NCBI GenBank assembly: GCA_902786345.1
Contig: CADACB010000007.1
Span: 86,195 to 150,194 of the forward strand
Source: an uncultured Ruminococcus sp.
GTDB lineage: Bacteria; Bacillota; Clostridia; Oscillospirales; Acutalibacteraceae
Length of the DNA: 64,000 nucleotides
Reading direction: 5' to 3'
This document shows positions 1 through 64,000 of this stretch, piece by piece; within the stretch, counting starts at the first letter, position 1; each line of letters opens with the position of its first letter. The translations under genes were made by a program, and so were the position numbers. A model generated the notes under the pieces. That model had not been told where the DNA came from, ran no database searches, and saw only the letters and a list, made by a program, of their open reading frames with translations.

Positions 1-149
1 AACATAGAACCGTGTTCGCTAAATGCAAATGCTTTCATCCCAAATGATTTTGCCATATCAACATAATCGTGAAAGTCGGTTATACTATCTATATTTGTTA
101 TGCCATTACTTAACATAGTATGAATATGATACGGAGTATAGTTATTCAT
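1..149 (-). CDS. DNA polymerase III alpha subunit, N-terminal PHP fragment (runs off the window)
   Basis: Only the first 49 codons are present; the gene continues past base 1. The start of the protein contains YHIHTMLSNG followed by a segment ending FAFSEHGSM. This is the beginning of the PHP domain that opens DnaE/PolC-type replicative polymerases (H-x-H metal ligands, then the T/SEHG motif). The ATG shares a base with the stop codon of the upstream nuclease (TAATG), so the two are probably translationally coupled. It is the replicative polymerase of the phage replication block. The polymerase subtype cannot be decided from this fragment. Confidence 0.85.
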   Translation of the reverse strand, partial: MNNYTPYHIHTMLSNGITNIDSITDFHDYVDMAKSFGMKAFAFSEHGSM

Positions 150-942
150 TATGTATTCACCTGTTCTTGCATATTTTTATATTCGCAGCTACTTCTAAAA
201 TTACATAAGTTGTGGCAATAAAAATAATCTTGTGTTGGTTCATATTCATTTTCGGACTCTATGATTTTTAAAGTATCCTTAAACCATTTAATAGTCTTGT
301 CATAATCATCTTTTGAAAATTGTATCGTAGCAAATTTGCCACCATCTTTAAAATGATTCCAAGTGATTTCCTTTGGAAATTCCCCATACATTTGATAAAC
401 AGCGTGGCAGTATAGATACATTTGTTTTTTATACAATTCAAAACCTTGTAATGAATTTTTCTTTACCTCGCCATTTTGTTTGAATGGATATTCAGAGCTT
501 TTGTGGTCGATAATTATAATCTTGTTATCTCTTTTATCTCTCAATAACAAATCAATATATCCGATAAAGTCATATTCATCAAGTTTAAACTTCACTTCTT
601 TTTCTACGCCGAGAATTTCATAATCTTTTAACCAATCAATATCAAGACTTGCAAAATAATCAGCTAACAACATATATGTCTTATCCATTGTTGATTGCTT
701 AGTTTTATAAAATACATTGTTGTCGTAATTATCTATGTAGTATTGTAACGAATCTTCTACCTTTAGTTCGCCACTAAATATTTTTGCTAAAATATCGTGT
801 ACAAAACTTCCGACTTCTGCATAGTAATTCCCCTCTGATAGATATAAATTGTCATCATTTATAACATAATCAAGGTAAAATTCATATTTACAATGTCCGA
901 AACAAGTTGTTCGAGAATACGACCATCTTGTTTTTCTTTCAT
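149..942 (-). CDS. Cas4/RecB-like PD-(D/E)XK nuclease with an apparent one-base frameshift near its start
   Basis: The open frame with a normal start begins only at 688, but protein-like sequence in the same frame continues upstream to about 930 (WSYSRTTCFGHCKYEFYLDY, then a helix with GSFVHDIL). Downstream come GYIDLLL, the catalytic IIIIDHKSS, the QMYLYCHAV helix and a C-terminal cysteine group CHNLCNFRSSC. This is the Cas4/AddB-like layout with a likely Fe-S cluster. No start codon opens the upstream part in frame. An ATG at 942 with a good upstream region would do so if the A5 run at 931-935 had one more A. The gene sits between primase and polymerase and probably acts in recombination or end processing. 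It may be a real frameshift, a base-calling error or use of an unusual start. Confidence 0.7.
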
Positions 943-965
943 TATTTTCTAATTTATTTATATCC

Positions 966-1973
966 TCACACCACCTTTTTTTTATTCAAATACAATTCTT
1001 CCCAAATATCGTATCCGCAATCTACGGGTGCGTTTTTTGTTTCTATGCCGCCAAGCAAATTATCATAATCTTCAATAATAAATACATTGGTTATTTTTCG
1101 TAATCTATCAATGTTCTGCTTAATTTCGCCTTTATGATAATCTACATCCGTATCATAAGCAAAAACTACATTCACTCTTAATTTAATTAATAGGTTAATT
1201 TGTTCGGGTGTTAATGTATGTTTTTCTGCGGAAACACAATTTTTATATCCCCAACCATACGCTTTCATAACGCTTTTAATTGATTCAAAAATTATTATTT
1301 CATTCTTTTCTTTAATATATGGCAAAGTCAGTTCCAGACTTTGAAAATAGTCCATAACTCCAACGGAATAATAATTAATATATTTAGGAAGTTTCAAATT
1401 TTTGTAATTTTTATATCTTGTTCTACCTTTAATATTTATCAATTTTTTGTTCATATCATATACAGGATATACAATTCGATTACTTATTGTATCTACTCTT
1501 ATACCAAACAAATCAATCATTTCTTGACTTATACCCTCGTCTAACCATTCTGTAATTTGCTCTTTTGCAAATTTAGTAATAGCTGTTTCCGGTAATACTT
1601 CGTGAACTATTTGCTGCTTTTCTTTTTGCTGAAAAAAACGCTGCCATTTCCTTAATAAGATAATAGTTTCTGATTGACACATCTTACTCATATCAATATT
1701 TGCAAGGCTGGCAGCTTTTTTTACAGCTTCTTCAAATGATAGTTTTTCAAAATTGATTAAATATCCTATCATTCCACCGGATTTACCGCAAGAGAAACAA
1801 TGACAAGAATTAGTTTTGGGCGAGAAACATAAAGATGCAGTATTATCTATATGTAAGGGACAATGAGCGAAATAATTATCGCCTTGTTGTTTGAGTTCTA
1901 AAACTTGTTCAGCGTAAGATAATAGGTCAGCATTTTTATTGATTTCAATTAAAACTTCATCATCAAAATTCAT
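966..1973 (-). CDS. dnaG: DnaG-like DNA primase
   Basis: The 335-residue protein begins with a CHC2 zinc-binding domain (C38, H41, C59, C62 in CPLH and CFSC) followed by GGMIGYLINFEKLSF, as in DnaG. The middle and C-terminal parts contain TOPRIM-like strands (IIIFESIKSVMKAYGWG, then VVFAYDTDVDYHKG). It is much shorter than bacterial DnaG and lacks the helicase-binding domain, which is usual for phage primases. It would make RNA primers for the polymerase encoded two genes downstream. The replicative helicase lies directly upstream. Confidence 0.85.
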   Translation of the reverse strand: MNFDDEVLIEINKNADLLSYAEQVLELKQQGDNYFAHCPLHIDNTASLCFSPKTNSCHCFSCGKSGGMIGYLINFEKLSFEEAVKKAASLANIDMSKMCQSETIILLRKWQRFFQQKEKQQIVHEVLPETAITKFAKEQITEWLDEGISQEMIDLFGIRVDTISNRIVYPVYDMNKKLINIKGRTRYKNYKNLKLPKYINYYSVGVMDYFQSLELTLPYIKEKNEIIIFESIKSVMKAYGWGYKNCVSAEKHTLTPEQINLLIKLRVNVVFAYDTDVDYHKGEIKQNIDRLRKITNVFIIEDYDNLLGGIETKNAPVDCGYDIWEELYLNKKKVV

Positions 1974-1993
1974 TGACCCTATCCTCCTACAAA

Positions 1994-3343
1994 TTAAAAC
2001 TTGTTACTTTTTTCGTGCTGTTCAGCCTCTACTATTGTCATTGTTTCACCGCTGAAAATGAAATCTATATAATCATTTTCATCATCAGGTTGCATTTGCT
2101 GTCCTAAACGATTAACATAGATTTTTGCGTATGTATTACCACAAGACATTCCATCATTTGCTATCATTTCTTGTGTTTTATAGTCCCATTTAATGCCAAC
2201 TGACAAATACCTATTGATTTTATCACTATCCGCAACTTCGCCCATTCTATTTAATTGGCAAGCCGAAAGTACAGCTAAATCCAATTCGCCAGCGATTTTA
2301 TTTTTCAGAAAATCACATTTCGCACCTAAAATGTTGTAGTTATCACTCGTAGATGTTTCATTGGATTTAATGTAATCAAATACTACAAATGTTAATCCCA
2401 TTTTGTATTTCAACATCTTGCAAATTGAGTACATTTTTTCATTGGTCATATTCGGGTCATAGATATGTACAAATGGTTGTTCTTTTAACCATTTAATACA
2501 GCTTGCGATTTTTTGTGCTTCCTCATTAGAATATTTACCATTCTTAATTCTTTTTACTTCTATACCTGTAATGTGTGAAATTAGTCTTTCGGTATAAAGT
2601 CTTGTTTGCATTTCAGTATCAATAACTAATGTAGGCACTCCGTTTCTCAACTTATGTACAACTTCATTCATTAAAAAAACGGATTTACCACGCTTATATT
2701 TCGCCTGAATTACAACTAATTCGCCTGTTTCATAAGTGAAGTAATCATTAAAGATGTTATATTTCGAGGGAATACCATAAATCCCATTTTCCGACCTTCG
2801 GCTACATATTTCCTCCCAAATGCTATCTATATCCTCACCCAAAGTATGTATCTCTGTATTAGATATATATTTTTGGGTGAGTTTTTCAAGAGCTTCATAT
2901 ACATTATTGTTGAGAATATCAAGACTTTCGTTTTTCTTTTTGAAACAAGAGTCAGAAAGTTTATTTAGTATTTTAACTAAATCACGCTTAAAAGCTAATG
3001 TAACTACGCTATTTGCAAGCATTTGATATTCTTCTAATGTATTTCGTGCGGTTTCTTTGTATAACTCCAAACAGTCTTGAATAGACGGTAGGTTATACTT
3101 TTCTAATTCTTTTATTACACCCGGATGACTTTGCAATTTATTTGATACATTGTAAGCATCAATATTAGTTATTCCCTCTTTGCTTAACTCTTTAATAGCC
3201 CAATAAATACAAGAGTTTTCGGAGTTTGCAAAATAATTAGGCTGCAAATAATCACTATGTAAAATATAATCCGGATGTTCTATCAGCGTTCCAATAATAC
3301 CACTTTCTGATTGAATATCAGACAACTCTTTAATATCTGTCAT
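1994..3343 (-). CDS. dnaB: Replicative DnaB-family helicase
   Basis: The protein has 449 residues. The N-terminal helical domain starts QSESGIIGTLIEHPDY, typical of DnaB. A RecA-like ATPase domain follows with Walker A AKYKRGKS (214-221), Walker B VVFDYIKS near residue 322 and an AVLSACQLNR segment that matches the DnaB H3/H4 region. The Walker A is slightly divergent from GxxxxGKT but keeps GKS. Its start overlaps the stop of the next upstream gene by four bases. It is the fork helicase of the phage replisome. Confidence 0.87.
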   Translation of the reverse strand: MTDIKELSDIQSESGIIGTLIEHPDYILHSDYLQPNYFANSENSCIYWAIKELSKEGITNIDAYNVSNKLQSHPGVIKELEKYNLPSIQDCLELYKETARNTLEEYQMLANSVVTLAFKRDLVKILNKLSDSCFKKKNESLDILNNNVYEALEKLTQKYISNTEIHTLGEDIDSIWEEICSRRSENGIYGIPSKYNIFNDYFTYETGELVVIQAKYKRGKSVFLMNEVVHKLRNGVPTLVIDTEMQTRLYTERLISHITGIEVKRIKNGKYSNEEAQKIASCIKWLKEQPFVHIYDPNMTNEKMYSICKMLKYKMGLTFVVFDYIKSNETSTSDNYNILGAKCDFLKNKIAGELDLAVLSACQLNRMGEVADSDKINRYLSVGIKWDYKTQEMIANDGMSCGNTYAKIYVNRLGQQMQPDDENDYIDFIFSGETMTIVEAEQHEKSNKF

Positions 3344-3861
3344 TTCTTACCCCCTAAAATACTACTAAAACCTGATGGCTTTTGTTTAATAGTGAATTTA
3401 GGAGTATTAGAACTATCAGCAGTTGTAAACTCATTTATTTTCTTTGTTACTTTTGTTTCAATCTGCTGTTTTTTATAGGCTACCTTGATTTCTTCTCTAT
3501 CTACATAGTATTTAAAACCGCCGGGAAACCGTAAATTCATTTTATGTTTAACTACATAATCAAATACAAATACGAGATAATCTGAGGGAATATCTCTCGA
3601 AAGGAGTTCATTTAAGCATTGAAACAACTGACCATAGTTTACAGTTTTACTAATATATGTTATCCAACCTTTTTTTATATACTGTAAATCCGCTTTTGCT
3701 TTTTCGTCTTTAAACTCAACTGCCCTTTGCTTATCCAAACAATCGGCATGATAATATTTTGTTCTACCAATAATTTTATAATTATCTGTGCTAATATCAA
3801 TCTGATGATTATAAGGGCAATCGGCAAATCTGCAAGTTCTAATGTCAGTTTTCTTTGCCAT
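3340..3861 (-). CDS. Uncharacterised protein with an N-terminal Cys/His group; possible helicase-loading factor
   Basis: The protein has 173 residues. The N-terminus carries C10, C15 and a later HADC motif that could bind a metal. The middle is helical and the tail is basic and glycine-rich, ending SSILGGKK. I do not recognise the family. It lies between the HD hydrolase and the DnaB helicase and overlaps the helicase by four bases. That is where many phages encode a helicase loader, so the suggestion rests on position only. Confidence 0.55.
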   Translation of the reverse strand: MAKKTDIRTCRFADCPYNHQIDISTDNYKIIGRTKYYHADCLDKQRAVEFKDEKAKADLQYIKKGWITYISKTVNYGQLFQCLNELLSRDIPSDYLVFVFDYVVKHKMNLRFPGGFKYYVDREEIKVAYKKQQIETKVTKKINEFTTADSSNTPKFTIKQKPSGFSSILGGKK

Positions 3862-3862
3862 T

Positions 3863-4480
3863 TCATTCCTCCTTTTCGACTAAATAAGTTGATTCTAAAT
3901 CTGCTAAATGCAATGCAAGAACGAATGGGTATTTATGAATAGCGGTACTCAAAACATTCCAATTTTCTTTCGGTTCTGTGAATCCCATGTGCCAACGAAT
4001 AGCGTATCTTTCAACTGATTGTAATTCAATGTAGTTTTCAGCCATCATAACAGATTTTTCGCCATGCCCGTATGGTATCTTATCATCAACTGTATAGGCA
4101 GGTACAGTTTCCCAATCATAGCGACCATTGCTATCTGATTTTGTACCGTGTTCGTTATAAACCTTCTTATTTTTCATTTCTACTGTATAATAGTAGGTTT
4201 TGCATAAATCGTGAAGTAGTGCGGCAATAATGATGTTTTCAGGTGTAACATTACATTTTTCTACCCACAATTTATCATCGAATTTACTTTTGAGACGGTC
4301 ATAAACATTAAGAGTATGCTCTAATAGTCCTCCCTCGTGACAAGAATGATACCTTGTCGAAGCCGGTGCGGTATAGAAGTCAGACTTTCTAATAAACAAA
4401 ATCAATTCCTCTATACCTTCCCTATCAGTGCTTCTTAATAACTGTTCAAACCTCTCTACATTAGGGTTTGTTGTTTCCAT
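3863..4480 (-). CDS. HD-domain phosphohydrolase
   Basis: The protein has 205 residues with HEGGLLEHT, then AALLHDLCK (H90-D91) and a late conserved Asp in LADLEST, the metal-binding pattern of HD-superfamily hydrolases. Such proteins in phage replication modules are often nucleotide or nucleic-acid 3'-5' hydrolases; the substrate cannot be read from sequence. It starts two bases after the SSB stop and is followed closely by the zinc-motif protein, so it belongs to the replication operon. Confidence 0.75.
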   Translation of the reverse strand: METTNPNVERFEQLLRSTDREGIEELILFIRKSDFYTAPASTRYHSCHEGGLLEHTLNVYDRLKSKFDDKLWVEKCNVTPENIIIAALLHDLCKTYYYTVEMKNKKVYNEHGTKSDSNGRYDWETVPAYTVDDKIPYGHGEKSVMMAENYIELQSVERYAIRWHMGFTEPKENWNVLSTAIHKYPFVLALHLADLESTYLVEKEE

Positions 4481-4482
4481 AA

Positions 4483-4908
4483 TTAAAATGGCAAATCGTC
4501 ATCCTGCGGAGTTTCTTCTTCCGCAGCTTTCTTTGTATTTGCTTTAGAAGTCTTTGCCGCTGACTTCTTATTAGATGTAGTATTACTATTGCTATCTGGA
4601 ACATCAAATGCGAAAATCGCATAATTTGTATAGCCCTTTTTGGTTTCGTGATTATAAGGAGTGGTAACTTCAAAGTTCACAACTTGAATAGTAATACCCT
4701 TTTCGGTTATATCGAGAGTTTGTGCTTTTTCATGTGCCGAACCAATCAATCGAACAAAACCATCCTGAAAATCTGTTTCATAACCGTCACCATCTGGTCG
4801 CTTTTTACTTGTGCTGATTTTTGCAACCGAATATTTTCCTTTGTTTTCTACCGACCAAAGACGAGCGTAACCGCCACGTCCTTCTGAATCTCTTTGTCTA
4901 AGTCCCAT
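4483..4908 (-). CDS. ssb: Single-stranded DNA-binding protein (SSB-like)
   Basis: The protein has 141 residues. The N-terminal half reads as an OB-fold of beta strands (YARLWSVENKGKYSVAKIST and later strands). A Ser/Thr/Lys/Ala-rich linker follows, and the protein ends with the acidic tip DDDLPF that SSB proteins use to recruit partners. It is immediately downstream of the annealing protein and upstream of the HD hydrolase. The OB-fold is divergent from bacterial SSB, but the tail and neighbourhood make the assignment good. Confidence 0.8.
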   Translation of the reverse strand: MGLRQRDSEGRGGYARLWSVENKGKYSVAKISTSKKRPDGDGYETDFQDGFVRLIGSAHEKAQTLDITEKGITIQVVNFEVTTPYNHETKKGYTNYAIFAFDVPDSNSNTTSNKKSAAKTSKANTKKAAEEETPQDDDLPF

Positions 4909-4919
4909 ATTTTTCTCCT

Positions 4920-5552
4920 TTACTTTCTTACTGCCATCAATTTTGCTCTTAATGTTTCAAGTATTTTCATATCATCAATATTAGATACTTTGCCTGTAAT
5001 TGTTTCACTATCCATATGCGGATTTGCTTCTCGCTCTGCTTCAACACATAACTCAATAGACTTTGTTTTTGCTTTATCCGAAAGAGCAGATTTCTTTTTT
5101 GCAAGTTCCTTGATTTCCTCTTGTAATTCCATAATTCTGGAAAGTTCTTCGGGTAAATCTTCACCTTCATAAATGTAAAGCCCAAGACCGTGCATAGCAA
5201 GAGTTTTTACAAGACAACGCTTCAACGATTTATTAGCATCAACAGATGTAATATTATCTGCTGGAATAGATTTATTTTTAAAGTCCATAATTGCAAGAAC
5301 TTCTGTATGTGAAATATTTTCAATAGTAACACAAACTTTTACCCAGCCAGTTTTCCCGTCATCGTGCCAAAATCTTGTATTACCTTTATCATCCATAATT
5401 TGAGGAATAATCTCATATGTAGTATCTGGGTACTTCTTTTTTACTTCAGCCCAAGCTGAAGCCCACGACAAATACTTTAAATTTCCTTTTTCCTTAATCT
5501 TATTCGATACATCGACATTATTAAGTGTTTCAAAAATGCTTTTTTCTGACAT
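4920..5552 (-). CDS. Single-strand annealing recombinase of the DUF1071 (Rad52/Sak-like) type
   Basis: I take ATG at 5552 because AGAAAGGAAAATTTA precedes it; an upstream in-frame ATG at 5615 lacks a convincing site. The 210-residue protein has the DUF1071 pattern KYLSWASAWAEVKKKYPD followed by GWVKVCVTI, and then SVDANKSLKRCLVKTLAMHGLG. A charged coiled-coil C-terminus follows. These proteins anneal complementary single strands in phage recombination and usually work with an exonuclease and SSB. The SSB gene is next downstream, and the Cas4-like nuclease lies further along. Confidence 0.82.
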   Translation of the reverse strand: MSEKSIFETLNNVDVSNKIKEKGNLKYLSWASAWAEVKKKYPDTTYEIIPQIMDDKGNTRFWHDDGKTGWVKVCVTIENISHTEVLAIMDFKNKSIPADNITSVDANKSLKRCLVKTLAMHGLGLYIYEGEDLPEELSRIMELQEEIKELAKKKSALSDKAKTKSIELCVEAEREANPHMDSETITGKVSNIDDMKILETLRAKLMAVRK

Positions 5553-5666
5553 TAAATTTTCCTTTCTACTAATTGTTTTTCTATTTGCTATTTTCACACA
5601 ATCATATAGCATCACTACCTATCTAAATGGAATATCTATGTTATCACTCAAAGAGTGTTATTTTGA
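5553..5666. other. Short intergenic gap
   Basis: A 114-base A+T-rich gap between the 109-residue protein and the annealing protein. It contains the inverted repeat CACTC-AAA-GAGTG near 5647-5659, without a T-run that would make it a clear terminator. No other feature was seen. Confidence 0.4.
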
Positions 5667-5996
5667 TTATTTTTTTCTATTTGCTATAAAAATGCAACCA
5701 TTCTGTATTAAATCGTTTAATACTCTAAATTGCAGACTTTCAAGAACAGATATATGACGAACACAATCACGCCAATAAAAGTACAACAAACCTTTAGCTT
5801 TTAATTTTAAAAAATCCTCAATACTTGTAACTTGTTTTCCTTTTGTATATAATCTTTTATTCTCTAAATATTCACTATATTTTTTCATTTTCTCGCAGCA
5901 TCGTTGTGTCAATGTTCCTTCACAGTGATATATAGTTGTACCATTTATGCGTTTATATAAAATAGAATTTTCACAATTTTTACAAGGTTTTATCAT
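5667..5996 (-). CDS. Small cysteine-motif protein of unknown function
   Basis: The protein has 109 residues. It starts PCKNCENSILY, with later HCEG and RCCEK, which could form a zinc site. The rest is helical with many Lys and Leu residues. I do not recognise it. It lies between the kinase-HD protein and the annealing protein in the same transcription direction. Confidence 0.6.
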   Translation of the reverse strand: MIKPCKNCENSILYKRINGTTIYHCEGTLTQRCCEKMKKYSEYLENKRLYTKGKQVTSIEDFLKLKAKGLLYFYWRDCVRHISVLESLQFRVLNDLIQNGCIFIANRKK

Positions 5997-6013
5997 AGAT
6001 ATATTCTCCTAAA

Positions 6014-6979
6014 TTAGTGTGCCGACAAATCTGCTTCGTGCAACAACATAACATCATTATAAAAATCTTCACCTAACATTTTTATATCTCTATTTAATAC
6101 TTTTGATGATTGTTTCCAGCTATTATATGGGTGCATATGATAATAAATCAGGTTAGATACATAAGTAATAATTTTAGGGTCAATAACATTCATATTATTC
6201 AGATATTGTAAAATGTTATAACTCCCAACACAATGATGCTGATAATAATGGCAATCACCATCATCTATACCTTTTGCATTTAGCTTTGTTTGTGTATCTA
6301 ATTTCCCGTTGTCGTGTAAAAGTGCTGCGACTAAAAGCCAAAAATCATTAGGTCTATGGTTTTGAATATATGTTCCTGTTTGTTCGCAATGTTCACCCAG
6401 CGTTAATGAATGATGTTTATTACATTGATTAAAGACATTTGCCCTTTCAAAGAAAGTTTTTATTGTATAATCATTCTTGTAAATATCTAATGAATTAAAA
6501 TTATAAAGAATTTCTGCAAACCCCTCTGAATAATTAGGCGGATTCCAATGCAATAACATCCTACGAATTATATCTTCCGGCACTTGTCTAACACGATTTT
6601 TATTACATTGTAAACAAGTCCGATATTCAGTTGCCATAACAATACATATAGGATAACAATTTATATGTTTAAGCTCCGATAGAAATTGTTTACGCAGTTT
6701 TGAACTTATATTTGTTGCATCGTAAATTGTATGAATGCCATCTATAAGGTCACACTTTATTCTTTTATGTAATTCGTTAAACAATTTATTATTATCGCCC
6801 TGTATAGATTCATCACCAAATAACTCTTTTCGCATATCATCTGATGAATGAATGTGTATTGGTTCTACTATTTTTTGACTATTATAAACTTGAATTTTGG
6901 ATGCTAATGAGCTTTTACCACTTCCGGGCAATCCACACATCATTATCATATAGGGCGATTCTTTACTATGAAAATACAT
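6014..6979 (-). CDS. Polynucleotide-kinase-like P-loop protein fused to an HD phosphohydrolase domain
   Basis: The protein has 321 residues. The N-terminal half is a P-loop kinase (GLPGSGKS at 16-23, then HSSDDMRKELFG and IYDATNIS), matching the polynucleotide kinase / AAA_33 pattern. The C-terminal half is an HD domain (LGEHCEQT, AALLHDNGKLDT, HHCVGSYNIL). Kinase plus phosphatase in one polypeptide is the layout of end-healing enzymes such as T4 Pnkp, with HD in place of the HAD phosphatase. An RNA ligase is encoded two genes upstream, so healing of cleaved RNA ends is a reasonable inference. Confidence 0.8.
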   Translation of the reverse strand: MYFHSKESPYMIMMCGLPGSGKSSLASKIQVYNSQKIVEPIHIHSSDDMRKELFGDESIQGDNNKLFNELHKRIKCDLIDGIHTIYDATNISSKLRKQFLSELKHINCYPICIVMATEYRTCLQCNKNRVRQVPEDIIRRMLLHWNPPNYSEGFAEILYNFNSLDIYKNDYTIKTFFERANVFNQCNKHHSLTLGEHCEQTGTYIQNHRPNDFWLLVAALLHDNGKLDTQTKLNAKGIDDGDCHYYQHHCVGSYNILQYLNNMNVIDPKIITYVSNLIYYHMHPYNSWKQSSKVLNRDIKMLGEDFYNDVMLLHEADLSAH

Positions 6980-6985
6980 TATTAG

Positions 6986-7222
6986 TTATCCCTCGTTCTC
7001 AGTTATATCAAGAAATTTATCCTTATTTTTAACCGCAACATTGCAATACTTATTTACATTGTCAATTCTTTCGGTTAGTGGCTTACTTTTGTCATTCAAT
7101 TTATCATAAACCGCTTTGCTTGCCGCATAAGCTCCTGCTTTCATACCTTTAAGATATTGTTTAGTTAGCATATCTTTTAGCATATCGTCTAACTTCTTAT
7201 CTGCTTCTGGTGAAAAATCCAT
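6986..7222 (-). CDS. Small helical protein of unknown function
   Basis: ATG at 7222 is preceded by AAAGGAGTAATAAT; a longer frame extends upstream inside the ligase gene without such a site. The 78-residue product begins MDFSPEADKKLDDMLKDML and is helical and charged. It lies four bases downstream of the RNA ligase stop and upstream of the kinase-HD protein, so it is inside the RNA-repair pair. No family recognised. Confidence 0.65.
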   Translation of the reverse strand: MDFSPEADKKLDDMLKDMLTKQYLKGMKAGAYAASKAVYDKLNDKSKPLTERIDNVNKYCNVAVKNKDKFLDITENEG

Positions 7223-7226
7223 ATTA

Positions 7227-9617
7227 TTACTCCTTTGTATCGTCAATGATTTCTTGTGCTTCTTCAATGTCTGGTGCTTCCGCACTTTCTTTAATTATTC
7301 CTTCTAAAACTTTAAAATTAAAGTTTTTATGCTTGTATGCTGTAAATTTAGGTCGATTATCAATTCTAACAACTATTCCTTCACGAATATGAGTTTTTCC
7401 GATAGGGTCTGCACCGTCATAATACTTCTCTACACGTTGCATTAAATCTTCCCATGTAGTAAAAGTAAATTTTTCGAGAGTTGGAACACATTTTACACCC
7501 ATTTTTTCACATTCAATTTGTACTTGTTCCCATGGTAGTTCAACTGTATATCCATCTTCGTTAGTGATAGTCATACGATAAACATAACAATCATTTTCGC
7601 CAACATTGCACCCATAAGAAAATACTGTTTCTTCGCCATATTTCTCACTAAAACTTTTATCTTTAACAAGTTTATTTTTACATTTACCCATAATTGTTTT
7701 TTCAGGGTTTATCCAACCTACAATCTCATAAAAAATTTCTACACCTTTCGGAAGTTTGTTTGAAAATAGATTGTGATACTTTTCTCTAAAACTGTTATCA
7801 CCGTACCAACCACCATCATAGTTATTTAATGTAACTCTTCTCGTACCGCTAATAATATTATATTTTCTTGTAGTTTTATCATGTAGTTTTAATATTCTTG
7901 ATAGAAGTTTATTTCTTTTTTTAATGGTTTCTTCTATTGCGTTCATTGTTCTGGCTGATGTATTATGTACCAAAGAATTAAGCACAATATAATTATGCAA
8001 TTCTGTTTCCATATCGTATTCATCCTTGTATTCGTTAATTTTAATATTTTCCTGAACAATTTGCTCTTGAAAAATATATGATTGGTAACTATTCTCTTTA
8101 AAAACAGGAGGTTTATATTCTATATTGCGATATTTTTCAGGTAATTTATATCTCATAATAGGTGGAACATATTTCTCTATGATACTATAAAATTTATCAG
8201 CTGCATCTTTATTCAAGCGAATACGATTATAACCTTTGTTATCATTATATATAACAGCATTTATTCCAAATTTTTCAAAACATTTCTTTATTATTAAACA
8301 ATCATTATCACTATAATCACAAACGGCAAAATTCGCTCTATCTTCTTGATAATCATTATGTGCAAGGCTACCATCATCCATATAAAAAATTGCTAATGAT
8401 AAGGGTGTTATTTTATTTACGATTCCGATTTTTAATTTATCTTTGCTTTTATTATTGTAATTACAAACATCTTTAAAATAATCATATATACTACAGTTTC
8501 TTGTCGTTCTTGCTCTAAGCATTTGTGTTCCATAACCCGAATTATATATTTTAGGTTGAATTTTATATAAACCATTAGTAATATTAGATAAATATTCTAT
8601 ATACTCCGCATAATCAATTTTACATCCAGTTTCTATTTGGGAAGTATTAGTAAATGTTTCTAAACAACCATCTCCTAAGTAGTTTCCTAATAATACTTCT
8701 TTTTGGTGTTCAGACAAAACAAGTGTTGGAGTCAATGTAGATATTTTTTGACCAACCATTAAATCACACGCTCTTATCCATTTTTGCTCTTCCTCGCACC
8801 AAAATGGATGGTTATATGTAGAAGTAATATAACATTTGTGTTCGCCTTTTAAACCATTTCGTGAAAATTTAATTCTATTCCATTTATTACTTGGACTGTT
8901 TTTAAATTTTCTTATTACTTTTGTCGGTTCAACTTTTTTAGTTTTAAAATTATACCCTAAAACATAATCTCCAACTTTTATTTTTTCTATGGGTCGTAAT
9001 TCATCGTTAGCCATCCTTATTTTTGTACCCTTTGCAAAACAACCGTGCATTTTTAAAGTAATATAACAAGTATCTCCCACTTTAAATTTGGATTGATTGT
9101 AGGCAAGCTGTTCTGTGTCAATATGCTCTTCAAAATACGGATAAGAAACCTTTTGCTTAAGTTCTTTCTTATTCTTAGCAACTCGGACATCTGATGAAAT
9201 TTTGCGGCGGCTACCTCTGGGAATATACTTTCTACATATTTCATAACCATTCAATGTACTAATTGTGTCTCCATCTTTAAGTTTTTCAATATTCGTATAT
9301 TTTGCAAGAACACTTACCGGCAATATTAGTCCTTCAGACTTTTCCCCTCTTAATTTGATTGCCTTAATATTTCTTTTGTCAGGGTCAAGATAACCGCCCG
9401 TGTAATTGCCGTTTTCATCTTTAACTCTTACAAGATTATTATCTTCCGCAAATTCTTTTCCAAGTTGTCCATCAGTCGGGAAATAAACTACTCTCTGACC
9501 TTCTGAATAACTTAAATCAACAATCACATGGTTTCCGAAAACTTCACAACACTGCAATCTATCAGCATTACTATGTTTTCTTATGTTCTTAATTGTTGTA
9601 ACATAGGCACAATACAT
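7227..9617 (-). CDS. RNA ligase (DRB0094/Rnl5-like) interrupted by an intein at the active site
   Basis: The 796-codon frame encodes an N-extein of 192 residues, an intein of 360 residues and a C-extein of 244 residues. The N-terminal domain (KHSNADRLQCCEVFGNHVIV) resembles the OB-like domain of DRB0094-type RNA ligases. The nucleotidyltransferase motif I is K189-M-H-G, then the intein, then TSAR. Splicing therefore joins KMHG to TSAR and recreates the adenylation motif. Later ligase motifs are FYEIVGW and EGIVVRI, ending in the FTAYKHKN-FNFKVLE region. Without splicing the ligase cannot be active. It is adjacent to the kinase-HD gene, which fits an RNA repair role. Confidence 0.88.
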   Translation of the reverse strand: MYCAYVTTIKNIRKHSNADRLQCCEVFGNHVIVDLSYSEGQRVVYFPTDGQLGKEFAEDNNLVRVKDENGNYTGGYLDPDKRNIKAIKLRGEKSEGLILPVSVLAKYTNIEKLKDGDTISTLNGYEICRKYIPRGSRRKISSDVRVAKNKKELKQKVSYPYFEEHIDTEQLAYNQSKFKVGDTCYITLKMHGCFAKGTKIRMANDELRPIEKIKVGDYVLGYNFKTKKVEPTKVIRKFKNSPSNKWNRIKFSRNGLKGEHKCYITSTYNHPFWCEEEQKWIRACDLMVGQKISTLTPTLVLSEHQKEVLLGNYLGDGCLETFTNTSQIETGCKIDYAEYIEYLSNITNGLYKIQPKIYNSGYGTQMLRARTTRNCSIYDYFKDVCNYNNKSKDKLKIGIVNKITPLSLAIFYMDDGSLAHNDYQEDRANFAVCDYSDNDCLIIKKCFEKFGINAVIYNDNKGYNRIRLNKDAADKFYSIIEKYVPPIMRYKLPEKYRNIEYKPPVFKENSYQSYIFQEQIVQENIKINEYKDEYDMETELHNYIVLNSLVHNTSARTMNAIEETIKKRNKLLSRILKLHDKTTRKYNIISGTRRVTLNNYDGGWYGDNSFREKYHNLFSNKLPKGVEIFYEIVGWINPEKTIMGKCKNKLVKDKSFSEKYGEETVFSYGCNVGENDCYVYRMTITNEDGYTVELPWEQVQIECEKMGVKCVPTLEKFTFTTWEDLMQRVEKYYDGADPIGKTHIREGIVVRIDNRPKFTAYKHKNFNFKVLEGIIKESAEAPDIEEAQEIIDDTKE
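7962..9041 (-). mobile_element. Intein with LAGLIDADG-type homing endonuclease inside the RNA ligase
   Basis: Residues 193-552 of the host frame. The first residue is Cys (CFAKGTKIRM, block A), block B is TSTYNHPF, and the C-terminal blocks are ELHNYIVLNSLVHN with Thr as the first C-extein residue. Two LAGLIDADG-like segments, LLGNYLGDG and LAIFYMDDG, suggest a homing endonuclease with both acidic residues kept. All splicing residues needed for a class 1 intein (Cys1, block B His, terminal His-Asn, Thr+1) are present, so it should be able to splice. Insertion at the most conserved motif of the host enzyme is typical of inteins. Confidence 0.9.
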
Positions 9618-9874
9618 TACTTATTTTTCTTCTCCTTTTTCTTGTCAAAAGTCTTTTTATTATTGTTGCGGTTGTAATTCTGTTTTGATTTCGTAGGATA
9701 ATTTGTTGGAATAGGCTTCCCATTGTCATTAAACAATACAGGCTTGGGCTTTGTAGCGTTACCGCAGAATGAACAAACATACTGCTGCATACTTTGTCCC
9801 TTTTCAAATACAAAAGTCCTATTCATTACAGAATTACAGTTTTGGCAAGTTATCATTTTCTTGCAAGTTATCAT
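9617..9874 (-). CDS. Small zinc-ribbon protein with basic tail
   Basis: ATG at 9874 follows TTTGGAGG, so I prefer it to the TTG at 9889. The 85-residue protein has two CxxC pairs (CQNC and CSFCG) that would form a zinc ribbon. The Lys/Asn-rich tail (NRNNNKKTFDKKKEKKNK) probably binds nucleic acid. The N-terminus repeats ITCKKM-ITCQN. Its stop shares a base with the ligase start (TAATG type), so it is coupled to the RNA ligase. A class II upstream element lies at 9901-9930. Confidence 0.68.
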   Translation of the reverse strand: MITCKKMITCQNCNSVMNRTFVFEKGQSMQQYVCSFCGNATKPKPVLFNDNGKPIPTNYPTKSKQNYNRNNNKKTFDKKKEKKNK

Positions 9875-9900
9875 TTTCTTTTCCTCCAAATATAGTTTTG

Positions 9901-9930
9901 TTGTTATTGTGTTGTGCTGACTGACTTTTC
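9901..9930 (-). promoter_or_regulatory. Conserved upstream element (class II, divergent copy)
   Basis: On the minus strand this reads AAAGTCAGTCAG followed by CACAACACAATAAC. It matches the element seen at 13149, 22111, 32564, 42721, 46886 and 55988. It sits about 30-50 bases before the zinc-ribbon gene. No TTGACA/TATAAT pair is evident. Confidence 0.5.
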
Positions 9931-10474
9931 AAATGTTTTTGATTATGTCATATATTTCTTTCCAGCTTTCAACTTTTATAATTTCATACTTTTTTATTTC
10001 TCGGTCTAAGCCTTTATTATGAGGTGCGGCAAATAATATTTTTGTATAATTACCACCAACTAAATTATGTATTCCATCATCTATTAAAATATCTGCATTT
10101 ATCATTTGTTTATTATGTGCAACTATCACTTTATCCCATTCAATAAACGGATAATACTTCTTGATAAAGTATTCAAATTTTGATTGAATATTCTTATAAT
10201 AAGTTGAAGTACATAAATATATGTTGTATTTTTCATCAAATAGTTGCTTTAAATATTTAGGAGCATCTTTTTTAGGAGTAACTGTTTTCCAAAATTCAAT
10301 ATCATTTAAAGGCTCGAATATTTGCTCGGATGTTAAAGTCGGAAATAATTTGCGGATATTCCAATCAATAACTTCTTCAGGTTTTACATTGTACTGGTAT
10401 TTTGTATTAAGACACTTTAACCAACATTCAAGAAGATTATTAAGTACATCATCTATATCAATTAAAATTGTCAT
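9929..10474 (-). CDS. 5'(3')-deoxyribonucleotidase-like HAD hydrolase
   Basis: The 181-residue protein begins ILIDIDDVLNNL, the HAD motif I with D-x-D. The middle has LCTSTYY (motif II region) and the late part VIVAHNKQMINADILIDDG, the motif III/IV region typical of the NT5C family. These enzymes remove phosphate from deoxynucleoside monophosphates and adjust dNTP pools during phage replication. Its ATG overlaps the stop of a 59-residue upstream gene (ATGA). Confidence 0.8.
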   Translation of the reverse strand: MTILIDIDDVLNNLLECWLKCLNTKYQYNVKPEEVIDWNIRKLFPTLTSEQIFEPLNDIEFWKTVTPKKDAPKYLKQLFDEKYNIYLCTSTYYKNIQSKFEYFIKKYYPFIEWDKVIVAHNKQMINADILIDDGIHNLVGGNYTKILFAAPHNKGLDREIKKYEIIKVESWKEIYDIIKNI

Positions 10475-10650
10475 TTCAGATTACCATTTTTCTTCCATTC
10501 TACATATTCTTCATCATAATCTTCACGCATCATAGCAAAAATATTACAACATAAAGTATCAAATTCTTCACTCGTCATATCGGATACAGCATCATCTAAA
10601 ACCTCTGCTATTTTAGTAAGATAATAACTTTTCTTATTAGCCAAATTCAT
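10471..10650 (-). CDS. Small acidic protein (59 residues)
   Basis: The gene reads MNLANKKSYYLTKIAEVLDD, then a segment beginning AVSDMTSEEF and ending EEYVEWKKNGNLK. Its stop overlaps the start of the nucleotidase (ATGA), and its start lies inside the 3' end of the P-loop protein gene. This tight double overlap supports a real gene. It is helical and acidic, with no recognised family. Confidence 0.55.
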   Translation of the reverse strand: MNLANKKSYYLTKIAEVLDDAVSDMTSEEFDTLCCNIFAMMREDYDEEYVEWKKNGNLK

Positions 10651-10972
10651 TCACCTTCTTATCTATATTGTCAACCTCCGTGAAAGTTACAGCTCCAATC
10701 TTTGAATCTCCCTTTTGTATATGTGATATTAAACATCTTAAAACCTCGAATGCTTCATCTACTAATACTTCTTTGTAAGGAAGATTCTTACCCTTTTCTA
10801 AATCTGAAACACAAATAGGTTCAGGAATATTTAATCCTTGTTTATAAGCCATTTGTCTAATCAGATTTTTGCTATTGATATTTGCACATAAAATTGGTAT
10901 TTTATTGTAGTCACTGATGTACAAAAGTCGGGTTGTTTTGCCACTTCCACGAGGTAAGTTGTAAATTTTCAT
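10637..10972 (-). CDS. Small P-loop NTPase
   Basis: ATG at 10972 overlaps the stop of the cysteine desulfurase (TAATG), so I use it rather than the ATG two codons upstream. The 111-residue protein starts MKIYNLPRGSGKTTRLLYIS, a Walker A at its extreme N-terminus. KEVLVDEAFEVL could be a short Walker B. It resembles small phage ATPases that look like truncated terminase or helicase domains. The precise role is unknown. Confidence 0.65.
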   Translation of the reverse strand: MKIYNLPRGSGKTTRLLYISDYNKIPILCANINSKNLIRQMAYKQGLNIPEPICVSDLEKGKNLPYKEVLVDEAFEVLRCLISHIQKGDSKIGAVTFTEVDNIDKKVNEFG

Positions 10973-12105
10973 TAGCATTTCCTTTCTTTTATATACTTGG
11001 TCATTACTTCTATTACTTTATCAATGTCTTTTTCAGACAAATCAAAGTCAAATGATATTCTGATAGTCCTTCGGATTTCATCATCCGATAATCCTATCTG
11101 TTGTAGAACGTGTGAGGGTTGATTAGACCTTGAATTACAAGCTGAACCCGTTGATACATAAATATCAGCAAAGCCTAAATAGTACATCATCAGTTCTCCA
11201 ACAACTTTATCTGGCAAAGTACAGTTTATAACATTTTCAAGCCTATGTGATTTTTCGCAATTTATAGTACAACCTAATGCTCTTAATTTATCTTCAAAAT
11301 AAGCACGCTTGTTTTCAATACAATCTGTCTGACTTGGGTTATTAAATATTTTTCGCAATTCAACGGCTTTAGCAAGTCCAAGAATGTATGGTGTATTTTC
11401 AGTTCCACCTCGTAATTCCCTTTCCTGACTACCATATATAAGCGGTGAGATTTTGTTTTCGTATAGATTGTTAATAAACACAAAACCTATACCTTTAGGG
11501 CATCCAAATTTATGACCGCTTATTGTCATAAAGTCTATGCCGCATTTATGAACATCTATTTTATGATGTGGATAAGCCTGAACTGCATCCGTATGCAACA
11601 TTCCGCCATATCTATGAACGAGTTTAGAAATCTCTGGGATAGGTTGAACTACTCCTGTTTCATTATTGGCATACTGTATAGAAACTAATGGTCGTTGGTC
11701 TTGATAAGTGGCTAACCTATTTTCTAATTGCTTTAAATTGATTACGCCGTCAGAACCAACCGAAGTAATATCCTTATTTTCAAATATATCCGACATTCCT
11801 ATAATAGATTTATGCTCAACTGCCGACACAATAATTGGGCTATCAGGATTCTTATACTTATATCCTTTTAGTATCATATTGTTGCCCTCGCTGCCACCGC
11901 TTGTAAAGTATATTTCGCTCGGTTTGGCTTTGATTGAGTCTGCAATTATTTTTCTTGCATCTTTAATCTTATCGGAAACTTTATACGCTGGCTTATATAG
12001 TGACGAGGGATTATACCAATCATATCGCATAGCATCTGTTATAGTTTTAATAACTTCATCATTGGGTTGCGTTGTTGCAGCAACATCTAAATAAATCATT
12101 GACAT
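10972..12105 (-). CDS. Cysteine desulfurase (NifS/IscS family)
   Basis: The protein is full length at 377 residues. It begins IYLDVAATTQP, has TSGGSEGNN, HTDAVQAY and the PLP lysine in SGHKFG (K199). The catalytic cysteine lies in STGSACNSRSN (C323), the class I desulfurase arrangement. The C-terminal IGLSDDEIRRTIRIS is conserved. It should release persulfide sulfur from cysteine. Two PP-loop ATP pyrophosphatases of the PAPS reductase family lie just upstream. That pairing recalls DndA-DndC (DNA phosphorothioation) or tRNA thiolation systems. Confidence 0.9.
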   Translation of the reverse strand: MSMIYLDVAATTQPNDEVIKTITDAMRYDWYNPSSLYKPAYKVSDKIKDARKIIADSIKAKPSEIYFTSGGSEGNNMILKGYKYKNPDSPIIVSAVEHKSIIGMSDIFENKDITSVGSDGVINLKQLENRLATYQDQRPLVSIQYANNETGVVQPIPEISKLVHRYGGMLHTDAVQAYPHHKIDVHKCGIDFMTISGHKFGCPKGIGFVFINNLYENKISPLIYGSQERELRGGTENTPYILGLAKAVELRKIFNNPSQTDCIENKRAYFEDKLRALGCTINCEKSHRLENVINCTLPDKVVGELMMYYLGFADIYVSTGSACNSRSNQPSHVLQQIGLSDDEIRRTIRISFDFDLSEKDIDKVIEVMTKYIKERKC

Positions 12106-12114
12106 AACACCTTT

Positions 12115-12300
12115 TCATTCTGTTTCATACACGACAAATCCACAAGTAGGGCAATTACAAAGATATATTAAATCGTTATGGCAATCAAACATAGTTTCAT
12201 ATTCGTCTTTATCAGCCTTAAAAATACAACCACATCTTTCACATTCAAACTGTATATTCCCTTTTATCGCATTTATATTACCTTTTTGTATAATCTCCAT
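12115..12300 (-). CDS. Small zinc-ribbon protein
   Basis: The 61-residue protein has CERCGC and a later NCPTCGF, two Cys pairs that would bind zinc. It is just upstream of the desulfurase. No specific function is recognisable. Confidence 0.6.
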   Translation of the reverse strand: MEIIQKGNINAIKGNIQFECERCGCIFKADKDEYETMFDCHNDLIYLCNCPTCGFVVYETE

Positions 12301-12316
12301 TGATATTATCCCCTGT

Positions 12317-12514
12317 TTAATCGCAAGTGCTACCTATATCGTAGGAAACATAATATTTATCTCCTGACTGATAAACCCTCGCACCATATACTCCATATCC
12401 CCAAATTTCAGAAGCATCAAAAATTATCCATTTATCTTCGTCACTTACATAAGTTCCGTTTTGAGCTATCCTCTCGTATTGTTCTTTGGTTATCTCTCTT
12501 GTACAACTTCTCAT
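12317..12514 (-). CDS. Small hypothetical protein
   Basis: The 65-residue protein is rich in aromatic residues (WIIFDASEIWGYGVYGARVYQ). It looks like a small beta-rich phage protein. It starts one base after the stop of the 203-residue gene. Family not recognised. Confidence 0.55.
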   Translation of the reverse strand: MRSCTREITKEQYERIAQNGTYVSDEDKWIIFDASEIWGYGVYGARVYQSGDKYYVSYDIGSTCD

Positions 12515-13126
12515 TTATTCACCTACTTCCCCATTGTCAATAAACTCTAACATATTAGTTACTATTCTGTTCCTATAAGGTTCATATTCAAAATTTTCAG
12601 ATTCTGTAATTGAGTTCTGAATACCAGTTTGCAATTTTAGCAGTCTTTGAAGTTCCTTTTTGCATACAACCCTTTTTCTTTCTACTATTTGCAACCTTTT
12701 GAAAATTTTATATCCCATACACGCATTAGCGTTCATATTTTCATCACGAATGTAATGCCTTATATCGAGTATCATATCGTCATACTGTTTAAGTTCTGCC
12801 TTATATTTGTCTATATCTGGCGATAAATATGTATTTATTGCTTGCTGTATAGTTTCTGTAAATGATAAACATTCAGCAGCTTGCGGTTGTGGCTTTGCCG
12901 GATTTTCGGGCGTATTGGATGTACTCGCTGTAAAATTATCGTCAATATCTGAAACAAAAGATATTCTGTAATATCTTCGCTTCTTTTTCGGAAAGTGCTT
13001 TATAATATAATCACTTGCTTCTCTTTGACTGTTAAACTTTTCTGCTATAATTACATTTGAAACGAAAGATATAGAATCCAATGTTTCTTTAAGGTATTTA
13101 CCATTCTTATTTGTTATCAAGTACAT
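12515..13126 (-). CDS. Hypothetical protein with coiled-coil C-terminus
   Basis: I use ATG at 13126, with AGAGG nine bases before it; a GTG at 13135 is also possible. The ~203-residue product has an N-terminal alpha/beta part (MYLITNKNG), a Thr/Pro-rich linker and a helical, heptad-like C-terminus. No family is recognised. A class II upstream element lies at 13149-13177. Confidence 0.55.
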   Translation of the reverse strand: MYLITNKNGKYLKETLDSISFVSNVIIAEKFNSQREASDYIIKHFPKKKRRYYRISFVSDIDDNFTASTSNTPENPAKPQPQAAECLSFTETIQQAINTYLSPDIDKYKAELKQYDDMILDIRHYIRDENMNANACMGYKIFKRLQIVERKRVVCKKELQRLLKLQTGIQNSITESENFEYEPYRNRIVTNMLEFIDNGEVGE

Positions 13127-13148
13127 TTCATACACCCTCTTTTCACAA

Positions 13149-13177
13149 TATAATCTTGTTGTTCTAAATTATTTTTA
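13149..13177 (-). promoter_or_regulatory. Conserved upstream element (class II)
   Basis: On the minus strand it reads AAAAATAATTTAGAACAAC followed by AAGATTATATTG. It shares the AATAATTTAGAACAAC block with other units but has no TTGACA. It overlaps the 3' end of the PP-loop gene and precedes the 203-residue gene. Confidence 0.5.
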
Positions 13178-14114
13178 TACCTAAATATTCAAGTACATTC
13201 TTCATGCCTAACCCACCTTTATTCCAGTCACGCATACAATACTCCCAAAGTTTAGGGTGAGTTTCTTTAAGTCTTTGAAATCTATTAGGCTCTTTTTCGT
13301 TATGACATCCGTAGCAGCAAAATACACAGCCTGTCCTGTCACACTTTGTCGTTCTTAACTTCCCATTCTTTTCTCTTACTATCTCTCCATATACACTTGC
13401 ATAAGACACATTATACCTTATTATGTATTCCAACACATTTTGTTCAGTCCAGAAACTCATAGGGTTAGATAATGGTCTTTTACTGTCAAACGCATTACAC
13501 CCTTTTTTCAGCCAAGAGTTTCTTCGCAGACGGCTTTCGGAAGCCATCATAGCAGTAATTGGTTTCAACCCTGTTTCCTTTTCAAACTTTTTTGCTGGAT
13601 TTTTCTTCATTATGTCGCAGCATTTATGGCTTATCGGTATATTAGAATCTTTTAAATCAGCCCATTTAACCATTGACCAACTCATACCATATTTTAAATC
13701 GTGAGAATTGTTTGGTACAAATTTTTGTGCGACTTTCCCATTCGGACAATTACGTGCTGTATAAATATATCTTGATACTTCCTTACTAATTAGAGGATAA
13801 CCATACATTTCAATAACCTTGCGGAAACTTATTTCGGGTTTAATTTTAATTACATTTGGTTGACTCAAAGCAAATTGTTTTACCTCTGGATATTCAAGAC
13901 CTGTATCAATATATACTTTCGTAACATTTGGAAATACTTGTTGTGAAATATGCAAAAGTACAGTAGAATCTTTACCTCCAGAAAATGATATATACACCTT
14001 TCCTTCATTCTTGATATACCATTCTATGATTCTTGCTTTTGTCACCTGTATTTTATCTTCAAGTGACATACTTTGCATATTTTTTAAATCTTCATTTGTG
14101 TACACACCAACCAC
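13164..14114 (-). CDS. PAPS-reductase-family PP-loop protein (first of two)
   Basis: The 316-residue protein has the PP-loop SGGKDS (45-50) in VYISFSGGKDSTVLL and a VYIDTGLEYPEV strand. The C-terminal Cys groups are CCDIMKK and CDRTGCVFCCYGC. PP-loop ATP pyrophosphatases with such Cys groups include PAPS reductase, DndC and tRNA-thiolation enzymes. I do not think it serves sulfate assimilation here: the next similar gene and the desulfurase point to sulfur transfer onto a nucleic acid. The substrate is unknown. Confidence 0.8.
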   Translation of the reverse strand: MVGVYTNEDLKNMQSMSLEDKIQVTKARIIEWYIKNEGKVYISFSGGKDSTVLLHISQQVFPNVTKVYIDTGLEYPEVKQFALSQPNVIKIKPEISFRKVIEMYGYPLISKEVSRYIYTARNCPNGKVAQKFVPNNSHDLKYGMSWSMVKWADLKDSNIPISHKCCDIMKKNPAKKFEKETGLKPITAMMASESRLRRNSWLKKGCNAFDSKRPLSNPMSFWTEQNVLEYIIRYNVSYASVYGEIVREKNGKLRTTKCDRTGCVFCCYGCHNEKEPNRFQRLKETHPKLWEYCMRDWNKGGLGMKNVLEYLGIKII

Positions 14115-14285
14115 TAACCATACACGATGAATAGCGGTTAAATTTTAAATCTTCAAACGCTTAACTATATCAGTCTTACTCTATACGCAAAATTTTTACA
14201 TTAGACTTATTACAATCTTCTAACAACTCGGCTTCACCGAGATAGGTGTTACTCCTTTCTAATAAGCATTTTAATCACCTTAAAT
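14115..14285. other. Gap with a hairpin and a short ORF remnant
   Basis: The stretch separates the PP-loop gene from a 42-residue membrane protein. It holds the perfect inverted repeat CTCGG-cttca-CCGAG (about 14227-14241). A short minus-strand frame ends LLEDCNKSNVKILRIE and has no proper start codon. This may be the remnant of a small gene. No promoter was recognised. Confidence 0.35.
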
Positions 14286-14414
14286 TTATTTCTTTTTATT
14301 ATTCATAAATGTCATTATCATTACGATAGATTGTAGTATTCCAACCATTAGTATTGCAAAAGAAAAGTTACCTTTGAACATCTCAGTTGAAATTGTATCT
14401 ATAAATTCCTTCAT
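14286..14414 (-). CDS. 42-residue single-pass membrane protein
   Basis: It starts MKEFIDTISTEMFKGNF, has one hydrophobic helix (FAILMVGILQSIVMIMTFM) and ends NNKKK. A purine-rich AGAGAAAAGAG precedes the ATG. Small membrane proteins of this kind are common in phage early regions; the function is unknown. Confidence 0.5.
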   Translation of the reverse strand: MKEFIDTISTEMFKGNFSFAILMVGILQSIVMIMTFMNNKKK

Positions 14415-14431
14415 TCATTTCTCTTTTCTCT

Positions 14432-14701
14432 TTATGTTAGTTTGACAACTCCATCTGCTAAACTATCGTCAATATAAACTCTGCACTCACCATATATAAA
14501 CGCAGCGTTACTATTATTTTCAAAGTTGATTGGGTTGCCTGTTTTATATTCTTCCAACTTGCTACTAACAAGCAAAGCTGTTGTTTTATTCATAATCAAA
14601 TACGGCTCATACAGATTATTATTTTTAAAATCAATAATTGCCGAATTTAATGTTGATGGATAAAACTCTGCTATTTTAATCGTTTTTCGCAATACTATCA
14701 C
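14432..14701 (-). CDS. Hypothetical 89-residue protein
   Basis: It overlaps the end of the second PP-loop gene by 26 bases and is read in the same direction. The product has alternating beta-like segments (YLIMNKTTALLVSSK, AAFIYGECRVYIDD) and resembles small phage proteins of unknown function. No motif is recognised. Confidence 0.55.
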   Translation of the reverse strand: MIVLRKTIKIAEFYPSTLNSAIIDFKNNNLYEPYLIMNKTTALLVSSKLEEYKTGNPINFENNSNAAFIYGECRVYIDDSLADGVVKLT

Positions 14702-15644
14702 CTCCCTTATTTGCTTTCATATATGCTGCAAATTGTCGATATTTCTTTGTGTATTCATAACTTTCTTTGAAAATGTTATTTGCCGCTTTCGCAAGTTTTG
14801 GTTCATATTTTTTCATTACTTCAATTTCGTTCTCTAAGTCTCTACCAAAAGGACATCCGACACAGCCTGTTCTCTTTAATCCATATAGATTGTAACAATC
14901 TGAATGTACAACATTGAATAATCTGTCATATACTTTCTTATCTTCATTTGTAAACCAAAATAATGGTCTATAATGCGATATATCTTCTGTATTATTAGTA
15001 AAACAATTTTTATAAGAACCAGCTCTTGCTCCACCTTCAGCTTTTCTGATACCTACAATATCTAAATCGCAATTATTTAGCTGACTATATAAGTGTGATG
15101 CTTTCTTTTTAGCATACTCACAGCATTTGTTACTGATTCTAAAGTTGGGTGGATTTGTAATAATAAACTCTTTTAAATACTTATTATATGCTATATCAAA
15201 TCTTGATATTTTCCCTTGCATATTACCTTTTTGATTAGTCCACCACTTTAAAGCACTTTTACATTTTGGATATTTGACAATTAAAGATTCAAATGGTTCA
15301 TCTTCCCATTGAAAATTATGTTTTTGTAAACGATACATCATTTCTGAAATATGTTTTGATACAAACGGATAGCCATATTCTTTACAAGCAACCGGAATAG
15401 GTTTAACAGCTTTTTCTATATGTATCTTTATATTATATTTTTGTTTAAGATACTCAAGATGATTTTTAGTTGCCTGATACTCAATGCCTGTATCTAACCA
15501 AACATACATCACTTTATGCTGAGTATCCACCTTGGTGATTATATCGAGCATTATATCACTATCTTTGCCACCACTTATAGAACAAACAGGCTTTTTATAT
15601 TTTTCTATGATATTACTCGCTTTTAAGAAACAATCCATAATCAC
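14676..15644 (-). CDS. PAPS-reductase-family PP-loop protein (second of two)
   Basis: The 322-residue protein has SGGKDS (24-29) in VCSISGGKDSDIML, then VMYVWLDTGIEYQAT. Cys groups occur in CCEYAKKK and GCVGCPFGRD. It is a clear but diverged paralogue of the protein encoded at 13164-14114; both keep the DTGLEYP/DTGIEYQ strand. Two paralogues plus a desulfurase suggest a dedicated sulfur-transfer pathway rather than a stray metabolic gene. Confidence 0.8.
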   Translation of the reverse strand: MIMDCFLKASNIIEKYKKPVCSISGGKDSDIMLDIITKVDTQHKVMYVWLDTGIEYQATKNHLEYLKQKYNIKIHIEKAVKPIPVACKEYGYPFVSKHISEMMYRLQKHNFQWEDEPFESLIVKYPKCKSALKWWTNQKGNMQGKISRFDIAYNKYLKEFIITNPPNFRISNKCCEYAKKKASHLYSQLNNCDLDIVGIRKAEGGARAGSYKNCFTNNTEDISHYRPLFWFTNEDKKVYDRLFNVVHSDCYNLYGLKRTGCVGCPFGRDLENEIEVMKKYEPKLAKAANNIFKESYEYTKKYRQFAAYMKANKGGDSIAKND

Positions 15645-15927
15645 CGGATAATCTTTGACATAATCTAATATCTCGGATAATGAATTAAAAGTTTTATCTT
15701 ATTTTTATTTTTAAAAACGTCAATCATTGGTATTTTCAAACTTTATGAAATGTAAATATTCAAAATATTATAAAAATAATTTTTATAAATAGCGAATTTA
15801 TGGGAGATTTTAATGAAAAATGAAAATAAAACTTTTATTTTATCGTCATTTTTAACTTCGCAAACCCTCAATTATTGGGAGTTACTATTTTGTGTTTTTG
15901 TGATAAAAAATCTATTTTATTCTGATA
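15645..15927. other. Intergenic region with a palindromic repeat
   Basis: A 283-base A+T-rich gap upstream of the second PP-loop gene. It contains a 23-base palindromic sequence at 15861-15883 that recurs at 30137 and 45129. A weak plus-strand frame (15813-15971, 52 codons, GGGAG before ATG) crosses it, but its product looks random and it runs antisense into the next gene. No promoter is clear. Confidence 0.4.
15861..15883 (-). repeat. Palindromic 23-base repeat, copy 1
   Basis: On the minus strand it starts AACTCCCAATAATTG and ends AGGGTTTG. It is identical over 23 bases to 45129-45151 and differs at two positions from 30137-30159. The arms AACTC/GrGTT and CAAT/ATTG form an interrupted palindrome, so it may be a protein-binding site. 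Confidence 0.6.
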
Positions 15928-16518
15928 TTATAATTTTCCCGAACATGCCATTAACACAACATCCATCCTGAGTTCACTAATAATCTCACCAAGAACCTTT
16001 TTCATTCTTTCTGTGTAATCCTCATTTGTAACATAATCAAGAAGTAAAACGGTTACACCACAGTTTCGTGCGTGTTGTTCGCATAAGTCATAAATTTCGT
16101 ATGGAGTTATATTCTGGTTATAAACTATATAACAATTATCTAAATCGTCACTATTTAACGTTGTATGGTACTTGTCTTGATACTTTTCCATAAGACCATG
16201 TATGATTGTTCTTCTCGAATTGTCATTGCTAATTATAATATATGGCATTTTATTTCTTGTAAACTCAGCGGCTTTTGCTAATACATGGTCAGTCTTTACT
16301 GTTCTAAAACCAAACGAACTAACGGAATATTTAGCAGAGTCGTTATCATTTATATTTAATGGTGTTAGCAGGTTATAATTTGCTCTGGCAGCCCATTCAG
16401 CATTTCCAAACATAATTACAGCTCTACCGTTATCATCCCTTAAAAAAATACATTCTGTTTTCAAGCCTTTTCTTGTTGGAGAATTGAAATATAATTTATC
16501 TCCGAATTTGAAATTCAT
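15928..16518 (-). CDS. Hypothetical protein with a RecA/DnaB-like C-terminal part but no Walker A
   Basis: The 196-residue protein has PYIIISNDNSRRTIIHGL and then VTVLLLDYVTNEDYTERM followed by MDVVLMACS. The last part resembles the Walker B and following strands of DnaB-type ATPases (compare VVFDYIKS and AVLSACQLNR in the DnaB gene at 1994-3343). No Walker A is present. It could be a degraded or regulatory helicase-like protein. This is a weak motif reading. Confidence 0.5.
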   Translation of the reverse strand: MNFKFGDKLYFNSPTRKGLKTECIFLRDDNGRAVIMFGNAEWAARANYNLLTPLNINDNDSAKYSVSSFGFRTVKTDHVLAKAAEFTRNKMPYIIISNDNSRRTIIHGLMEKYQDKYHTTLNSDDLDNCYIVYNQNITPYEIYDLCEQHARNCGVTVLLLDYVTNEDYTERMKKVLGEIISELRMDVVLMACSGKL

Positions 16519-16532
16519 ATTGTTTGCTCCTT

Positions 16533-16652
16533 TTACTTTTTTGACATCAATCTTATAAATATCTTTTGATATAATCGTAATTTTGTGTTCAATATATCTT
16601 CACAAAATTTATCAGGAAATGTTAAATAAAATAAATATAGTTTCTTTTTCAT
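16533..16652 (-). CDS. Possible 39-residue protein
   Basis: It reads MKKKLYLFYLTFPDKFCED and ends IFIRLMSKK. Its ribosome binding site is weak. It fills the space between two genes and its end carries the AAAAGGAG site of the next gene. It may be real, but it could equally be spacer. Confidence 0.3.
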   Translation of the reverse strand: MKKKLYLFYLTFPDKFCEDILNTKLRLYQKIFIRLMSKK

Positions 16653-16662
16653 TTCTTATTAA

Positions 16663-17010
16663 CTATTTGTAAATTGATAAGAGCCTTGTAACATCCTTAT
16701 CTGTATGACCATCCCAATGTTTCCCATGTTCAAGTTCTTGGCAATCAAACATATCCCAATATTTATTTTCATAATGATAAGTATAACTACCTTCGGGAGT
16801 ATCTATGCCAACAATGAACCAACCGCCGCCGAAACATAATTCTCCGTTTTCGTGTTTATATGACTTCCACGAAATACTCTTATTTTGATTAACGATTACA
16901 GCAAATAAGATAGCTCTTTGATGATATAGTTCGTTGAATGTATGAAACCCATCACTAAAATCACCAATATCTTTAATGCCAAATTCCTTGCATACTTCTT
17001 CCTTTGTCAT
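16663..17010 (-). CDS. Conserved phage protein with a WDGHT motif
   Basis: The 115-residue protein contains GWFIVGIDTPEGSYTYHYE, then MFDCQELEHGKHWDGHTDKD. The terminal WDGHT...DVTRLLS pattern is shared by many small phage proteins that I recognise as a group without a known function. It is globular with many aromatic residues. Confidence 0.6.
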   Translation of the reverse strand: MTKEEVCKEFGIKDIGDFSDGFHTFNELYHQRAILFAVIVNQNKSISWKSYKHENGELCFGGGWFIVGIDTPEGSYTYHYENKYWDMFDCQELEHGKHWDGHTDKDVTRLLSIYK

Positions 17011-17031
17011 TTTATTTATTACCTCGCATTT

Positions 17032-17304
17032 TCAATCAATGTCTTGTTTTATATATTTTTCACCTTGCGAACAGAACCAATCATACATTACTCCGCCGGA
17101 TTTCCAGTATGAACAAGGTGCGTGTCCTGCTACACCGTGAACACCTTCATAATATTTACATTCATTGCAATGAACTGGCTCTTTTTCTAATGCCGCTATC
17201 GCCATTTTAAACGCTTCGACTGTCAAAATAGAATTTGGTAAATCGTTAATAGCATGGTATAAACCGAAATCACGAATTTTTCTTGCGGCTTCTTTGTTAG
17301 TCAT
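17032..17304 (-). CDS. Small cysteine-containing protein
   Basis: The 90-residue protein ends with CNECKYYEGVHG, then APCSYWKSGG and DWFCSQGEKY, a spaced Cys pattern that may bind zinc. AGGAGGTAAAA precedes its ATG. Such CKYYE-type proteins are frequent in Clostridia phages; the role is unknown. Confidence 0.6.
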   Translation of the reverse strand: MTNKEAARKIRDFGLYHAINDLPNSILTVEAFKMAIAALEKEPVHCNECKYYEGVHGVAGHAPCSYWKSGGVMYDWFCSQGEKYIKQDID

Positions 17305-17348
17305 GTTTTTACCTCCTATTTTATGCCTCGTTATAAATGAAATTTTTA

Positions 17349-18074
17349 TTATTTATCATACCAATAACAATAAATACATCCAGAAGGACATCTCTTTTTA
17401 TTATTGAGTAATTCAGTTTTTCCGGTAACACATAAGCAACCTTTCCTTTGAAACCCACCTGTTTCATTATCAAATGGCAAGCCGAGTACATCAAAATCAC
17501 GCTTACTGATACAACCTATTCGTTCTCCGATATTTTCAGCACAGGATTCAAAATGTTTATATAATGATACATTTTGCTGAATTGCTTGATTGACTTGTAA
17601 AATCATATTTTGTGGTGCTACGAAACTCTCAAACGGAACTTTACCACATACCTCTTGAAATCTCTTTTTTACATGAGGGTACATATCAATAATAGATAAC
17701 CGACATCTTTCGATTCCAAAAGTAGAAAACTGTTTCCAAACCTTTTCTACACATTCAATTCCTTTGTTGGTTGGAATAATTGGGTCGGTTCGTAAAACTA
17801 TATGAGATACTGGAAATCCTAATGCAATTAGTTTTGAAACTCCGCCATAAACTTCATTTGGAGTAGGGACATTTGGTTCTATGAGCGTTTTGCCGTAACC
17901 TGTGCAAGTGCAATGTAAGATGATTTTGTCTGCATTATTTACGAGTGCATTTAATAATTTCTCGTTTTTGGAAGTCAGATGCTTGGTAATGATGATATTT
18001 ATATCGTAGAGTTTATCTATCCACGAAAAATCTAAACCTCCATCGCCAGCTTCGGTAATGCCTATTTTAGTCAT
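17349..18074 (-). CDS. Radical-SAM-like or DUF1848-like protein with a C-terminal CPSGCIYCYW cluster
   Basis: The 241-residue protein has LHCTCTGYGKTLIEPNVP and LRTDPIIPTNKG. It ends with CLCVTGK and CPSGCIYCYWYDK. The last motif looks like a CxxxCxxC Fe-S ligand set and resembles the C-terminus of DUF1848 proteins. In classical radical SAM enzymes this motif is N-terminal, so the enzyme class is uncertain. No partner gene is obvious. Confidence 0.55.
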   Translation of the reverse strand: MTKIGITEAGDGGLDFSWIDKLYDINIIITKHLTSKNEKLLNALVNNADKIILHCTCTGYGKTLIEPNVPTPNEVYGGVSKLIALGFPVSHIVLRTDPIIPTNKGIECVEKVWKQFSTFGIERCRLSIIDMYPHVKKRFQEVCGKVPFESFVAPQNMILQVNQAIQQNVSLYKHFESCAENIGERIGCISKRDFDVLGLPFDNETGGFQRKGCLCVTGKTELLNNKKRCPSGCIYCYWYDK

Positions 18075-18088
18075 ACTTGCTCCTTCGG

Positions 18089-18367
18089 TTAATTTAATGT
18101 TTTAATAGCTTCTACATCTTTACCTTCAGCCAAACATTGAAAAGCAGATAAAATATCGTCACCGTGATAATCGCTATGACCTGCAATTAACCTAAAAACA
18201 TCTTTAATATGTATTGTATTATTCTGCTCCAATTCCTTGATTACCATATCAACGGCTTCACGCTCTTTGCTGGTAGTTCTATCAAAACTTCCGAAAACTA
18301 AACCTTTTAATGTATCTATTATTTCTTCATTTGACATCTTAGGTGTACTCAAATTCATTTGTTCCAT
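18089..18367 (-). CDS. Small helical hypothetical protein
   Basis: The 92-residue product begins MEQMNLSTPKMSNEEIIDTL and has GLVFGSFDRTTSKEREAVDM and a C-terminal helix. GGGGAAAA precedes the ATG. It overlaps the previous gene by 29 bases. Family not recognised. Confidence 0.55.
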   Translation of the reverse strand: MEQMNLSTPKMSNEEIIDTLKGLVFGSFDRTTSKEREAVDMVIKELEQNNTIHIKDVFRLIAGHSDYHGDDILSAFQCLAEGKDVEAIKTLN

Positions 18368-18530
18368 TTTTCCCCTTTGATTTCAGTCCAAACTTTTTTG
18401 CACAAAGACAATCTATTGTAGGGCATATTTTTCGATAATGAAATTCCAAATCGCAAGTATGAGTTGCATCAATAGATTTGTCTGAATGTGGACATTGATT
18501 GACATATTTTTTAATTTCTTCTTCCGTCAT
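18339..18530 (-). CDS. Small Cys/His protein
   Basis: The 63-residue protein has CPHSDKSIDATHTCDLEFHY and CPTIDCLCAKK. The Cys and His spacing suggests metal binding. It overlaps the downstream gene in another frame, as is common in this phage. Confidence 0.5.
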   Translation of the reverse strand: MTEEEIKKYVNQCPHSDKSIDATHTCDLEFHYRKICPTIDCLCAKKFGLKSKGKNGTNEFEYT

Positions 18531-18577
18531 TTGTCTTACACCTTTCTTTAAATTTCAAATAAAAGTTTCATTTTATG

Positions 18578-18808
18578 TCATTCAGTCCAAGGGTCTGATT
18601 CCCATTCCGTACCGCATCTATGGCAACTATAAATTTTAAAGTATTCTTCTTTAGTAGATAAACCTAAAAATCCACATGATGTTTCTCGTATAAATGTAAA
18701 ACCATATTCCCTTTTGCCACAACAAGGACACTTGTTATTTCGCATATCTATAATTTTACGCTTTAGCATTTCTTCGATATATTGTGCGTTTGTCTTTATG
18801 ATTTTCAA
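18578..18808 (-). CDS. Zinc-ribbon protein
   Basis: The 76-residue protein has CPCCGKREYGF and SCHRCGTEWESD, a two-knuckle zinc ribbon. It lies just downstream of the Dam-type methyltransferase. Function unknown. Confidence 0.6.
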   Translation of the reverse strand: MKIIKTNAQYIEEMLKRKIIDMRNNKCPCCGKREYGFTFIRETSCGFLGLSTKEEYFKIYSCHRCGTEWESDPWTE

Positions 18809-18811
18809 GTA

Positions 18812-19572
18812 TTACATCTCCTTCCACGATTTATGTATAAATAGTTTCTCAGTCACTTTAAACTGATTATTTTTGTTTACATCTAATGTCCTTGCAACCG
18901 GTTTCTCCCATATTGAAACAAAATCATCAGGCGCAGTCTGTTCCGATATAAACATTAAATGATTTTTACTAACTTCCCTTGCGTATTCCCAAAATGTCAG
19001 ACTGTCAAATTTTACTTTGCCATATCCAGTTGTATTATTGTATGGTGGGTCTGCGTAGATTACACAATTTTGCGGCAATTCAACATCCCTATAATCTTTA
19101 CAACTAAATTCTGCATTCATTAAAGTTTTTATATCTTTTAATAATGACTTCTTGCTTTGTAAAGCATAATTTCTGCCGCCTTTATTTCTTGCATAGCCGC
19201 CAAACCATTTACCACCAAAACTACAACCAAATCCAACAAATCCTGTTAAAATTTTATCTTCATCTTTATGCTCTCGGATGTACCTATACTGTTCTTCTGA
19301 TATATATTCGGGAAGTTCATAACCGTTTTGAATACCTTTTAATAAACTAATAAGATAACTATGATTATCATTAAGAATCAGTTTTTCAAAACCGGTTACT
19401 TTACTTTCAACAGAACAGCTCCCACAAAATAAACTTATGAATGTTGTACCCCCCGACCGAGTTTATAACTTCCGCTATTGGTTTTGCTATTCTTGATTTG
19501 CCGCCCTGATACCTCACTTATTACCTCCGAAATATTTTTACTAATTCTGCTTTTGCCACCTTGATATTGCAT
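18812..19572 (-). pseudogene. Dam-type (D12 class) adenine methyltransferase, out of frame at a G6 tract; probably phase variable
   Basis: The full protein can be assembled across two frames. A start region RYQGGKSRIAKPIAEVINSV from GTG at 19517 leads into a G6 run (19449-19454). After the run another frame continues TTFISLFCGSCSVESKV, FGGKWFGGYARNKGGRNY and the catalytic DPPY (in IYADPPYNNTTG). With five or eight G the GTG-started frame is continuous; with six it is broken. The first 17 codons are duplicated in tandem: ATG at 19572 starts QYQGGKSRISKNISEVIS, and this copy supplies the GGAGG for the GTG. The ATG overlaps the helicase stop (TAATG). Only the C-terminal part (from about 19120) has its own open frame. 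Confidence 0.8.
19449..19454 (-). repeat. G6 homopolymer tract in the Dam-type gene
   Basis: Six consecutive G on the coding strand at the VGG codons before TTFISLF. A change of minus one or plus two restores the GTG-initiated frame. A change of plus one joins the ATG-initiated first copy to the catalytic frame instead. Confidence 0.75.
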
Positions 19573-21056
19573 TATTTATTTCCTATTCCCATTTCTAAAT
19601 ACAGTTCATCAACTGCATTTCCTTTTCTTTGTACACAATCGTACATTTTTTCTTCAATCGAATCTTTGGCTTGTAGAATAATATAAGTGCATTTATTATT
19701 TTGACCGATACGATGTATGCGGTCTTGACTTTGTTTAAATTCTTCATAACTAAAACTAAGCGAATAATAGATGTTGTAGGTACAATTCGTAAATGTTAAT
19801 CCTTTGCCAATAAGTTTTGGATGAGTAAACAACAATTTTATATTACCATTCTTAAAATCTCGTATAATTTCATCTCTCTGCTTGGATTTAGAAGTTAGTG
19901 CAACTCCCCCGAATTTTGATGCAAGGGTATCTATCTCGTGCTGGAACTGACACCATACTATAACCTGTTTATCTCCAAGTTCCGATAATGTTTCACTTAG
20001 TATTGACTCTTTGTTATTATCGAAATCGGTAATATTTCCGTCTTTCCCGATAACAAATCCACTTGTTACTTCCCGAAGTTTCATCAGTTTTGCAGTAAAT
20101 TCAAATTTACTCCATTGATTGATATTCGTTTTAATATCATTAACAATATTGTCATAATATTGCCTTTGCCCTTTAGCCATATCAAAGCGTTTAACTTCAA
20201 AGACTTTTTCGGGCAAATCTACACAATCATCTTTCTTTAAGAATATGGATTTTTCTGAAAGTCTTGCATAATATCGTTCCTTATCGTTATCTGTTTGATA
20301 CCAATAATGCGGATTTGCCATATCCTGATGAAAATACCTTGCCAAAAATCCGTAGTAGTTGTTACCAAATATATCAGTGTCAACAAACTTCATTTGAGGG
20401 AATATCTCGCTATTATGATTAGGAGTTGGACATCCACTTAATACAAATCGGTGCGGTATAACTTCGATAAGGTCTAATATTAACTGTGTAATTTGACTTG
20501 ACATATTTTTCATTACGCTGCTTTCATCAACGATTACACAATCAAAATTTGCTTTACGAATTTCATTATGAAGGATTTTGAAACTTTCGTAATTCATAAC
20601 ATATATATCTGCTGGCTCATTCAAAAGTTTTAAACGATTTGATTTGCTATTACTCCAAACATTGATAATCTTTTTGTCAGGATAAAACTTATGACAATCG
20701 TCAATCCAAGCGGTTTCAATTACTGAAAGAGGGCATAAAACAAGGCTTTTATTATAATGTGTTGAAATCTCAATTCCACACAAAGTTTTACCACATCCTG
20801 TATCGGCGAATATACCATAGCATCCATTGTTAAGGGCTAAATTTACAATTTTATTTTGATGTTTTCTTAAAAAAGATGAAACATCATAGTTAATATATTC
20901 TTTATCTTTTGATTTTTCGTTTGATGAAACCAATCCGATTTGAATGAGTTTTTGCAAAGCTGTTTCAGGAAATTGCCATTTGCCATTATGAAATTTTCTA
21001 CCCTCTATTGTTCGTATATATGGTATCTGTTCCACAGGTACAGAAAGTTCAATCAT
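19572..21056 (-). CDS. SNF2-like superfamily 2 DNA helicase/translocase
   Basis: The 494-residue protein has the helicase motifs ADTGCGKTLCG (motif I), LVLCPLSVIETAW, VIVDESSVMKN (DESx motif II), LSGCPTPN (III) and QDRIHRIGQNNKCTYI (VI). This is the pattern of phage SNF2-family translocases. It sits between the Dam-type MTase and the beta-class MTase. It may therefore work on modified DNA or be part of a modification or anti-defence group, but phage replication or repair use is equally possible. Confidence 0.85.
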   Translation of the reverse strand: MIELSVPVEQIPYIRTIEGRKFHNGKWQFPETALQKLIQIGLVSSNEKSKDKEYINYDVSSFLRKHQNKIVNLALNNGCYGIFADTGCGKTLCGIEISTHYNKSLVLCPLSVIETAWIDDCHKFYPDKKIINVWSNSKSNRLKLLNEPADIYVMNYESFKILHNEIRKANFDCVIVDESSVMKNMSSQITQLILDLIEVIPHRFVLSGCPTPNHNSEIFPQMKFVDTDIFGNNYYGFLARYFHQDMANPHYWYQTDNDKERYYARLSEKSIFLKKDDCVDLPEKVFEVKRFDMAKGQRQYYDNIVNDIKTNINQWSKFEFTAKLMKLREVTSGFVIGKDGNITDFDNNKESILSETLSELGDKQVIVWCQFQHEIDTLASKFGGVALTSKSKQRDEIIRDFKNGNIKLLFTHPKLIGKGLTFTNCTYNIYYSLSFSYEEFKQSQDRIHRIGQNNKCTYIILQAKDSIEEKMYDCVQRKGNAVDELYLEMGIGNK

Positions 21057-21067
21057 ATTTTCACCTA

Positions 21068-22087
21068 TTATTCTGCATTTTCTCTTATATTTTTGATTTC
21101 TGAAGCTTTCAAACCAAGAGTTTTTAATTCGGCTTCTAATTTTTTAATTTCTGCTCGTATATCTTTCTTTTGCTGTGTAAGAGCCTTTTGTTCTTCCTTT
21201 GCTTTCTTTCCTTCTTCTTTGTTCAACTCACCAATAGCAAGCTGTTCTTTAAACCTGTCAACCATTCCCTGAAAGCTATCACTACTTTCATAGACTTTAT
21301 CATCCCATTTGTCGAAAATATCCTGTGCGGCTTTGTAAAAGTCCTCATTTAGTTCAATTCCGATAGCATTTCTACCATTCTCTATGGCTGCTCTATTTAC
21401 TGTCCCTGAACCAGCGAAACAATCAAGAACTACATCACCCGGTGCGGAATACAGCTTAATTAACCTCTTACACAGTTCATAAGCAAATGGTGTCATATGT
21501 TTTGCTCCACCGATTGACGAATTAGGGATTTTCCATACTCCCGAAGCATATTCAGCCCATTCTGCCAATGTTACATCTGAACCACTTTGTGTTTCCATAA
21601 GACCAGATGTACCTTTCTTATAAACATATACAAATCCAAAATTGGCAGCGATTGTTGCATCTCTGGCTTTGAGATTTCTATACCAAAGAGAACCATCTGA
21701 AATCATTGCTCTTTGTGGTGTATATTTTTCCCAGCAGATTTCAGACCATAAGATGAAACCGCTTTCCTTAAATATTTTATTAATATCTCCCGTCAAACTT
21801 TCTTTACCACGATGACCATCTCTACCGATTGTGTAATTGTAATCTTCAAACTGCATTGCAAATTTACCGCCGGGAACAAGCACTCTTTCACACTCTTTAA
21901 TTACAAGCGAAAGCAGATAATAATATTCTTCGTATGTTTCACAATTTGATAAATCGCAAGAGTCATTGCTATATACCCTCAAATTGTGATACGGCGGAGA
22001 AGTAATAATTAAATGCACACTTTCACTCGGTATCTTCTTTAGCTCTTTTAAGCAGTCACCGTTAATCCAATTATTCGTTAATCTCAC
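21068..22087 (-). CDS. Beta-class DNA (N6-adenine or N4-cytosine) methyltransferase
   Basis: The 339-residue protein opens with TSPPYHNLR (motif IV, residues 29-33) and has the SAM-binding motif DCFAGSGTVNRAAIENG near residue 226. This order (IV before I) defines the beta class. A charged coiled-coil C-terminus follows. The start is GTG at 22087 after CGGAG. This gene is intact, unlike the Dam-type and multi-module C5 genes. A class II element is upstream. Confidence 0.88.
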   Translation of the reverse strand: MRLTNNWINGDCLKELKKIPSESVHLIITSPPYHNLRVYSNDSCDLSNCETYEEYYYLLSLVIKECERVLVPGGKFAMQFEDYNYTIGRDGHRGKESLTGDINKIFKESGFILWSEICWEKYTPQRAMISDGSLWYRNLKARDATIAANFGFVYVYKKGTSGLMETQSGSDVTLAEWAEYASGVWKIPNSSIGGAKHMTPFAYELCKRLIKLYSAPGDVVLDCFAGSGTVNRAAIENGRNAIGIELNEDFYKAAQDIFDKWDDKVYESSDSFQGMVDRFKEQLAIGELNKEEGKKAKEEQKALTQQKKDIRAEIKKLEAELKTLGLKASEIKNIRENAE

Positions 22088-22110
22088 TATATCACTCCGT
22101 TTTATTAAAA

Positions 22111-22136
22111 ATCGTGTTGTTCTGACTGACTTTACA
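22111..22136 (-). promoter_or_regulatory. Conserved upstream element (class II)
   Basis: The minus strand reads AAGTCAGTCAGAACAACACG followed by ATTTTTAAT, then the CGGAG of the methyltransferase. It is a close match to copies at 42721 and 9901 and has no sigma-A boxes. Confidence 0.55.
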
Positions 22137-22147
22137 CTACAAAAAAA

Positions 22148-22489
22148 TTAAATTAGTTTTCTTCCACAATTAGGACAATAATTTGCGTTTACTAAATCAA
22201 ATTGTCCTGTGATTTTAGGACTACAGGAATTATATAACAAACAGTCGCATTTTGAGCAATTCATTCTCGTGACTCCGTTGCGTTTGAATATTCGTCTTAT
22301 TGATACTTCGTCATTTAATTCTTCCTCTTTTATCTGTTTGTATATATTAATCATTTTTTTATATGTAGCCCAGCATATCCAAGCATTGCAGTCAGAACAA
22401 TATACTCCATATCTTTTTCCATTGGGTTTAACATATACATTTTCGCATCCACATTGCGAACATTGATAATTTTTAGGTATTCTCATCAT
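22148..22489 (-). CDS. Protein with two zinc-ribbon-like segments
   Basis: The 113-residue protein has CSQCGCENVYV and CSDCNAWICW at the N-terminus and CSKCDCLL and CPNCGRKLI at the C-terminus. The central part is basic and helical. Its start overlaps the preceding gene. It is probably nucleic-acid or protein binding; no family name can be given. Confidence 0.6.
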   Translation of the reverse strand: MMRIPKNYQCSQCGCENVYVKPNGKRYGVYCSDCNAWICWATYKKMINIYKQIKEEELNDEVSIRRIFKRNGVTRMNCSKCDCLLYNSCSPKITGQFDLVNANYCPNCGRKLI

Positions 22490-23432
22490 CTCCTTGTTCT
22501 ATATTAAATGGATTTTCGATTGGTTCAAGATACTTTGCCAACCTACCATTGTATTCAAAAACAAGGTCGTTATCTTTGATTGGTTGACCTAAATAATGTA
22601 ATATAATCTGATGGAATGTTTCGGCATTGAAACACTTGAATTTAACAGTTTTCGCATCATCATATATATGTTTTATCCAGCCAAAATCACCGACTTTTTC
22701 AAGAGTAAACATCTCAACTCTGACTAATGAACCTATATTATCAGGGCAATTTGAAATTATTTCTCTAAATCTATTCATTGGAATATGAACATCATCTACT
22801 CTAAATACTATCTCATCTGCATTGATACTATACGCTTTTAGTGTTTTATCACCAATACTATGAACAATATGATAATATAGCTTATACATCAGATTACGCT
22901 CATATTGAATTTGCTTTTTAGGATTGCAAGCTCCTAATACTACTTGCCGGATATACTTACTATTGATAATATGAGGAAAACTTGTAAACTGCTTTACAAA
23001 TATTTCCCAAGTGTCACTATTAAAAATACCCTTGCTGAAATGATTAAGAGCCGAAAAATTAGCCTGTTTCATATCAATAGATATAAATGCTTTATCGTCA
23101 TTATCTGAAACGTATAAGTTTCGTTCACCGATTGTATCTATTGGAAGCCGATAGTCAGAATTAATAAACACTTGATAACTTGCATTATCTTTGATGCGAT
23201 TTATCATCCTATCTTTTATAGCGTTATAGTATTCAAAATAATCTTGACTTGAATTAACATTAGAAAGCATATCCACAAAATCGCTCCATTTAGCAAGTGT
23301 ATTATAAAATGGGTCTAATGTGATTAGTCTTTCAGTAAAGTATGGGTCTTGATAAACACCCATAGGAATATTACAGTCCTTACAAAATCTTCTTTTGAGC
23401 GCCTTTGATGCTTTTATTTCTTGTACGTTCAC
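22473..23432 (-). CDS. Uncharacterised protein with polymerase-A-like palm motifs (weak)
   Basis: The 319-residue protein has AFISIDMKQANFSALNHFS, which resembles motif A of family A polymerases (D-x-x-x-A-N), and later KAYSINADEIVFRV, which could play the role of motif C (here ADE instead of HDE). Between them is SKYIRQVVLGACNPKKQ, a possible fingers helix. This family occurs in other phages as I recall, but I cannot name it. It overlaps RlaP by four bases. Confidence 0.5.
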   Translation of the reverse strand: MNVQEIKASKALKRRFCKDCNIPMGVYQDPYFTERLITLDPFYNTLAKWSDFVDMLSNVNSSQDYFEYYNAIKDRMINRIKDNASYQVFINSDYRLPIDTIGERNLYVSDNDDKAFISIDMKQANFSALNHFSKGIFNSDTWEIFVKQFTSFPHIINSKYIRQVVLGACNPKKQIQYERNLMYKLYYHIVHSIGDKTLKAYSINADEIVFRVDDVHIPMNRFREIISNCPDNIGSLVRVEMFTLEKVGDFGWIKHIYDDAKTVKFKCFNAETFHQIILHYLGQPIKDNDLVFEYNGRLAKYLEPIENPFNIEQGDDENT

Positions 23433-24472
23433 ACCATCACCTCTCCGTAAACAACCATTTCGTTTACTCTTTCAACAAATTTAAGAACCTTACTCATATC
23501 AGCATTTTCGGGTAAATCGGTTGTTCTTTGTAATTGCTTTAATCTATTTTCATATTCATCAACAATTTCATAGAACTCTTTAATAGGTTGCTCATTTCCA
23601 TTTAGGTATTTACCGTTACGAATTGCCATAAGAAAATCGTGTTCTTTTTCACGATAGGTATTTATTTCTCCTTTTTCAAGAATATCAAACACCATTAAAT
23701 AGAGCCTAATAAGATGACACATATGTTTACCGAGTTTATTGTGTTCAACGGCTTTTTTATTTCTTGTGCCAAACTTATTAAAAGAACGAATGATATTTTC
23801 CATATCACCCAGCATATTCCGATAATCTCTTAGTGGATAATGCGATATATTTGCATCCATAAACAGCTCGACATCCAGTTCCGGATTTAATGATTTATCA
23901 ATGTAAAGTTTGATTGCATCATCCGGCATTTGTAAATATTTTCGTTTATAATCAACTGCAGCACATTCAATAGACCTTAATATATATTGTTCCTGTTGCT
24001 GTTGACTTGTTTTTCTTGCTGACTTGTTTTCTAATCTGCGAAGCTGTGCATTAGCATAACCACCGAATGAATTGATAGCTCTTTTTGATAAAAACAATCT
24101 TTTATTATTTAAGAGTTCCCTACCGATACAATTTGTGTATAAGTAATGTTCGGGTTTAAGTCCTAATATTTCGATAACATTAGGATTACAAGAGCAAAGC
24201 AACTTAATCATCTTGTCTAATGAATAAATAGTAGTATCGGTGTTCGTTTCAACAACTTGCTCAAAATCCTTGCCTATCAAAATATTTCGTCTTGTATTGG
24301 TAGCGACACCTCTTATATCAATATCTGACTCATCATTATTAGTACCATAAGCATAGCTACCACCTAAACCTATAAGTGCGACATTCCGACCAAGAAATTC
24401 ATTGTCTTTTAAAAACGAATACTCTTTAGATTGAATTTTTGTTTTAATATCATCAAGATTCATGTATGTCAC
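23429..24472 (-). CDS. RlaP-like nucleotidyltransferase (Pol beta superfamily, COG3541 type)
   Basis: The 347-residue protein has LIGLGGSYAYGTNNDESDID, the G-S-x2-Y-G-T...D-x-D nucleotidyltransferase core, followed by RGVATNTRRNILIG. The helical C-terminus with NSFGGYANAQLRRLE matches the COG3541/RlaP family as I know it. RlaP has been linked in comparative work to RNA repair with RNA ligases and end-healing enzymes, which this phage also encodes. A consensus promoter lies directly upstream (24487-24515). Confidence 0.78.
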   Translation of the reverse strand: MTYMNLDDIKTKIQSKEYSFLKDNEFLGRNVALIGLGGSYAYGTNNDESDIDIRGVATNTRRNILIGKDFEQVVETNTDTTIYSLDKMIKLLCSCNPNVIEILGLKPEHYLYTNCIGRELLNNKRLFLSKRAINSFGGYANAQLRRLENKSARKTSQQQQEQYILRSIECAAVDYKRKYLQMPDDAIKLYIDKSLNPELDVELFMDANISHYPLRDYRNMLGDMENIIRSFNKFGTRNKKAVEHNKLGKHMCHLIRLYLMVFDILEKGEINTYREKEHDFLMAIRNGKYLNGNEQPIKEFYEIVDEYENRLKQLQRTTDLPENADMSKVLKFVERVNEMVVYGEVMV

Positions 24473-24486
24473 ATCCCTCTATGTAT

Positions 24487-24537
24487 ATAATACCACATTT
24501 ATAAGTTGTTGTCAATAGATTGTTCTAAATTATTTTA
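24487..24537 (-). promoter_or_regulatory. Sigma-A type promoter with AATAATTTAGAA block, for the rlaP-like operon
   Basis: The minus strand has TTGACA (24510-24515), a 17-base spacer and TATTAT (24487-24492). AAAATAATTTAGAACAATC lies just upstream of the -35 box. The start of transcription would be within 15 bases of the ATG. Confidence 0.8.
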
Positions 24538-24559
24538 GAATATTTTTATACAGTGTGAC

Positions 24560-24720
24560 ATACTCTCCACCTATAGAGGTGGGGGCTTCTCGCTCAAGTA
24601 CGGTAGCCCATACAGTATCAACGAGCTATCCCCGTGTGTCCCACGGTTCTTGTTTTGATTTTACGCTAACGCTATTCGCATACCCTCGTTTCGTATATTT
24701 ATAGCAGCGTTTATATCTCT
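24560..24720 (-). ncRNA. Putative omega RNA (reRNA) at the tnpB right end
   Basis: In TnpB elements the guide-scaffold RNA overlaps the 3' end of tnpB and ends at the right end of the element. Here the minus strand downstream of the stop runs through ACCGTGGGACACACGGGG and TACTTGAGCGAGAAGC and ends in the AGAAGCCCCCACCTC hairpin, as in known scaffolds. Extent is inferred from the family. Confidence 0.6.
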
Positions 24721-25758
24721 GTTATGATGTGTCTGACAGCAAGGACAAGTCCATTCTCTTACAGATAAGTTTTTGGTATTGGGATTCTGATACCCACAAA
24801 CACTGCAAATCTGTGAGCTTGCAAAAAATTTATCTATTTTTACAAGTCTTTTTCCGAGTTCCTCTAACTTGTATTTCAGAAATGATGTGAACATTCCCCA
24901 ACCATTATCTGAAACGGACTTACCGAAATTCAGCGATTGTGCCATTGCTTGCATATTCAGATTTTCAATACACACACAATCATAAGCATTGGCTATCTGT
25001 CTTGACTGTTTATGAAGAAAATCCTTTCTTTGATTGGCAACCTTTTCATGCAGTTTAGCAACTTTGATACGCTGTTTTTCTCTGTTCTTTGAACCTTTCA
25101 CCATTTTTGATAACTTTCTTTGTTCTCTTTTCAGTTTCTTTTCGGACAGTCTGTAATATCTCGGAAACTGTGGAAGATTTCCGTTGCTATCAACATATAA
25201 TTCGTACATAGAAAAATCCAATCCGATAAAACTTTCAAGTTCTTTTTCACCAATTTCTTCCTCATACTCAAAAAGAACACTTGCAAAATATTTACCGCTT
25301 GCGTTCTGGCTTATTGTAACGGACTTAATTTTGTAATAATCAGGAATATTTCTATGCTGTTTGATTTTGACAAGTCCTGTTTTCGGTAACTGTATGTATC
25401 CATTCTCTATTTTTACAGAACCTTTTTGATTATTGGTCGTATATGATTTTTGACTTCTATGCTTTGATTTGAAATTAGGAAAGCCATATTTTTTAGGATT
25501 ACTGAAAAAATTATTGTATGCTTTTTGCAAATTCATCTGTGCATTGGCAAGGGCAAGACTATCTACTTCTTTCAGCCACTCAAATTCAGTTTTATACTGT
25601 GCAGGAGTATTATTCAGCTTTTTCTGCGTCTGATGATAGTATTCTATCTTGTCGCCCAGCATCTTATTATAGATAAATCTGACACAACCAAATGTCTTCG
25701 CTATCAATATTCTTTGTTCTTCATTCGGATATATCCTGAATTTGTAGGCTTTGTTCAT
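24661..25758 (-). CDS. tnpB: TnpB RNA-guided nuclease
   Basis: The protein has 365 residues, the usual TnpB length. The start MNKAYKFRIYPNEEQ is diagnostic. RuvC residues are D181 (FIGLDFS), E265 (CVCIENLNM) and D348 (NRDINAA). The zinc finger is C318-C321 and C338-C341. All catalytic residues are kept, so it should be active. It belongs to the insertion element and is only distantly related to the Cas12f-like protein at 37290-38624. Confidence 0.95.
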   Translation of the reverse strand: MNKAYKFRIYPNEEQRILIAKTFGCVRFIYNKMLGDKIEYYHQTQKKLNNTPAQYKTEFEWLKEVDSLALANAQMNLQKAYNNFFSNPKKYGFPNFKSKHRSQKSYTTNNQKGSVKIENGYIQLPKTGLVKIKQHRNIPDYYKIKSVTISQNASGKYFASVLFEYEEEIGEKELESFIGLDFSMYELYVDSNGNLPQFPRYYRLSEKKLKREQRKLSKMVKGSKNREKQRIKVAKLHEKVANQRKDFLHKQSRQIANAYDCVCIENLNMQAMAQSLNFGKSVSDNGWGMFTSFLKYKLEELGKRLVKIDKFFASSQICSVCGYQNPNTKNLSVREWTCPCCQTHHNRDINAAINIRNEGMRIALA

Positions 25759-25853
25759 CTTGTTCTCACCTCTTTACTCAAACATTGCATAAACAGAGTC
25801 GTAAGTCAAGCAAAAAGTCAGCCTTACGGTTGACGGGCAATTCATCCCTCCGC

Positions 25854-25940
25854 CTAAGAGGTGGGGGCTTCTTGTCCATTTAGGTTAAACTCATATTGCG
25901 ACCCAATAATATCGCCAATAATAGCACCCTTTATAGCCAT
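25854..25940 (-). pseudogene. ADP-ribosylglycohydrolase-like gene, 5' remnant truncated by the IS element
   Basis: GGAGGTATAAT precedes the ATG at 25940. The 28 codons read MAIKGAIIGDIIGSQYEFN and then run into the IS left end. KGAIIGDIIGSxYEF is the N-terminal signature of ADP-ribosylglycohydrolases (DraG/ARH family). The rest of the gene is not found beyond the other IS end, so the insertion was accompanied or followed by deletion. Confidence 0.75.
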
Positions 25941-25964
25941 ATTATACCTCCGAACCAATACAAT

Positions 25965-26222
25965 TTATTGTACGCTCCTAAGATACCACACTTGACTTTC
26001 GTTGAAAATATCTGTATTATGTATTATAGATGGGTCGTGAGTTATTTCATCAATAACCTTTTCATCATCAAAAACTTCTCTTTGAAAAGTACAGTTATCC
26101 GGTGTTGTGCCACATACAATGCTTGCTTCATCCTTGAAGTTTACCCAATTATCTCTTTCCTTGGCAGTCTTAAACTCGGCAATATCACTATTACCAATCC
26201 CTTTGTAAGTCGCATAATACAT
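25965..26222 (-). CDS. Hypothetical 85-residue protein
   Basis: MYYATYKGIGNSDIAEF then TAKERDNWVNFKD suggests a small alpha/beta protein seen in phage early genes. It is the first gene of the minus-strand unit read from the promoter in the divergent immunity region. No function is known. Confidence 0.6.
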   Translation of the reverse strand: MYYATYKGIGNSDIAEFKTAKERDNWVNFKDEASIVCGTTPDNCTFQREVFDDEKVIDEITHDPSIIHNTDIFNESQVWYLRSVQ

Positions 26223-26299
26223 AATAATCTTCCTTTCAATCTTGACTTTTTAGTTATTATTTTTTATAATATATATAAATTAGCCGATTAATCTCGACA

Positions 26300-26396
26300 A
26301 GTGTTATTATACCAGATTATTTTCTTGATGTCAATGTTTTTCAAGATTATTTTCTTGATATTAGAAATTCCCAAGATTGTATTCTTGTAACGGAGG
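26300..26396. promoter_or_regulatory. Divergent immunity control region: minus promoter plus three CAAGA-N6-TCTTG operators
   Basis: On the minus strand TTGACA (26329-26334), a 17-base spacer and TATAAT (26306-26311) drive the 85-residue gene. Three copies of a 16-base palindrome of the type CAAGATTATTTTCTTG lie at about 26314-26329, 26343-26358 and 26371-26386. The outer copies carry one to three changes. One overlaps the minus spacer. A plus promoter for the repressor may use TTGATA and TGTATT (17 apart) across the last two copies. This is a CI-type operator layout. Confidence 0.75.
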
Positions 26397-26403
26397 TAAT
26401 ATT

Positions 26404-26769
26404 ATGGAAACTTTATTATATCAGCGTATTAAGCTGTTATGTTCTGAACGCAACATAACAATTAATAAACTTGAATCCGAATTGCGATTTGCACCATCTA
26501 CTATTCAAAAATGGAAAACTGTTAATTCACCATCTATTAACAAAGTGCTTGAAGTTGCAAACTATTTTAATGTGTCAACAGATTTCTTACTCGGAAGAAC
26601 CAATATTAGAGGTTCTGCTGATGATATACTTAATGACACGGAAATTATTTCTTTTCAAAGAGCCAGAGAAAATATGACAGATGTTGATAGAAAAAGGTCT
26701 TTTGATATGCTCCGAGCCGGTTTTAGTTATGCTTTTCAAGATAAAGACGAGGAGGACGATGATTCATAA
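26404..26769 (+). CDS. CI-like HTH repressor
   Basis: The ATG at 26404 follows GGAGGTAATATT. The 121-residue protein begins METLLYQRIKLLCSERNITI and has the XRE-type helix-turn-helix NKLESELRFAPSTIQKWK, then a short acidic C-terminus ending DEEDDDS. It faces the operators and would control the divergent minus-strand genes. No peptidase domain is present, which fits removal by the ImmA-like protease encoded next. Confidence 0.82.
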   Translation: METLLYQRIKLLCSERNITINKLESELRFAPSTIQKWKTVNSPSINKVLEVANYFNVSTDFLLGRTNIRGSADDILNDTEIISFQRARENMTDVDRKRSFDMLRAGFSYAFQDKDEEDDDS

Positions 26770-27382
26770 TATGATAAGATATTTATTTATTAACAATTCA
26801 GTTCTGCAAATATATTCACAACTGCCACAGATTGAATATCCTTTGGATGTAAATCAGGTTATTGCTTTGTTGCCAAATTGCCGTTTTATGACTTATGATA
26901 AATTTGCAGAAATAAATAATTGTAGTGTTGACGATGTAATCCAGATATGTGAGAGTAAAACAGGTTGCACACATTATGAAATTGATAATAATCGTTATCT
27001 TATACTTTGTAACAATGGTTCAATGTCAAATAATTCCGGCAGAAAACGATGGACTGAAGCACATGAAGTCGGTCATATTATGTGCAAACATTTTGAAATA
27101 TCTGCTTATTCATCACTATCCGAGAATGGATTTTTAGTAAACAATCCTAAGTTTGAAAGTGAAGCTGATTATTTTGCCGCAACATTATTAGCACCATTCC
27201 CCTTATATAAATTATTAAATATACAATCAGCTATTGATGTTCAAGATATGTTTGGTTTATCCACCGAAGCCTCTCTGTATAGGTTTAAAGAATATTTACG
27301 TTGGAAAAAAGGTCATCGTAAAACATCTTGGGAGAATGATATAATTAATCTTTATAAATTAAAAGGTAATATTTTGTTGTAA
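26759..27382 (+). CDS. ImmA/IrrE-like metallopeptidase
   Basis: I start at ATG 26759, which overlaps the repressor gene and follows GAGGAGG; the open frame extends upstream inside the repressor gene. The 207-residue product has WTEAHEVGHIMCKHF, the HExxH zinc motif of ImmA peptidases, and ESEADYFAATLLAP, the usual third-ligand region. In ICEBs1-like systems ImmA cleaves the neighbouring repressor during induction, and the same is likely here. Confidence 0.88.
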   Translation: MIHNMIRYLFINNSVLQIYSQLPQIEYPLDVNQVIALLPNCRFMTYDKFAEINNCSVDDVIQICESKTGCTHYEIDNNRYLILCNNGSMSNNSGRKRWTEAHEVGHIMCKHFEISAYSSLSENGFLVNNPKFESEADYFAATLLAPFPLYKLLNIQSAIDVQDMFGLSTEASLYRFKEYLRWKKGHRKTSWENDIINLYKLKGNILL

Positions 27383-27427
27383 TAATCAACACCTTATAGG
27401 AAATACTTCTTATGAGGTGTTTTTATT

Positions 27428-27862
27428 ATGGATAAGCAAGAATATCAACATATTAGAAACCTTGCTTGGGACACATTACTTCAATCTAAAATCAATTCGC
27501 TACCAGTAGATATTTCAAAAATTGCTAAAATCTATGATATTCATTATTATACAGGTAATAATTGTTATGATGATGCAATATTTATATCAAACGAATTATT
27601 AAAAATGTTTGGTTATAATATTGCACTATCAAAGTATCTTGCAGTACGGCTGTTGTGTCCAATGATTGTCATTAAATTTTTGAACATTAAATCTGCTAAA
27701 GAAATGTCAAATATTACTGGTTTACCTATTGAAATAGCAAATCAAAGATTCAAAAGGTTTGAACTATTGCTTAAAAGAAATGCTTTTGAAACATCTGAAC
27801 TGGAATCAAGACTTCTTTTACAATTTCAAGATTGGATTACAAAATATAAAGGCAATTCTTAA
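27428..27862 (+). CDS. ImmA-like protein lacking HExxH
   Basis: The 144-residue protein starts MDKQEYQHIRNLAWDTLLQS, followed by SLPVDISKIAKIYDI as in ImmA N-termini. The C-terminal segment MSNITGLPIEIANQRFKRFE matches the ImmA helix after the active site. The peptidase motif is missing, so it may be an inactive paralogue or a regulator of the repressor. GAGGTG precedes the start. Confidence 0.65.
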   Translation: MDKQEYQHIRNLAWDTLLQSKINSLPVDISKIAKIYDIHYYTGNNCYDDAIFISNELLKMFGYNIALSKYLAVRLLCPMIVIKFLNIKSAKEMSNITGLPIEIANQRFKRFELLLKRNAFETSELESRLLLQFQDWITKYKGNS

Positions 27863-27873
27863 GTGGTGTTTAA

Positions 27874-28113
27874 TCATATTTTGCCACAATAAACATATTT
27901 TGTAAAAGTAGAGTGGTTGCCGTATCGGTCGGTGTATTCAGAATCAACGCTTCGCACATTATAGTTTTTACGAATATTATATATAATAGCACTTAACCTT
28001 GTAGCACCATACTTTTCGATTGCTTCCCAGCTTGTGATTGAACCGTATTCTTTTAGATGCTCAAGGACTAACCTCGATTTGTTTGCTCTTCTTTTATCAT
28101 TTGTTTTTCTCAT
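27874..28113 (-). CDS. Winged-helix DNA-binding protein
   Basis: The 79-residue protein has SRLVLEHLKEYGSITSWEA then YGATRLSAIIYNIRKNYNVR, the small phage helix-turn-helix pattern (PF14090-like as I recall). It follows SAM synthetase and faces the plus-strand immunity genes. It probably binds DNA; the target is unknown. Confidence 0.7.
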   Translation of the reverse strand: MRKTNDKRRANKSRLVLEHLKEYGSITSWEAIEKYGATRLSAIIYNIRKNYNVRSVDSEYTDRYGNHSTFTKYVYCGKI

Positions 28114-28130
28114 AGCATATTTCCTTTCAG

Positions 28131-29243
28131 TTAATCATTGATAACTATTACTTCTTCTTCCCATGGTAGGTACTTTTTATATATTTGTTTCGGATACCAA
28201 CCGTGTACTCCGAAATGCCCAAATTGTGCGGTATAACGATAATCAATATTCCTCAAATTCAAATCTTCTATTATATTGTTTGGTTCACATTCTTGGTACA
28301 AATCATTCCAAGGTTCAATAATTCCTTTATCGGTCTTAATATATATTGACATCGGTTTACTTAACCCTATCGTATAAGACAACTGAACTAACACATTATT
28401 TACTTTAGGATGTTCATTTAAACATTTTAATGCTATCTGTCTTGCTTTATAAGAGGCAGAACGGTCAACTTTTGTAGGGTCTTTCCCGGAAAAAGCACCG
28501 CCACCAACAGGAGCAAACGAATGATAATTGTCAACGCAGATTTTTCTGCCTGTTAATCCTGAGTCTCCCTCAAAACCGCCAATTAGAAATTTACCTGTTG
28601 GGTTAAAATGGAATTGTTCAACTGCAATGTCGTATTCGTGACACATTTTTAAGCAACGTTCTTTTATAATTCTATCGGTATCTTCCCTATCTATTTCTGT
28701 ATTTTGATAAGACACAACAAAATCTTTAATGTATATCAATTTACCTTTATCATTGTAACATCCTGTGATTTGTGCTTTGCCATCGGGGAGAAATCTACTA
28801 TCGTCTTTCCTTAATGTATCATAAGACATAGCCAAACATTGTAAAATATACATAGCAAGCGGAATACCATTTTCTGTATCACGACAAGCATATCCAAACA
28901 TCATCCCTTGGTCGCCAGCTCCGCCTATATCTACTCCCTGTGCAATATCAGGCGATTGTTGCCCTATGTTATTGATAATTTTATAGTCAGTAGAATAGCC
29001 TACTTCTTTTAGAACGGATTTTACAACATATTCAACATCAACCTCTGCCTCTGATGTTACTTCACCTGTTATGAATATTTTACCCTTGCCGCCCATTGTT
29101 TCTATCCCACAGCGACTATTACAGTCTTGTTTCATATAAGCATCTAACAGAGCATCGCTAATCTGGTCGCAAAGTTTGTCAGGGTGTCCTCTGAATACAA
29201 TTTCATTTGTATAAAAGTAAGACAATATTATCGTTCCTTTCAA
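28131..29243 (-). CDS. metK: S-adenosylmethionine synthetase
   Basis: The protein is near full length at 370 residues. It has FRGHPDKLCDQISDALLDAY, IGQQSPDIAQGVD, GAGDQGMMFGYA and PVGGGAFSGKDPTKVDRSASY, which are MetK catalytic and metal-binding motifs. It overlaps the C5 methyltransferase by four bases. Making its own SAM would feed the several methyltransferases encoded here. MetK is uncommon in phages. Confidence 0.93.
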   Translation of the reverse strand: MKGTIILSYFYTNEIVFRGHPDKLCDQISDALLDAYMKQDCNSRCGIETMGGKGKIFITGEVTSEAEVDVEYVVKSVLKEVGYSTDYKIINNIGQQSPDIAQGVDIGGAGDQGMMFGYACRDTENGIPLAMYILQCLAMSYDTLRKDDSRFLPDGKAQITGCYNDKGKLIYIKDFVVSYQNTEIDREDTDRIIKERCLKMCHEYDIAVEQFHFNPTGKFLIGGFEGDSGLTGRKICVDNYHSFAPVGGGAFSGKDPTKVDRSASYKARQIALKCLNEHPKVNNVLVQLSYTIGLSKPMSIYIKTDKGIIEPWNDLYQECEPNNIIEDLNLRNIDYRYTAQFGHFGVHGWYPKQIYKKYLPWEEEVIVIND

Positions 29244-30145
29244 ATTTGATTTTTCAAATAACTCAAAATATGCTTTATAACATCAATAGTCCAACCATCT
29301 CCTATTAAATCAGTTATTTGCGATTTTCTTAAATTGCCAAATTCATACCATTCTGGAATAGTTTGTAACTTTCTATATTCATTAATTGTCAAATCTCTTA
29401 GTCCATTTTTATCTTCAATAAATTGTGTATTCCACGCAGCATACCCACGAGCAGTAATTGGAATTGATTTATCTCCATTGACTTGAATATACATTATACT
29501 GTTTCGTTTGCGATTTACAAATGCTCTTTTCTTATCAGACCAATTTTCTTCTGGTGTTGGGTTGTCATCTAAAATATCTTTTAAGAGTATTCCTTTATCT
29601 TTGGGAACATTAACCGGAATATTAGTCCAATAGTATCTATTTCGTTTTTGTGCAGATAATAAACTTGAATCAATATGTATAGGTTCACATTCAATTAAAC
29701 TATTAAATACTTCTTTATCCTTATTTGTCATTGAATAAACATTTTCAAATAAAAAGTATTTAGGTTTAACCTGTTTCATTATTTCAACACATTTGTATAT
29801 TAAACTTGATTTTTCTCCATTAACACCAGATTTGCCAGTTATATTAATTAAGCTCATATTTTGACAAGGAGAGCCACATAGTAACAAATCAACATTATCG
29901 CCGAGTTTTGCAATATCAAAATCTTCAATATCACCCATTTGTACTGTTTGAGGGAAATTAAGTTGTGTGGTTTGAATTGCTGTTGATTTAATTTCATAAG
30001 CATAATATTTACGAATTGGTATTCCCAGTTCTTTTAAAGCTATCTGACCACCACTCATACCATCACACAAACTTAAAACTGTAATACCATTTTGTGAAGA
30101 TAAAATAGTATTTTTATTGTAATTTTTACAATTCTTAACTCCCAA
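29240..30145 (-). CDS. C5-cytosine DNA methyltransferase (single, intact)
   Basis: The 301-residue frame has LSLCDGMSGGQIALKELG (motif I), GDIEDFD, CGSPCQNMSLI (motif IV with catalytic PCQ), FENVYSM (VI, ENV), QKRNRYYWTN (VIII) and LIGDGWTIDVIKHIL (X). The length suggests a DNMT3-like phage C5 MTase. No ATG precedes motif I; TTG at 30145 is the likely start. It lies within the palindromic repeat at 30137-30159, so binding there could control it. Confidence 0.87.
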   Translation of the reverse strand: MGVKNCKNYNKNTILSSQNGITVLSLCDGMSGGQIALKELGIPIRKYYAYEIKSTAIQTTQLNFPQTVQMGDIEDFDIAKLGDNVDLLLCGSPCQNMSLINITGKSGVNGEKSSLIYKCVEIMKQVKPKYFLFENVYSMTNKDKEVFNSLIECEPIHIDSSLLSAQKRNRYYWTNIPVNVPKDKGILLKDILDDNPTPEENWSDKKRAFVNRKRNSIMYIQVNGDKSIPITARGYAAWNTQFIEDKNGLRDLTINEYRKLQTIPEWYEFGNLRKSQITDLIGDGWTIDVIKHILSYLKNQI

Positions 30146-30159
30146 TAATTGAGAGTTTA
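30137..30159 (+). repeat. Palindromic 23-base repeat, copy 2
   Basis: It starts AACTCCCAATAATTGAGAG and covers the likely TTG start of the C5 methyltransferase. In this copy the outer arms AACTC/GAGTT are perfect. Two bases differ from copies 1 and 3. Confidence 0.6.
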
Positions 30160-30247
30160 TATCATTAGAAAAACACTATTTTATATTCTGAATACATAGA
30201 AAGGTGCGAAAATATACAATTTATAATGCAAAACGAAAATAAAAATA

Positions 30248-30402
30248 CTATTTAGTTGTAATTAGTTTGTAGCCGTTTCTATTTGCATCATTTCCTATAT
30301 TGGTTGTTATAGTCCCTATTGTATCTTGGTCTTTTCTTATATTGCTATTATAATCGTCATAAACAATAGTTTCGTCACAACATTTATTGTTATCTATTTC
30401 TA
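30248..30402 (-). pseudogene. Recognition-module fragment (module G) of the multi-module C5 methyltransferase locus
   Basis: After the stop of the downstream catalytic piece, another frame continues IVEIDNNKCCDETIVYDDYN, then DQDTIGTITTNIGNDANRNG and a stop. This is the same type of unit as the upstream modules (VYD...G-I/T-x-T...G). An A5 run at the boundary separates the frames by one base. It has no start codon of its own. Confidence 0.6.
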
Positions 30403-31022
30403 CAATCCTTTTTCACTTGATTGATTAGCTTTTATTAAATTATTATTTATATCATCAAACAACCTATCTAACCCAATTTCAAAAGCTCCAATTCCCGAAA
30501 AATAACTACTTACTCGCAAATCATCAAACAAATACGGCATTGCAGAATACAACTCTTTAAATATGTAATATAAAACATCCGTTACAATAGAATTTCCGGC
30601 TTGCTTATATAATTGTGAATTTGCTTTATCTTTCCCTTTGTGAAACTTATCATTTATTGCTTTCTTTGCATTGTCGAAATTTTCATCAGAAAATCCCATT
30701 AACCTCCAACATTCTTTTGGGGTAAGTTTTCTAATTCTATAAGGTGTATTAGAGAAATCTATTTCTTCGGTATCAATCATTATTTTTAAACCACTTCTTT
30801 CACTTCTTAATGCAGGGGTATAGTTTGTATATGTTCTGCATACTTCCTCAAAACCATAAGTATCATCAATTACAATCACCTTTGGTTCTAAGCCCCCCCT
30901 TGACAAGTATTTAGTGTTGGTGCAATTCCATATTCCGAATAAATACGTCCAGATTGAGGATTGCCAAATGTTTTAGTTCCTTTCCTTATATTCCCTATTT
31001 GAATAATATTGTTTTTGCTCAT
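30400..31022 (-). pseudogene. Recognition module E plus motifs IX, X and I of a C5 methyltransferase; off by one base at a G7 tract
   Basis: ATG at 31022 follows GGAAGGAAAAGAAA and starts MSKNNIIQIGNIRKG; the module continues SGRIYSEYGIAPTLNTCQGG and stops at 30888. With one more G in the tract at 30893-30899 the frame continues LEPKVIVIDD, a further module, then RIRKLTPKECWRLMGF (IX) and AGNSIVTDVLYYIF (X). After motif X comes VSSYFSGIGAFEIGLDRL, which is motif I. Motif I normally opens the protein, so the order is permuted. The 30400-30906 part is open from a TTG but would lack module E. Confidence 0.72.
30893..30899 (-). repeat. G7 homopolymer tract in module E
   Basis: The tract encodes the Gly run between TLNTCQ and LEPKVIV. 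Eight G joins the module to the catalytic half; seven G gives a stop two codons later. Confidence 0.75.
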
Positions 31023-31161
31023 TTTCTTTTCCTTCCAAAACTATTAGGGGGGGGTCTTTGTACGATGTAGCAGGAATTGTAGGTGCAACACCTTTAATTG
31101 AATATATCCAACCTTTTTGACCGCCTGTTCCCTTATGTCCGAGCCTTATGATTTTGTTCAT
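30973..31161 (-). CDS. Recognition module D (mini-ORF) of the C5 methyltransferase locus
   Basis: ATG at 31161 follows AAGGAGAAAAG. The 62 codons begin MNKIIRLGHKGTGGQKGWIY and continue SIKGVAPTIPATSYKDPPLI. After VLEGK the frame reads the next module's start region out of phase until a stop. A C8 run (31047-31054) lies at the DPP codons and is in the in-frame state. Module D overlaps module E by 50 bases in a different frame. It may be made as a small separate polypeptide. Confidence 0.55.
   Translation of the reverse strand: MNKIIRLGHKGTGGQKGWIYSIKGVAPTIPATSYKDPPLIVLEGKENEQKQYYSNREYKERN
31047..31054 (+). repeat. C8 (coding strand) homopolymer tract in module D
   Basis: Eight C on the minus strand between TSYKD and LIVLEG. 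Seven gives an immediate stop. Nine gives a frame whose TGA stop overlaps the ATG of module E (ATGA). Confidence 0.7.
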
Positions 31162-31190
31162 CTTTTCTCCTTACAACGATACAAGGTTTA

Positions 31191-31325
31191 TTACCCCCCA
31201 CCCATTGTTAAAATAGTTGGGGCAATTCCGTTAGTATCATATACACAACCTCTGCCACTTATTGGTTTATCATTTGGGTTTTCGTAAACGCATCCAAATG
31301 AAATAGCAAATTTATTTTGTTTCAT
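31191..31325 (-). CDS. Recognition module C (44-codon mini-ORF) of the C5 methyltransferase locus
   Basis: ATG at 31325 follows TTGAGGAAAACCGAA. The product reads MKQNKFAISFGCVYENPNDK, then SGRGCVYDTNGIAPTILTMG and ends in Gly codons at a G6 tract (31194-31199) directly before TAA. With eight G the frame would continue NKPCIVVRR, matching the P-x-I-V pattern after the Gly run in modules D and E. It is exactly as long as module E. Confidence 0.55.
   Translation of the reverse strand: MKQNKFAISFGCVYENPNDKPISGRGCVYDTNGIAPTILTMGGG
31194..31199 (-). repeat. G6 homopolymer tract in module C
   Basis: It lies in the Gly run at the module end. Six G gives a stop at once; two more would keep the module frame open. 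Confidence 0.7.
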
Positions 31326-31515
31326 TTCGGTTTTCCTCAACTATATATAAATAACTATATCCTCCTATATGCCCAACGGGAGATGAAGTTAAACACATTG
31401 CAATACTGTTAGAATCATAAACTCTATTACCTTGCCTATATTGTTTCCCGAAATTTTTATAACCAAATCCTGCAAGCAAACGAGGTTTTTTATTATTTAT
31501 GCTCTTTATTTTCAA
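31312..31515 (-). CDS. Recognition module B of the C5 methyltransferase locus
   Basis: The frame reads KPRLLAGFGYKNFGKQYRQG, then NRVYDSNSIAMCLTSSPVGH and IGGYSYLYIVEENRNETK. It resembles the other modules in its VYD core. The only available start is TTG at 31515, without a clear ribosome site. Deleting one A in the A4 run at the junction would fuse it to the catalytic half upstream. Confidence 0.5.
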   Translation of the reverse strand: MKIKSINNKKPRLLAGFGYKNFGKQYRQGNRVYDSNSIAMCLTSSPVGHIGGYSYLYIVEENRNETK

Positions 31516-32432
31516 TCACACCATTCATAGATTGATTGCCAAAACCTTTATAATCTCTTGCGAGTAAAGTATTAGCGACATCAATTTCTTTATCAAATTT
31601 GCTACATTGATTGGAGAATAGCCCAGTAGCTATACCTGAACCATATCCCATTGATGTCGGTCTATACTTCCTCTCCCCCCCAGTCCTTACGGTGTTAGAA
31701 ACGTCTTTATCTAATTTACCGTTTTGAATAAGGTCATCAATTAACTTTTTTGCTTTTGGCGTGTTTACATAGTATTTTTCATCAACATCATCTTCAAGAA
31801 TATCTTTAAGACAAATATCACTCTCAAATCCGGCAGGAAATACAAATTTACCATTATCTAATTCTTTTAGAACAATAATGAGATAAACACGTTCACGGTT
31901 TTGCGGAACACCATAATCTTTAGCATTAAGCACTTGATAATATGTGTTATATCCGTATTCGTGCAATTCATTTATAAACATCTGAAATGTATCTTTGAAT
32001 TGTTTGCCGACAATATTCTTTACATTTTCATAAATTCCCCATTTAGGTTTATTTGCCCGAATAACTCTTAACCATTCTACAAGCAACGAGCTTCTTGATT
32101 TATCAAGGTTTTCTTTTCCGCAATTCGGACATTTATGCCTAACAAAATAATGAACTGTCAAGGGATTATACTCACAACCACAATCTTTACATTTCCATTT
32201 GCTGCCAGCTTGTTTACCAGCCACAGAAAAATCTTGACATGGGCTGCCGCCACAAATCATAGTAAATGGAGAAATCTTTGTTTCATCGACTTTTGTAATA
32301 TCTCCAAGATTAAGACTTTCGTCAACTTTATGAATTGCACAATAGCTTGTTGCAGCGTATTTATCAAACTCGCAAAAATTAACTAATGTATAGCCAGACG
32401 ACTTTGAATTATCTTTTTTATTTGTGTTTTAG
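31493..32432 (-). pseudogene. C5 methyltransferase catalytic half (motifs II to VIII plus module A), 5' end missing motif I and a start codon
   Basis: The frame is open from 32432 and reads SSGYTLVNFCEFDKYAATSY, GDITKVD, then GGSPCQDFSVAG (motif IV), ENVKNIVG (VI), PQNRERVYLI (VIII) and module A (RPTSMGYGSG, LLARDYKGFGNQ). A G7 run at 31675-31681 is in frame here. The first ATG is at 32260, after motif II. Motif I, which should precede GYTLVNFCEF, is instead at the end of the downstream piece (YFSGIGAFEIGL). A zinc-like insert CKDCGCEYN...CPNCGKEN follows motif IV. Confidence 0.75.
31675..31681 (-). repeat. G7 homopolymer tract in module A
   Basis: Seven G in the codons for RTGGE; the frame is open in this state. 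A change of one would truncate the protein near this point. Confidence 0.7.
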
Positions 32433-32443
32433 TACACACAAAT
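32420..32443. promoter_or_regulatory. Perfect 8-base inverted repeat before the C5 methyltransferase half
   Basis: ATTTGTGT and ACACAAAT separated by eight bases. It lies exactly where the open frame of the catalytic half begins and may be an operator, a hairpin or a rearrangement junction. Confidence 0.45.
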
Positions 32444-32563
32444 TGCGAAAGTTTGAGGGTCACGAATTGTTAAACTAAACCATCGACTTTAATTAAATTG
32501 TATTCAAAAGTAGAAAGATAGGGAGTTAATAATGATAAATGGTTGATAAAAAAGATATTTTAT

Positions 32564-32586
32564 TGTTATCGTGTTGTTCTATCTTA
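32564..32586 (-). promoter_or_regulatory. Conserved upstream element (class II)
   Basis: The minus strand reads AAGATAGAACAACACGATAAC. It is about 130 bases upstream of the methyltransferase frame and could drive that locus. The leader between them (32444-32563) holds no gene that I can see. Confidence 0.5.
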
Positions 32587-32862
32587 TTTGTCAACGACAA
32601 CAAAATCGCTAATTGCAGCATAAATATCTTTCTCACATACGCACCATATTGTGTTCCAATCAACCTCGTGTGCAGTATGTTCTCTATTAGCTTGCTCCTT
32701 TTGACTCATAATCAGCGAACAAAACAAAGATTTTGCAGAAATATCCCAATTTGCACCGTTTTCATCTTTGCCGATAAGCCTTACATCACTGTCTATGCTT
32801 CTTGCGATTTGAGTAAATTTCTTTACAGATTCCAAATCAACTAATTCTACTTTTACCTTCAT
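32584..32862 (-). CDS. HPr-like protein
   Basis: ATG at 32862 follows AGAGGTGATACA. The 92-residue protein starts MKVKVELVDLESVKKFTQIA and has LIGKDENGANWDISAKSLFC, the fold pattern of HPr-family proteins found in many Firmicute phages. The HPr active-site His is not evident. A perfect promoter lies upstream. Confidence 0.68.
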   Translation of the reverse strand: MKVKVELVDLESVKKFTQIARSIDSDVRLIGKDENGANWDISAKSLFCSLIMSQKEQANREHTAHEVDWNTIWCVCEKDIYAAISDFVVVDK

Positions 32863-32890
32863 TGTATCACCTCTTTTCAAGTACACATAT

Positions 32891-32940
32891 ATTATAGCAT
32901 TTCTTTTCATTTATGTCAACTGATTGTTCTAAATTATTTT
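32891..32940 (-). promoter_or_regulatory. Consensus sigma-A promoter with AATAATTTAGAA block
   Basis: The minus strand has TTGACA (32914-32919), 17 bases and TATAAT (32891-32896). AAAATAATTTAGAACAATC precedes the -35 box and overlaps the end of the ligase gene. Confidence 0.85.
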
Positions 32941-34918
32941 AGAAAATATTTTTTATATATTCTTCTTCTGTAATAATTTTAGTACCAAATCTTATCGCCG
33001 CTTTATTTTTGGAACTCCCAGAGTTTTTATCATTTGTAATTAGGTAATTTGTTTTTGATGTCACAGAAGAAACCACAGTTCCGCCTTTTGATTGAATATC
33101 GGAAACAAGTGCATCCCGATTAGAAAACTTTATTAACTTACCAGTAATACAAAAAGTATTTCCAACAAGTACAGAAGATATTTGTGTATCAGATACTTGA
33201 TTTACTATCAAAATATCAATAAGTGGCTCTATTTCCGTTAAATTATTTAATACATAAGCATTGATATTATCACTTGTAGTTTTACCTATTTCGGATAATA
33301 CACTCCAATCATTATGTGATTTACATAAATCAACAAATGATTTCAACGGATTTTCGCCTATACAATATTCGGAAATTGTTCTTGCAGCAGATTTTCCTAC
33401 ACCCGGAATACCAATAGCAACAATTACATTACTTAGATTGCATTTTCTACTTGTTTCTATTGCTTCAATCATATTTTCAATGCTGGATTTCCCGAACCCT
33501 TTAATCTGTGCTATTTCATTCTTATGTTCTTTCAAATGATATAAACTTGCAAAGTTGTTTATATATCCTTTATCCATTAAAACCTGTAATCGTTCTTCAG
33601 ATATTCCAACAATATTCATAGCATCTCTTTCGGCAAAATTGGAAATTTTATCGTGAACGATAGCTTTACAGGAAGAATTTAAGCAATATAGCATTTTTCT
33701 ACCATTGTCATTTTTAATCACAATCGGTTTATTACAAGCCGGACATAGAGTTGGTATGATATATGTATTACTTCTTGTCAAATTCTGCGTAATCTTTGGA
33801 ATAATCTGGTTTGCCTTAATAACCGTAACAGTATCGCCTATCCCCAACTCTAATTCCTCAATAACACTTACATTACTCAATGAAGCACGAGAAACTGTAG
33901 TGCCATCAATTTCTATCGGTTCAAAAATAGCCACAGGATTAACTAAACCAGTACGACTTGTTGACCATTCTATATTTTTTAATACTGTTTCATTTTCCTC
34001 TTGATAGAATTTATATGCGAACGAATGTTTAGGATGATGACCTGTTCGACCAAGACTATTACCATACTCAACATCATTAAACATACCTACAGCACCATCT
34101 ATGGGAATAGACCTGTTATCACATTCTGACTTTATATTTTGAATTGCGAACTCATAACTATTTTGTTTTCCCTTTGATACAAGAATATGAGGTACTACAT
34201 CAAAACCTAATTCTTTTAACCATTGAAAACTATTAAGGTGAGATGCTATTGGACATTCATTTCCGTCTGACAATTTAACACTATGCACTTTCCACGCAAT
34301 AAACATTACATTTCGATTTTTTGTAATTCGATTATTTAATTGGCGAACTGAACCACTAACAAGATTTCTCGGATTTTTATATTCTGTATTTTCTCTTTGG
34401 TTAATTGCATCAAATTCTTTATAAGTAATAATACATTCTCCGTCAATAATCAAATCACCATCAAAAGGTATCTTTGTCGGTAGATTAACAAATACCTTTG
34501 CATTATGGGTAATATCTTCTCCAACTTCACCATCACCACGACTTTCAGCTCTAACTAATTCACCATTGCTATATAACAATGAACAAGTTAGACCATCAAG
34601 TTTCGCCATTACTATACAGTCTTTTTGATTGAAATATTCTGTAAATTCCGATATATCAGTTGTTTTAGCCAATGATAATAAAGGATGATTATGTTTAACT
34701 TTATTCAACTGGCTAACGCTTGTGTAACCAACTGTTTGCGTTGGCGAGTTAGAAAAAATCATATTTGTATCATTCTCTAACAGTTCCAGTTTATCTAACA
34801 ACATATCATACTCTTTATCAGAAATCAAGCTTGTATTATGATTATAATAGGCATCTCGATATTTATTTAGTCTTTTGATTAAGTCTTTTATTTGTAATAT
34901 TTTATCTATCTTAATCAC
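32939..34918 (-). CDS. ligA: NAD+-dependent DNA ligase
   Basis: The protein has 659 residues, full length for LigA. The Ia domain has YRDAYYNHNTSLISDKEYD, the adenylation motif is K106-LDG (VMAKLDGLTC), the zinc finger is CPACNKP...CLNSSCK, helix-hairpin-helix repeats follow, and a C-terminal BRCT domain starts GNTFCITGKL. It seals DNA nicks in phage replication. It is the first large gene of the 33-36.8 kb unit. Confidence 0.95.
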   Translation of the reverse strand: MIKIDKILQIKDLIKRLNKYRDAYYNHNTSLISDKEYDMLLDKLELLENDTNMIFSNSPTQTVGYTSVSQLNKVKHNHPLLSLAKTTDISEFTEYFNQKDCIVMAKLDGLTCSLLYSNGELVRAESRGDGEVGEDITHNAKVFVNLPTKIPFDGDLIIDGECIITYKEFDAINQRENTEYKNPRNLVSGSVRQLNNRITKNRNVMFIAWKVHSVKLSDGNECPIASHLNSFQWLKELGFDVVPHILVSKGKQNSYEFAIQNIKSECDNRSIPIDGAVGMFNDVEYGNSLGRTGHHPKHSFAYKFYQEENETVLKNIEWSTSRTGLVNPVAIFEPIEIDGTTVSRASLSNVSVIEELELGIGDTVTVIKANQIIPKITQNLTRSNTYIIPTLCPACNKPIVIKNDNGRKMLYCLNSSCKAIVHDKISNFAERDAMNIVGISEERLQVLMDKGYINNFASLYHLKEHKNEIAQIKGFGKSSIENMIEAIETSRKCNLSNVIVAIGIPGVGKSAARTISEYCIGENPLKSFVDLCKSHNDWSVLSEIGKTTSDNINAYVLNNLTEIEPLIDILIVNQVSDTQISSVLVGNTFCITGKLIKFSNRDALVSDIQSKGGTVVSSVTSKTNYLITNDKNSGSSKNKAAIRFGTKIITEEEYIKNIF

Positions 34919-35093
34919 CGTTACCTTTTAATCCTTGATTTTTTAATATTTCTTCCAATTCATTCGGTGTATATCCTAAATCTTCATACTCGCCGAGGGC
35001 ATTTCTTAAAGCACATTTTTCCGACCATTCATCTTCAAAATCTTTCGCACTTCCGTAATCTCCCCAACTTGATTTATATGTAAGCCTATCCAT
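34911..35093 (-). CDS. Small hypothetical phage protein
   Basis: The 60-residue protein reads MDRLTYKSSWGDYGSAKDFE and later LGEYEDLGYTPNELEEIL. The RLxxYEDLGxxPEEL pattern is common in small phage proteins of unknown function. It overlaps the ligase start by eight bases. Confidence 0.65.
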   Translation of the reverse strand: MDRLTYKSSWGDYGSAKDFEDEWSEKCALRNALGEYEDLGYTPNELEEILKNQGLKGNGD

Positions 35094-35098
35094 TACGC

Positions 35099-35857
35099 CT
35101 ATAATATCCTTTCTATTTTATTGTATAAAATATTATATTTTAATAAAAGTGTTTGTTCTCTATGATAATGACCGCAATACCATTGATTGAATATCAATCC
35201 ATTTTGTATAATTTTATCAAAGTATTCAGTCAGTATATCTCCACCACAAAATTCGGCTATACTTGCAACGCTTTGTGGCAAACAATGAGATATTACATAG
35301 TCAACCTTGTTATCGCATTTTATTAGGTTTTGTAAACCTAAATCCATTTCTGATTGATTTGGTAATTCTTCTTCCCACCACGAAATATGATTTATTCGGA
35401 ACATTTTACCTTGTTTAGACCATTGCCGGAATGTAAAAACAAATTCATCAACTGTTTTATAATCATCCATATCCAAAATTCCGTCAGCTATATCGTGAGA
35501 ACTTGCTCCGCCAAAGCAAAAGAATTTCTTTCCTTCAAATTCATATATATTGCCACGCATCAAATGAAATATATTTTCTCTGATTTTATGAACTTTCCCA
35601 CCGTAAAAATCTACGATGGGAAATTCATTGCTATATAATCTATCAAAATTTTCGTGATTACCGTCAACAAAACAAAGTGTAAACGGTTTATCACTCAACC
35701 ATTTGAGCCAATATCTTTCAGTAGTATTGTCATCCCAAATACCAAAATCACCACAAACAATTACTATATCATCTTTTGTCATTTCTTTTTGTTCTGGGAA
35801 ACGCTTAGTATTAAATTTAGTAAAATCGGCGTGACAATCTCCTGTTATGAATATCAT
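35099..35857 (-). CDS. Calcineurin-type metallophosphoesterase
   Basis: The 252-residue protein begins IFITGDCHADFTKF and has VCGDFGIWD, LCFVDGNHENF, ISHCLPQS and WYCGHYHRE, the five metallophosphoesterase motifs. The substrate is not readable; DNA, RNA or protein phosphates are possible. It overlaps the following gene by four bases. Confidence 0.88.
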   Translation of the reverse strand: MIFITGDCHADFTKFNTKRFPEQKEMTKDDIVIVCGDFGIWDDNTTERYWLKWLSDKPFTLCFVDGNHENFDRLYSNEFPIVDFYGGKVHKIRENIFHLMRGNIYEFEGKKFFCFGGASSHDIADGILDMDDYKTVDEFVFTFRQWSKQGKMFRINHISWWEEELPNQSEMDLGLQNLIKCDNKVDYVISHCLPQSVASIAEFCGGDILTEYFDKIIQNGLIFNQWYCGHYHREQTLLLKYNILYNKIERIL

Positions 35858-36837
35858 TCTTTCTTATTGCCAGCTTCAGACATAGCTTTTACTACCGCTT
35901 CACAGATAGCATCAATATAGTCCTGTCTATACCTATCCTGCTGTTTCTTTTCCTTTGCTTTCTTCTTGCGTTCCTTCTTCTCGGCGGCTTGCTTTTCTTT
36001 CGCTTCAATTTCAGCAAGTTCCTTTTCATACTTAACATCATCATTATACTTTTTAATTGCATAATCAATCAGCTTATTATATACAGAGCTGCCGTTTCCG
36101 CTACCGATAATATTTGACAGAAGTTTCTTTGTAATGCAAATCGAAATTCCCTGTTCAAGAGAGAATGTATCTTCTTTTGCAAGCACAGCCTTTTCCTGAG
36201 TACCATCCGCAAATTCAACAATGACAACTCGGTTATTGATAGGCTTTACCTTTACGATTGCTGGAATAACTGTCTTTACTTTACTGTCTTGCGTGAGAAT
36301 ATGTACTCCTGTTAGAGTCTCATACATTCTTGTTCTGGTCTTGCCGTCCGTAAAAACTTCTGCCGAGGGCTTATCGTTAATCTGATTTTCCTCGTTGTGC
36401 CAAGTCCCAAGCAGGTCTGAAACCTTAATGTTAGAAAACATATCTTTATTCACATTCTTAAATTCCATATTATTTACTCCTTCAAAGTTATTTGTTTTAT
36501 TTGAATTGCCGATTTCAGTCAGCAACTTAAATGCCCTATCCATAATATCTTTTTCACATAATGAAATTGTCTCGTTCGTCAACTTATTAATCACTTCGCT
36601 TGTTGTAGTTGCCGTCAACAATATTTCGGTTGGCATTGATGCCAATGCTGTTTTGCTACCTACTATATTTATTTTCGCTTTTGCTGAACCCTGCTCCTTA
36701 TATGGAATTGTAAATTCAATCGGTGGGTTAATCTTGCTTGCAAGTATCATATTGGGATAATCTTCTGCTTTGGCTTCAATTTTATAATAATTTTCTATTC
36801 CTTTAAGCTGACCATTTTTATCAAAAATATATTCCAT
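35854..36837 (-). CDS. Hypothetical protein with basic coiled-coil C-terminus
   Basis: The 327-residue frame has a beta-rich N-terminal part. An internal GGAGTAAATAAT-ATG starts MEFKNVNKDMF at about 36468, so a shorter second product is possible. The C-terminus is highly charged (EIEAKEKQAAEKKERKKKAK). Family not recognised. It ends the unit before the Cas12f-like locus. Confidence 0.55.
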   Translation of the reverse strand: MEYIFDKNGQLKGIENYYKIEAKAEDYPNMILASKINPPIEFTIPYKEQGSAKAKINIVGSKTALASMPTEILLTATTTSEVINKLTNETISLCEKDIMDRAFKLLTEIGNSNKTNNFEGVNNMEFKNVNKDMFSNIKVSDLLGTWHNEENQINDKPSAEVFTDGKTRTRMYETLTGVHILTQDSKVKTVIPAIVKVKPINNRVVIVEFADGTQEKAVLAKEDTFSLEQGISICITKKLLSNIIGSGNGSSVYNKLIDYAIKKYNDDVKYEKELAEIEAKEKQAAEKKERKKKAKEKKQQDRYRQDYIDAICEAVVKAMSEAGNKKE

Positions 36838-36934
36838 TTTATCTCCTTCGCTTTGTTAAATTTTAGATAATTCATCGAGCCATTTCTCAAATAATGGTCT
36901 TTTTATTTTTATATGAGAACCGATATGTATTATC
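36838..36934. other. Region preceding CRISPR array 1
   Basis: A 97-base gap. The last 27 bases before the repeat at 36935 could be one more spacer. CCATT...AATGG with following T-runs near 36880-36910 could be a weak plus-strand terminator hairpin. No gene seen. Confidence 0.35.
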
Positions 36935-37127
36935 GTTTGATAACCATATTTATTAATGTTGATTATCAACATTCACGATATGGCTACTCGGTTGTAGGTT
37001 GATTATCAACTTGTCTATTTCAGTATTCACCGCTTTGGTTTGATAACCATATTTATTAATGTTGATTATCAACCCTTTTATACGCAATTTGAATAATCGT
37101 TTTATTATATTTTTGTTAATAATCAAC
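36935..37127 (-). CRISPR. CRISPR-like mini-array 1 (two 36-base repeats, one truncated, one degenerate; 27-base spacers)
   Basis: Two identical 36-base repeats lie at 36935-36970 and 37038-37073, starting GTTTGATAACCATATTTATT and ending GATTATCAAC on the plus strand. Midway is a 13-base remnant GTTGATTATCAAC (36998-37010). The segments between are 27 bases on each side and unrelated. A degenerate repeat ends at 37127. Ends GTTTGATAA/TTATCAAC are inverted, as in CRISPR repeats. Type V-F repeats also begin GTTTG and end CAAC. Orientation is inferred as minus from the adjacent RNA. Confidence 0.75.
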
Positions 37128-37286
37128 ATTTGGTAATCTTTAAATATGGTCTTTGTGAGTGCTATTACGGCGTTGCGACTTCATAATCTAAATTAAGACT
37201 AAGGTTTGCAACTAATTGTAATGCCCTAAGATAAATCTTATCGGTTTTACCCGTCACATTCGGATGTCAAATCACCCGAAGAAAAG
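37115..37286 (-). ncRNA. tracrRNA-like structured RNA 1
   Basis: The minus strand directly after the Cas12f-like stop carries a hairpin CGGGTG-ATTTGA-CATCCG (37261-37278) and a 17-base block ending in GTAATAGCACTCAC (37152-37168). It ends in an anti-repeat AATGTTGATTATTAAC (37115-37130), which pairs with 15 of 16 bases of the array 1 repeat. A second diverged copy lies at 38796-38972. In the copies the hairpin stem changes in a pairing-preserving way, with G-U wobbles only if read from the minus strand. Confidence 0.75.
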
Positions 37287-37289
37287 TAA

Positions 37290-38624
37290 TTAAGATGCTT
37301 TTCTTTTATTTATGTCAATCCTTTTCGGTTTGTCATCTACAAATTCTGTTGACCTTGCGATATTCTGTGAACCATTAAAATCTGCATTTAATTCTACTCC
37401 ACATTTCAGGCACTTAAAATATGCTTGACCTCTTTCATCTTTGGGTCTGTTACCTGAATCGCAATATCCACAACAACTACAAGTCTGAGATGTATAAGCA
37501 GCTTTCACTTTTCTAACTATTATTCCGTATTTTTTAGCCTTATATGTTATGTATTGCTGTAATTGAAAGTAAGACCAATTACGATGCAAAAACTTATTAT
37601 CTGTTGTTACACCTGTCAAATCTTCTATATTGATATATTTAGCGTTATGTTTTAAAGCAAAATCAACTATCTGTTTTGAAAATGAATGATTGGCACTTTC
37701 AACCCAATGCTTCTCATATCCTGTATATCTATCAAGAGGTTTTAGTTTCTTTTTTCTACCGTGACCGCCTCTTGTATTTTTTAGTCCTTTTGCAAGTCTT
37801 TTCCTTTGAGCTTGAATTTTCGTTCTTTGCCCTATAAAAGTATCTCTATCACCAATAGACAACCTGACATAATTATTAGTATTCAATGAACACATTGCGG
37901 GTATCGCAGCCCCTAAATCAACCCCGACTACTATATTTTCATCAAGCTCCTTTTTAATAACTGGCATTTGTAAGGTAAGATTGAGTATTATCTTTTTTCC
38001 TTTAAATTGAATACTACTGCCACAAGGCTTATAAATACCTTTGAAAATATTATAAAATACACTTCTTAATTCGTGTGAACGGTGTGGATTTCCAAATACT
38101 AATTTGAAATGTATTCCATTTGCAAATTTCATATAAATATTTAGGTCGGCAACTGTATATATATTGTCGAATAGTTCTTCATCTGTCGCATACCCGTGAT
38201 AAAAGCTAAAAGTTTGACCTTGAATTATTAGCGGTGCATCAAGTTTTCTATTTGGTAATGAAACTTTGCCTTTATATAACCCATCCGCCTGTGATTTGTC
38301 TAAATCTTGGCAAACCTTTTGTCCTATACTCGATGGAGTTCTTAATCCAGTTTGAAAATTAAAATCTTCATTATATAAACTCCATTTAGGATTATCTTTT
38401 TTAAAATCCCTCTTTCCTCTCTTTTTAATATCATTTATTTCTTCATTTGTTTTTCCGCTAACTTTTGCGGAATATATAGCACTAATTAAATAATTATAAG
38501 CACGATTTTGTGAGTACATTCCATCACGAATATATTTGTAAACTCTATTTATTTCTTCTTTATTGCCATCAACAAGTAATTGAATTTTTCTTGTTATAGT
38601 ATATACATCCTTTTCAGATGCCAT
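37290..38624 (-). CDS. cas12f: Cas12f1-like (type V-F) compact CRISPR nuclease
   Basis: The protein has 444 residues. RuvC-I is VVGVDLGAAIPA (D236), then TRGGHGRKKKLKP (285-297), ANHSFSKQIVDFALKH, INIEDLTGV (E334), HRNWSYFQLQQYITYKAKK, AYTSQTCSCCGYCDSGNR, FKCLKCGVELNADFN (D415). The zinc finger is C382/C385 and C405/C408. The RGGHGR block, NW-Y-LQQ, CDSGNR and E-NADFN are shared with AsCas12f1 as I recall its sequence. The long N-terminal domain differs from plain TnpB. All catalytic residues are present. It lies between two array plus tracrRNA-like units and no cas1 or cas2 is near. Confidence 0.87.
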   Translation of the reverse strand: MASEKDVYTITRKIQLLVDGNKEEINRVYKYIRDGMYSQNRAYNYLISAIYSAKVSGKTNEEINDIKKRGKRDFKKDNPKWSLYNEDFNFQTGLRTPSSIGQKVCQDLDKSQADGLYKGKVSLPNRKLDAPLIIQGQTFSFYHGYATDEELFDNIYTVADLNIYMKFANGIHFKLVFGNPHRSHELRSVFYNIFKGIYKPCGSSIQFKGKKIILNLTLQMPVIKKELDENIVVGVDLGAAIPAMCSLNTNNYVRLSIGDRDTFIGQRTKIQAQRKRLAKGLKNTRGGHGRKKKLKPLDRYTGYEKHWVESANHSFSKQIVDFALKHNAKYINIEDLTGVTTDNKFLHRNWSYFQLQQYITYKAKKYGIIVRKVKAAYTSQTCSCCGYCDSGNRPKDERGQAYFKCLKCGVELNADFNGSQNIARSTEFVDDKPKRIDINKRKAS

Positions 38625-38672
38625 AATTAAACCTCACTTTTGTTTATAATATCTGTTTATTCGATTTTTTAA

Positions 38673-38795
38673 ATAACTTTTATGTTATGGTTGATAATCA
38701 TAAAATAACATTCATGTTATCAATTTGCTAATCTTAATGCTAACTGATTGAGTTCGATAATCATAAAAAAACATTCATGTTATAAATTCTTTTGT
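38673..38795 (-). CRISPR. CRISPR-like mini-array 2 (two near-identical repeats, one 27-base spacer)
   Basis: Repeats at 38690-38724 and 38752-38787 start GTTGATAATCATAAAATAAC or GTTCGATAATCATAAAAAAA and share CATTCATGTTAT. The spacer between is 27 bases if the repeats are 35-36 bases. A partial repeat (ATAACTTTTATGTTAT) lies directly before the first. The repeat is related to, but clearly diverged from, that of array 1 (both GTT-GATAA...CATA...TTAT). Confidence 0.65.
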
Positions 38796-38972
38796 TGTTA
38801 TTTTATATAAAAACATTATTATTAAATTGTTGACAACACATATTTTTTATGAGTTTTTGTGAGTGCTATTACACAACCATATACTTAATAAAACATTAAG
38901 ACCGAGGTTTGCAAAACTTGTTTGTTGTAACGCCACACATCCGGCAGTCGAATCTACCGATACAATAAAAGT
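38796..38972 (-). ncRNA. tracrRNA-like structured RNA 2
   Basis: The minus strand has the hairpin CGGTAG-ATTCGA-CTGCCG (38942-38959), TTTTGCAAACC, the hairpin CTTAAT-GTTTT-ATTAAG and the same 17-base block (38856-38872) as copy 1. Its 3' part contains ATAAAATAACA (38796-38806), complementary over 11 bases to the array 2 repeat but not to array 1. It is upstream of the Cas12f-like gene. Confidence 0.7.
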
Positions 38973-38985
38973 ATTATTTCATTGT

Positions 38986-39237
38986 TTAATATAATATCCA
39001 CCAATAATCGTATAACCTACGATATTTATTGTAATTCCAAACATCTTCTGATTGTCTTATCTTTTTGTTTGATTTTATTCGGAGCATCTTTGTTAGTCCG
39101 GGATTACGATTTTGGGAAAATCTTACATACCGTTCTTTCTTATCATCATAATATACACCAGCACAACAAGAGTTTTTAGTTTGTTTATAAATTCGTTTGT
39201 CACGTTTCCGCTGCTCAACAACACGAAAATATCCCAT
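38986..39237 (-). CDS. Small basic hypothetical protein
   Basis: The 83-residue protein is rich in Arg, Lys and Tyr (MGYFRVVEQRKRDKRIYKQT, YNKYRRLYDYWWILY). It may bind nucleic acid. It ends just before tracrRNA-like copy 2 and starts one base after the Thg1-like stop. Family not recognised. Confidence 0.55.
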   Translation of the reverse strand: MGYFRVVEQRKRDKRIYKQTKNSCCAGVYYDDKKERYVRFSQNRNPGLTKMLRIKSNKKIRQSEDVWNYNKYRRLYDYWWILY

Positions 39238-40101
39238 TTAATCACTCTTTTCAATGCTTTTGTCTTGTAGATAAATTAAATCTTCTATGTATTTTCTTCC
39301 GTCCTCTTTGAATATAGGGATTTCACCGTCATTTATCCAATATTTTTTATCAGCTTTAGTATCATATTGACGAACACAGCAGCTTCCACGCTTGTATTTT
39401 GTCGGCGTGTTATTCCAATTAACACCATATTCTGTCATTAACATCTCTTGTATTTCATTGCAACTTTTATTTAATAATTGTTTGTGTGAAAAATATGCTC
39501 TACCGACCATTTGAATTGAGTTTCTTGTTGCATCTTGCTGTCGCCAATAGAAATAATTGCAAACTTCGTCTTTTGGCATATTGAATAAACGAGCATCAAA
39601 GCAAGCCATATGTAATTCGTGACGTATAAGCATTAATCTATTATATTCGTCTATTTTATCAGGCAATACTTCATCACCATATGGATTATGTTCAGCATCA
39701 TAATAACAGTTATATATTGCATTACTAACATTCATATCCCAGAAATAATTAAATGCTGCTGTTGCCATACTTGCCGAAACACTTGAACACTTTTGAATAT
39801 TATAATTAAACCAAGCATCAGTATCTATTTTTCGATAATCAATCAATAACAGATTTATCTCGTCTGATTGTGTATAACCTAAAACACAACCTTGTATATG
39901 TTCGCATAAATACCGCATAGTATCTTGCATTGTTTTTGAAAGAATATCATCAAATGGTTTCTTTAATCCTTTTGTAAAAGTATGAAATGCCTTTCCATCT
40001 ATTCTAATTATAACTGGTGTTTTCTTTAAGAGATAATTTCTTGAAGTGTATTCATACTTTTTCATTCTTTTATCAAACTCGCTATATTTCAAATAACACA
40101 C
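39238..40101 (-). CDS. Thg1-like tRNA 3'-5' polymerase (tRNA-His guanylyltransferase family)
   Basis: The 287-residue protein has PVIIRIDGKAFHTFTKGLKK (metal Asp and catalytic core), GYTQSDEINLLL and a later RHELHMACFDARLFN plus WRQQDATRNSI. These are the Thg1/TLP motifs. TLPs add nucleotides to the 5' end of damaged tRNAs in a template-dependent way. Lying beside a tRNA array and in a genome with RNA ligase, kinase and RlaP, it probably belongs to the same RNA-repair set. Confidence 0.9.
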   Translation of the reverse strand: MCYLKYSEFDKRMKKYEYTSRNYLLKKTPVIIRIDGKAFHTFTKGLKKPFDDILSKTMQDTMRYLCEHIQGCVLGYTQSDEINLLLIDYRKIDTDAWFNYNIQKCSSVSASMATAAFNYFWDMNVSNAIYNCYYDAEHNPYGDEVLPDKIDEYNRLMLIRHELHMACFDARLFNMPKDEVCNYFYWRQQDATRNSIQMVGRAYFSHKQLLNKSCNEIQEMLMTEYGVNWNNTPTKYKRGSCCVRQYDTKADKKYWINDGEIPIFKEDGRKYIEDLIYLQDKSIEKSD

Positions 40102-40135
40102 CTCACTTATTTATTTTCAATATGTGATTTTATTA

Positions 40136-40678
40136 TTAACGAATCCACTCATTTGTCGGCACACCAAGTTTGCGTTCTACATCTGTACAAAATGCAACAC
40201 CGTCATTAGGAAATTTCATATCAGCAAATATTTCTTCTGCTATATCCTCGTACAATGTACTTACTACACCGTGAGGGTCATTTAGATTGTCATTAAAGAA
40301 CTGTACAACACAATTCTTAAATACAACATAAGTAAAAGGTACATACCAAACTGTTTCTGGAACAACAACATAGGCAAAAGCCGTATTACCCGAAAATGCA
40401 GTTTCAAACAAATCCTTTGCGGTTGCAAATGCAAGGTTGCTTATCTTTGGACATTCTACTGTAATAGCCATTGTTACATTACCAAATACCTTTTCTTCTG
40501 GCAAAAGTTTAACAAGTGCAGCAGCTTTATCAGGATTATTAGTTGAAATAGTAACTGACGGATTAGCCGCACTCCAATTAACATTAAAAGCAATCTGCGA
40601 ATCACCATCAAATAAAGCCTGCAACTTATTAACATAAGTAACCCAAGGTGGTGAAATTCTCAATCTTACATTATTCAT
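40136..40678 (-). CDS. Conserved phage protein of unknown function
   Basis: The 180-residue protein starts MNNVRLRISPPWVTYVNKLQ and has VTISTNNPDKAAALVKLLPE. I recognise this N-terminus as a widespread family in Clostridia phages without a known role. It is acidic and beta-rich. The tRNA array begins about 60 bases downstream of its start on the other side. Confidence 0.6.
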   Translation of the reverse strand: MNNVRLRISPPWVTYVNKLQALFDGDSQIAFNVNWSAANPSVTISTNNPDKAAALVKLLPEEKVFGNVTMAITVECPKISNLAFATAKDLFETAFSGNTAFAYVVVPETVWYVPFTYVVFKNCVVQFFNDNLNDPHGVVSTLYEDIAEEIFADMKFPNDGVAFCTDVERKLGVPTNEWIR

Positions 40679-40736
40679 AGCATTTTCTCCTTTAATATAT
40701 TATTTTCTAACAGCAAATATATAGCTGCTGCTAATA

Positions 40737-40813
40737 TGGTCTGGGTAACAGGATTTGAACCTGCGACTTCTTGAACCCAAATCAAGCACTCTACCAAACT
40801 GAGCTACACCCAG
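40737..40813 (-). tRNA. tRNA-Pro (UGG)
   Basis: The minus strand folds as CTGGGTG...TACCCAG with anticodon arm CTTGA-TTTGGGT-TCAAG (UGG). The T arm is CAGGTTCAAATCCTG. Discriminator A and CCA are encoded. Confidence 0.9.
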
Positions 40814-40889
40814 ATATTCCCTGAAACCAACAGGGATTTTCATTTAAGGTCTTATGACATTATTAGTCGCCTTAAAGGTTGTTAATAGT

Positions 40890-40960
40890 TGCGAGAGGAT
40901 GGAATCGAACCACCGACCTCCAGATAATGAGTCTGGCAAGCTACCACTGCTCTACTCCGC
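40890..40960 (-). tRNA. tRNA-Met (CAU)
   Basis: The anticodon arm is CCAGA-CTCATTA-TCTGG (CAU). The T arm is GGTGGTTCGATTCCATC. The acceptor stem has wobble and mismatch positions, and CCA is not encoded. It could be an initiator-type tRNA. Confidence 0.75.
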
Positions 40961-41104
40961 ATTATAGGCTGGTTTTTTCGTTGCTCTCCAACTATCTTGT
41001 TCCTCAACAAGCAACATCGGGCAAGTTTTCTGTTCTTGCAAACTCTCTGTCCCATTCGTACAGCATTGATTTAGAGTTGTTTTTCGTGTGCCAGCCCACA
41101 CTTA

Positions 41105-41133
41105 TTAAGAAAAGCTGCCGTCTTTTCAGACGG
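41105..41133 (-). terminator. Hairpin after tRNA-Leu(CAA), terminator-like
   Basis: The minus strand reads CCGTC-TGAAAA-GACGG followed by CAGCTTTTCTT. A five-base stem with a short T-rich tail; it may also mark a processing site between tRNAs. Confidence 0.45.
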
Positions 41134-41220
41134 TGGTACTGCTGATGGGACTCGAACCCATACACCCTTTCGGATAACAGATTTTGAGTCTGTCTCGTCT
41201 GCCAATTCCGACACAGCAGC
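41134..41220 (-). tRNA. tRNA-Leu (CAA)
   Basis: Acceptor GCTGCTG pairs with CAGCAGT, discriminator A and CCA are encoded. The anticodon arm is ACAGA-CTCAAAA-TCTGT (CAA), and a long class II variable arm (CCGAAAGGG) is present. Confidence 0.88.
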
Positions 41221-41231
41221 ATATATTGAGT

Positions 41232-41720
41232 TTCTGCGTTTCCACATTGATTATCAACAATCTCAATTACACAATGCCTAAACACTTGAAAGTTGGTTTG
41301 CATTGCCACACCACTTCCACGCCTCATATTGACTACTGATAATCAATGCTTATTCACAGTATTATCCTACTTGTTTATTAGCAGCACTATCAATACACAA
41401 CTATTGACTAAACACATTAGATAATAAAACGATTGCTGAAAATTCCTCCTATTTGTGTTTCCCCGATTTATCGTATCGGTAGAGGAAGTAACTCTACAAA
41501 GATACCTGATAGGTGTCAGTACCGTAATGGTATATATCATTTCAACACATTACAGAGTGCATTACTCTCTTATCTTTATAGTTGCCGATAGATGCCATCA
41601 GCCATAGGAGCAGCATCCACGCACTCAGCTAACGAAGTCTTTGCTCAAAATCCTAAGATTTTGTCTTTCTATACTTTAATTATTTGCTCCGCCTATATTC
41701 GTAACATCGGCAATAATTTA
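41232..41720 (-). ncRNA. Candidate large ornate structured RNA between tRNAs
   Basis: About 490 bases without a gene are filled with helices: a perfect 12-base pair 41245-41256/41337-41348, nested CAATGC/GCATTG, a 7-base pair CTCCTAT/ATAGGAG (41446-41452/41604-41610), an 8-base pair TTGCCGAT/ATCGGCAA (41582-41589/41706-41713). A row of at least five small hairpins lies between 41463 and 41568. The last two long pairs cross, so a pseudoknot or alternative folds are implied. Size, phage setting and tRNA neighbours recall the ROOL and GOLLD classes, but I cannot confirm identity. Confidence 0.6.
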
Positions 41721-41722
41721 GT

Positions 41723-41795
41723 GGGCATTATAGGACTTGAACCTATGACCTGTTGATTATGAGTCAACTGCTCTCACCTACTGAGCTAAATGCCC
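41723..41795 (-). tRNA. tRNA with CAU anticodon (Met or Ile2)
   Basis: Acceptor GGGCATT/AATGCCC, D arm GCTCAGTAGGTGAGAGC, anticodon arm GTTGA-CTCATAA-TCAAC, T arm ATAGGTTCAAGTCCTAT. CCA is not encoded (ACTA follows). Confidence 0.88.
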
Positions 41796-42054
41796 TCGAT
41801 TGACACTTGAAACCCCTTTGACTTCTGTGCCAACAAAAAAGTTTTAGGCAAACAACCAACCGCAACTGATTTCTCAGGGTCGTCAGAACTTTTTTGGTTA
41901 AAGTTTTTAATAGCTACTCCCTTTGCAGTCTTTATGGAAGTTAATTTAATCGGAGTTTCACCGAACTATCTAAGAGGCTGTTGCCGTCTTTCCAGCTGCC
42001 ACCAATTCCTATACTTTTCGCAAGCTATATGTAATTGAGAACCAGTGAGCTTTC
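41796..42054. other. Non-coding gap between tRNAs with a long A/T helix
   Basis: CCAACAAAAAAGTT and AACTTTTTTGG (about 41830 and 41887) can pair. GGCTGTTGCCGTCTTTCCAG near 41986 again carries the GTCTTTC loop found elsewhere in this region. No ORF or clear tRNA is present. It may continue the structured RNA on the other side of the tRNA. Confidence 0.35.
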
Positions 42055-42128
42055 TGGTACAGAGAATAGGAATCGAACCTATTATTTGCGTATCTTCTTT
42101 CGCTGTTTCTCCATTAAACTATCTCTGC
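42055..42128 (-). tRNA. tRNA-like gene with abnormal anticodon loop
   Basis: Acceptor GCAGAGA/TCTCTGT, discriminator A and CCA are encoded. D arm GTTT...AAAC and T arm ATAGGTTCGATTCCTAT are good. The anticodon arm is GCG-AAAGAAGATA-CGC: only three clear base pairs, a long purine loop and no U33. The identity cannot be assigned. Confidence 0.65.
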
Positions 42129-42130
42129 AT

Positions 42131-42526
42131 TTATTCCAACTGCTTCAGTTGCTCAATTACCCCACAGACTTCATCATATATTTCTGCGGTAGTCCATTGT
42201 TTTCTTCCAAGAAACGAACTATAAGTACGATTCAAAGAATAGCCTGAAAAATCGCAAGCGTGATGATAGTCCCAGCCTATCCAATGACCTTTGATATTAT
42301 TTCTTTCACTTCCGCTAAATGTAACTCCCCCGTGCGGATATATGGTATCCTCGTTTTCTAACTTATGATAATCTTTGTATCTTGAATGATTTTCTGGAAT
42401 TGCTACATAAGCACAAGGATGTGTGCCATAACTTACAATCAGGTATTCATACCCATCAATATTTCCTCTTGCTAAAATATCTCCGTCAGTACGTTCGCTT
42501 GAATAAACCATTTCTTTGAAATTCAT
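42131..42526 (-). CDS. Conserved phage protein of unknown function
   Basis: ATG at 42526 follows AAGGAGAAATGATT; the frame extends upstream into tRNA-Leu(UAA). The 131-residue protein has YEYLIVSYGTHPCAYVAIPE and GGVTFSGSE...GHWIGWDYHHACDF, a pattern I recognise from many phage proteins with no known role. It sits inside the tRNA array. Confidence 0.65.
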   Translation of the reverse strand: MNFKEMVYSSERTDGDILARGNIDGYEYLIVSYGTHPCAYVAIPENHSRYKDYHKLENEDTIYPHGGVTFSGSERNNIKGHWIGWDYHHACDFSGYSLNRTYSSFLGRKQWTTAEIYDEVCGVIEQLKQLE

Positions 42527-42582
42527 AATCATTTCTCCTTGGTAATTTCTTCGTGTGTCCGAATGGAAAACTATCTTGTATT

Positions 42583-42669
42583 TGGTAGGGGTAGTGGGAC
42601 TCGAACCCACACGGTATTTCTACCACGGGATTTTAAGTCCCTTGCGTCTGCCTATTTCGCCATACCCCC
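42583..42669 (-). tRNA. tRNA-Leu (UAA)
   Basis: Acceptor GGGGGTA pairs with TACCCCT, discriminator A and CCA are encoded. The anticodon arm is GGGA-CTTAAAA-TCCC (UAA), and a class II variable arm TGGTAGAAATACCG is present. Confidence 0.92.
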
Positions 42670-42674
42670 ATGTT

Positions 42675-42712
42675 GTCCGATGCTATTTAACAACTTTCAA
42701 AGTTATAGCAAT
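42675..42712 (-). promoter_or_regulatory. Leader hairpin between the class II element and tRNA-Leu(UAA)
   Basis: CCGATTGCTAT and ATAGCATCGG pair around the inner AACTT-TGA-AAGTT. It lies between the class II element at 42721 and the tRNA. Confidence 0.45.
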
Positions 42713-42720
42713 CGGATTTA

Positions 42721-42750
42721 TCGTTATCGTGTTGTTCTTACTGACTTTTC
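42721..42750 (-). promoter_or_regulatory. Conserved upstream element (class II)
   Basis: The minus strand reads AAAAGTCAGTAAG followed by AACAACACGATAACG. It overlaps the 3' end of a small gene and precedes tRNA-Leu(UAA). Confidence 0.55.
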
Positions 42751-42899
42751 ATATCTTTTAAACTTTCGTCTTTGCTTTCGTATTCATCCAACCGCTGCAA
42801 AGCATTGTATATCTCAAACAATAAACTCCTACATGTTGGATTGCTGTCGTTACTTTTCTTTCGTGTTTCAATAATTTGCATTAACTGTTTTGTATCCAT
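42738..42899 (-). CDS. Small helical protein (53 residues)
   Basis: It reads MDTKQLMQIIETRKKSNDSN, then LLFEIYNALQRLDEYESKDE. AAGGCGG lies upstream of the ATG. It lies directly downstream of the permuted tRNA. Unknown function. Confidence 0.5.
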   Translation of the reverse strand: MDTKQLMQIIETRKKSNDSNPTCRSLLFEIYNALQRLDEYESKDESLKDMKSQ

Positions 42900-42934
42900 T
42901 AGTAACCGCCTTTATAATTAATTGTGGAAATTAT

Positions 42935-43030
42935 TACATCTGTTTATCTGCTGCTCTCCCATTGAGCTACACTCCGTTATTATCGGAGTGGTAGGAATCG
43001 AACCTACAACCGACAGTCCCCAAATTTACA
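42935..43030 (-). tRNA. Circularly permuted or split tRNA (3' half precedes 5' half)
   Basis: On the minus strand a 3' half comes first: GGGGACTGTCGG, T arm GTAGGTTCGATTCCTAC, acceptor CACTCCG. After the seven-base linker ATAATAA comes the 5' half: acceptor CGGAGTG, then D arm GCTC-AATGGGA-GAGC and AGCAGATAAACAG. CACTCCG and CGGAGTG pair perfectly. The anticodon arm would have to be closed across the outer ends (GCAG with CTGT). Two decayed tandem tRNA copies are the simple alternative. Confidence 0.6.
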
Positions 43031-43350
43031 AGAAGTAAGATGTGATATAGCCACGCTGTAAATTGTCATTCGTTCGGAAATGCTGATTTCTAAATCCACA
43101 ATTTTCTAAAATCTTCTGTTATTTAAGAAGTAAGAAATCAAATAGCCGAACATTTAGAAAGTTAAAATGCGGAAATTTAATATTCAATTCAAAATAATCC
43201 CAAATCTTTATTTTACAAATAGAAGTATGAATATTATTAGCCGCAAAGATAAGTATATAGCGGAAAGCGGATTATCATTATTACATTATGTAGTGCTGGA
43301 TGACACTCCAGCGATAGTTTATTTTTTAGAAGTATGATAACCCATAGCCG
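43031..43350. repeat. Four copies of AGAAGTAWG-N7-WTAGCCG element, cluster 1
   Basis: Plus-strand copies start at 43031, 43126, 43221 and 43328. The two conserved blocks are always seven bases apart. The first copy is bounded by AATTTACA/TGTAAATT, the fourth by TTTAG/CTAAA, so they can form stems. A separate hairpin GCTGGA-TGACAC-TCCAGC lies at about 43286-43303. The stretch has no ORF and lies just downstream of the 742-residue gene. Confidence 0.65.
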
Positions 43351-43359
43351 CTAAATGAT

Positions 43360-45588
43360 TTATATTAACTGACCCATAAAATAGTCAGTATCAAACGCTG
43401 TGATAATCGGAACTTCCGTCTTTTCTTTAAGCACTCTACGCTCATTACCTGTTTCCTCGTCAATTTCCGTTACTACTTCATACGGAACTGTTTTATCATT
43501 GCTGAAAATAATATCAGCTTCGTTTCTATCATTGACGATTTCACCTCTTGCAAGAGCATTAAAATATACAAGGTCATAAAGATTGGGTTTCTGCATATTT
43601 GCAAGACCGTAACAAGTAGCAGTCACACCACGCAGATTACTCTCAAGGTTATTACCACCGTATCTTGTTGCCGCAATTTGGAGGTTCATATCACACCAAA
43701 TAAACTTACGTTCCTTGCAATCAAAGATGACAGGAATTGAAACATCACTATCTGATGTTAAATCAAGTTTCATCTCAACAGCACTCGGCTCAAAGATTTC
43801 ACCACTATTTACATCTTCCCTTTCCATCCATCCGAACCTTGCGTGTGGAATATTGGAAAAATGCTGTTGGGTATAGCTATAAACTTGGAATACTACATAT
43901 CTTCCGGCATTTTCGTTTACTTCATCAATGTCGAAGTCGATAAATTCCGCAACACCTTTACCATTTGCATCTCCGCCATTAGTTATATCACCTGAATGAC
44001 AAGCGTTAAACCTTTGTGAGCGTAACTGAGTGTATGAGATATGAGTAATTAAATTCCAATTTTCGTCATAGATTGCACCTGACAAGTCAAGGTCAACTCT
44101 GCCATAACAAGTGTTATCAATATTAGTCCACCAAATGAAACCTCTAACTGCTTTTGCACTTTCCTTAATAGGAACTCGGCTACCTCTTACAATAGATTTA
44201 ATAGCCTTACTTGCAGACCTTTGGCTAAAAGGCACAAAGTAGTTTGAAAATTCCTTGTCAATATAAACCTTGCCAAGTTTCTCTCTACTTTTGTATTGCT
44301 TATCCAAAGCATCTTCACATATACTTGTGATATTCTCGCAAACAACGCTGCTAATCCGAGGAACTTCCTTATTAAGCACAACTGCCTTTGCAAGATTTCC
44401 TTTTGGGAAAATAACCCTTACATTATCCTGTGACACTCTGTTAATAAAGTGTTGTCTTGCTTGTAAAAGTACAGGCGTTGTGACTTTATCAGCGACTTCA
44501 GAAAATCTATGAACTACATACAATGGTTTATCACTATCACGTAACAGTTTATCCAGTTTCCTTGCAAACTCGCCGGGTCTTACTCTCAGCAAATCTGCCG
44601 CTTCAATAGTTTCACCATTTTCGATAAGTTTCTGTACCTTGCCAGCAAAGAATAATGGCTTCTTTTCATTACGCAAAGTATTAAACGCTTTATTAACATT
44701 CTGATACCGCTTTTCTCTGAACTCAAACGGATGGAATATTTCGGCAGCTCTTACCCATTCATATTGGTATCTAAATAAATCCTCCGTAATGTTGCCGCAA
44801 TTTGAAAGTAAATCCATAACTATTCTACGCTGATACCTTTTCAGGCTCTTGTATTTCGTATTCTGCGCAAGACTAATATCGCCATCTGAAAAAGCCGTTA
44901 TCAATCTCAACACATCTGTTGCGGTTTTGAAGTATCTTTCAATTTGTGCTGAATTTTTGATTGGTGCGTTCTCAAGGATAAGTTTACTAATATAAGCAAC
45001 ATTCTCTTTAAGGAAAATCTCACTTGGGAGATATTTTCTGTAATCTTTGAACTGTTTTACGATTGTTGCTATATCTTCCTTGTCCTGCTGTGAGATTGAT
45101 GTCTTTGAAGCTGCTAAATCATTAAGCAAACTCCCAATAATTGAGGGTTTGGAAATTGATAAAACAGTCATTTTATTGTTGTCAATCAGCGGCAAACGTT
45201 CATCTTTGGAGTATTCCGGCATAATCTCACCAAAAGTCCAATAATGAATTATTGCATTGATAAACAGCTCTGCGCTGCTTGCTTCCATTACCTGTCTTGG
45301 AAAATTCGGGTACATTGGTGTATATTCTACATCCGCACCTCTCAATTCCTTTAGAGCAGGAATAAGAAACTTGTAAAACTCCTGAATTTCTGCGTATGTA
45401 AAATATGTTAAAGTTTCAAACAGCTCTTTGGAAAAGGTAAATCCTAAAGATTGAACATTTTTGAGTGCTGCCACTATCAATGCTTTTTCATTTGGTTTCT
45501 GTTTGTAATTAGGATTCTGACTTTCGATAATCAGAGAGTCTTTTCTTCGTAATGCGATTTTACATACATCTTTCGATACACAAAACAT
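43360..45588 (-). CDS. Large helical protein with a TerD-like C-terminal region (MXAN_6230/SCO0854-like)
   Basis: ATG at 45588 follows AAGGAGAAATGAA; the frame extends upstream without a site. The 742-residue protein has a long helical N-terminal half, then LLRVRPGEFARKLDKLLRDS and TPVLLQARQHFINRVSQDN followed by RVIFPKGN. These match the MXAN_6230/SCO0854 family as I remember it. The C-terminal part (FIWWTNIDNTCYGRVDLDLS, SVEMKLDLTSDSDVSIPV-like) resembles TerD. It is flanked on both sides by the AGAAGTAWG-N7-ATAGCCG elements and sits in a tRNA array. An RNA-binding role is possible but unproven. Confidence 0.6.
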   Translation of the reverse strand: MFCVSKDVCKIALRRKDSLIIESQNPNYKQKPNEKALIVAALKNVQSLGFTFSKELFETLTYFTYAEIQEFYKFLIPALKELRGADVEYTPMYPNFPRQVMEASSAELFINAIIHYWTFGEIMPEYSKDERLPLIDNNKMTVLSISKPSIIGSLLNDLAASKTSISQQDKEDIATIVKQFKDYRKYLPSEIFLKENVAYISKLILENAPIKNSAQIERYFKTATDVLRLITAFSDGDISLAQNTKYKSLKRYQRRIVMDLLSNCGNITEDLFRYQYEWVRAAEIFHPFEFREKRYQNVNKAFNTLRNEKKPLFFAGKVQKLIENGETIEAADLLRVRPGEFARKLDKLLRDSDKPLYVVHRFSEVADKVTTPVLLQARQHFINRVSQDNVRVIFPKGNLAKAVVLNKEVPRISSVVCENITSICEDALDKQYKSREKLGKVYIDKEFSNYFVPFSQRSASKAIKSIVRGSRVPIKESAKAVRGFIWWTNIDNTCYGRVDLDLSGAIYDENWNLITHISYTQLRSQRFNACHSGDITNGGDANGKGVAEFIDFDIDEVNENAGRYVVFQVYSYTQQHFSNIPHARFGWMEREDVNSGEIFEPSAVEMKLDLTSDSDVSIPVIFDCKERKFIWCDMNLQIAATRYGGNNLESNLRGVTATCYGLANMQKPNLYDLVYFNALARGEIVNDRNEADIIFSNDKTVPYEVVTEIDEETGNERRVLKEKTEVPIITAFDTDYFMGQLI
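45129..45151 (+). repeat. Palindromic 23-base repeat, copy 3
   Basis: It is identical to 15861-15883 (reverse strand) and lies inside the 742-residue gene, where it encodes KPSIIGSL. Confidence 0.6.
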
Positions 45589-45656
45589 TTCATTTCTCCT
45601 TTTTAAAATTTTTTCGGAAATTGTAAAAACTATGATTTCAAAATTTAAAAACATTT

Positions 45657-45761
45657 AGAAGTAAGTTTTTACATAGCCGTAAAGTGAGGTGTTTTGTTAC
45701 GGTAATCTGATAATCTAAATGAAATTTGTAGTTTCTTTAGAAGTAAGATTATCAATAGCCG
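45657..45761. repeat. Two copies of AGAAGTAWG-N7-ATAGCCG element, cluster 2
   Basis: Copies at 45657-45679 and 45739-45761, each followed by TAAAGTG and preceded by TTTA-type sequence, so TTTA/TAAA stems are possible. They lie between the 742-residue gene and tRNA-Lys. Confidence 0.65.
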
Positions 45762-45767
45762 TAAAGT

Positions 45768-45839
45768 GTGCCATCGGAGACTCGAACTCCGGCTCTTCCG
45801 ATTAAAAGTCGGATGCTTTACCAACTAAGCTAATGGCAC
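45768..45839 (-). tRNA. tRNA-Lys (UUU)
   Basis: Acceptor GTGCCAT/ATGGCAC, anticodon arm CCGA-CTTTTAA-TCGG (UUU), T arm CGGAGTTCGAGTCTCCG. CCA is not encoded. Confidence 0.92.
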
Positions 45840-45912
45840 TCGGTCAACAGTTTATAAGCAATCTGCAACAATATTATTATTGAAAACTGATTTGCCTTAT
45901 AAACTGTATAGT

Positions 45913-45982
45913 AGCGAGTAGGGGAATTGAACCCCTGACTTCAGCGTGAAAAGCTGATGACTTAACCACTTGTCGAACTCGC
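45913..45982 (-). tRNA. tRNA-Glu (UUC)
   Basis: Acceptor GCGAGT/ACTCGC, anticodon arm TCAGC-TTTTCAC-GCTGA (UUC), T arm AGGGGTTCAATTCCCCT. CCA is not encoded. Confidence 0.88.
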
Positions 45983-45989
45983 CATTTTT

Positions 45990-46130
45990 ATCGAGCCACA
46001 AGTCTTTCACTTGTGGGAGTAGTGGGTGGATTCGTCTGCGCATCACTTACCACCAGTCTATTCATGCCGACTTAGCTTTCAATTACTTTACACTACTTTT
46101 TCTTGATTGATATTTTTAAGAGATTTTCTT
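45990..46130. other. Non-coding gap with hairpins
   Basis: CCACAAGT-CTTTC-ACTTGTGG is a perfect hairpin at about 45994-46014. GGTGG...CCACC can pair further on. No gene is seen. The CTTTC loop is shared with other hairpins in this region. Confidence 0.45.
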
Positions 46131-46132
46131 TT

Positions 46133-46214
46133 TGGTCGGAACTGATAGGATTTGAACCTATCCCCACCACTCCATACCACGGAGAGTATGCTTTACCACT
46201 ACACCAAGTTTCCT
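46133..46214 (-). tRNA. tRNA with irregular anticodon loop (Gly UCC or Arg CCG possible)
   Basis: T arm GATAGGTTCAAATCCTATC is good, and a CCA-like end may be encoded. The anticodon stem is CATAC/GTATG with an eight-base loop TCTCCGTG and no U33 in the usual place. The 5' acceptor strand GGAAACT has one extra A relative to AGTTCC. Confidence 0.6.
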
Positions 46215-46313
46215 AATCTCTGCTGCATTACTTCTGAGCTGTACAGTTTCATCGTGAAGTAATTTGTACATTGCAACATATCTCACAAGGCTTTTTACTC
46301 ACTACTCGATAAT

Positions 46314-46434
46314 TGCAGATAACAGGATTTGAACCTGTAAATGAACAATGAAGTATCTCTGTCCTTATCGGATTGAAAGTTGATACTAACTATATCCTCG
46401 CCGAATAAGTGTTTGCCTATTCCACCATATCTGC
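46314..46434 (-). tRNA. Class II tRNA (Leu-like) with about 29 extra bases in the anticodon loop
   Basis: Acceptor GCAGATA/TATCTGC is perfect, D arm GGTGGAATAGGCAAACAC is Leu-like, the variable arm is GGACA...TGTTC and the T arm is ACAGGTTCAAATCCTGT. The anticodon stem TTAT/ATAA is extended by TCGG/CCG. It encloses an insertion with its own small hairpin (GATA-TAGTTAG-TATC). The anticodon cannot be read without knowing whether the insertion is removed. Confidence 0.65.
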
Positions 46435-46439
46435 ATATC

Positions 46440-46526
46440 ACTCGTCTTTCCGAGCTGTCAAACTGTCTTTCCGGTTTGTCAGCCGTCTTTCCGAGCTGTC
46501 AAATCGTCTTTCCGATTAGTCGTCAT
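46440..46526. repeat. Four tandem ~20-base hairpin units with GTCTTTCC loops
   Basis: Units of the form xxxx-GTCTTTCC-xxxx-GTCA repeat four times. Stem sequences change in a paired way: CTCG/CGAG, AAC/GTT, GC/GC and AATCG/CGATT. On the minus strand the loops read GGAAAGAC. It lies between two tRNAs. Confidence 0.6.
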
Positions 46527-46558
46527 CAGGAGGTACACTATGAAAACATACTTGTACT

Positions 46559-46632
46559 TGGTAGGAAAGGAAGGAATCGAACCTTCAATTATACCCGTTG
46601 TTCAGGAAGTTTTACCGTTAAACTACTCTCCT
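46559..46632 (-). tRNA. tRNA-like gene with abnormal anticodon arm
   Basis: Acceptor AGGAGAG/CTTTCCT, discriminator A and CCA are encoded. D arm GTTTAACGGTAAAAC and T arm GAAGGTTCGATTCCTTC are good. The anticodon region TTCCTGAACAACGGGTA allows only a partial stem and has no U33 before a readable anticodon. Confidence 0.6.
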
Positions 46633-46700
46633 ATGTAAACCGAAGTATCGCCAAAGAAAATTATTCATAATGTGTTGAGCTTTGCGACCTCGGTTTGAGC

Positions 46701-46770
46701 TGGGGTAGCAGGAATCGAACCTACATTATCAGAGTCAAAGTCTGATGTCTTACCTTTGGACGATACCCCA
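46701..46770 (-). tRNA. tRNA-Gln (UUG)
   Basis: Acceptor TGGGGTA/TACCCCA, anticodon arm CAGA-CTTTGAC-TCTG (UUG), T arm GTAGGTTCGATTCCTGC. CCA is not encoded. Confidence 0.88.
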
Positions 46771-46783
46771 TTATTGCGATTTT

Positions 46784-46874
46784 GTTATCCACTAAACCTC
46801 AAAGCGGCAGAATCGAACTGCTTTTATCGCTAAACATCATCCTTAAATGTTTCCCTCTTTAGGTATAGGATAAC
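46784..46874 (-). tRNA. tRNA-like structure at the head of the array (degenerate)
   Basis: GTTATCC and GGATAAC pair at the ends. AACAT/ATGTT closes a nine-base loop TTAAGGATG. A T-arm-like GCAG-TTCGATT-CTGC is present but about 20 bases too far from the acceptor 3' strand. It is 91 bases long and begins 12 bases after a class II element. It could be a decayed tRNA or another structured RNA. Confidence 0.45.
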
Positions 46875-46885
46875 TAATTTTTGCT

Positions 46886-46912
46886 GTTATCGTGTTGTTC
46901 TAAATTATTTTG
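46886..46912 (-). promoter_or_regulatory. Conserved upstream element (class II) before the tRNA array
   Basis: The minus strand reads AAAATAATTTAGAACAACAC followed by GATAAC. This is the best match to the consensus and lies a dozen bases before the first tRNA-like structure. Confidence 0.6.
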
Positions 46913-46921
46913 AGCTTTTAA

Positions 46922-46947
46922 GTTAAAACCGATTTTTAATCGGTTTC
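46922..46947 (-). terminator. Hairpin with T-run downstream of promoter 46959
   Basis: AAACCGATT-AAA-AATCGGTTTT on the minus strand, just after the predicted transcription start. It could be an attenuator or an operator-like palindrome. Confidence 0.45.
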
Positions 46948-46958
46948 CTTACTCTTAT

Positions 46959-47006
46959 AGTATATCACATCAAAAATTTAATGTCAAGCATTATTCTAAA
47001 TTATTT
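46959..47006 (-). promoter_or_regulatory. Sigma-A promoter with AATAATTTAGAA block (tRNA array, proximal)
   Basis: The minus strand has TTGACA (46982-46987), 17 bases and TATACT (46959-46964), with AAAATAATTTAGAATAATG upstream. Confidence 0.85.
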
Positions 47007-47066
47007 TGATTATTTTTCAAATATTTTAAAACGCTTGATTTATCGAGCTTTTGCCTTACGATATAT

Positions 47067-47120
47067 ATTGTATCACATCAATTACCAAATGTCAATAATA
47101 ATTTCAGTATTATTCTAAAT
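47067..47120 (-). promoter_or_regulatory. Sigma-A promoter (tRNA array, distal) with the block further upstream
   Basis: The minus strand has TTGACA (47090-47095), 17 bases and TACAAT (47067-47072). AAAATAATTTAGAATAATAC lies about 14 bases upstream of the -35. It overlaps the end of the membrane protein gene. Confidence 0.8.
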
Positions 47121-47517
47121 TATTTTGGCTTTTACAATTTATTTCTATGATGTTTTCGTACCAACTAAGGTATGGCACTCTAACCCCAATAACTTTGAAA
47201 TTATAGGTTTCTCCAACACGAATTGAACCATACTTATTGGATGAATCAACTTGCAATCTTGTGATATTGTCTGTAATTTCATAGGTTTCAACTTCCCCAT
47301 TTGCCTTTGTGCCATAAATCAAGTATTTAGAACCATTTTCTGTTTGTTTAATTCCTTTGTCTGTAACGGTAACAGTTACAATATGGTCATTACAATACAA
47401 TGTATTCATTGTCCAAGCGACCAAAAATATACCAGATACAGCGATTAATGTACCTACAACAGCAACGACTATCCCTTTAAAAATTTTTTTAGATTTATTC
47501 ACTTTAGATTTATTCAT
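47110..47517 (-). CDS. Membrane-anchored protein of unknown function
   Basis: The 135-residue protein starts MNKSKVNKSKKIFKG (a small internal repeat), has one transmembrane helix (IVVAVVGTLIAVSGIFLVAW) and an external beta-rich domain with IVTVTVTDKGIKQ. It resembles phage-encoded DUF1523-type proteins. It begins where the MFS gene ends. Confidence 0.6.
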   Translation of the reverse strand: MNKSKVNKSKKIFKGIVVAVVGTLIAVSGIFLVAWTMNTLYCNDHIVTVTVTDKGIKQTENGSKYLIYGTKANGEVETYEITDNITRLQVDSSNKYGSIRVGETYNFKVIGVRVPYLSWYENIIEINCKSQNNLE

Positions 47518-48747
47518 TTATGTTTCTACCTTTCTTTTACCTGTAATGAAAAGACAAACTATCAATGCAACAACATACACAATAGTTGCAGTAGTTATAA
47601 CAGCCTGATAATTTCCGCCATTACTTAGTATGATTTCCGAGGTGTTATTACCTGTCAATCCGGCAACAGCCCAAGCCGATAATGCTAAACCGTGTATCTG
47701 ACTTATTTTCTGCATACCGAAACGCTCTGAAAGAAGTGCCGGAAGTGTTGAGAAACCGCCGCCATATCCAGCATTTATGATTAATAAATATGTAATTACA
47801 ATTATACTAAGCATCAGATTACTTGCACCAGATACAGCATTAGTCATTAACATAATACCCGAAATAATAATACAGCTTGTGTAGATAATTTTGTAAATTG
47901 TATTTCTTTGTTTCATTTTATCTGACAATGTGGAATAGCCTATTCTACCAAGTGCATTTGATATAGCTGTGCAGGAAGGTACTACACTAACAATAGTCGC
48001 AAGCACAACCGCACCAGCAAAAGCTACATTAAGAATTTGCTTTTCATAACTTATTATCATCAATCCGCAATGAATATTTAAAAAGAACATTAGCCAAATG
48101 CCGACAAATTCCCTTTGTTTGAACATCGACAAAATATTATATTTCTCTGTATTTTGCGGCTCAATCCATCCTTCGGGCTTTTTAAGCAGTAAATGTCCGA
48201 TAAACATAACAATAAAATATACCAAACCAAGTATTACAAACATTGCCACAATTCCATATTTGTTCTGCAACATATCCATTATTGGTGTTGCTATTGCTTT
48301 TGCTAAACCAAAACCCATAATACTAATACCAGTAGCAAGTCCTTTATTCTTGCTAAACCAAAGCATCAAAGTTTTAACTGGTGTTAAATAACCAACACCA
48401 AGCCCGATGCCCATTATTGCACCATAACAGATATATATTCCTATAAGTGCCGCCCAACCCGTCAAAAATTTAATACATAATCCCGTTCCTATCATACCTA
48501 CCGAAAAACATATACAAGCTATCAGTGATGACTTATGTATATCTTTCTCTACAAACTTTCCTGCGAAAGCTGCCGACATTCCGAGAAAGAATATCGCAAG
48601 GCTGAAAGCCCAGCCTACTGAAAACTGCGACATTCCTATTTGCTCTGCTATTGCTTGTTTAAATGTACTCCAGCAATAAACCGTTCCTACCGATATATGA
48701 ATTAAGAGTGCTGGAATCGCAGCTCTTACCCATTTGTTATTCATCAT
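47518..48747 (-). CDS. MFS transporter, OFA (oxalate/formate antiporter-like) family
   Basis: The 409-residue protein has 12 hydrophobic segments and the OFA-type start AAIPALLIHISVGTVYCWST. It then has GMSAAFAGKFVEKD and GLGVGYLTPVKTLMLWF, followed by NKGLATGISIMGFG. It would sit in the host membrane. A complete carboxylate-type transporter is very unusual for a phage. It may be a morphogenetic passenger acquired from the host. Confidence 0.9.
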   Translation of the reverse strand: MMNNKWVRAAIPALLIHISVGTVYCWSTFKQAIAEQIGMSQFSVGWAFSLAIFFLGMSAAFAGKFVEKDIHKSSLIACICFSVGMIGTGLCIKFLTGWAALIGIYICYGAIMGIGLGVGYLTPVKTLMLWFSKNKGLATGISIMGFGLAKAIATPIMDMLQNKYGIVAMFVILGLVYFIVMFIGHLLLKKPEGWIEPQNTEKYNILSMFKQREFVGIWLMFFLNIHCGLMIISYEKQILNVAFAGAVVLATIVSVVPSCTAISNALGRIGYSTLSDKMKQRNTIYKIIYTSCIIISGIMLMTNAVSGASNLMLSIIVITYLLIINAGYGGGFSTLPALLSERFGMQKISQIHGLALSAWAVAGLTGNNTSEIILSNGGNYQAVITTATIVYVVALIVCLFITGKRKVET

Positions 48748-49507
48748 CTTTTATTCCTTCCATCTCTAATATTTGTTCAATAGTATAAATTTCCCATACT
48801 GAATACTTAGTATATTTTGTTGAAAAATTATTTATTAAAGGTAATACAAAATTAACTAATATTTTAACTCGTTCTTTTGCATCGTTCCTTTTTCTAATGT
48901 ATTCTTCTACATTTTTTTTATGATTAAGCTGTATTTGTTCCAATCGTTTTTCAAAATCTTTTCTGCGGTCATTTTTCCATTTATAGTATAAAAACCATTT
49001 ACAGAATAAAAACCATTTTCTGTCATACTCTGCATTCGATATTCTACATTTAGCCAATTCATCCCAATGAACAAATTTATACCAAACGCTTTTAGTATCA
49101 ACTAATTCAAAATATTTTTTTAATCTAAGTATATTATCATAATGCTCTAACTCTAATTTAGGTATATCTTTATCTGGAATATACCATTTTGTACTTATTG
49201 AAATGCCTCGACAATTATAAGTGGGAATTGAGATACTGAAATCCAGTAAATCAAAAACCACACAATTACTATAACGTTTTATATTTTTTGCTTGTGGGAA
49301 AATATTACGAATAATTACACATAAAATATCTGAACTTCTTAGTGGTGTTTTGCATATTTCATGCCATTCCTCTTCATTTATTGGTTTTGAAAAATCTATA
49401 TTTTTTATTAACTCTTTTTGTTTATTCAACTCATCAATGTTATTCTGAATTTTAGCAAGAGCTTTTCTTACTTCTAAATCTAATAATTTAGTTTCTTCAT
49501 TCATCAA
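48737..49507 (-). CDS. Hypothetical protein with coiled-coil segments
   Basis: The 256-residue protein has two helical charged regions (LAKIQNNIDELNKQKELI and a late RKDFEKRLEQIQLNHKK) around a central alpha/beta part. It overlaps the MFS gene start. No family recognised. Confidence 0.55.
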   Translation of the reverse strand: MMNEETKLLDLEVRKALAKIQNNIDELNKQKELIKNIDFSKPINEEEWHEICKTPLRSSDILCVIIRNIFPQAKNIKRYSNCVVFDLLDFSISIPTYNCRGISISTKWYIPDKDIPKLELEHYDNILRLKKYFELVDTKSVWYKFVHWDELAKCRISNAEYDRKWFLFCKWFLYYKWKNDRRKDFEKRLEQIQLNHKKNVEEYIRKRNDAKERVKILVNFVLPLINNFSTKYTKYSVWEIYTIEQILEMEGIKDDE

Positions 49508-49734
49508 TTTGATTTATTTCTCCATTTTTTATATTCTTTGCAATCTGTACTATTTTCAAAAAGACAGTCGTTACATTTTTCCGAATTATAACTACAATCA
49601 TAACAGTTGATTTCTTCAAGCCCTATATCATCAGCAATTCCATAACCATATTTTTCATTTACTATATCAATCTGAAAATTCGGACAATCGTATGAACAAT
49701 GAGGACTAACAAAACAATTTTTATGCTTTGTCAT
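49504..49734 (-). CDS. Small Cys-rich protein
   Basis: The 76-residue protein has CFVSPHCSYDCPNF, then CYDCSYNSEKCNDC, and could bind metal. It overlaps the following gene in ATGA style. Role unknown. Confidence 0.55.
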   Translation of the reverse strand: MTKHKNCFVSPHCSYDCPNFQIDIVNEKYGYGIADDIGLEEINCYDCSYNSEKCNDCLFENSTDCKEYKKWRNKSN

Positions 49735-49909
49735 TCATATACCTCCTACACATCTCGGATTTATTGAGTTTATCCATTATTCGATTATATTCTCCATCTG
49801 TTAAAATATTTTCCATCCACATCATCAGCATTGCATTTGAACAATCTCTATAATCAATAGGTTTTACATCTTGTGCTTGTGTAAAATTTACATAATCAGA
49901 TTCAGCCAT
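49721..49909 (-). CDS. Small helical protein
   Basis: The 62-residue protein reads MAESDYVNFTQAQDVKPIDY and ends NKSEMCRRYMNDKA. The C-terminal IMDKLNKSEMCR pattern is typical of small phage-recombinase-associated proteins in Clostridia. Function unknown. Confidence 0.55.
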   Translation of the reverse strand: MAESDYVNFTQAQDVKPIDYRDCSNAMLMMWMENILTDGEYNRIMDKLNKSEMCRRYMNDKA

Positions 49910-50141
49910 CTATTTCTTCCTTTCTCTTTTGCCACTGTTCACCATTCCATATATAATTCTTTTGATATGGATTGTGTTTACAAGAAACACAAGGTTCAAC
50001 GTGCCAATTTGTCATTGAGGTTAAAATTTTCTCACAGTTTTTCATACAATAAATTGTACATTCACCACACGATTTTTCAAAATCACTTAAATATTTTACG
50101 GTTTTTATAGGTTTTCTGCAAAATTTACAAAACTTATTCAT
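49902..50141 (-). CDS. Small Cys-rich protein
   Basis: The 79-residue protein has FCKFCRKPIKT, then CGECTIYCMKNC and CVSCKHNPYQ. It is likely a zinc-binding protein. It overlaps both neighbours. Confidence 0.55.
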   Translation of the reverse strand: MNKFCKFCRKPIKTVKYLSDFEKSCGECTIYCMKNCEKILTSMTNWHVEPCVSCKHNPYQKNYIWNGEQWQKRKEEIDG

Positions 50142-50773
50142 TTATCCTCTGGCGGAAATGGTAATGACATCCAATGTGTTACAAAGCAACTTTTTAAAAC
50201 TCCACTTCCTGATTGCCACCAATCATATTTTGAATTATAAAATCCGCAATACATTTGACCGCTGTTATCATAAAATAAAACTTGTTTGTCAGTCGATGGT
50301 AGCTTGTCACTACATTTTATCCAGCTTGCTTTATGCTCTGACTGAATAGGTTGTATTCGATTTATGGCGATTGATAATCTTAAAATCATATCTTCATCAA
50401 GATAATCAATAAATCTTTTTATTTCTTTAATAGCTTCACTCTTGCTTATTAAATCATTACTATTTAAAATACTTGTATTTTTATATATATCAACCTCGTT
50501 TTCTATATATGGCTTGGGTAACGGCATCCAAGCTATAACTTCTATTGTTTCATCTATCTTTTCGGGTTCAAATATATCATATTCGTCAAGATAGTCCTGA
50601 ATTGTAGCCGACCACCAATACCAGTTTCCTTTATAATAAACACCTGTTGCCGTAAAAGGTTTATCCTTAATGTCGGCATAATAGCTAACCGGCTTTCGAT
50701 TTACCCAAGTAATATTTACCGCTTCATTATCCTTCGGCAAACTATATTTAACATTTATCCATTGTGTTATCAT
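50138..50773 (-). CDS. Protein with two DUF551-like segments
   Basis: ATG at 50773 is used because GGAG lies upstream and the preceding gene ends at 50770. The 211-residue protein has WINVKYSLPKDNEAV and ASWIKCSDKLPSTDKQVLFY, the repeated W-I/x-V-x-x-x-LP pattern of DUF551, plus HWMSLPFPPED at the end. These are accessory phage proteins of unknown function. Confidence 0.68.
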   Translation of the reverse strand: MITQWINVKYSLPKDNEAVNITWVNRKPVSYYADIKDKPFTATGVYYKGNWYWWSATIQDYLDEYDIFEPEKIDETIEVIAWMPLPKPYIENEVDIYKNTSILNSNDLISKSEAIKEIKRFIDYLDEDMILRLSIAINRIQPIQSEHKASWIKCSDKLPSTDKQVLFYDNSGQMYCGFYNSKYDWWQSGSGVLKSCFVTHWMSLPFPPEDK

Positions 50774-51510
50774 TTCACACCACTCCAATCTAACTTTTGT
50801 CCGCAATCAGGGCAATACGAATACTCAATAAATTTATCATCGTGAGTAATTTCATAAATGTTTATTCCGCCGCAATTTGGGCAATAAATTTCCAACTCAC
50901 TAATATTACCCATAACTTTTCTTGCTAAATTATTAACAGATGACAATTCGTTTATTACTTGTCTAATACCTGTTATTGTCAGTCCTTGTTCAATACTATT
51001 TCCGTCATATTTTACTGGATATGAATGCTTTTCAAATAATTTTGATGCTTGATATTTGTTTATATATGTATCTTTATCTATTTTCATATCATTATCATAT
51101 ATATTTCCAATTACCTCTACCTTAACATTGGTGTTATCAAGCCAATAACCAACATCTACTCTATAACATAAATCTTTATTTAACCAATCAATATAAAAAC
51201 CCATTTCAGTTTTATCCGCACCAGTCGTATTAAAACTATATAAACCATATTTGACAATCGCTAATTCAGGCTTTTTACTTTTGCTAATTATTTTTACAAT
51301 ATCCCCCGAAAATATTCTCTTTTTGTGTTTATCTTTAAAAGTGGTATTTAAACCAACAGAAGCACTACAAATAGGGATATTATATTCATCGTTATTTACA
51401 TCGTCAATAATATAATCTGATATTGTAGGGCTAAAACTCAAATATCCAGATACCCATTCGTCTTGATGTTTTCTCTTTGCTTTTACAACAAGATTTTCAA
51501 TCATTATCAT
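50770..51510 (-). CDS. YopX-like protein with C-terminal zinc ribbon
   Basis: The 246-residue protein has KRIFSGDIVKIISKSK and a late VEVIGNIYDND, typical of YopX family proteins. A C-terminal CPNCGGINI...YCPDCGQKLDW forms a zinc ribbon. A second YopX-like gene lies just upstream. Confidence 0.65.
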   Translation of the reverse strand: MIMIENLVVKAKRKHQDEWVSGYLSFSPTISDYIIDDVNNDEYNIPICSASVGLNTTFKDKHKKRIFSGDIVKIISKSKKPELAIVKYGLYSFNTTGADKTEMGFYIDWLNKDLCYRVDVGYWLDNTNVKVEVIGNIYDNDMKIDKDTYINKYQASKLFEKHSYPVKYDGNSIEQGLTITGIRQVINELSSVNNLARKVMGNISELEIYCPNCGGINIYEITHDDKFIEYSYCPDCGQKLDWSGVK

Positions 51511-51591
51511 ATTCCTCTACACCATATATAAAATCGTCTGCTGTTAATCCGGCTCTATTGTTCCACTTTTTAAATAGAACATATTTAACAT
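51497..51591 (-). pseudogene. Tiny ORF with a one-base frameshift in an A5 run
   Basis: GGAGGCAACAAA precedes ATG at 51591 (MLNMFYLK), which stops after 15 codons. With one more A the frame becomes KKWNNRAGLTADDFIYGVEE ending DND, which looks like a small phage protein. This is the second A-run frameshift in the window. Confidence 0.35.
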
Positions 51592-51986
51592 TTTGTTGCC
51601 TCCAACAGTTCAGGGTTATCAAAAACATTGCCGATGACTTCAATATATCTTGTTTTATGAAATTCACTTAATGGCATAATTTCAGGTGTAGTTCCATCAA
51701 TGAATGTAACAGAATATCCATAAAAATCATCTGTAAAATAAACAACACCAGTGTAATAATCCCCGTGAAACTCTCTACAAATAATATCCCCCTCAAAAAT
51801 CTTTGTACCGTTCTTGTCGGTCAGGCTTGTGTACTGTCCGACGGTTTCAGAGTCAACTTTATATTCTTCACACGCACAAACATTATCAAACCATTTTATA
51901 ATAAAACTGCCAAAAGTTTTTTCAATATAAGAACCATATCTCCATTCGGCACTATTGTCTTTGCCTCTAAATAGTATCTCACGCAT
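51585..51986 (-). CDS. YopX family protein
   Basis: The start at 51986 gives MREILFRGKDNSAEWRYGSY, the standard YopX opening. DSETVGQYTSLTDKNGTKIF then EGDII is the core motif, and YIEVIGNVFDNPELL ends it. 133 residues, full length. YopX proteins are common in Firmicute phages with no defined biochemical role. Confidence 0.85.
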   Translation of the reverse strand: MREILFRGKDNSAEWRYGSYIEKTFGSFIIKWFDNVCACEEYKVDSETVGQYTSLTDKNGTKIFEGDIICREFHGDYYTGVVYFTDDFYGYSVTFIDGTTPEIMPLSEFHKTRYIEVIGNVFDNPELLEATKC

Positions 51987-51996
51987 AATATATACC

Positions 51997-52437
51997 TCAA
52001 ACTTTATATTTTGTTCCACGACCTAACAGAAAATAATCTGTCAAGTATTTTTCCGCTTCGTCCATTGTTCCGCAAATTCGCAAACAGCTTTCCACTAACC
52101 AAGGGTGTAAAGATTTATTTAATTCATTTACACCAATAATAGGTATTCTGTTTTCTCTTGCTACTGCAACCTCCATAGCAGTTCCTATGCTTTTAGGCAT
52201 ATTGAAATTTACAATTACAACATCCGACTTTCTTAGCCTATCCAATTCATATTCCATAACTTCTCTTTCATTATTATGGTATGGCTGGTTAGGCGAATAA
52301 TATAACGGTGGGTTGAAGAACTTAACATCGGTGTTTACACCAATTCTAAACAGCATATTCTTTATAAACTTATTTCGCCACGCTAATTGTTCTTTGTAGT
52401 TCAAACCACTCATTCCACCTGATAAATATACAATCAT
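51997..52437 (-). CDS. Nucleoside 2-deoxyribosyltransferase-like protein
   Basis: The start at 52437 (GAGGAATACTAAA before ATG) gives MIVYLSGGMSGLNYKEQLAW. The 146-residue protein has RLRKSDVVIVNFNMPKSIGT and AMEVAVARENRIPIIGV, the catalytic Asp/Glu region of the deoxyribosyltransferase-like fold. It may act on nucleotide or nucleotide-sugar substrates. Confidence 0.72.
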   Translation of the reverse strand: MIVYLSGGMSGLNYKEQLAWRNKFIKNMLFRIGVNTDVKFFNPPLYYSPNQPYHNNEREVMEYELDRLRKSDVVIVNFNMPKSIGTAMEVAVARENRIPIIGVNELNKSLHPWLVESCLRICGTMDEAEKYLTDYFLLGRGTKYKV

Positions 52438-52438
52438 T

Positions 52439-52705
52439 TTAGTATTCCTCACTTTCCCAAGATAAAGCCTTGCCACAATGCGGACAAAAGCTAACATCAC
52501 AAAACTCCGAAACATCATCTAATGGAGTATTACAATTAGGGCATACTGCAACTTCAAAACAAGTGATACAACCACCTTGCACCTCATATTCTGTCTTTAT
52601 AGGTTGTGGTGTTAGTTGCTCCAATCCTTTAATAGCTGTATTCAACGCTGCAATCTGTTTTTCAGTAAATAACTCAATATTTTGCGTTAATTTCAATTTT
52701 TGCAA
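52439..52705 (-). CDS. Zinc-ribbon protein
   Basis: The 88-codon frame starts with TTG at 52705. In-frame sequence continues upstream (ILIDNKDAWIELQ) without a normal start, so a rare start is possible. Two zinc pairs are CPNCNTP and CPHCGKA. It is followed by the deoxyribosyltransferase-like gene. Confidence 0.55.
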   Translation of the reverse strand: MQKLKLTQNIELFTEKQIAALNTAIKGLEQLTPQPIKTEYEVQGGCITCFEVAVCPNCNTPLDDVSEFCDVSFCPHCGKALSWESEEY

Positions 52706-52731
52706 TTCTATCCAAGCATCTTTATTATCTA

Positions 52732-53232
52732 TTAAAATCTTTCCTTTCTTTTACTTATGTAATAATCTTCCGACAGCAATTCATATATACAAGAGTTATG
52801 ATAATTGCCACCGAAATAATTTGTTTGTCTTAATTCACATACTTTTCTGCCGCCATATCTTTTCATTAGGGACAAGTACATCTTGTTTGCCGGATTATCC
52901 GCCACAGCCCAAAATTCAAGCCTATTTGCACCATCTTCAAACATCATTTCAATATGTTTTAACACATCACGAATAAGAATTGTGCCATTATCTACAAAAC
53001 TAACCAAACCGAAATTTCCCATTGACCTATCTACTTCGTTATAACTGTATGAAAAGAAACCTATAACTTCATTTTTATATACACAAACAAAATCACGCCG
53101 CCAGTCTGCATTATCGCCAATTTGTATTTCGTGATAATTTGCAAGAAAATAATATTTATATTTCGGTTGATACCAGCAAGTAGTCATTTTCCTTTTTAGT
53201 TCTTCTCTGTATAATTGTGCTGGTAATAGCAT
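52732..53232 (-). CDS. GNAT-like acetyltransferase
   Basis: The 166-residue protein has CVYKNEVIGFFSYSYNEVDR and the later IEMMFEDGANRLEFWAVADN and ANKMYLSLMKRYGGRK, the order of GNAT strands and the late N-x-Y-x-x-x-x-R/K-Y-G motif. The acceptor is unknown. Confidence 0.72.
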   Translation of the reverse strand: MLLPAQLYREELKRKMTTCWYQPKYKYYFLANYHEIQIGDNADWRRDFVCVYKNEVIGFFSYSYNEVDRSMGNFGLVSFVDNGTILIRDVLKHIEMMFEDGANRLEFWAVADNPANKMYLSLMKRYGGRKVCELRQTNYFGGNYHNSCIYELLSEDYYISKRKERF

Positions 53233-53251
53233 TTATTTTAGTCTCCCTCTC

Positions 53252-53770
53252 TTATTTTATTTCTTCTAAAAACTCTTTATGTTTAAAACTTGTCTTTCCT
53301 GTTTTACGAACATCAGTTACCTTGATATTAGATATTGCATCACCTTTATCCGTTATTCCTGTAATTAATTTTCCAGCTATAGGATGAAACCAAATCTGTG
53401 TCACATACATTGTAGCTTTTCTTCCAAATTTAGTAATATATTCAACTTCATCTCCAACTTTTATAACCTTATTATCATCCGCTTCTTCGCAAATTTTCTT
53501 AATTACATCAGAAACATCATAATCACAAATAACTCTCGCAGCAGTTAAATTTATATCGTTAGTAAATTGAAGTCGTTTTATATAAGCTGTTGTAGAAGAT
53601 AATAATTTTCTCGCAGCGTTCCAAGCATCCTGCAAACCTTCTTCATAACTCTTTTCCTTCTTTGTCTTACTTGCGATTTTGCTACCATCATTATATCCTT
53701 CGTCATAAGCTCTATTGACTTCGTGTACTATATTTTCCACAATTTCTGTTTTAGTCTTATCATCAAACAT
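53252..53770 (-). CDS. Hypothetical protein
   Basis: The start at 53770 gives MFDDKTKTEIVENIVHEVNR. The 172-residue protein has an acidic helical first half and a beta-rich second half (KVGDEVEYITKFGRKATMYV) that resembles phage KOW-like or SH3-like domains. It overlaps the MazG-like gene. Confidence 0.55.
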   Translation of the reverse strand: MFDDKTKTEIVENIVHEVNRAYDEGYNDGSKIASKTKKEKSYEEGLQDAWNAARKLLSSTTAYIKRLQFTNDINLTAARVICDYDVSDVIKKICEEADDNKVIKVGDEVEYITKFGRKATMYVTQIWFHPIAGKLITGITDKGDAISNIKVTDVRKTGKTSFKHKEFLEEIK

Positions 53771-54152
53771 TATTATTTTCCAACCTTTCAACCCATCTCT
53801 TTAGCTTATCAACATAGATTTTATAATCTGTGTAATACCCGTTTAACACATCCAAACATAAAATAACATCTGTCATTTCTTCTGTAATACTATCCTCTAT
53901 CTCCGACAGAGTTTTAGGAGTAGGGTTATTATCCCTAATTTTCCTAACCAACTTTGTAATTGCTGCGGATAATTCGTTACATTCTTCCGATAGTTGAATA
54001 AGCAAATTTGTATTGCTCAACTTATCACGAATTAACATTTTATATCTTTCTGTTTCTGAAACAGAGGAAGTATCAAATGGTGTATGTTTAGTTCTATCTA
54101 TTATCGTCATAGGTATAGGCAAAGGTTTAATTTCTTTGACTGTTAAAGACAT
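53763..54152 (-). CDS. MazG-like nucleotide pyrophosphohydrolase
   Basis: The 129-residue protein has LLIQLSEECNELSAAITKLV and ITEEMTDVILCLDVL, the paired E-E-x-x-E and E-x-x-D helices of MazG-fold enzymes. It would hydrolyse NTPs or dNTPs. Confidence 0.75.
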   Translation of the reverse strand: MSLTVKEIKPLPIPMTIIDRTKHTPFDTSSVSETERYKMLIRDKLSNTNLLIQLSEECNELSAAITKLVRKIRDNNPTPKTLSEIEDSITEEMTDVILCLDVLNGYYTDYKIYVDKLKRWVERLENNNV

Positions 54153-54164
54153 TTATTCACTCCC

Positions 54165-54521
54165 TTATATAGATAACTCAATGTTAGACTGTTCTCTTTT
54201 CTGCTGCTCTATGCTCATTAAAGACAATTCGTGTGCTATCGCATTTTCTATTTCTTCGTGCTTAAATCTTACACCGTCAGTTGTTTCCCAAATAGCATCA
54301 ATCAATTTCATTCTTGCTTTTGCCTTGTTTTTCTTGCTTTTGGAGGGTGCATTACAATCAACAGGGTATTCTTTAGGAATCAATCTCCGCCAACTAACTT
54401 TAATCAAACCTTGATTTTTGTTTGCATACTGGTCTGGGTCGAAAATCAAAGCATTTCCATCTTCGAGGAAACGATATACCTGTACAATACTTCCGCTGGG
54501 CTTTAATTTCATTTCAATCAT
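54165..54521 (-). CDS. Hypothetical protein ending in IELSI
   Basis: The 118-residue protein has RFLEDGNALIFDPDQYANKN and a basic middle. It ends SNIELSI, and the next upstream gene product also ends STIELSI, so the two C-termini share a motif. Family not recognised. Confidence 0.55.
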   Translation of the reverse strand: MIEMKLKPSGSIVQVYRFLEDGNALIFDPDQYANKNQGLIKVSWRRLIPKEYPVDCNAPSKSKKNKAKARMKLIDAIWETTDGVRFKHEEIENAIAHELSLMSIEQQKREQSNIELSI

Positions 54522-54539
54522 TTTATTACACTCCTATTT

Positions 54540-55430
54540 TTAGATAGATAACTCTATCGTTGACCATTTCTTATTTTTTGAATATTTCCATTGAATATAT
54601 CCCTGTGACAATCTGATTTCAACATCTTCAATGTCATTCAGTTCCATTATCCAATCACGACATTTTTGTTTTTGTTCATCCGATACTCTGTAAACTTGTT
54701 GCCAATGATTAAGAGTTTTATCAATCTGCTCAATAGACCATTCCCTATCTGATAATGCAGCTTGCCGTTTCCATTCAGCACGAATATCATCAATTATCTT
54801 TTTGGCTTCTGCGTATGTACTATATACTTTATCAAATCTTACAGTAACGGTTGATGGATGATAGTTTCGACTATCGTATTTTCTAATAACTCTCCATCCG
54901 TTATTTTTGTCTATTTCTGTTTCAAACTGACAATAATCTTTATCATTAACTTTTATTAAAACACCATCATCAATAAGTTTCTTGATATTATCAGGATTAT
55001 TTATTATCAATTTCTTTTCGTGGTAAACACCCTGAATATAATCAAATTTCTCATATTCAATATTGAGCAGCTTTGTGTTATAAGTCCAACCTTTAGGCAA
55101 TTTCTGCCATCGTGACGGCGTTTCAAATTCCTTTTCGGGAATACCGTTTATAATTCTCGGTGAATTAACATCGTATTTTTGCAACATAACTTCTCCGGCA
55201 AAATGAGCTATTGCAATACCGAAAGAAACATCATACTTATGTGTTACATAATAAACGATACTGCCTATTGGGAATTTTTCGCATTGATGATTACAATGAT
55301 ACTCGCAGTTAGTGTTATTTAAGCAATCTTGCTTTGCATTGACATTATTCAATGATATTTCAGTACCTCTGCCGACTATTTCAGAAACAAGATGCCCTCT
55401 TGCAATTTCTTCTTTAATTGTTAATTCCAT
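54540..55430 (-). CDS. Hypothetical protein with Cys cluster and IELSI C-terminus
   Basis: The 296-residue protein has an N-terminal CLNNTNCEYHCNHQCEKFPI group that may bind metal, then beta-rich segments, and ends KWSTIELSI. It overlaps the next gene by 17 bases. Unknown function. Confidence 0.55.
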   Translation of the reverse strand: MELTIKEEIARGHLVSEIVGRGTEISLNNVNAKQDCLNNTNCEYHCNHQCEKFPIGSIVYYVTHKYDVSFGIAIAHFAGEVMLQKYDVNSPRIINGIPEKEFETPSRWQKLPKGWTYNTKLLNIEYEKFDYIQGVYHEKKLIINNPDNIKKLIDDGVLIKVNDKDYCQFETEIDKNNGWRVIRKYDSRNYHPSTVTVRFDKVYSTYAEAKKIIDDIRAEWKRQAALSDREWSIEQIDKTLNHWQQVYRVSDEQKQKCRDWIMELNDIEDVEIRLSQGYIQWKYSKNKKWSTIELSI

Positions 55431-55770
55431 TTATGTCCTCATAATTGTTCAACAAATTCCATAAATCCTCAATAGTATTTAATGGGATAATTTTTCCGTT
55501 ATAATCTTTACACTTGTATTCATTAGCTTTCTTTCCAAAATCAAGCTCGTAAATCCAGTAATCAATCCATTCATTCTTGTCATTTGTCAACATAGCCAGC
55601 AGTTCAATGATATTATCTGCTCCTGTCGGAAAATAAAAATGAAATTCCTCTTTGGTTTCGCTTTTGTTAAAGATATGTTTTGCATCATCTATTTTATCTT
55701 GCAACTCTGACATAAGTTGAATATCTTTAATGTGTCTTTTAAAATCCTCAAATGATAAACAATTCATCAT
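55414..55770 (-). CDS. Hypothetical acidic protein
   Basis: The 118-residue protein is acidic with FYFPTGADNIIELLAMLTND and WIDYWIYELDFGKKANEYKC. It resembles small phage proteins annotated only as hypothetical. No motif assigned. Confidence 0.55.
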   Translation of the reverse strand: MMNCLSFEDFKRHIKDIQLMSELQDKIDDAKHIFNKSETKEEFHFYFPTGADNIIELLAMLTNDKNEWIDYWIYELDFGKKANEYKCKDYNGKIIPLNTIEDLWNLLNNYEDINGINN

Positions 55771-55787
55771 ATAATTCCTTTCTCATT

Positions 55788-55940
55788 TTAATTTTCTTCT
55801 TCTTGATGCGGCGGAGGTAACTGTCTGAGTATGCTTTTGCTACTATCATCATACTTTGAAGCTGATAACATAGCCATAATACCCACTCCTGACACACATC
55901 CGACAAAAAATCCAACTAAAATTGCACATAAAACCCCCAT
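55788..55940 (-). CDS. 50-residue membrane protein (DUF3789-like)
   Basis: A strong TTTTTTGGAGGAAATAAA precedes the ATG. The protein reads MGVLCAILVGFFVGCVSGVG and ends in a Pro/Glu tail. One membrane helix with Gly residues at the N-terminus is the DUF3789 pattern. A class II element lies about 50 bases upstream. Confidence 0.65.
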   Translation of the reverse strand: MGVLCAILVGFFVGCVSGVGIMAMLSASKYDDSSKSILRQLPPPHQEEEN

Positions 55941-55987
55941 TTTATTTCCTCCAAAAAATAAAACTTTAAAAAATGTTTAATATTTGT

Positions 55988-56013
55988 GTAATCGTGTTAT
56001 TCTAAATTATTTT
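55988..56013 (-). promoter_or_regulatory. Conserved upstream element (class II)
   Basis: The minus strand reads AAAAATAATTTAGAATAACA followed by CGATTAC. It precedes the small membrane protein unit. Confidence 0.55.
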
Positions 56014-56067
56014 TGCCTGTTTTATGATAGGCTATCATTAAAGATAGCCTACTATATAATTTTTAAT

Positions 56068-57069
56068 TTACTTGGACGGATTAGTAACATATGGTCTTAA
56101 ATATCTTTTGATATGCGATACATTAGATTCTTTTACACCATATTCACTCGCAGATGATACAAGTTTTGCTACATAATTTGAATTGCGTAATGATGTTACC
56201 ATTTGATAAGTTTCTAATTCGCCATATCTACGAACTAAAAATTCATAAAAACCAAGCCAATATACTGTAGAATAATTAATTTTGGTGTTATACTTTTTAT
56301 TTATGTTGGTAGATAAAAGACGATTTAAAGCATCACTCATAATTTGTGCCGGTCTTTCATCAACGACATCGATTTGACTTGCTCTAACAATAAATTTGAA
56401 ATAGCTGCCGTGCCATCCAACCAATACATATTTTTGCCATCCTTCTATCATATCTTGATTATGAAATTTTACCAACAAACTATAACATCTATCTGTCAAA
56501 TGAATTATTCTTCCTTGCAAAGCAATAGTTTTATTTCTATGGTTAATCATATTCTCTTTTAAATATACGATTTCTTCTGCCTTTTCAAAACCGCAGTAAA
56601 ATAATAGTATAATAAGCTCCACATAATCAGCTTTATCAGGAAGTAAATCGTTGTGCATTTCATTGATTATTTCTTCAATGTATGACCACCGGAGAGCCTC
56701 TTTACCCTCTCTTAGTCGTTCAGTGGCTTGCCTACCCTTCATTCTCTTATCATAAAGCGGATTTTTAATAGGTTCAACAGTATCAGTATAGAAGTTGAAA
56801 ATCTTTCTTAATAAACCTGTTATCTGGTCATAAGAGTTATGGCTTGTCATAAACGGAACATCTCTACCATCTTTTTTATCAGTAAACTCCTGTATCAATC
56901 CAAACAAATCATCAACATCCATATCAATGAGTTCTTTTCCGATAGTGCTTTCGTAATTATACAATTCTGGTCTATCAATAACTCGCCTGTTCTTTTCTAT
57001 TGATGTACCCACTACATCAGTGCTTGAAAAAAAGTTGTCCAATAGTTCTTTTGTAGATATTTTACCCAT
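56068..57069 (-). CDS. Tyrosine-recombinase-like protein with degenerate active site
   Basis: The start at 57069 (GAGGTGTATAGAT before ATG) fits the promoter at 57099. The 333-residue protein has DYVELIILLFYCGFEKAEEI then VYLKENMINHRNKTIAL, which resembles the first-arginine region of tyrosine recombinases, but GxR is replaced by FEK. A late IKRYL could be a vestige. The function may be DNA binding only. It is next to the real integrase. Confidence 0.5.
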   Translation of the reverse strand: MGKISTKELLDNFFSSTDVVGTSIEKNRRVIDRPELYNYESTIGKELIDMDVDDLFGLIQEFTDKKDGRDVPFMTSHNSYDQITGLLRKIFNFYTDTVEPIKNPLYDKRMKGRQATERLREGKEALRWSYIEEIINEMHNDLLPDKADYVELIILLFYCGFEKAEEIVYLKENMINHRNKTIALQGRIIHLTDRCYSLLVKFHNQDMIEGWQKYVLVGWHGSYFKFIVRASQIDVVDERPAQIMSDALNRLLSTNINKKYNTKINYSTVYWLGFYEFLVRRYGELETYQMVTSLRNSNYVAKLVSSASEYGVKESNVSHIKRYLRPYVTNPSK

Positions 57070-57098
57070 ATCTATACACCTCACATTCTTTACTTTTG

Positions 57099-57141
57099 AT
57101 TATAACACAACTTGATTGATGTGTCAATATTTTTCTAAATT
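57099..57141 (-). promoter_or_regulatory. Consensus sigma-A promoter with AATAATTTAGAA block
   Basis: The minus strand has TTGACA (57122-57127), 17 bases and TATAAT (57099-57104), with GAAAATAATTTAGAAAAATA upstream. Confidence 0.85.
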
Positions 57142-57239
57142 ATTTTCGGAATATGATAATTGTGTAAGTTAGGGTTTTTATTATTCTTTAACTCGTATCA
57201 AGCATCATATTCCCTTTTGACTGTTCCATTTTTTTCACC

Positions 57240-58214
57240 TTATTTTTCAACACCTTCTATCATTAACATTATTTTATTTATTGCTTCAATATGTGTCATC
57301 GGGTCTTGTACATTAGCATTGACCGTTCCTGCTCGATATGCCTCTGTAATAATTTCTCTCAAATTTTCCACTTCGATACTTATGACAGGCTTATTCGCAA
57401 TTTCCTCATAGGTTTTATTTCCCGTTATATAATCATCCCAAAACTCGCCCATATCGTCATAATATCTGTCAACCTTTTGTTTTGTCAACCCGATATAATG
57501 CTGAGTCGTTTTTGTGTCTGAATGATTGAAAATCTGCTGCAAAAGTTCCATACTATCGTAATCATTTGGATGTATCATCCTTGATAACATACCAAAAGTT
57601 TTCCGAGGGCTATGTGTTCCGATATTGTATTCAATACCAACAGCTTCGGCAGTTTTTTTTAATCCCTTTCTATATCCGTCTGCCGTAATAACGTTCCCTT
57701 TGTAGTTTCCGCTGGTCTGAATAAACACAGGATTATGATAATCGTTATCGGCAGGATTTAGCCCTGTTTTTTCAATATAAAGGATAATAGCCTTTTTAAC
57801 TGCAGAATTAATATGCGGATTTGCAAGTTTATCTGTCTTATCTTCTACAATTTCCTTCATATCATTTCGGATTTTGCCTGTCGCTGGAAAGAATAAATGT
57901 TCCCAAGTCAATGATAGCGTATCTCCTATTCTCCTTGCCATATTGCAAGACATTACGAATATAAGGTAATTCTGCCACATTTCATTTTCAGCAAAATATC
58001 CGATAATCTTCTTAATGTCAGGTATCTGAATCGGATAAACCTCCGACTTCTCGCCTTTTTTCTTATTACTTTTTATCCTCTTAGGCGTACCATCTTTTTT
58101 GAGCTTTGGAGATTTCTGGCTTGTTTCTCTTGAATTTTCAATCGGAAGTACAATAACTTTTTCGGGATACGGATATTCAGGTACGATTTTTGTTATTGTT
58201 GATGCGTAAGTCAT
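57240..58214 (-). CDS. int: Tyrosine integrase
   Basis: The 324-residue protein has SCNMARRIGDTLSLTWEHL (first Arg), GTHSPRKTFGML (H-x-x-R), FNHSDTKTTQHYIGL (His and catalytic Tyr). A basic linker KLKKDGTPKRIKSNKKKG precedes the catalytic domain. It shows the element can integrate. No attachment site is obvious nearby. Confidence 0.85.
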   Translation of the reverse strand: MTYASTITKIVPEYPYPEKVIVLPIENSRETSQKSPKLKKDGTPKRIKSNKKKGEKSEVYPIQIPDIKKIIGYFAENEMWQNYLIFVMSCNMARRIGDTLSLTWEHLFFPATGKIRNDMKEIVEDKTDKLANPHINSAVKKAIILYIEKTGLNPADNDYHNPVFIQTSGNYKGNVITADGYRKGLKKTAEAVGIEYNIGTHSPRKTFGMLSRMIHPNDYDSMELLQQIFNHSDTKTTQHYIGLTKQKVDRYYDDMGEFWDDYITGNKTYEEIANKPVISIEVENLREIITEAYRAGTVNANVQDPMTHIEAINKIMLMIEGVEK

Positions 58215-58271
58215 TTTAATTGTCTCCTTTCAAATAACAAAAGTGATTTAGAAAAATTGTTTTAAACTCTC

Positions 58272-59114
58272 TTATTCAATGTTTCGGTTTTCCATATCGT
58301 AATTACACTCTGCTGAATAGTATGTACTAATCGTCATTGGTGCATTATATAAGGCTGTTATCAAATATCCCTTGATGTTATTTATCCTTTTTCGCTTGCT
58401 GTACTCGTCAACACTATCTATCACATAAACAATACAATCACGGTCGATTTTCCGATAAATGTTATGTATCATATTGCAAGGAATTTTTCTGCTATTGATT
58501 GTAATATCTTTATCAGACATCATTACTTCGGTCATAATGCTAACTATTTCATCTAACTGTGAACTATCACTATACTTTTGCCTTAATATATCATATTCAA
58601 TTTGTTCTTTTACACTTTCAACAACTTCATCATAGTTTTCAACGGAGTTTTCAACATTTCCTTTTTGCTGTGTACTATTAGATGAGTGATTGATAGATTG
58701 AGTATTTAATATTTTAGTTTTTGATTTATAAGTATTTGATTGTGTTGGAAAATCCTGTGCAGGAAATCCCGTAATAGGTTTATCCTGTGTAGGTTTATCC
58801 TGTGTAGGATTTTCCGTCATAGGTGTTTCTGAAATAATGTATTCGGTATCACTTACCTGACCTTTGGCATTCCTCATTCGTTTTCTAACTAAATATCCAG
58901 CCACCTCAAGTTCTTTTAAAGCTGAAATTACAGAATCTCTCCCGTCTTTACTTAATGTGGTTAAACCTTTAATTGTATAATCCCAGTTCTCCGGCAAAGA
59001 AAGCATTAGGGATAAAAGTCCTTTTGCTTTCAACGATAAGTTTTTATTTTTAAAATGATGATTTGACATTATCGTAAAATCTTTAGTCCTTTGAACCCTA
59101 AATACTTCTGCCAT
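58272..59114 (-). CDS. Phage replisome organizer / helix-turn-helix protein
   Basis: The 280-residue protein starts MAEVFRVQRTKDFTIMSNHH and has NLSLKAKGLLSLMLSLPENW then YTIKGLTTLSKDGRDSVISA, the winged-helix domain of phage replication organizers and RepA-like proteins. A repetitive linker (NPTQDKPTQDKP) and a C-terminal helical domain follow. It probably binds the origin and recruits helicase. Confidence 0.78.
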   Translation of the reverse strand: MAEVFRVQRTKDFTIMSNHHFKNKNLSLKAKGLLSLMLSLPENWDYTIKGLTTLSKDGRDSVISALKELEVAGYLVRKRMRNAKGQVSDTEYIISETPMTENPTQDKPTQDKPITGFPAQDFPTQSNTYKSKTKILNTQSINHSSNSTQQKGNVENSVENYDEVVESVKEQIEYDILRQKYSDSSQLDEIVSIMTEVMMSDKDITINSRKIPCNMIHNIYRKIDRDCIVYVIDSVDEYSKRKRINNIKGYLITALYNAPMTISTYYSAECNYDMENRNIE

Positions 59115-59138
59115 AGTATCACCTTGTTTGTCTTATTC

Positions 59139-59726
59139 TTAATACTGTTCAGCCTGTTTCAAAGTACAGAAGAAATGAAATCCAGTTGAACATTCTTCGT
59201 CACTCATATCAAAATTGTCAATTTCTACATCATCACCGATAAAATATGTGGTTGTCTTATCCCAAATAGAAATACCCACCTTTTCACCTGCGAAGTTTCC
59301 GATAATATTAACAATCTTAGCCTTATTTGCACGACATTTGCCGGATGCTTTACCTCTAACCTGTGCATCCTTTGGAATCTCTGCAATAACGATTACTCCA
59401 CCAATACATTTTTTGTACACCTTTTGCGGAGGCTCAATAGTTCGTATTGTGGGTATTGGTATCCCATTTTCTTTACAAGCGTTCATAGCCGCCGCACGAA
59501 CATCACAATCGCTGTCCTTCAACCCCTTTTCGATTACTTCAAGAGGTACATCCTTTCCGGCACAAGCGTTCATAGCCGCCGCACGAACACGCCAATCACT
59601 GTCCTTCAACACTTCAAGAGGTACATCCTTTCCGGCACAAGCGTTCATAGCCGCCGCACGAACACGCCAATCACTGTCCTTCAACCACTTTTCGATTACT
59701 TCAATGCTTAACTTCTTTCTGCTCAT
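59139..59726 (-). CDS. HEAT-like repeat protein with near-identical tandem repeats
   Basis: The 195-residue protein has three copies of a ~27-residue unit with DSDWRVRAAAMNACAGKDVP. The first two are almost identical at DNA level, and the third is diverged (DSDCDVRAAAMNACKENGIP). A beta-rich domain follows (GGVIVIAEIPKDAQVRGKAS). The repeats suggest recent unit duplication and protein binding. Confidence 0.65.
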   Translation of the reverse strand: MSRKKLSIEVIEKWLKDSDWRVRAAAMNACAGKDVPLEVLKDSDWRVRAAAMNACAGKDVPLEVIEKGLKDSDCDVRAAAMNACKENGIPIPTIRTIEPPQKVYKKCIGGVIVIAEIPKDAQVRGKASGKCRANKAKIVNIIGNFAGEKVGISIWDKTTTYFIGDDVEIDNFDMSDEECSTGFHFFCTLKQAEQY

Positions 59727-59744
59727 AATTTATTTCTCCTTTAT

Positions 59745-59942
59745 TTAATTAAATTTTGTATAATGTCTTGCAAGCCATATTTCTGCTTCAATAGGTGTTT
59801 CAAATATCGATAGATTGATATTCGTTATGTAATGTTTATCCATAAAGGACTTTGTGGAAATAGCCCATTTACCTGTGACAAGCTGTGTTTTCTTTAAATA
59901 ATGGGTTATTCTTCCTGACTTGTTACGGACAATGTATTCCAT
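59745..59942 (-). CDS. Small hypothetical protein
   Basis: AAGGAGTGATAAAT precedes ATG at 59942. The 65-residue protein reads MEYIVRNKSGRITHYLKKTQ and ends FETPIEAEIWLARHYTKFN. It is coupled to the HEAT-like gene. Unknown function. Confidence 0.6.
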   Translation of the reverse strand: MEYIVRNKSGRITHYLKKTQLVTGKWAISTKSFMDKHYITNINLSIFETPIEAEIWLARHYTKFN

Positions 59943-59958
59943 ATTTATCACTCCTTAA

Positions 59959-61809
59959 TTAGAATTGTGGTTTATAAGTGTTTATAATAGGTCTGATACC
60001 GATTGAGTTAAAATAATCAAGTATTACATCAAACTGCTTTCGGTCACAAGACAAGAATCTTGTTTTCTTCATACTCAGTACATTAGGATTATTACTCGGA
60101 ATTTCCTCCCAAAGTAGCGATTCTGGTATATCAATCCAACCAGCAAAGACTAACATAGGACTTCCGTTGTGATACCAGTTATAGTACAAACTTCTTGCCT
60201 TTTCTGGTTTATAGGTCAGTTTAACCGCTTCGTCATACTGTGCATATTTCCCATACTCGATACTGTTAATAGTTATTTTTGGGTTAATCAAACCTCCAAA
60301 ATCGCTGAATTTCACGATTGTAACCTTTTGACCTTGAAACAAACCAGCTTTTATGAACTGTTCTGTAATCTTTTCCGGCTGTGTTATAATACGGTACATC
60401 ACAGCTTTAAACCTTGTGTCTGTTATAGCTCTTACAACATCAGAAGTTGGCTTGTAAGTTGGGTGATTATGTATCCATTCTGCCATCAGTCTGCGGAATT
60501 TAGAATAGTTCTCTGTATCCCACTTATCTCCTAAATTGGTACTTATAATCAAACTTATTCCAGCTTCTTCCAGAGTTTTGGCAATCTCCAAGTTATGCTG
60601 ATAATCTTCTTCCGAAATGCCCGATTTTCCCTGATATTCATTAACAACCTTTGTTTCATTATCAACGATAAATGTATATCTTGCGTAAGAATAACCTTCG
60701 GGATTTACAACAAGTTTCAATTCGTTATCGCAGAATATAGCAGCACAGTTGTTATTGTACCATTCTACCGTTGCTCGTTCTTCTTTATCCATCTGCTCAT
60801 AATCCATCATTGACTGGATTCTACGGTCATCCGTTGCTGTTCCGCCCATTCCGGCAAGAAATGTAAAATCTTCTAACAGATAATTAATAAACAAATCATA
60901 TACATCCTTTGAGAAATGTATCTCTTTTGCGATTTTACAATTCTCCCTACGGTATTCATCGTAATCAAGAATTTCCTCTATGGAAGATGACTTGTTCATT
61001 TTCGGAGATTTTACATTCATTACAAAGTAATCAACATCAATGCAAGTGAATGATGATTCGATAAGATTAACATCTTCTTTTCTTTTCTCTGCTCTCTTTT
61101 GAGCCTCGATACGTTCTGCCTCTTCACGCTTTTTTGCTTCTTCAAATTCCTTTGCTTTACGTTCTGATTCTGCTCTGTCAAAGTTTTCTTTTGCTGCTAC
61201 AAAGGACTCCGACATTTCTTTTTCTTCTGCGGTCATTTCACGCTGAGTATAATCATATTTCTGAACGATACTATGTTCATACACACCGTAAAATACAGCA
61301 TCACAGTAGTCATTATAAGGGTCTGAATCAATACGATTATAGCTCTGAGCAAAAGTATAAGCATAGTGAACAATAGCTTTTAATTCTTCGCTATCTATTG
61401 CAAACGGACTTACCAGTATGTGAGCATCAATAGAATTGCCGTCCTTGCTTATTGTCCATTTACACATTGGGAAACGAGTTTTTAAATGTTTCCTGATGAT
61501 TGCTGCTATTTCTTTGGTAGAATAAATGTGATATTTTTCATAATTATCTTCAATTCCATCTGTGCGTGTCATTTCCCATAGATTGTACTTTTCGTGTTGT
61601 GCTGGCTGACTTTCTGCGGTAAAACAAACATCATTAAAATCCTTGATGAATGTCATTCTTGCCTCTGTTATCTTAGCATACCACATTTTTGGCTTTACGC
61701 TCCAGCGAAAACCGTTTGTTTTGAGCTGTTCAAGAATATTGGTTTCCGGTTTACTGTCAAACCTGATTTCAATTCCATTTTTTTCGTTATTGATTGTAAC
61801 AGTCATCAT
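59959..61809 (-). CDS. Large hypothetical protein with N-terminal FRW-x-x-K-x-WYA domain
   Basis: The 616-residue protein starts with IEIRFDSKPETNILEQLKTN, then GFRWSVKPKMWYAKITEARM, a small domain seen in other phage and mobile-element proteins. A long charged coiled coil follows (EFEEAKKREEAERIEAQKRA), then an alpha/beta C-terminus. The role is unknown. A good promoter lies upstream. Confidence 0.55.
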   Translation of the reverse strand: MMTVTINNEKNGIEIRFDSKPETNILEQLKTNGFRWSVKPKMWYAKITEARMTFIKDFNDVCFTAESQPAQHEKYNLWEMTRTDGIEDNYEKYHIYSTKEIAAIIRKHLKTRFPMCKWTISKDGNSIDAHILVSPFAIDSEELKAIVHYAYTFAQSYNRIDSDPYNDYCDAVFYGVYEHSIVQKYDYTQREMTAEEKEMSESFVAAKENFDRAESERKAKEFEEAKKREEAERIEAQKRAEKRKEDVNLIESSFTCIDVDYFVMNVKSPKMNKSSSIEEILDYDEYRRENCKIAKEIHFSKDVYDLFINYLLEDFTFLAGMGGTATDDRRIQSMMDYEQMDKEERATVEWYNNNCAAIFCDNELKLVVNPEGYSYARYTFIVDNETKVVNEYQGKSGISEEDYQHNLEIAKTLEEAGISLIISTNLGDKWDTENYSKFRRLMAEWIHNHPTYKPTSDVVRAITDTRFKAVMYRIITQPEKITEQFIKAGLFQGQKVTIVKFSDFGGLINPKITINSIEYGKYAQYDEAVKLTYKPEKARSLYYNWYHNGSPMLVFAGWIDIPESLLWEEIPSNNPNVLSMKKTRFLSCDRKQFDVILDYFNSIGIRPIINTYKPQF

Positions 61810-61862
61810 AAGTCATACCTCTTTCTGAATGATTTTTGTTTAGTAAATCATTTACTATATAT

Positions 61863-61912
61863 AGTATAGCATATTATTTGAAGTCTGTCAAGCAATTATT
61901 ATAAATTATTTT
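61863..61912 (-). promoter_or_regulatory. Sigma-A promoter with AATAATTTATAA block
   Basis: The minus strand has TTGACA (61886-61891), 17 bases and TATACT (61863-61868), with CAAAATAATTTATAATAATT upstream. Confidence 0.82.
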
Positions 61913-61984
61913 GAATTTTTTATTTAAGCCCATTTGCATCTATATTATACACCAACATAAAAAACAAATGGGCTTCATCATCAA

Positions 61985-62605
61985 TCATTTATTATATAAA
62001 TAATCGGCAACTTCGGAAATGTATTTTCTAAAATCAATCTTTACTATGCTATCATTTACCTGTTTGCTTTTCATAATCATTCTTCCAGCCTGACCAACAA
62101 AAAACACATTCATATCTTTATCTACTGACATAATGCTTTCCGCTTTAAAGTCTGCTGTAACAGGAGTATTGCCAAATTTACAACCTTCTGCGACCAACCT
62201 TTCCACAAAGAGCCTTTTCGTTTTATCATCTTCAAGATAGAAATAAACTTTTTCTCTTCCGGCAACTGCATTTTTAATTGTTCTTTTCGCATTATCAATA
62301 AGATAGCTTTCATCACCGTTTAAATACTTTTCAAAATCAATGCGAATAAGAACTTCATCACCTATTGTCTTTACACCTGAACCGAAAGCCATTCTGCCGT
62401 TTACTCCTACATAGTTAATGGTAGAATTATGATTTACCGCCATAACTTCCGCATACTGTCTTTCCGTTGGCTTTACACCGTCACCAAACGTGAATCCTTC
62501 ATCCTCTGCCATCTGCATAAACTTATTTCCTATGTCATCATTGGAGAGATATACATAAGCTCTGCCCTCCATCCCTGAAATGTTCTTAATTGTCCTTGTT
62601 GACAT
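61985..62605 (-). CDS. Hypothetical protein with internal duplication, under riboswitch control
   Basis: The 206-residue protein has two similar halves. Half one is RAYVYLSNDDIGNKFMQMAE, then VMAVNHNSTINYVGVNGRMA; half two is KVYFYLEDDKTKRLFVERLV, then IMSVDKDMNVFFVGQAGRMI. Each half ends IRIDFEKYL or IVKIDFRKYI. I do not recognise it. It lies downstream of a SAM-I-like element and terminator, so its expression should depend on SAM. Confidence 0.6.
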   Translation of the reverse strand: MSTRTIKNISGMEGRAYVYLSNDDIGNKFMQMAEDEGFTFGDGVKPTERQYAEVMAVNHNSTINYVGVNGRMAFGSGVKTIGDEVLIRIDFEKYLNGDESYLIDNAKRTIKNAVAGREKVYFYLEDDKTKRLFVERLVAEGCKFGNTPVTADFKAESIMSVDKDMNVFFVGQAGRMIMKSKQVNDSIVKIDFRKYISEVADYLYNK

Positions 62606-62646
62606 AAAATCAAATCCTTTCTAAAAATATTATTTTAGAGTGTATA

Positions 62647-62676
62647 AGAAAAATCCCATCGTTACCGACAGGATTT
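62647..62676 (-). terminator. Riboswitch expression-platform terminator
   Basis: The minus strand has AAATCC-TGTCGGTAACGAT-GGATTT followed by TTTCTT. It lies between the aptamer and the gene, as expected for transcription attenuation. Confidence 0.7.
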
Positions 62677-62684
62677 GAAAAGTC

Positions 62685-62772
62685 ATATTATCCCATCGGT
62701 CAAGCATTACCACCTTGCATATTGTAGGTTGGTGTACGGTCACAGGGCTTGTCCCTCACGCACTCTTAATAG
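62685..62772 (-). promoter_or_regulatory. SAM-I-like (S-box) riboswitch aptamer
   Basis: The minus strand reads TTAAGAGTGCGTGAGGGAC, then AAGCCCTGTGACC, ACCAACC, AAGGTGGTAATGC. This follows the S-box order AAGAG...GAGGGAC..GCCC.-TGA...CAACC...AAGGTG-TAA. Some positions differ from the consensus I know, so a variant SAM class is possible. A promoter (62785-62813) and a terminator bracket it. Confidence 0.65.
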
Positions 62773-62784
62773 GTTTACATTTTT

Positions 62785-62813
62785 ATTGTACTACATTGAG
62801 AACCAAAAGTCAA
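62785..62813 (-). promoter_or_regulatory. Sigma-A promoter for the riboswitch unit
   Basis: The minus strand has TTGACT (62808-62813), 17 bases and TACAAT (62785-62790). A diverged AATAATTCAGATAATAC lies upstream. Confidence 0.8.
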
Positions 62814-62827
62814 TAGTATTATCTGAA

Positions 62828-63148
62828 TTATTCTTCATCATTTTTAAAAGCTGTAGTTCTTTTTTCTAAAAAATTTTCTACATCAATCCCCATTGCTGCA
62901 GCTATCTGACATAATTTTAATAATGGTACTTTGACATTATCTCTGCTCCGATTAAGCCACGCATAAACTGCTTGTTTTTTACAGCCTGTTATTTCCATTA
63001 ACTTTTCCCACTTCGCATTAAAAGAAGTTTCGCAATCAAGATATGTTTTAGATAGATAATATTCTATGTTATCAGCAATAATAACTTTATCTGTATCCTC
63101 CCATCGTTCATTCAATTTTAATATTTTTGTTGCAAAATTGTCACTCAT
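62828..63148 (-). CDS. HTH transcriptional regulator
   Basis: I start at ATG 63148 because the promoter at 63180 would place the transcript start after the upstream ATG. The 106-residue protein has MEITGCKKQAVYAWLNRSRD, an XRE-like recognition helix, and CQIAAAMGIDVENFLEKR. It may regulate the neighbouring units. Confidence 0.72.
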   Translation of the reverse strand: MSDNFATKILKLNERWEDTDKVIIADNIEYYLSKTYLDCETSFNAKWEKLMEITGCKKQAVYAWLNRSRDNVKVPLLKLCQIAAAMGIDVENFLEKRTTAFKNDEE

Positions 63149-63179
63149 TATCCCACCCTCAATTCTATAATTTAACACT

Positions 63180-63208
63180 ATTATATCCGATTTTCTTTCA
63201 CTTGTCAA
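63180..63208 (-). promoter_or_regulatory. Consensus sigma-A promoter
   Basis: The minus strand has TTGACA (63203-63208), 17 bases and TATAAT (63180-63185). It overlaps the end of the 3D-domain gene. The AATAATTTAGAA block is absent here. Confidence 0.82.
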
Positions 63209-63915
63209 ACATTCTTAATGAACACTTCACCATATTGTAAACCAAATTCGCAAGCCGCTTCGTGAGTATCAAAGTATATATCAATCGAATTATCTGTAAT
63301 TGCTCCACCGCAGTCCTGTACTTCATATTCGTGACCATCAATATAGATAATAGTTCCATATGGCAACACATCAGGGTCGGCAGCTACAGTGTATCCTTCC
63401 TGTGCAATTCTACCGGATGCGGTATATACAATCGTATTCCCATATTCATCAACAGGTCGGTTATATGCACATTCATCACAACAGATTTCACAAGGACAAT
63501 AAGCTGTCAGTCTAAATTCGCCAAGACTAATATATTCCGGCTCTGGTTCTTCTATATATTCGTCACTTGCGTTTTCTTCCTCGACTTGAATACTGCTTTC
63601 TTCTGTAATAGATGATTCAACATCGGATACATCATTGGAAATTATCGTTTCGGTTGATACTTTAATATCTTCCTTTATCTTTACTTCGGGAGTTTCCAGT
63701 TTATCATCTATATTTGCAGAGTTGGTTTTACTTTTGTCTATTACTTCAATCTGCATACTTACTTCATTCGTCTGGTTTTCACCATCTGTATTTATATTAG
63801 TAGCAATAGCATATATAATCATTGAGAAACTAAACATAAAGATAAATGTTATTAGCCACAAAATTATAAATTTGAAAAACCTGCTCTTTTGGTTATAATT
63901 TACTTTTCCTTTCAT
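63205..63915 (-). CDS. Secreted or membrane-anchored 3D-domain protein (cell-wall active)
   Basis: AAAGGAAGTTTAGA precedes ATG at 63915. The 236-residue protein has a basic start, one transmembrane helix (FIILWLITFIFMFSFSMIIY), an acidic Ser/Glu-rich stalk and a C-terminal 3D domain. The 3D domain (FRLTAYCPCEICC, VAADPDVLPYGTIIYI, IDIYFDTHEAACEFG) carries the three aspartates. It resembles MltA/RpfB-type peptidoglycan-active domains, which would act outside the host membrane. Confidence 0.82.
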   Translation of the reverse strand: MKGKVNYNQKSRFFKFIILWLITFIFMFSFSMIIYAIATNINTDGENQTNEVSMQIEVIDKSKTNSANIDDKLETPEVKIKEDIKVSTETIISNDVSDVESSITEESSIQVEEENASDEYIEEPEPEYISLGEFRLTAYCPCEICCDECAYNRPVDEYGNTIVYTASGRIAQEGYTVAADPDVLPYGTIIYIDGHEYEVQDCGGAITDNSIDIYFDTHEAACEFGLQYGEVFIKNV

Positions 63916-64000
63916 TCTAAACTTCCTTTCATTATGGTCTATCCGCATTAAGCAGACAGACCATAAAACAATCTTTTTATTTACGCTATAAGTTTCTTTA
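63916..64000. other. Window end, no gene seen
   Basis: Eighty-five bases upstream of the 3D-domain gene. A TCTGTCTGC-type inverted segment is present (GGTCTATCC...AGACAGACC), which may be a hairpin. Nothing else can be supported. Confidence 0.3.

What the first reader, a model, noticed from the sequence alone, without database searches (positions are those of the whole stretch)
36935..38972. Phage-borne miniature type V-F (Cas12f1-like) CRISPR locus without adaptation genes
Seen: a 444-residue RuvC/zinc-finger protein with D236, E334 and D415, carrying RGGHGR, NWSY-LQQ and CDSGNR blocks that I know from AsCas12f1. It is flanked by two small arrays with ~36-base repeats and 27-base spacers, each beside a structured RNA. 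No cas1 or cas2 is present. Known: Cas12f effectors of 400-550 residues need a tracrRNA and work with CRISPR arrays. Inferred: a phage-carried guide system aimed at rival phages, plasmids or host genes.
Basis: partly seen in the sequence, partly recalled or inferred. Interest (0 to 1): 0.93.

Follow-up and report, generated by a model that had tools for sequence, protein, structure and literature searches.

The report
Phage-borne mini CRISPR with two tracrRNAs
A large bacterial virus carries a very small CRISPR DNA-cutting enzyme of a known family, flanked by two separate guide-RNA units, and comparison with related viruses suggests that the whole cassette moves from place to place in their genomes.

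Summary
The 444-residue protein (37290-38624, minus) is a full-length Cas12f1 of the former type V-U3, with intact D236/E334/D415. It groups with RhCas12f1 and a strongly supported clade mainly from phage contigs, apart from TnpB. It lies in a circular 150-kb phage contig (terminase, portal, tape measure, integrase). No cas1 was found in the genome bin.

Each tracrRNA pairs most strongly with a repeat of its own module, and a loop-repeat pseudoknot carries a matching double change between modules. One left repeat is cut to 13 bases; the right repeats are imperfect.

New here: the 2.15-kb cassette sits elsewhere in one related phage and was not found in another, where homologues of its two flanking genes are adjacent. 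Right after the last repeat, at the guide position, lies the in-frame 3' end of an excisionase gene. A related phage shows a similar but weaker junction.

No convincing spacer target was found. Best reading: a mobile, adaptation-less type V-F1 nuclease cassette. TnpB-like homing is the boldest reading not excluded.

The parts
37290..38624 (-). cas12f1 (type V-U3/V-F1) gene, 444 aa, RuvC D236/E334/D415, zinc ribbon C382/C385/C405/C408
   Evidence: PADLOC Cas12u3 E 2.5e-108; PDB 8hr5 E 1.3e-71 and RhCas12f 9nzp E 4.5e-63; tree; residues
37100..37285 (-). left tracrRNA (modL): core hairpin 37249-37280, closing stem GUGA...UCAC, anti-repeat near 37115-37150; ends approximate
   Evidence: model R1 33.8 bits, a training row; alignment with modR; duplex with own repeat -28.0 kcal/mol, 0 of 1000 shuffles
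37038..37073 (-). left array, first repeat (36 nt)
   Evidence: 100% identical to 36935-36970
37011..37037 (-). left spacer L1 (27 nt)
36998..37010 (-). truncated repeat, 13 nt (5' part of the repeat only)
36971..36997 (-). left spacer L2 (27 nt)
36935..36970 (-). left array, last repeat (36 nt)
36856..36934 (-). in-frame 3' end of a Tn916-Xis-like excisionase gene (1 base, 25 codons, stop) starting at the repeat junction; its first 27 bases occupy the terminal guide position (L3)
   Evidence: PF09035 E 8.9e-5, profile 45-68 of 69; blastx 60% over 25 aa to the Xis of related phage G1439
38816..38966 (-). right tracrRNA (modR): core hairpin 38930-38961, anti-repeat near 38818-38850; ends approximate
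   Evidence: model R1 28.8 bits, a training row; duplex with own repeats -12.5 and -18.0 kcal/mol
38753..38788 (-). right array, first repeat (boundary uncertain by about 2 nt; ends TTATCGAAC)
38726..38752 (-). right spacer R1 (27 nt, boundary uncertain by about 2 nt)
38690..38725 (-). right array, last repeat, degenerate (32 of 36 identical to the first)
36838..38985 (-). whole cassette with the xis fragment (2148 bp between two genes whose homologues are 25 bp apart in related phage G1439)
   Evidence: L190:2387-2680 matches 38986-39237 (35% over 71 aa, E 2.8e-6) and L190:2706-3281 matches 35854-36837 (41% over 136 aa)

Best explanation
It is a compact, adaptation-less type V-F1 (V-U3) CRISPR-Cas12f1 cassette carried by a 150-kb integrase-bearing phage. 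One RuvC nuclease is served by two diverged tracrRNA + mini-array modules. Each tracrRNA pairs with repeats of its own module and closes a pseudoknot with the repeat's 3' end. The nuclease then most likely cuts double-stranded DNA matched by the 27-base spacers. The cassette as a whole has changed position among related phages. Shown: family, intact catalytic residues, predicted RNA pairing with covariation, no Cas1, differing positions. Inferred from the family: dsDNA cleavage, 5' PAM, dimer. Not shown: targets, expression, how the cassette moves.
For: PADLOC Cas12u3 2.5e-108 over residues 10-431. Tree of 45 rows: clade of P0001, L030, L029, L032, L033, L043 and L109 at 100/99, joined at 100/99 to the group with RhCas12f1; 7 TnpB-like rows and the window's own TnpB split off at 97/91. 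Core hairpin: 94.4% of cells paired, 4 of 6 pairs with double changes, no slid version above 57.4%. Duplexes trL:rL -28.0, trR:rR2 -18.0, trR:rR1 -12.5, trL:rR1 -7.7. Pseudoknot test over 18 modules: 4 of 100,000 permutations reach the observed sum; modL TTTGA:TCAAA against modR TTCGA:TCGAA. Phage genes; circular; Cas1 absent. Mobility.
Against: No spacer target found. One left repeat is truncated and the right repeats are imperfect, so part may be decaying. trR pairs with the left repeat (-14.9) better than with its own first repeat (-12.5, reached by 75 of 1000 shuffles). Only 6 of 18 own pseudoknot pairs rank first. Pfam sees only the TNB domain above its cut-off, and NCBIfam's generic TnpB model is above its cut-off while no Cas12f model is. 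No promoter or terminator signal above shuffles. No structure could be predicted.
Confidence: 0.78

Rival explanations
1. The cassette is a transposon-type TnpB with an omega RNA and chance repeats, not a CRISPR effector.
For: guided_TnpB NCBIfam model above cut-off; PHROG 'transposase' hits; the RhCas12f1 gene lies just downstream of a frame that looks like a serine resolvase (by eye); the flank at the guide position is a gene end.
Against: The tree puts it in Cas12f1; 36-nt repeats with 27-nt spacers; separate tracrRNA-like units with matching anti-repeat; relatives L029, L030, L031, L032, L033 and L043 carry arrays of 3-8 repeats; no transposase domain above cut-off in three neighbouring frames.
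Confidence: 0.05
2. A decaying remnant: the protein is intact but the arrays are being lost, so the system no longer acts.
For: 13-nt truncated repeat; right repeats imperfect; trR:rR1 duplex not clearly better than shuffles (75 of 1000); no targets found.
Against: Open frame with the catalytic and zinc residues; both pseudoknots are kept through a matching double change; two left repeats are identical.
Confidence: 0.15
3. A regulator: the nuclease-family protein binds DNA without cutting and controls host or phage genes, like TldR or nuclease-dead Cas12f.
For: Phage-encoded RNA-guided regulators exist (TldR; PMC13418256, start of abstract in the search listing); few fixed spacers.
Against: D236, E334 and D415 are intact and invariant among the five members of A4.
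Confidence: 0.06

Closest known systems
RhCas12f1 and CnCas12f1 (type V-F1, former V-U3)
   Same: Full-length homology (9nzp 4.5e-63, 8hr5 1.3e-71; the name CnCas12f1 for 8hr5 is recalled); a tracrRNA core near the Rh gene is found by the model (29.9 bits, not a training row); repeat array.
   Different: The Rh locus shows one core and a 6-copy array. Here: two diverged modules, 27-nt spacers, phage genome.
Cas12f1 clade of large phages (L029, L030, L031, L032, L033, L043; L109 in a Roseburia contig)
   Same: 37-50% identity, same core hairpin; pseudoknot-type pairing.
   Different: Of 8 loci counting the window, only 3 (window, L029, L109) show two complete core hairpins by the model, L029's second at E 0.032; spacers there are mostly 29-30 nt.
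TnpB with omega RNA (IS200/IS605, IS607)
   Same: RuvC/TNB nuclease; the sequence after the last repeat is the end of a gene, as a TnpB guide is the element's flank (recalled).
   Different: Separate tracrRNA, arrays, no transposase domain above cut-off in the three neighbours scanned; the tree excludes it.
Virus-borne mini-CRISPR arrays and huge-phage CRISPR-Cas systems
   Same: Few spacers, no adaptation genes in some (review PMC11656645, passages read).
   Different: Mini-arrays use host Cas proteins; here the effector and tracrRNAs are carried too.

Membership tests
Type V-F1 (V-U3) Cas12f1 | Sequence groups with known Cas12f1, apart from TnpB | tested here: met
Type V-F1 (V-U3) Cas12f1 | Small effector (about 400-600 aa) with RuvC D/E/D and zinc ribbon | tested here: met
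   444 aa; D236, E334, D415, C382/C385/C405/C408
Type V-F1 (V-U3) Cas12f1 | CRISPR array beside the gene | tested here: met
   short, one repeat truncated, imperfect on the right side
Type V-F1 (V-U3) Cas12f1 | tracrRNA with anti-repeat and pseudoknot | tested here: met
   by sequence and predicted pairing only; RNA not observed
Type V-F1 (V-U3) Cas12f1 | No adaptation genes (V-U3; PMC7229846, passages) | tested here: met
   Cas1 PF01867: 0 matches in G000, 9 of 14 control genomes positive; Cas2 not searched
Type V-F1 (V-U3) Cas12f1 | Cuts dsDNA beside a 5' T- or C-rich PAM, as a dimer | not testable with these tools
   no protospacer found; structure tool off
TnpB (IS200/IS605, IS607) | Transposase or transposon ends | tested here: inconclusive
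   no transposase domain above cut-off in three neighbouring frames and none recognised by eye; transposon ends not examined
TnpB (IS200/IS605, IS607) | Guide equals element flank | tested here: inconclusive
   xis 3' end after the last repeat; no closely matching intact target DNA
TldR (nuclease-dead TnpB) | RuvC residues lost | tested here: not met

The most novel reading that the evidence does not exclude
The phage Cas12f cassette is a homing element. Its array end works like a TnpB guide: the sequence beyond the last repeat is the flank of a former insertion site (an excisionase gene here, a phage gene's 3' end in the L029 phage). The nuclease cuts cassette-free alleles in co-infecting phages, and repair copies the cassette in. 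So CRISPR arrays and TnpB-like spread coexist in one system, and new guides come from insertion rather than from Cas1-Cas2.
Probability: 0.2. Interest if true: 0.88.

Novelty: new variant of a known kind. Interest (0 to 1): 0.6.

Why it matters
Type V-F1 loci without Cas1-Cas2 are known, but how they gain guides and what they do is open. A phage clade in which the cassette changes position, carries duplicated and re-paired tracrRNA units, and can end in a gene fragment at the guide position makes that testable. It may link TnpB-style selfish spread to CRISPR. Two tracrRNAs that mostly prefer their own repeats are also natural material for separate guide channels on one small nuclease.

Tried and rejected
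Spacer targets. L1 lies under 8 of the 10 non-self rows in 329 family genomes, but the eight sites lie in unrelated frames at 18-23 of 27 matches. One (L207, 23 of 27, in a small coiled protein next to what looks by eye like a lysis module, read KAVNIKIDN against KAVNTEID in the spacer) is only a lead: two other unrelated sites also reach 23, and a phage search with that protein gave 9 records at under 60% identity that I did not compare with the spacer. R1 has 21 of 27 in the phage's own structural region, where the one shuffle gave 19: not pursued. The flank L3 has an exact 20-mer in viral contig L189, but it is read in another frame, the match ends at base 20, and one such hit in four scans is near chance by my own rough estimate.

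Self-targeting of host Xis genes: the two intact copies in the bin are not similar in DNA to the fragment. Pattern scan for the tracrRNA in viral contigs: 0 hits. Protein alone as query in viral contigs: 0 relatives; the alignment gave 83, of which 80 were kept. Structure prediction was off, so no fold comparison. A base count of the window fragment against the G1439 xis (17 of 56) was shifted by one base and is not used; one search's alignment is.

Full report
What is there. The open frame at 37290-38624 (minus) encodes 444 residues. PADLOC's best model is Cas12u3 (E 2.5e-108, residues 10-431), followed by Cas12f. The nearest solved chains are 8hr5 (1.3e-71; CnCas12f1, a name I recall) and 9nzp (4.5e-63), which a 2026 paper lists as RhCas12f (PMC13186708, passages read). 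Locus L023/L026 encodes what reads by eye as that same protein. Pfam gives the Cas12f1-like TNB domain above cut-off only. NCBIfam's generic TnpB model is above its cut-off and no Cas12f model is, so family names alone do not settle the case. A tree of 45 proteins does: P0001 lies in a clade of 7 rows (100/99) with L030, L029, L032, L033, L043 (viral contigs) and L109 (Roseburia contig). At 100/99 that clade joins a group of 13 rows holding RhCas12f1, Clostridium, Priestia, plasmid and two viral rows (L034, L035). Seven TnpB-like rows and the window's own TnpB fall on the other side of a 97/91 branch. L031 was left out of the tree as near-identical to L030, and two short rows (L124, L170) were dropped. 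D236, E334 and D415 and the four zinc cysteines are present.

How common. Searched with P0001, matches other than its own genome numbered 0 of 149 in the family (E 1e-40), 0 of 393 in the order (1e-45), 3 of 390 in the class and 1 of 397 in the phylum (1e-40); these samples overlap. The best phage-record matches were 34-36% identical over about 70% of the protein.

The carrier. The window is G000:C7:86195-150194 and C7 is 150,194 bp. Its first 99 bases are also its last 99, as in a circular assembly. Terminase, portal, tape measure, tail and integrase models match on it. Two viral records share TerL (59-65% over the aligned pieces), portal, ligase and other genes with it: G1440 (160.7 kb, holds L029) and G1439 (155.5 kb, holds L190). 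Cas1 was not found in G000, while 9 of 14 control genomes rang; Cas2 was not searched.

The guide units. Both arrays sit beside a tracrRNA-like unit on the minus strand, and the two modules align over their tracrRNA parts. A 32-nt core hairpin was aligned in 10 modules (9 distinct): 94.4% of cells pair, 4 of 6 pairs show changes on both sides (25 of 500 shuffles reach that number; the other four measures are reached by 0, 0, 12 and 0), and slid versions reach at most 57.4%. A model of it (R1) was run on 34 sources with E up to 3 and gave 31 hits. Ten of these are its training rows, including both window cores. It lists two in L109, L029 and L016 and four in L038; several of these are weak (L029's second 0.032, L016 0.095, L038 0.02-0.076), and L033 has a partial second hit at the contig end (E 1). 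L017 gave no hit. A second core below L032's gene is seen by eye only. The left tracrRNA pairs with its own repeat at -28.0 kcal/mol (0 of 1000 shuffles) and with the right repeats at -7.7 and -8.7. The right tracrRNA pairs with its own repeats at -18.0 and -12.5, but also with the left repeat at -14.9 (11 of 1000 shuffles), and the -12.5 value is reached by 75 of 1000 shuffles. The core's loop also pairs with the spacer-side end of the repeat: over 18 modules the own pairing sum is reached by 4 of 100,000 permutations, although only 6 of 18 own pairs rank first, related rows are not independent, and I chose the repeat ends. In the window the left loop has TTTGA against TCAAA and the right one TTCGA against TCGAA, a matching double change; the last right repeat (ending ATCAACC) does not keep it.

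Array details. Left array, read in gene direction: full repeat, spacer L1 (27), a 13-base repeat remnant, spacer L2 (27), full repeat, then the flank. The remnant ends ATCAAC and the full repeat ends ATCAAAC, so a slip between these two would explain it (inference). Right array: two imperfect repeats around one 27-base spacer. Spacers of the relatives examined are mostly 29-30 nt.

Mobility. In G1439 the homologues of the genes on either side of the cassette (38986-39237, 35% identity over 71 aa; 35854-36837, 41% over 136 aa) are 25 bp apart, at L190:2387-2680 and 2706-3281. No Cas12f match appeared among frames of 50 aa or more of G1439, held in full as overlapping stretches. In G1440 the cassette lies at 132.5 kb, between homologues of window genes 54540-55430 and 57240-58214, a place without cassette in the window. 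L030 and L031 have a homologue of the window's array-side neighbour gene downstream of their arrays (29-34% identity), in line with the tree. L109 and L032 have their cassettes near homologues of yet other window genes (6014-9617; 30400-32260). So the cassette changes place in this phage group. The direction (gain or loss) at each place is not shown.

The ends. After the last left repeat come one base, then the last 25 codons and the stop of a Tn916-Xis-like excisionase: PF09035 E 8.9e-5, profile 45-68 of 69, 23.1 bits against a cut-off of 22.9. The Xis of G1439 is 60% identical over those 25 residues (39 of 55 bases counted on the alignment). C7 has no other Xis by that model, in which this fragment itself scores below cut-off (21.7 bits). 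The 5' part of the gene was not found in C7. In L029 the sequence after its single upstream repeat (boundary uncertain by one base) reads LYIPCKYSK*, against GYIQWKYSKN near the end of window gene 54540-55430 (21 of 27 bases). That gene's homologue directly precedes the L029 cassette. Of all 27-mers of the 11.3-kb L029 locus only those starting at 4949-4956 and 32-34 reach 21 matches in window 54301-54900, and 0 of 2000 shuffles do; but 32 of 300 shuffles reach 21 somewhere in C7, and I looked at this place only after the hit. In a blastx check of 13 flanks against frames of C7 and related viral loci, only the window's left flank matched a gene end of another phage; the L029 upstream flank did not, so its case rests on the base match alone, and the other 11 gave nothing of the kind. 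None of the window's guides matches G1439 or G1440 above 20 of 27.

Targets. None convincing. Phage collection: no clear match. Plasmids: left array only. Viral contigs: 20-base exact scans of L1, L2 and R1 gave 0, and the flank L3 gave one 20-base match. Own genome: nothing clear. 329 family genomes: weak matches in unrelated genes. Arrays of L032 and L029 in the phage collection: no match, and weak matches, those listed lying mostly beyond the last L029 repeat.

Known or new. Type V-U3 systems without adaptation genes, with tracrRNA and 5' T- or C-rich PAM, are described (PMC7229846, passages). Phage-borne Cas12f1-like proteins are mentioned for a landfill megaphage (PMC12607003, passages). 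Another survey reports a single phage-encoded Cas12, a Cas12a (PMC12676247, passages). Plasmids are enriched in V-F (PMC11656645, passages). A TnpB gene drive in plasmids has been reported (PMC11870625, title and start of abstract). I found no report of two diverged tracrRNA-array modules around one phage cas12f, nor of Cas12f cassette mobility or homing, in the listings of searches of the open library, most of whose papers I did not open; Al-Shayeb 2022 and Altae-Tran 2023 were not held. This is not proof of absence.

Noticed in passing
window 7227-9617 (-): 796-residue protein whose homologues in G1439 and G1440 (about 437 residues) match as two separate blocks; the extra middle part runs from ...KMHGCFAKGTKI to ...VHNTSART and looks like an intein (label recalled) in a phage enzyme gene.
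   Followed up: partly
window 24661-25758 (-): Ordinary IS200/IS605 TnpB (NCBIfam 427.9 bits, cut-off 425); no transposase was looked for beside it.
   Followed up: no
L038 261-292, 4823-4854, 6315-6346, 7309-7340: A viral contig with four tracrRNA-core hits (E 0.02-0.076) around one cas12f, each followed by one to three copies of a repeat of about 19 nt with very short gaps (by eye): perhaps natural single-guide units.
   Followed up: partly
L109 4801-4832 and 6287-6318: Cas12f in a Roseburia contig has tracrRNA cores on both sides of the gene; the downstream one runs, by eye, straight into a single repeat-like hairpin and guide without an array.
   Followed up: partly
L017 1970-2640: Alicyclobacillus phage MMB025: by eye two tandem tracrRNA-like + short-array units upstream of its cas12f-like gene; the record annotates only one array as CRISPR, and model R1 gave no hit there.
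   Followed up: no
L016 2349-2380 (-) and 4810-4841 (+): Bacillus arachidis plasmid: arrays and weak tracrRNA-core hits (E 0.095) on both sides of the cas12f gene, in opposite orientations.
   Followed up: no
window 40737-46770 (-): tRNA cluster (11 by ARAGORN, one of unclear type), with a Thg1-like tRNA-His guanylyltransferase gene at 39238-40101 close to the cassette.
   Followed up: no
window 62690-62775 (-): SAM riboswitch (54.4 bits) on a phage; the frame at 28131-29243 looks like an S-adenosylmethionine synthetase (by eye, not searched).
   Followed up: no
window 59536-59690: 75-base tandem repeat (2.1 copies, 98% match) inside a coding frame.
   Followed up: no
L189 1057-1076: Exact 20-base match to the flank after the last left repeat, in a phage gene next to a peptidase M15 gene.
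   Followed up: partly
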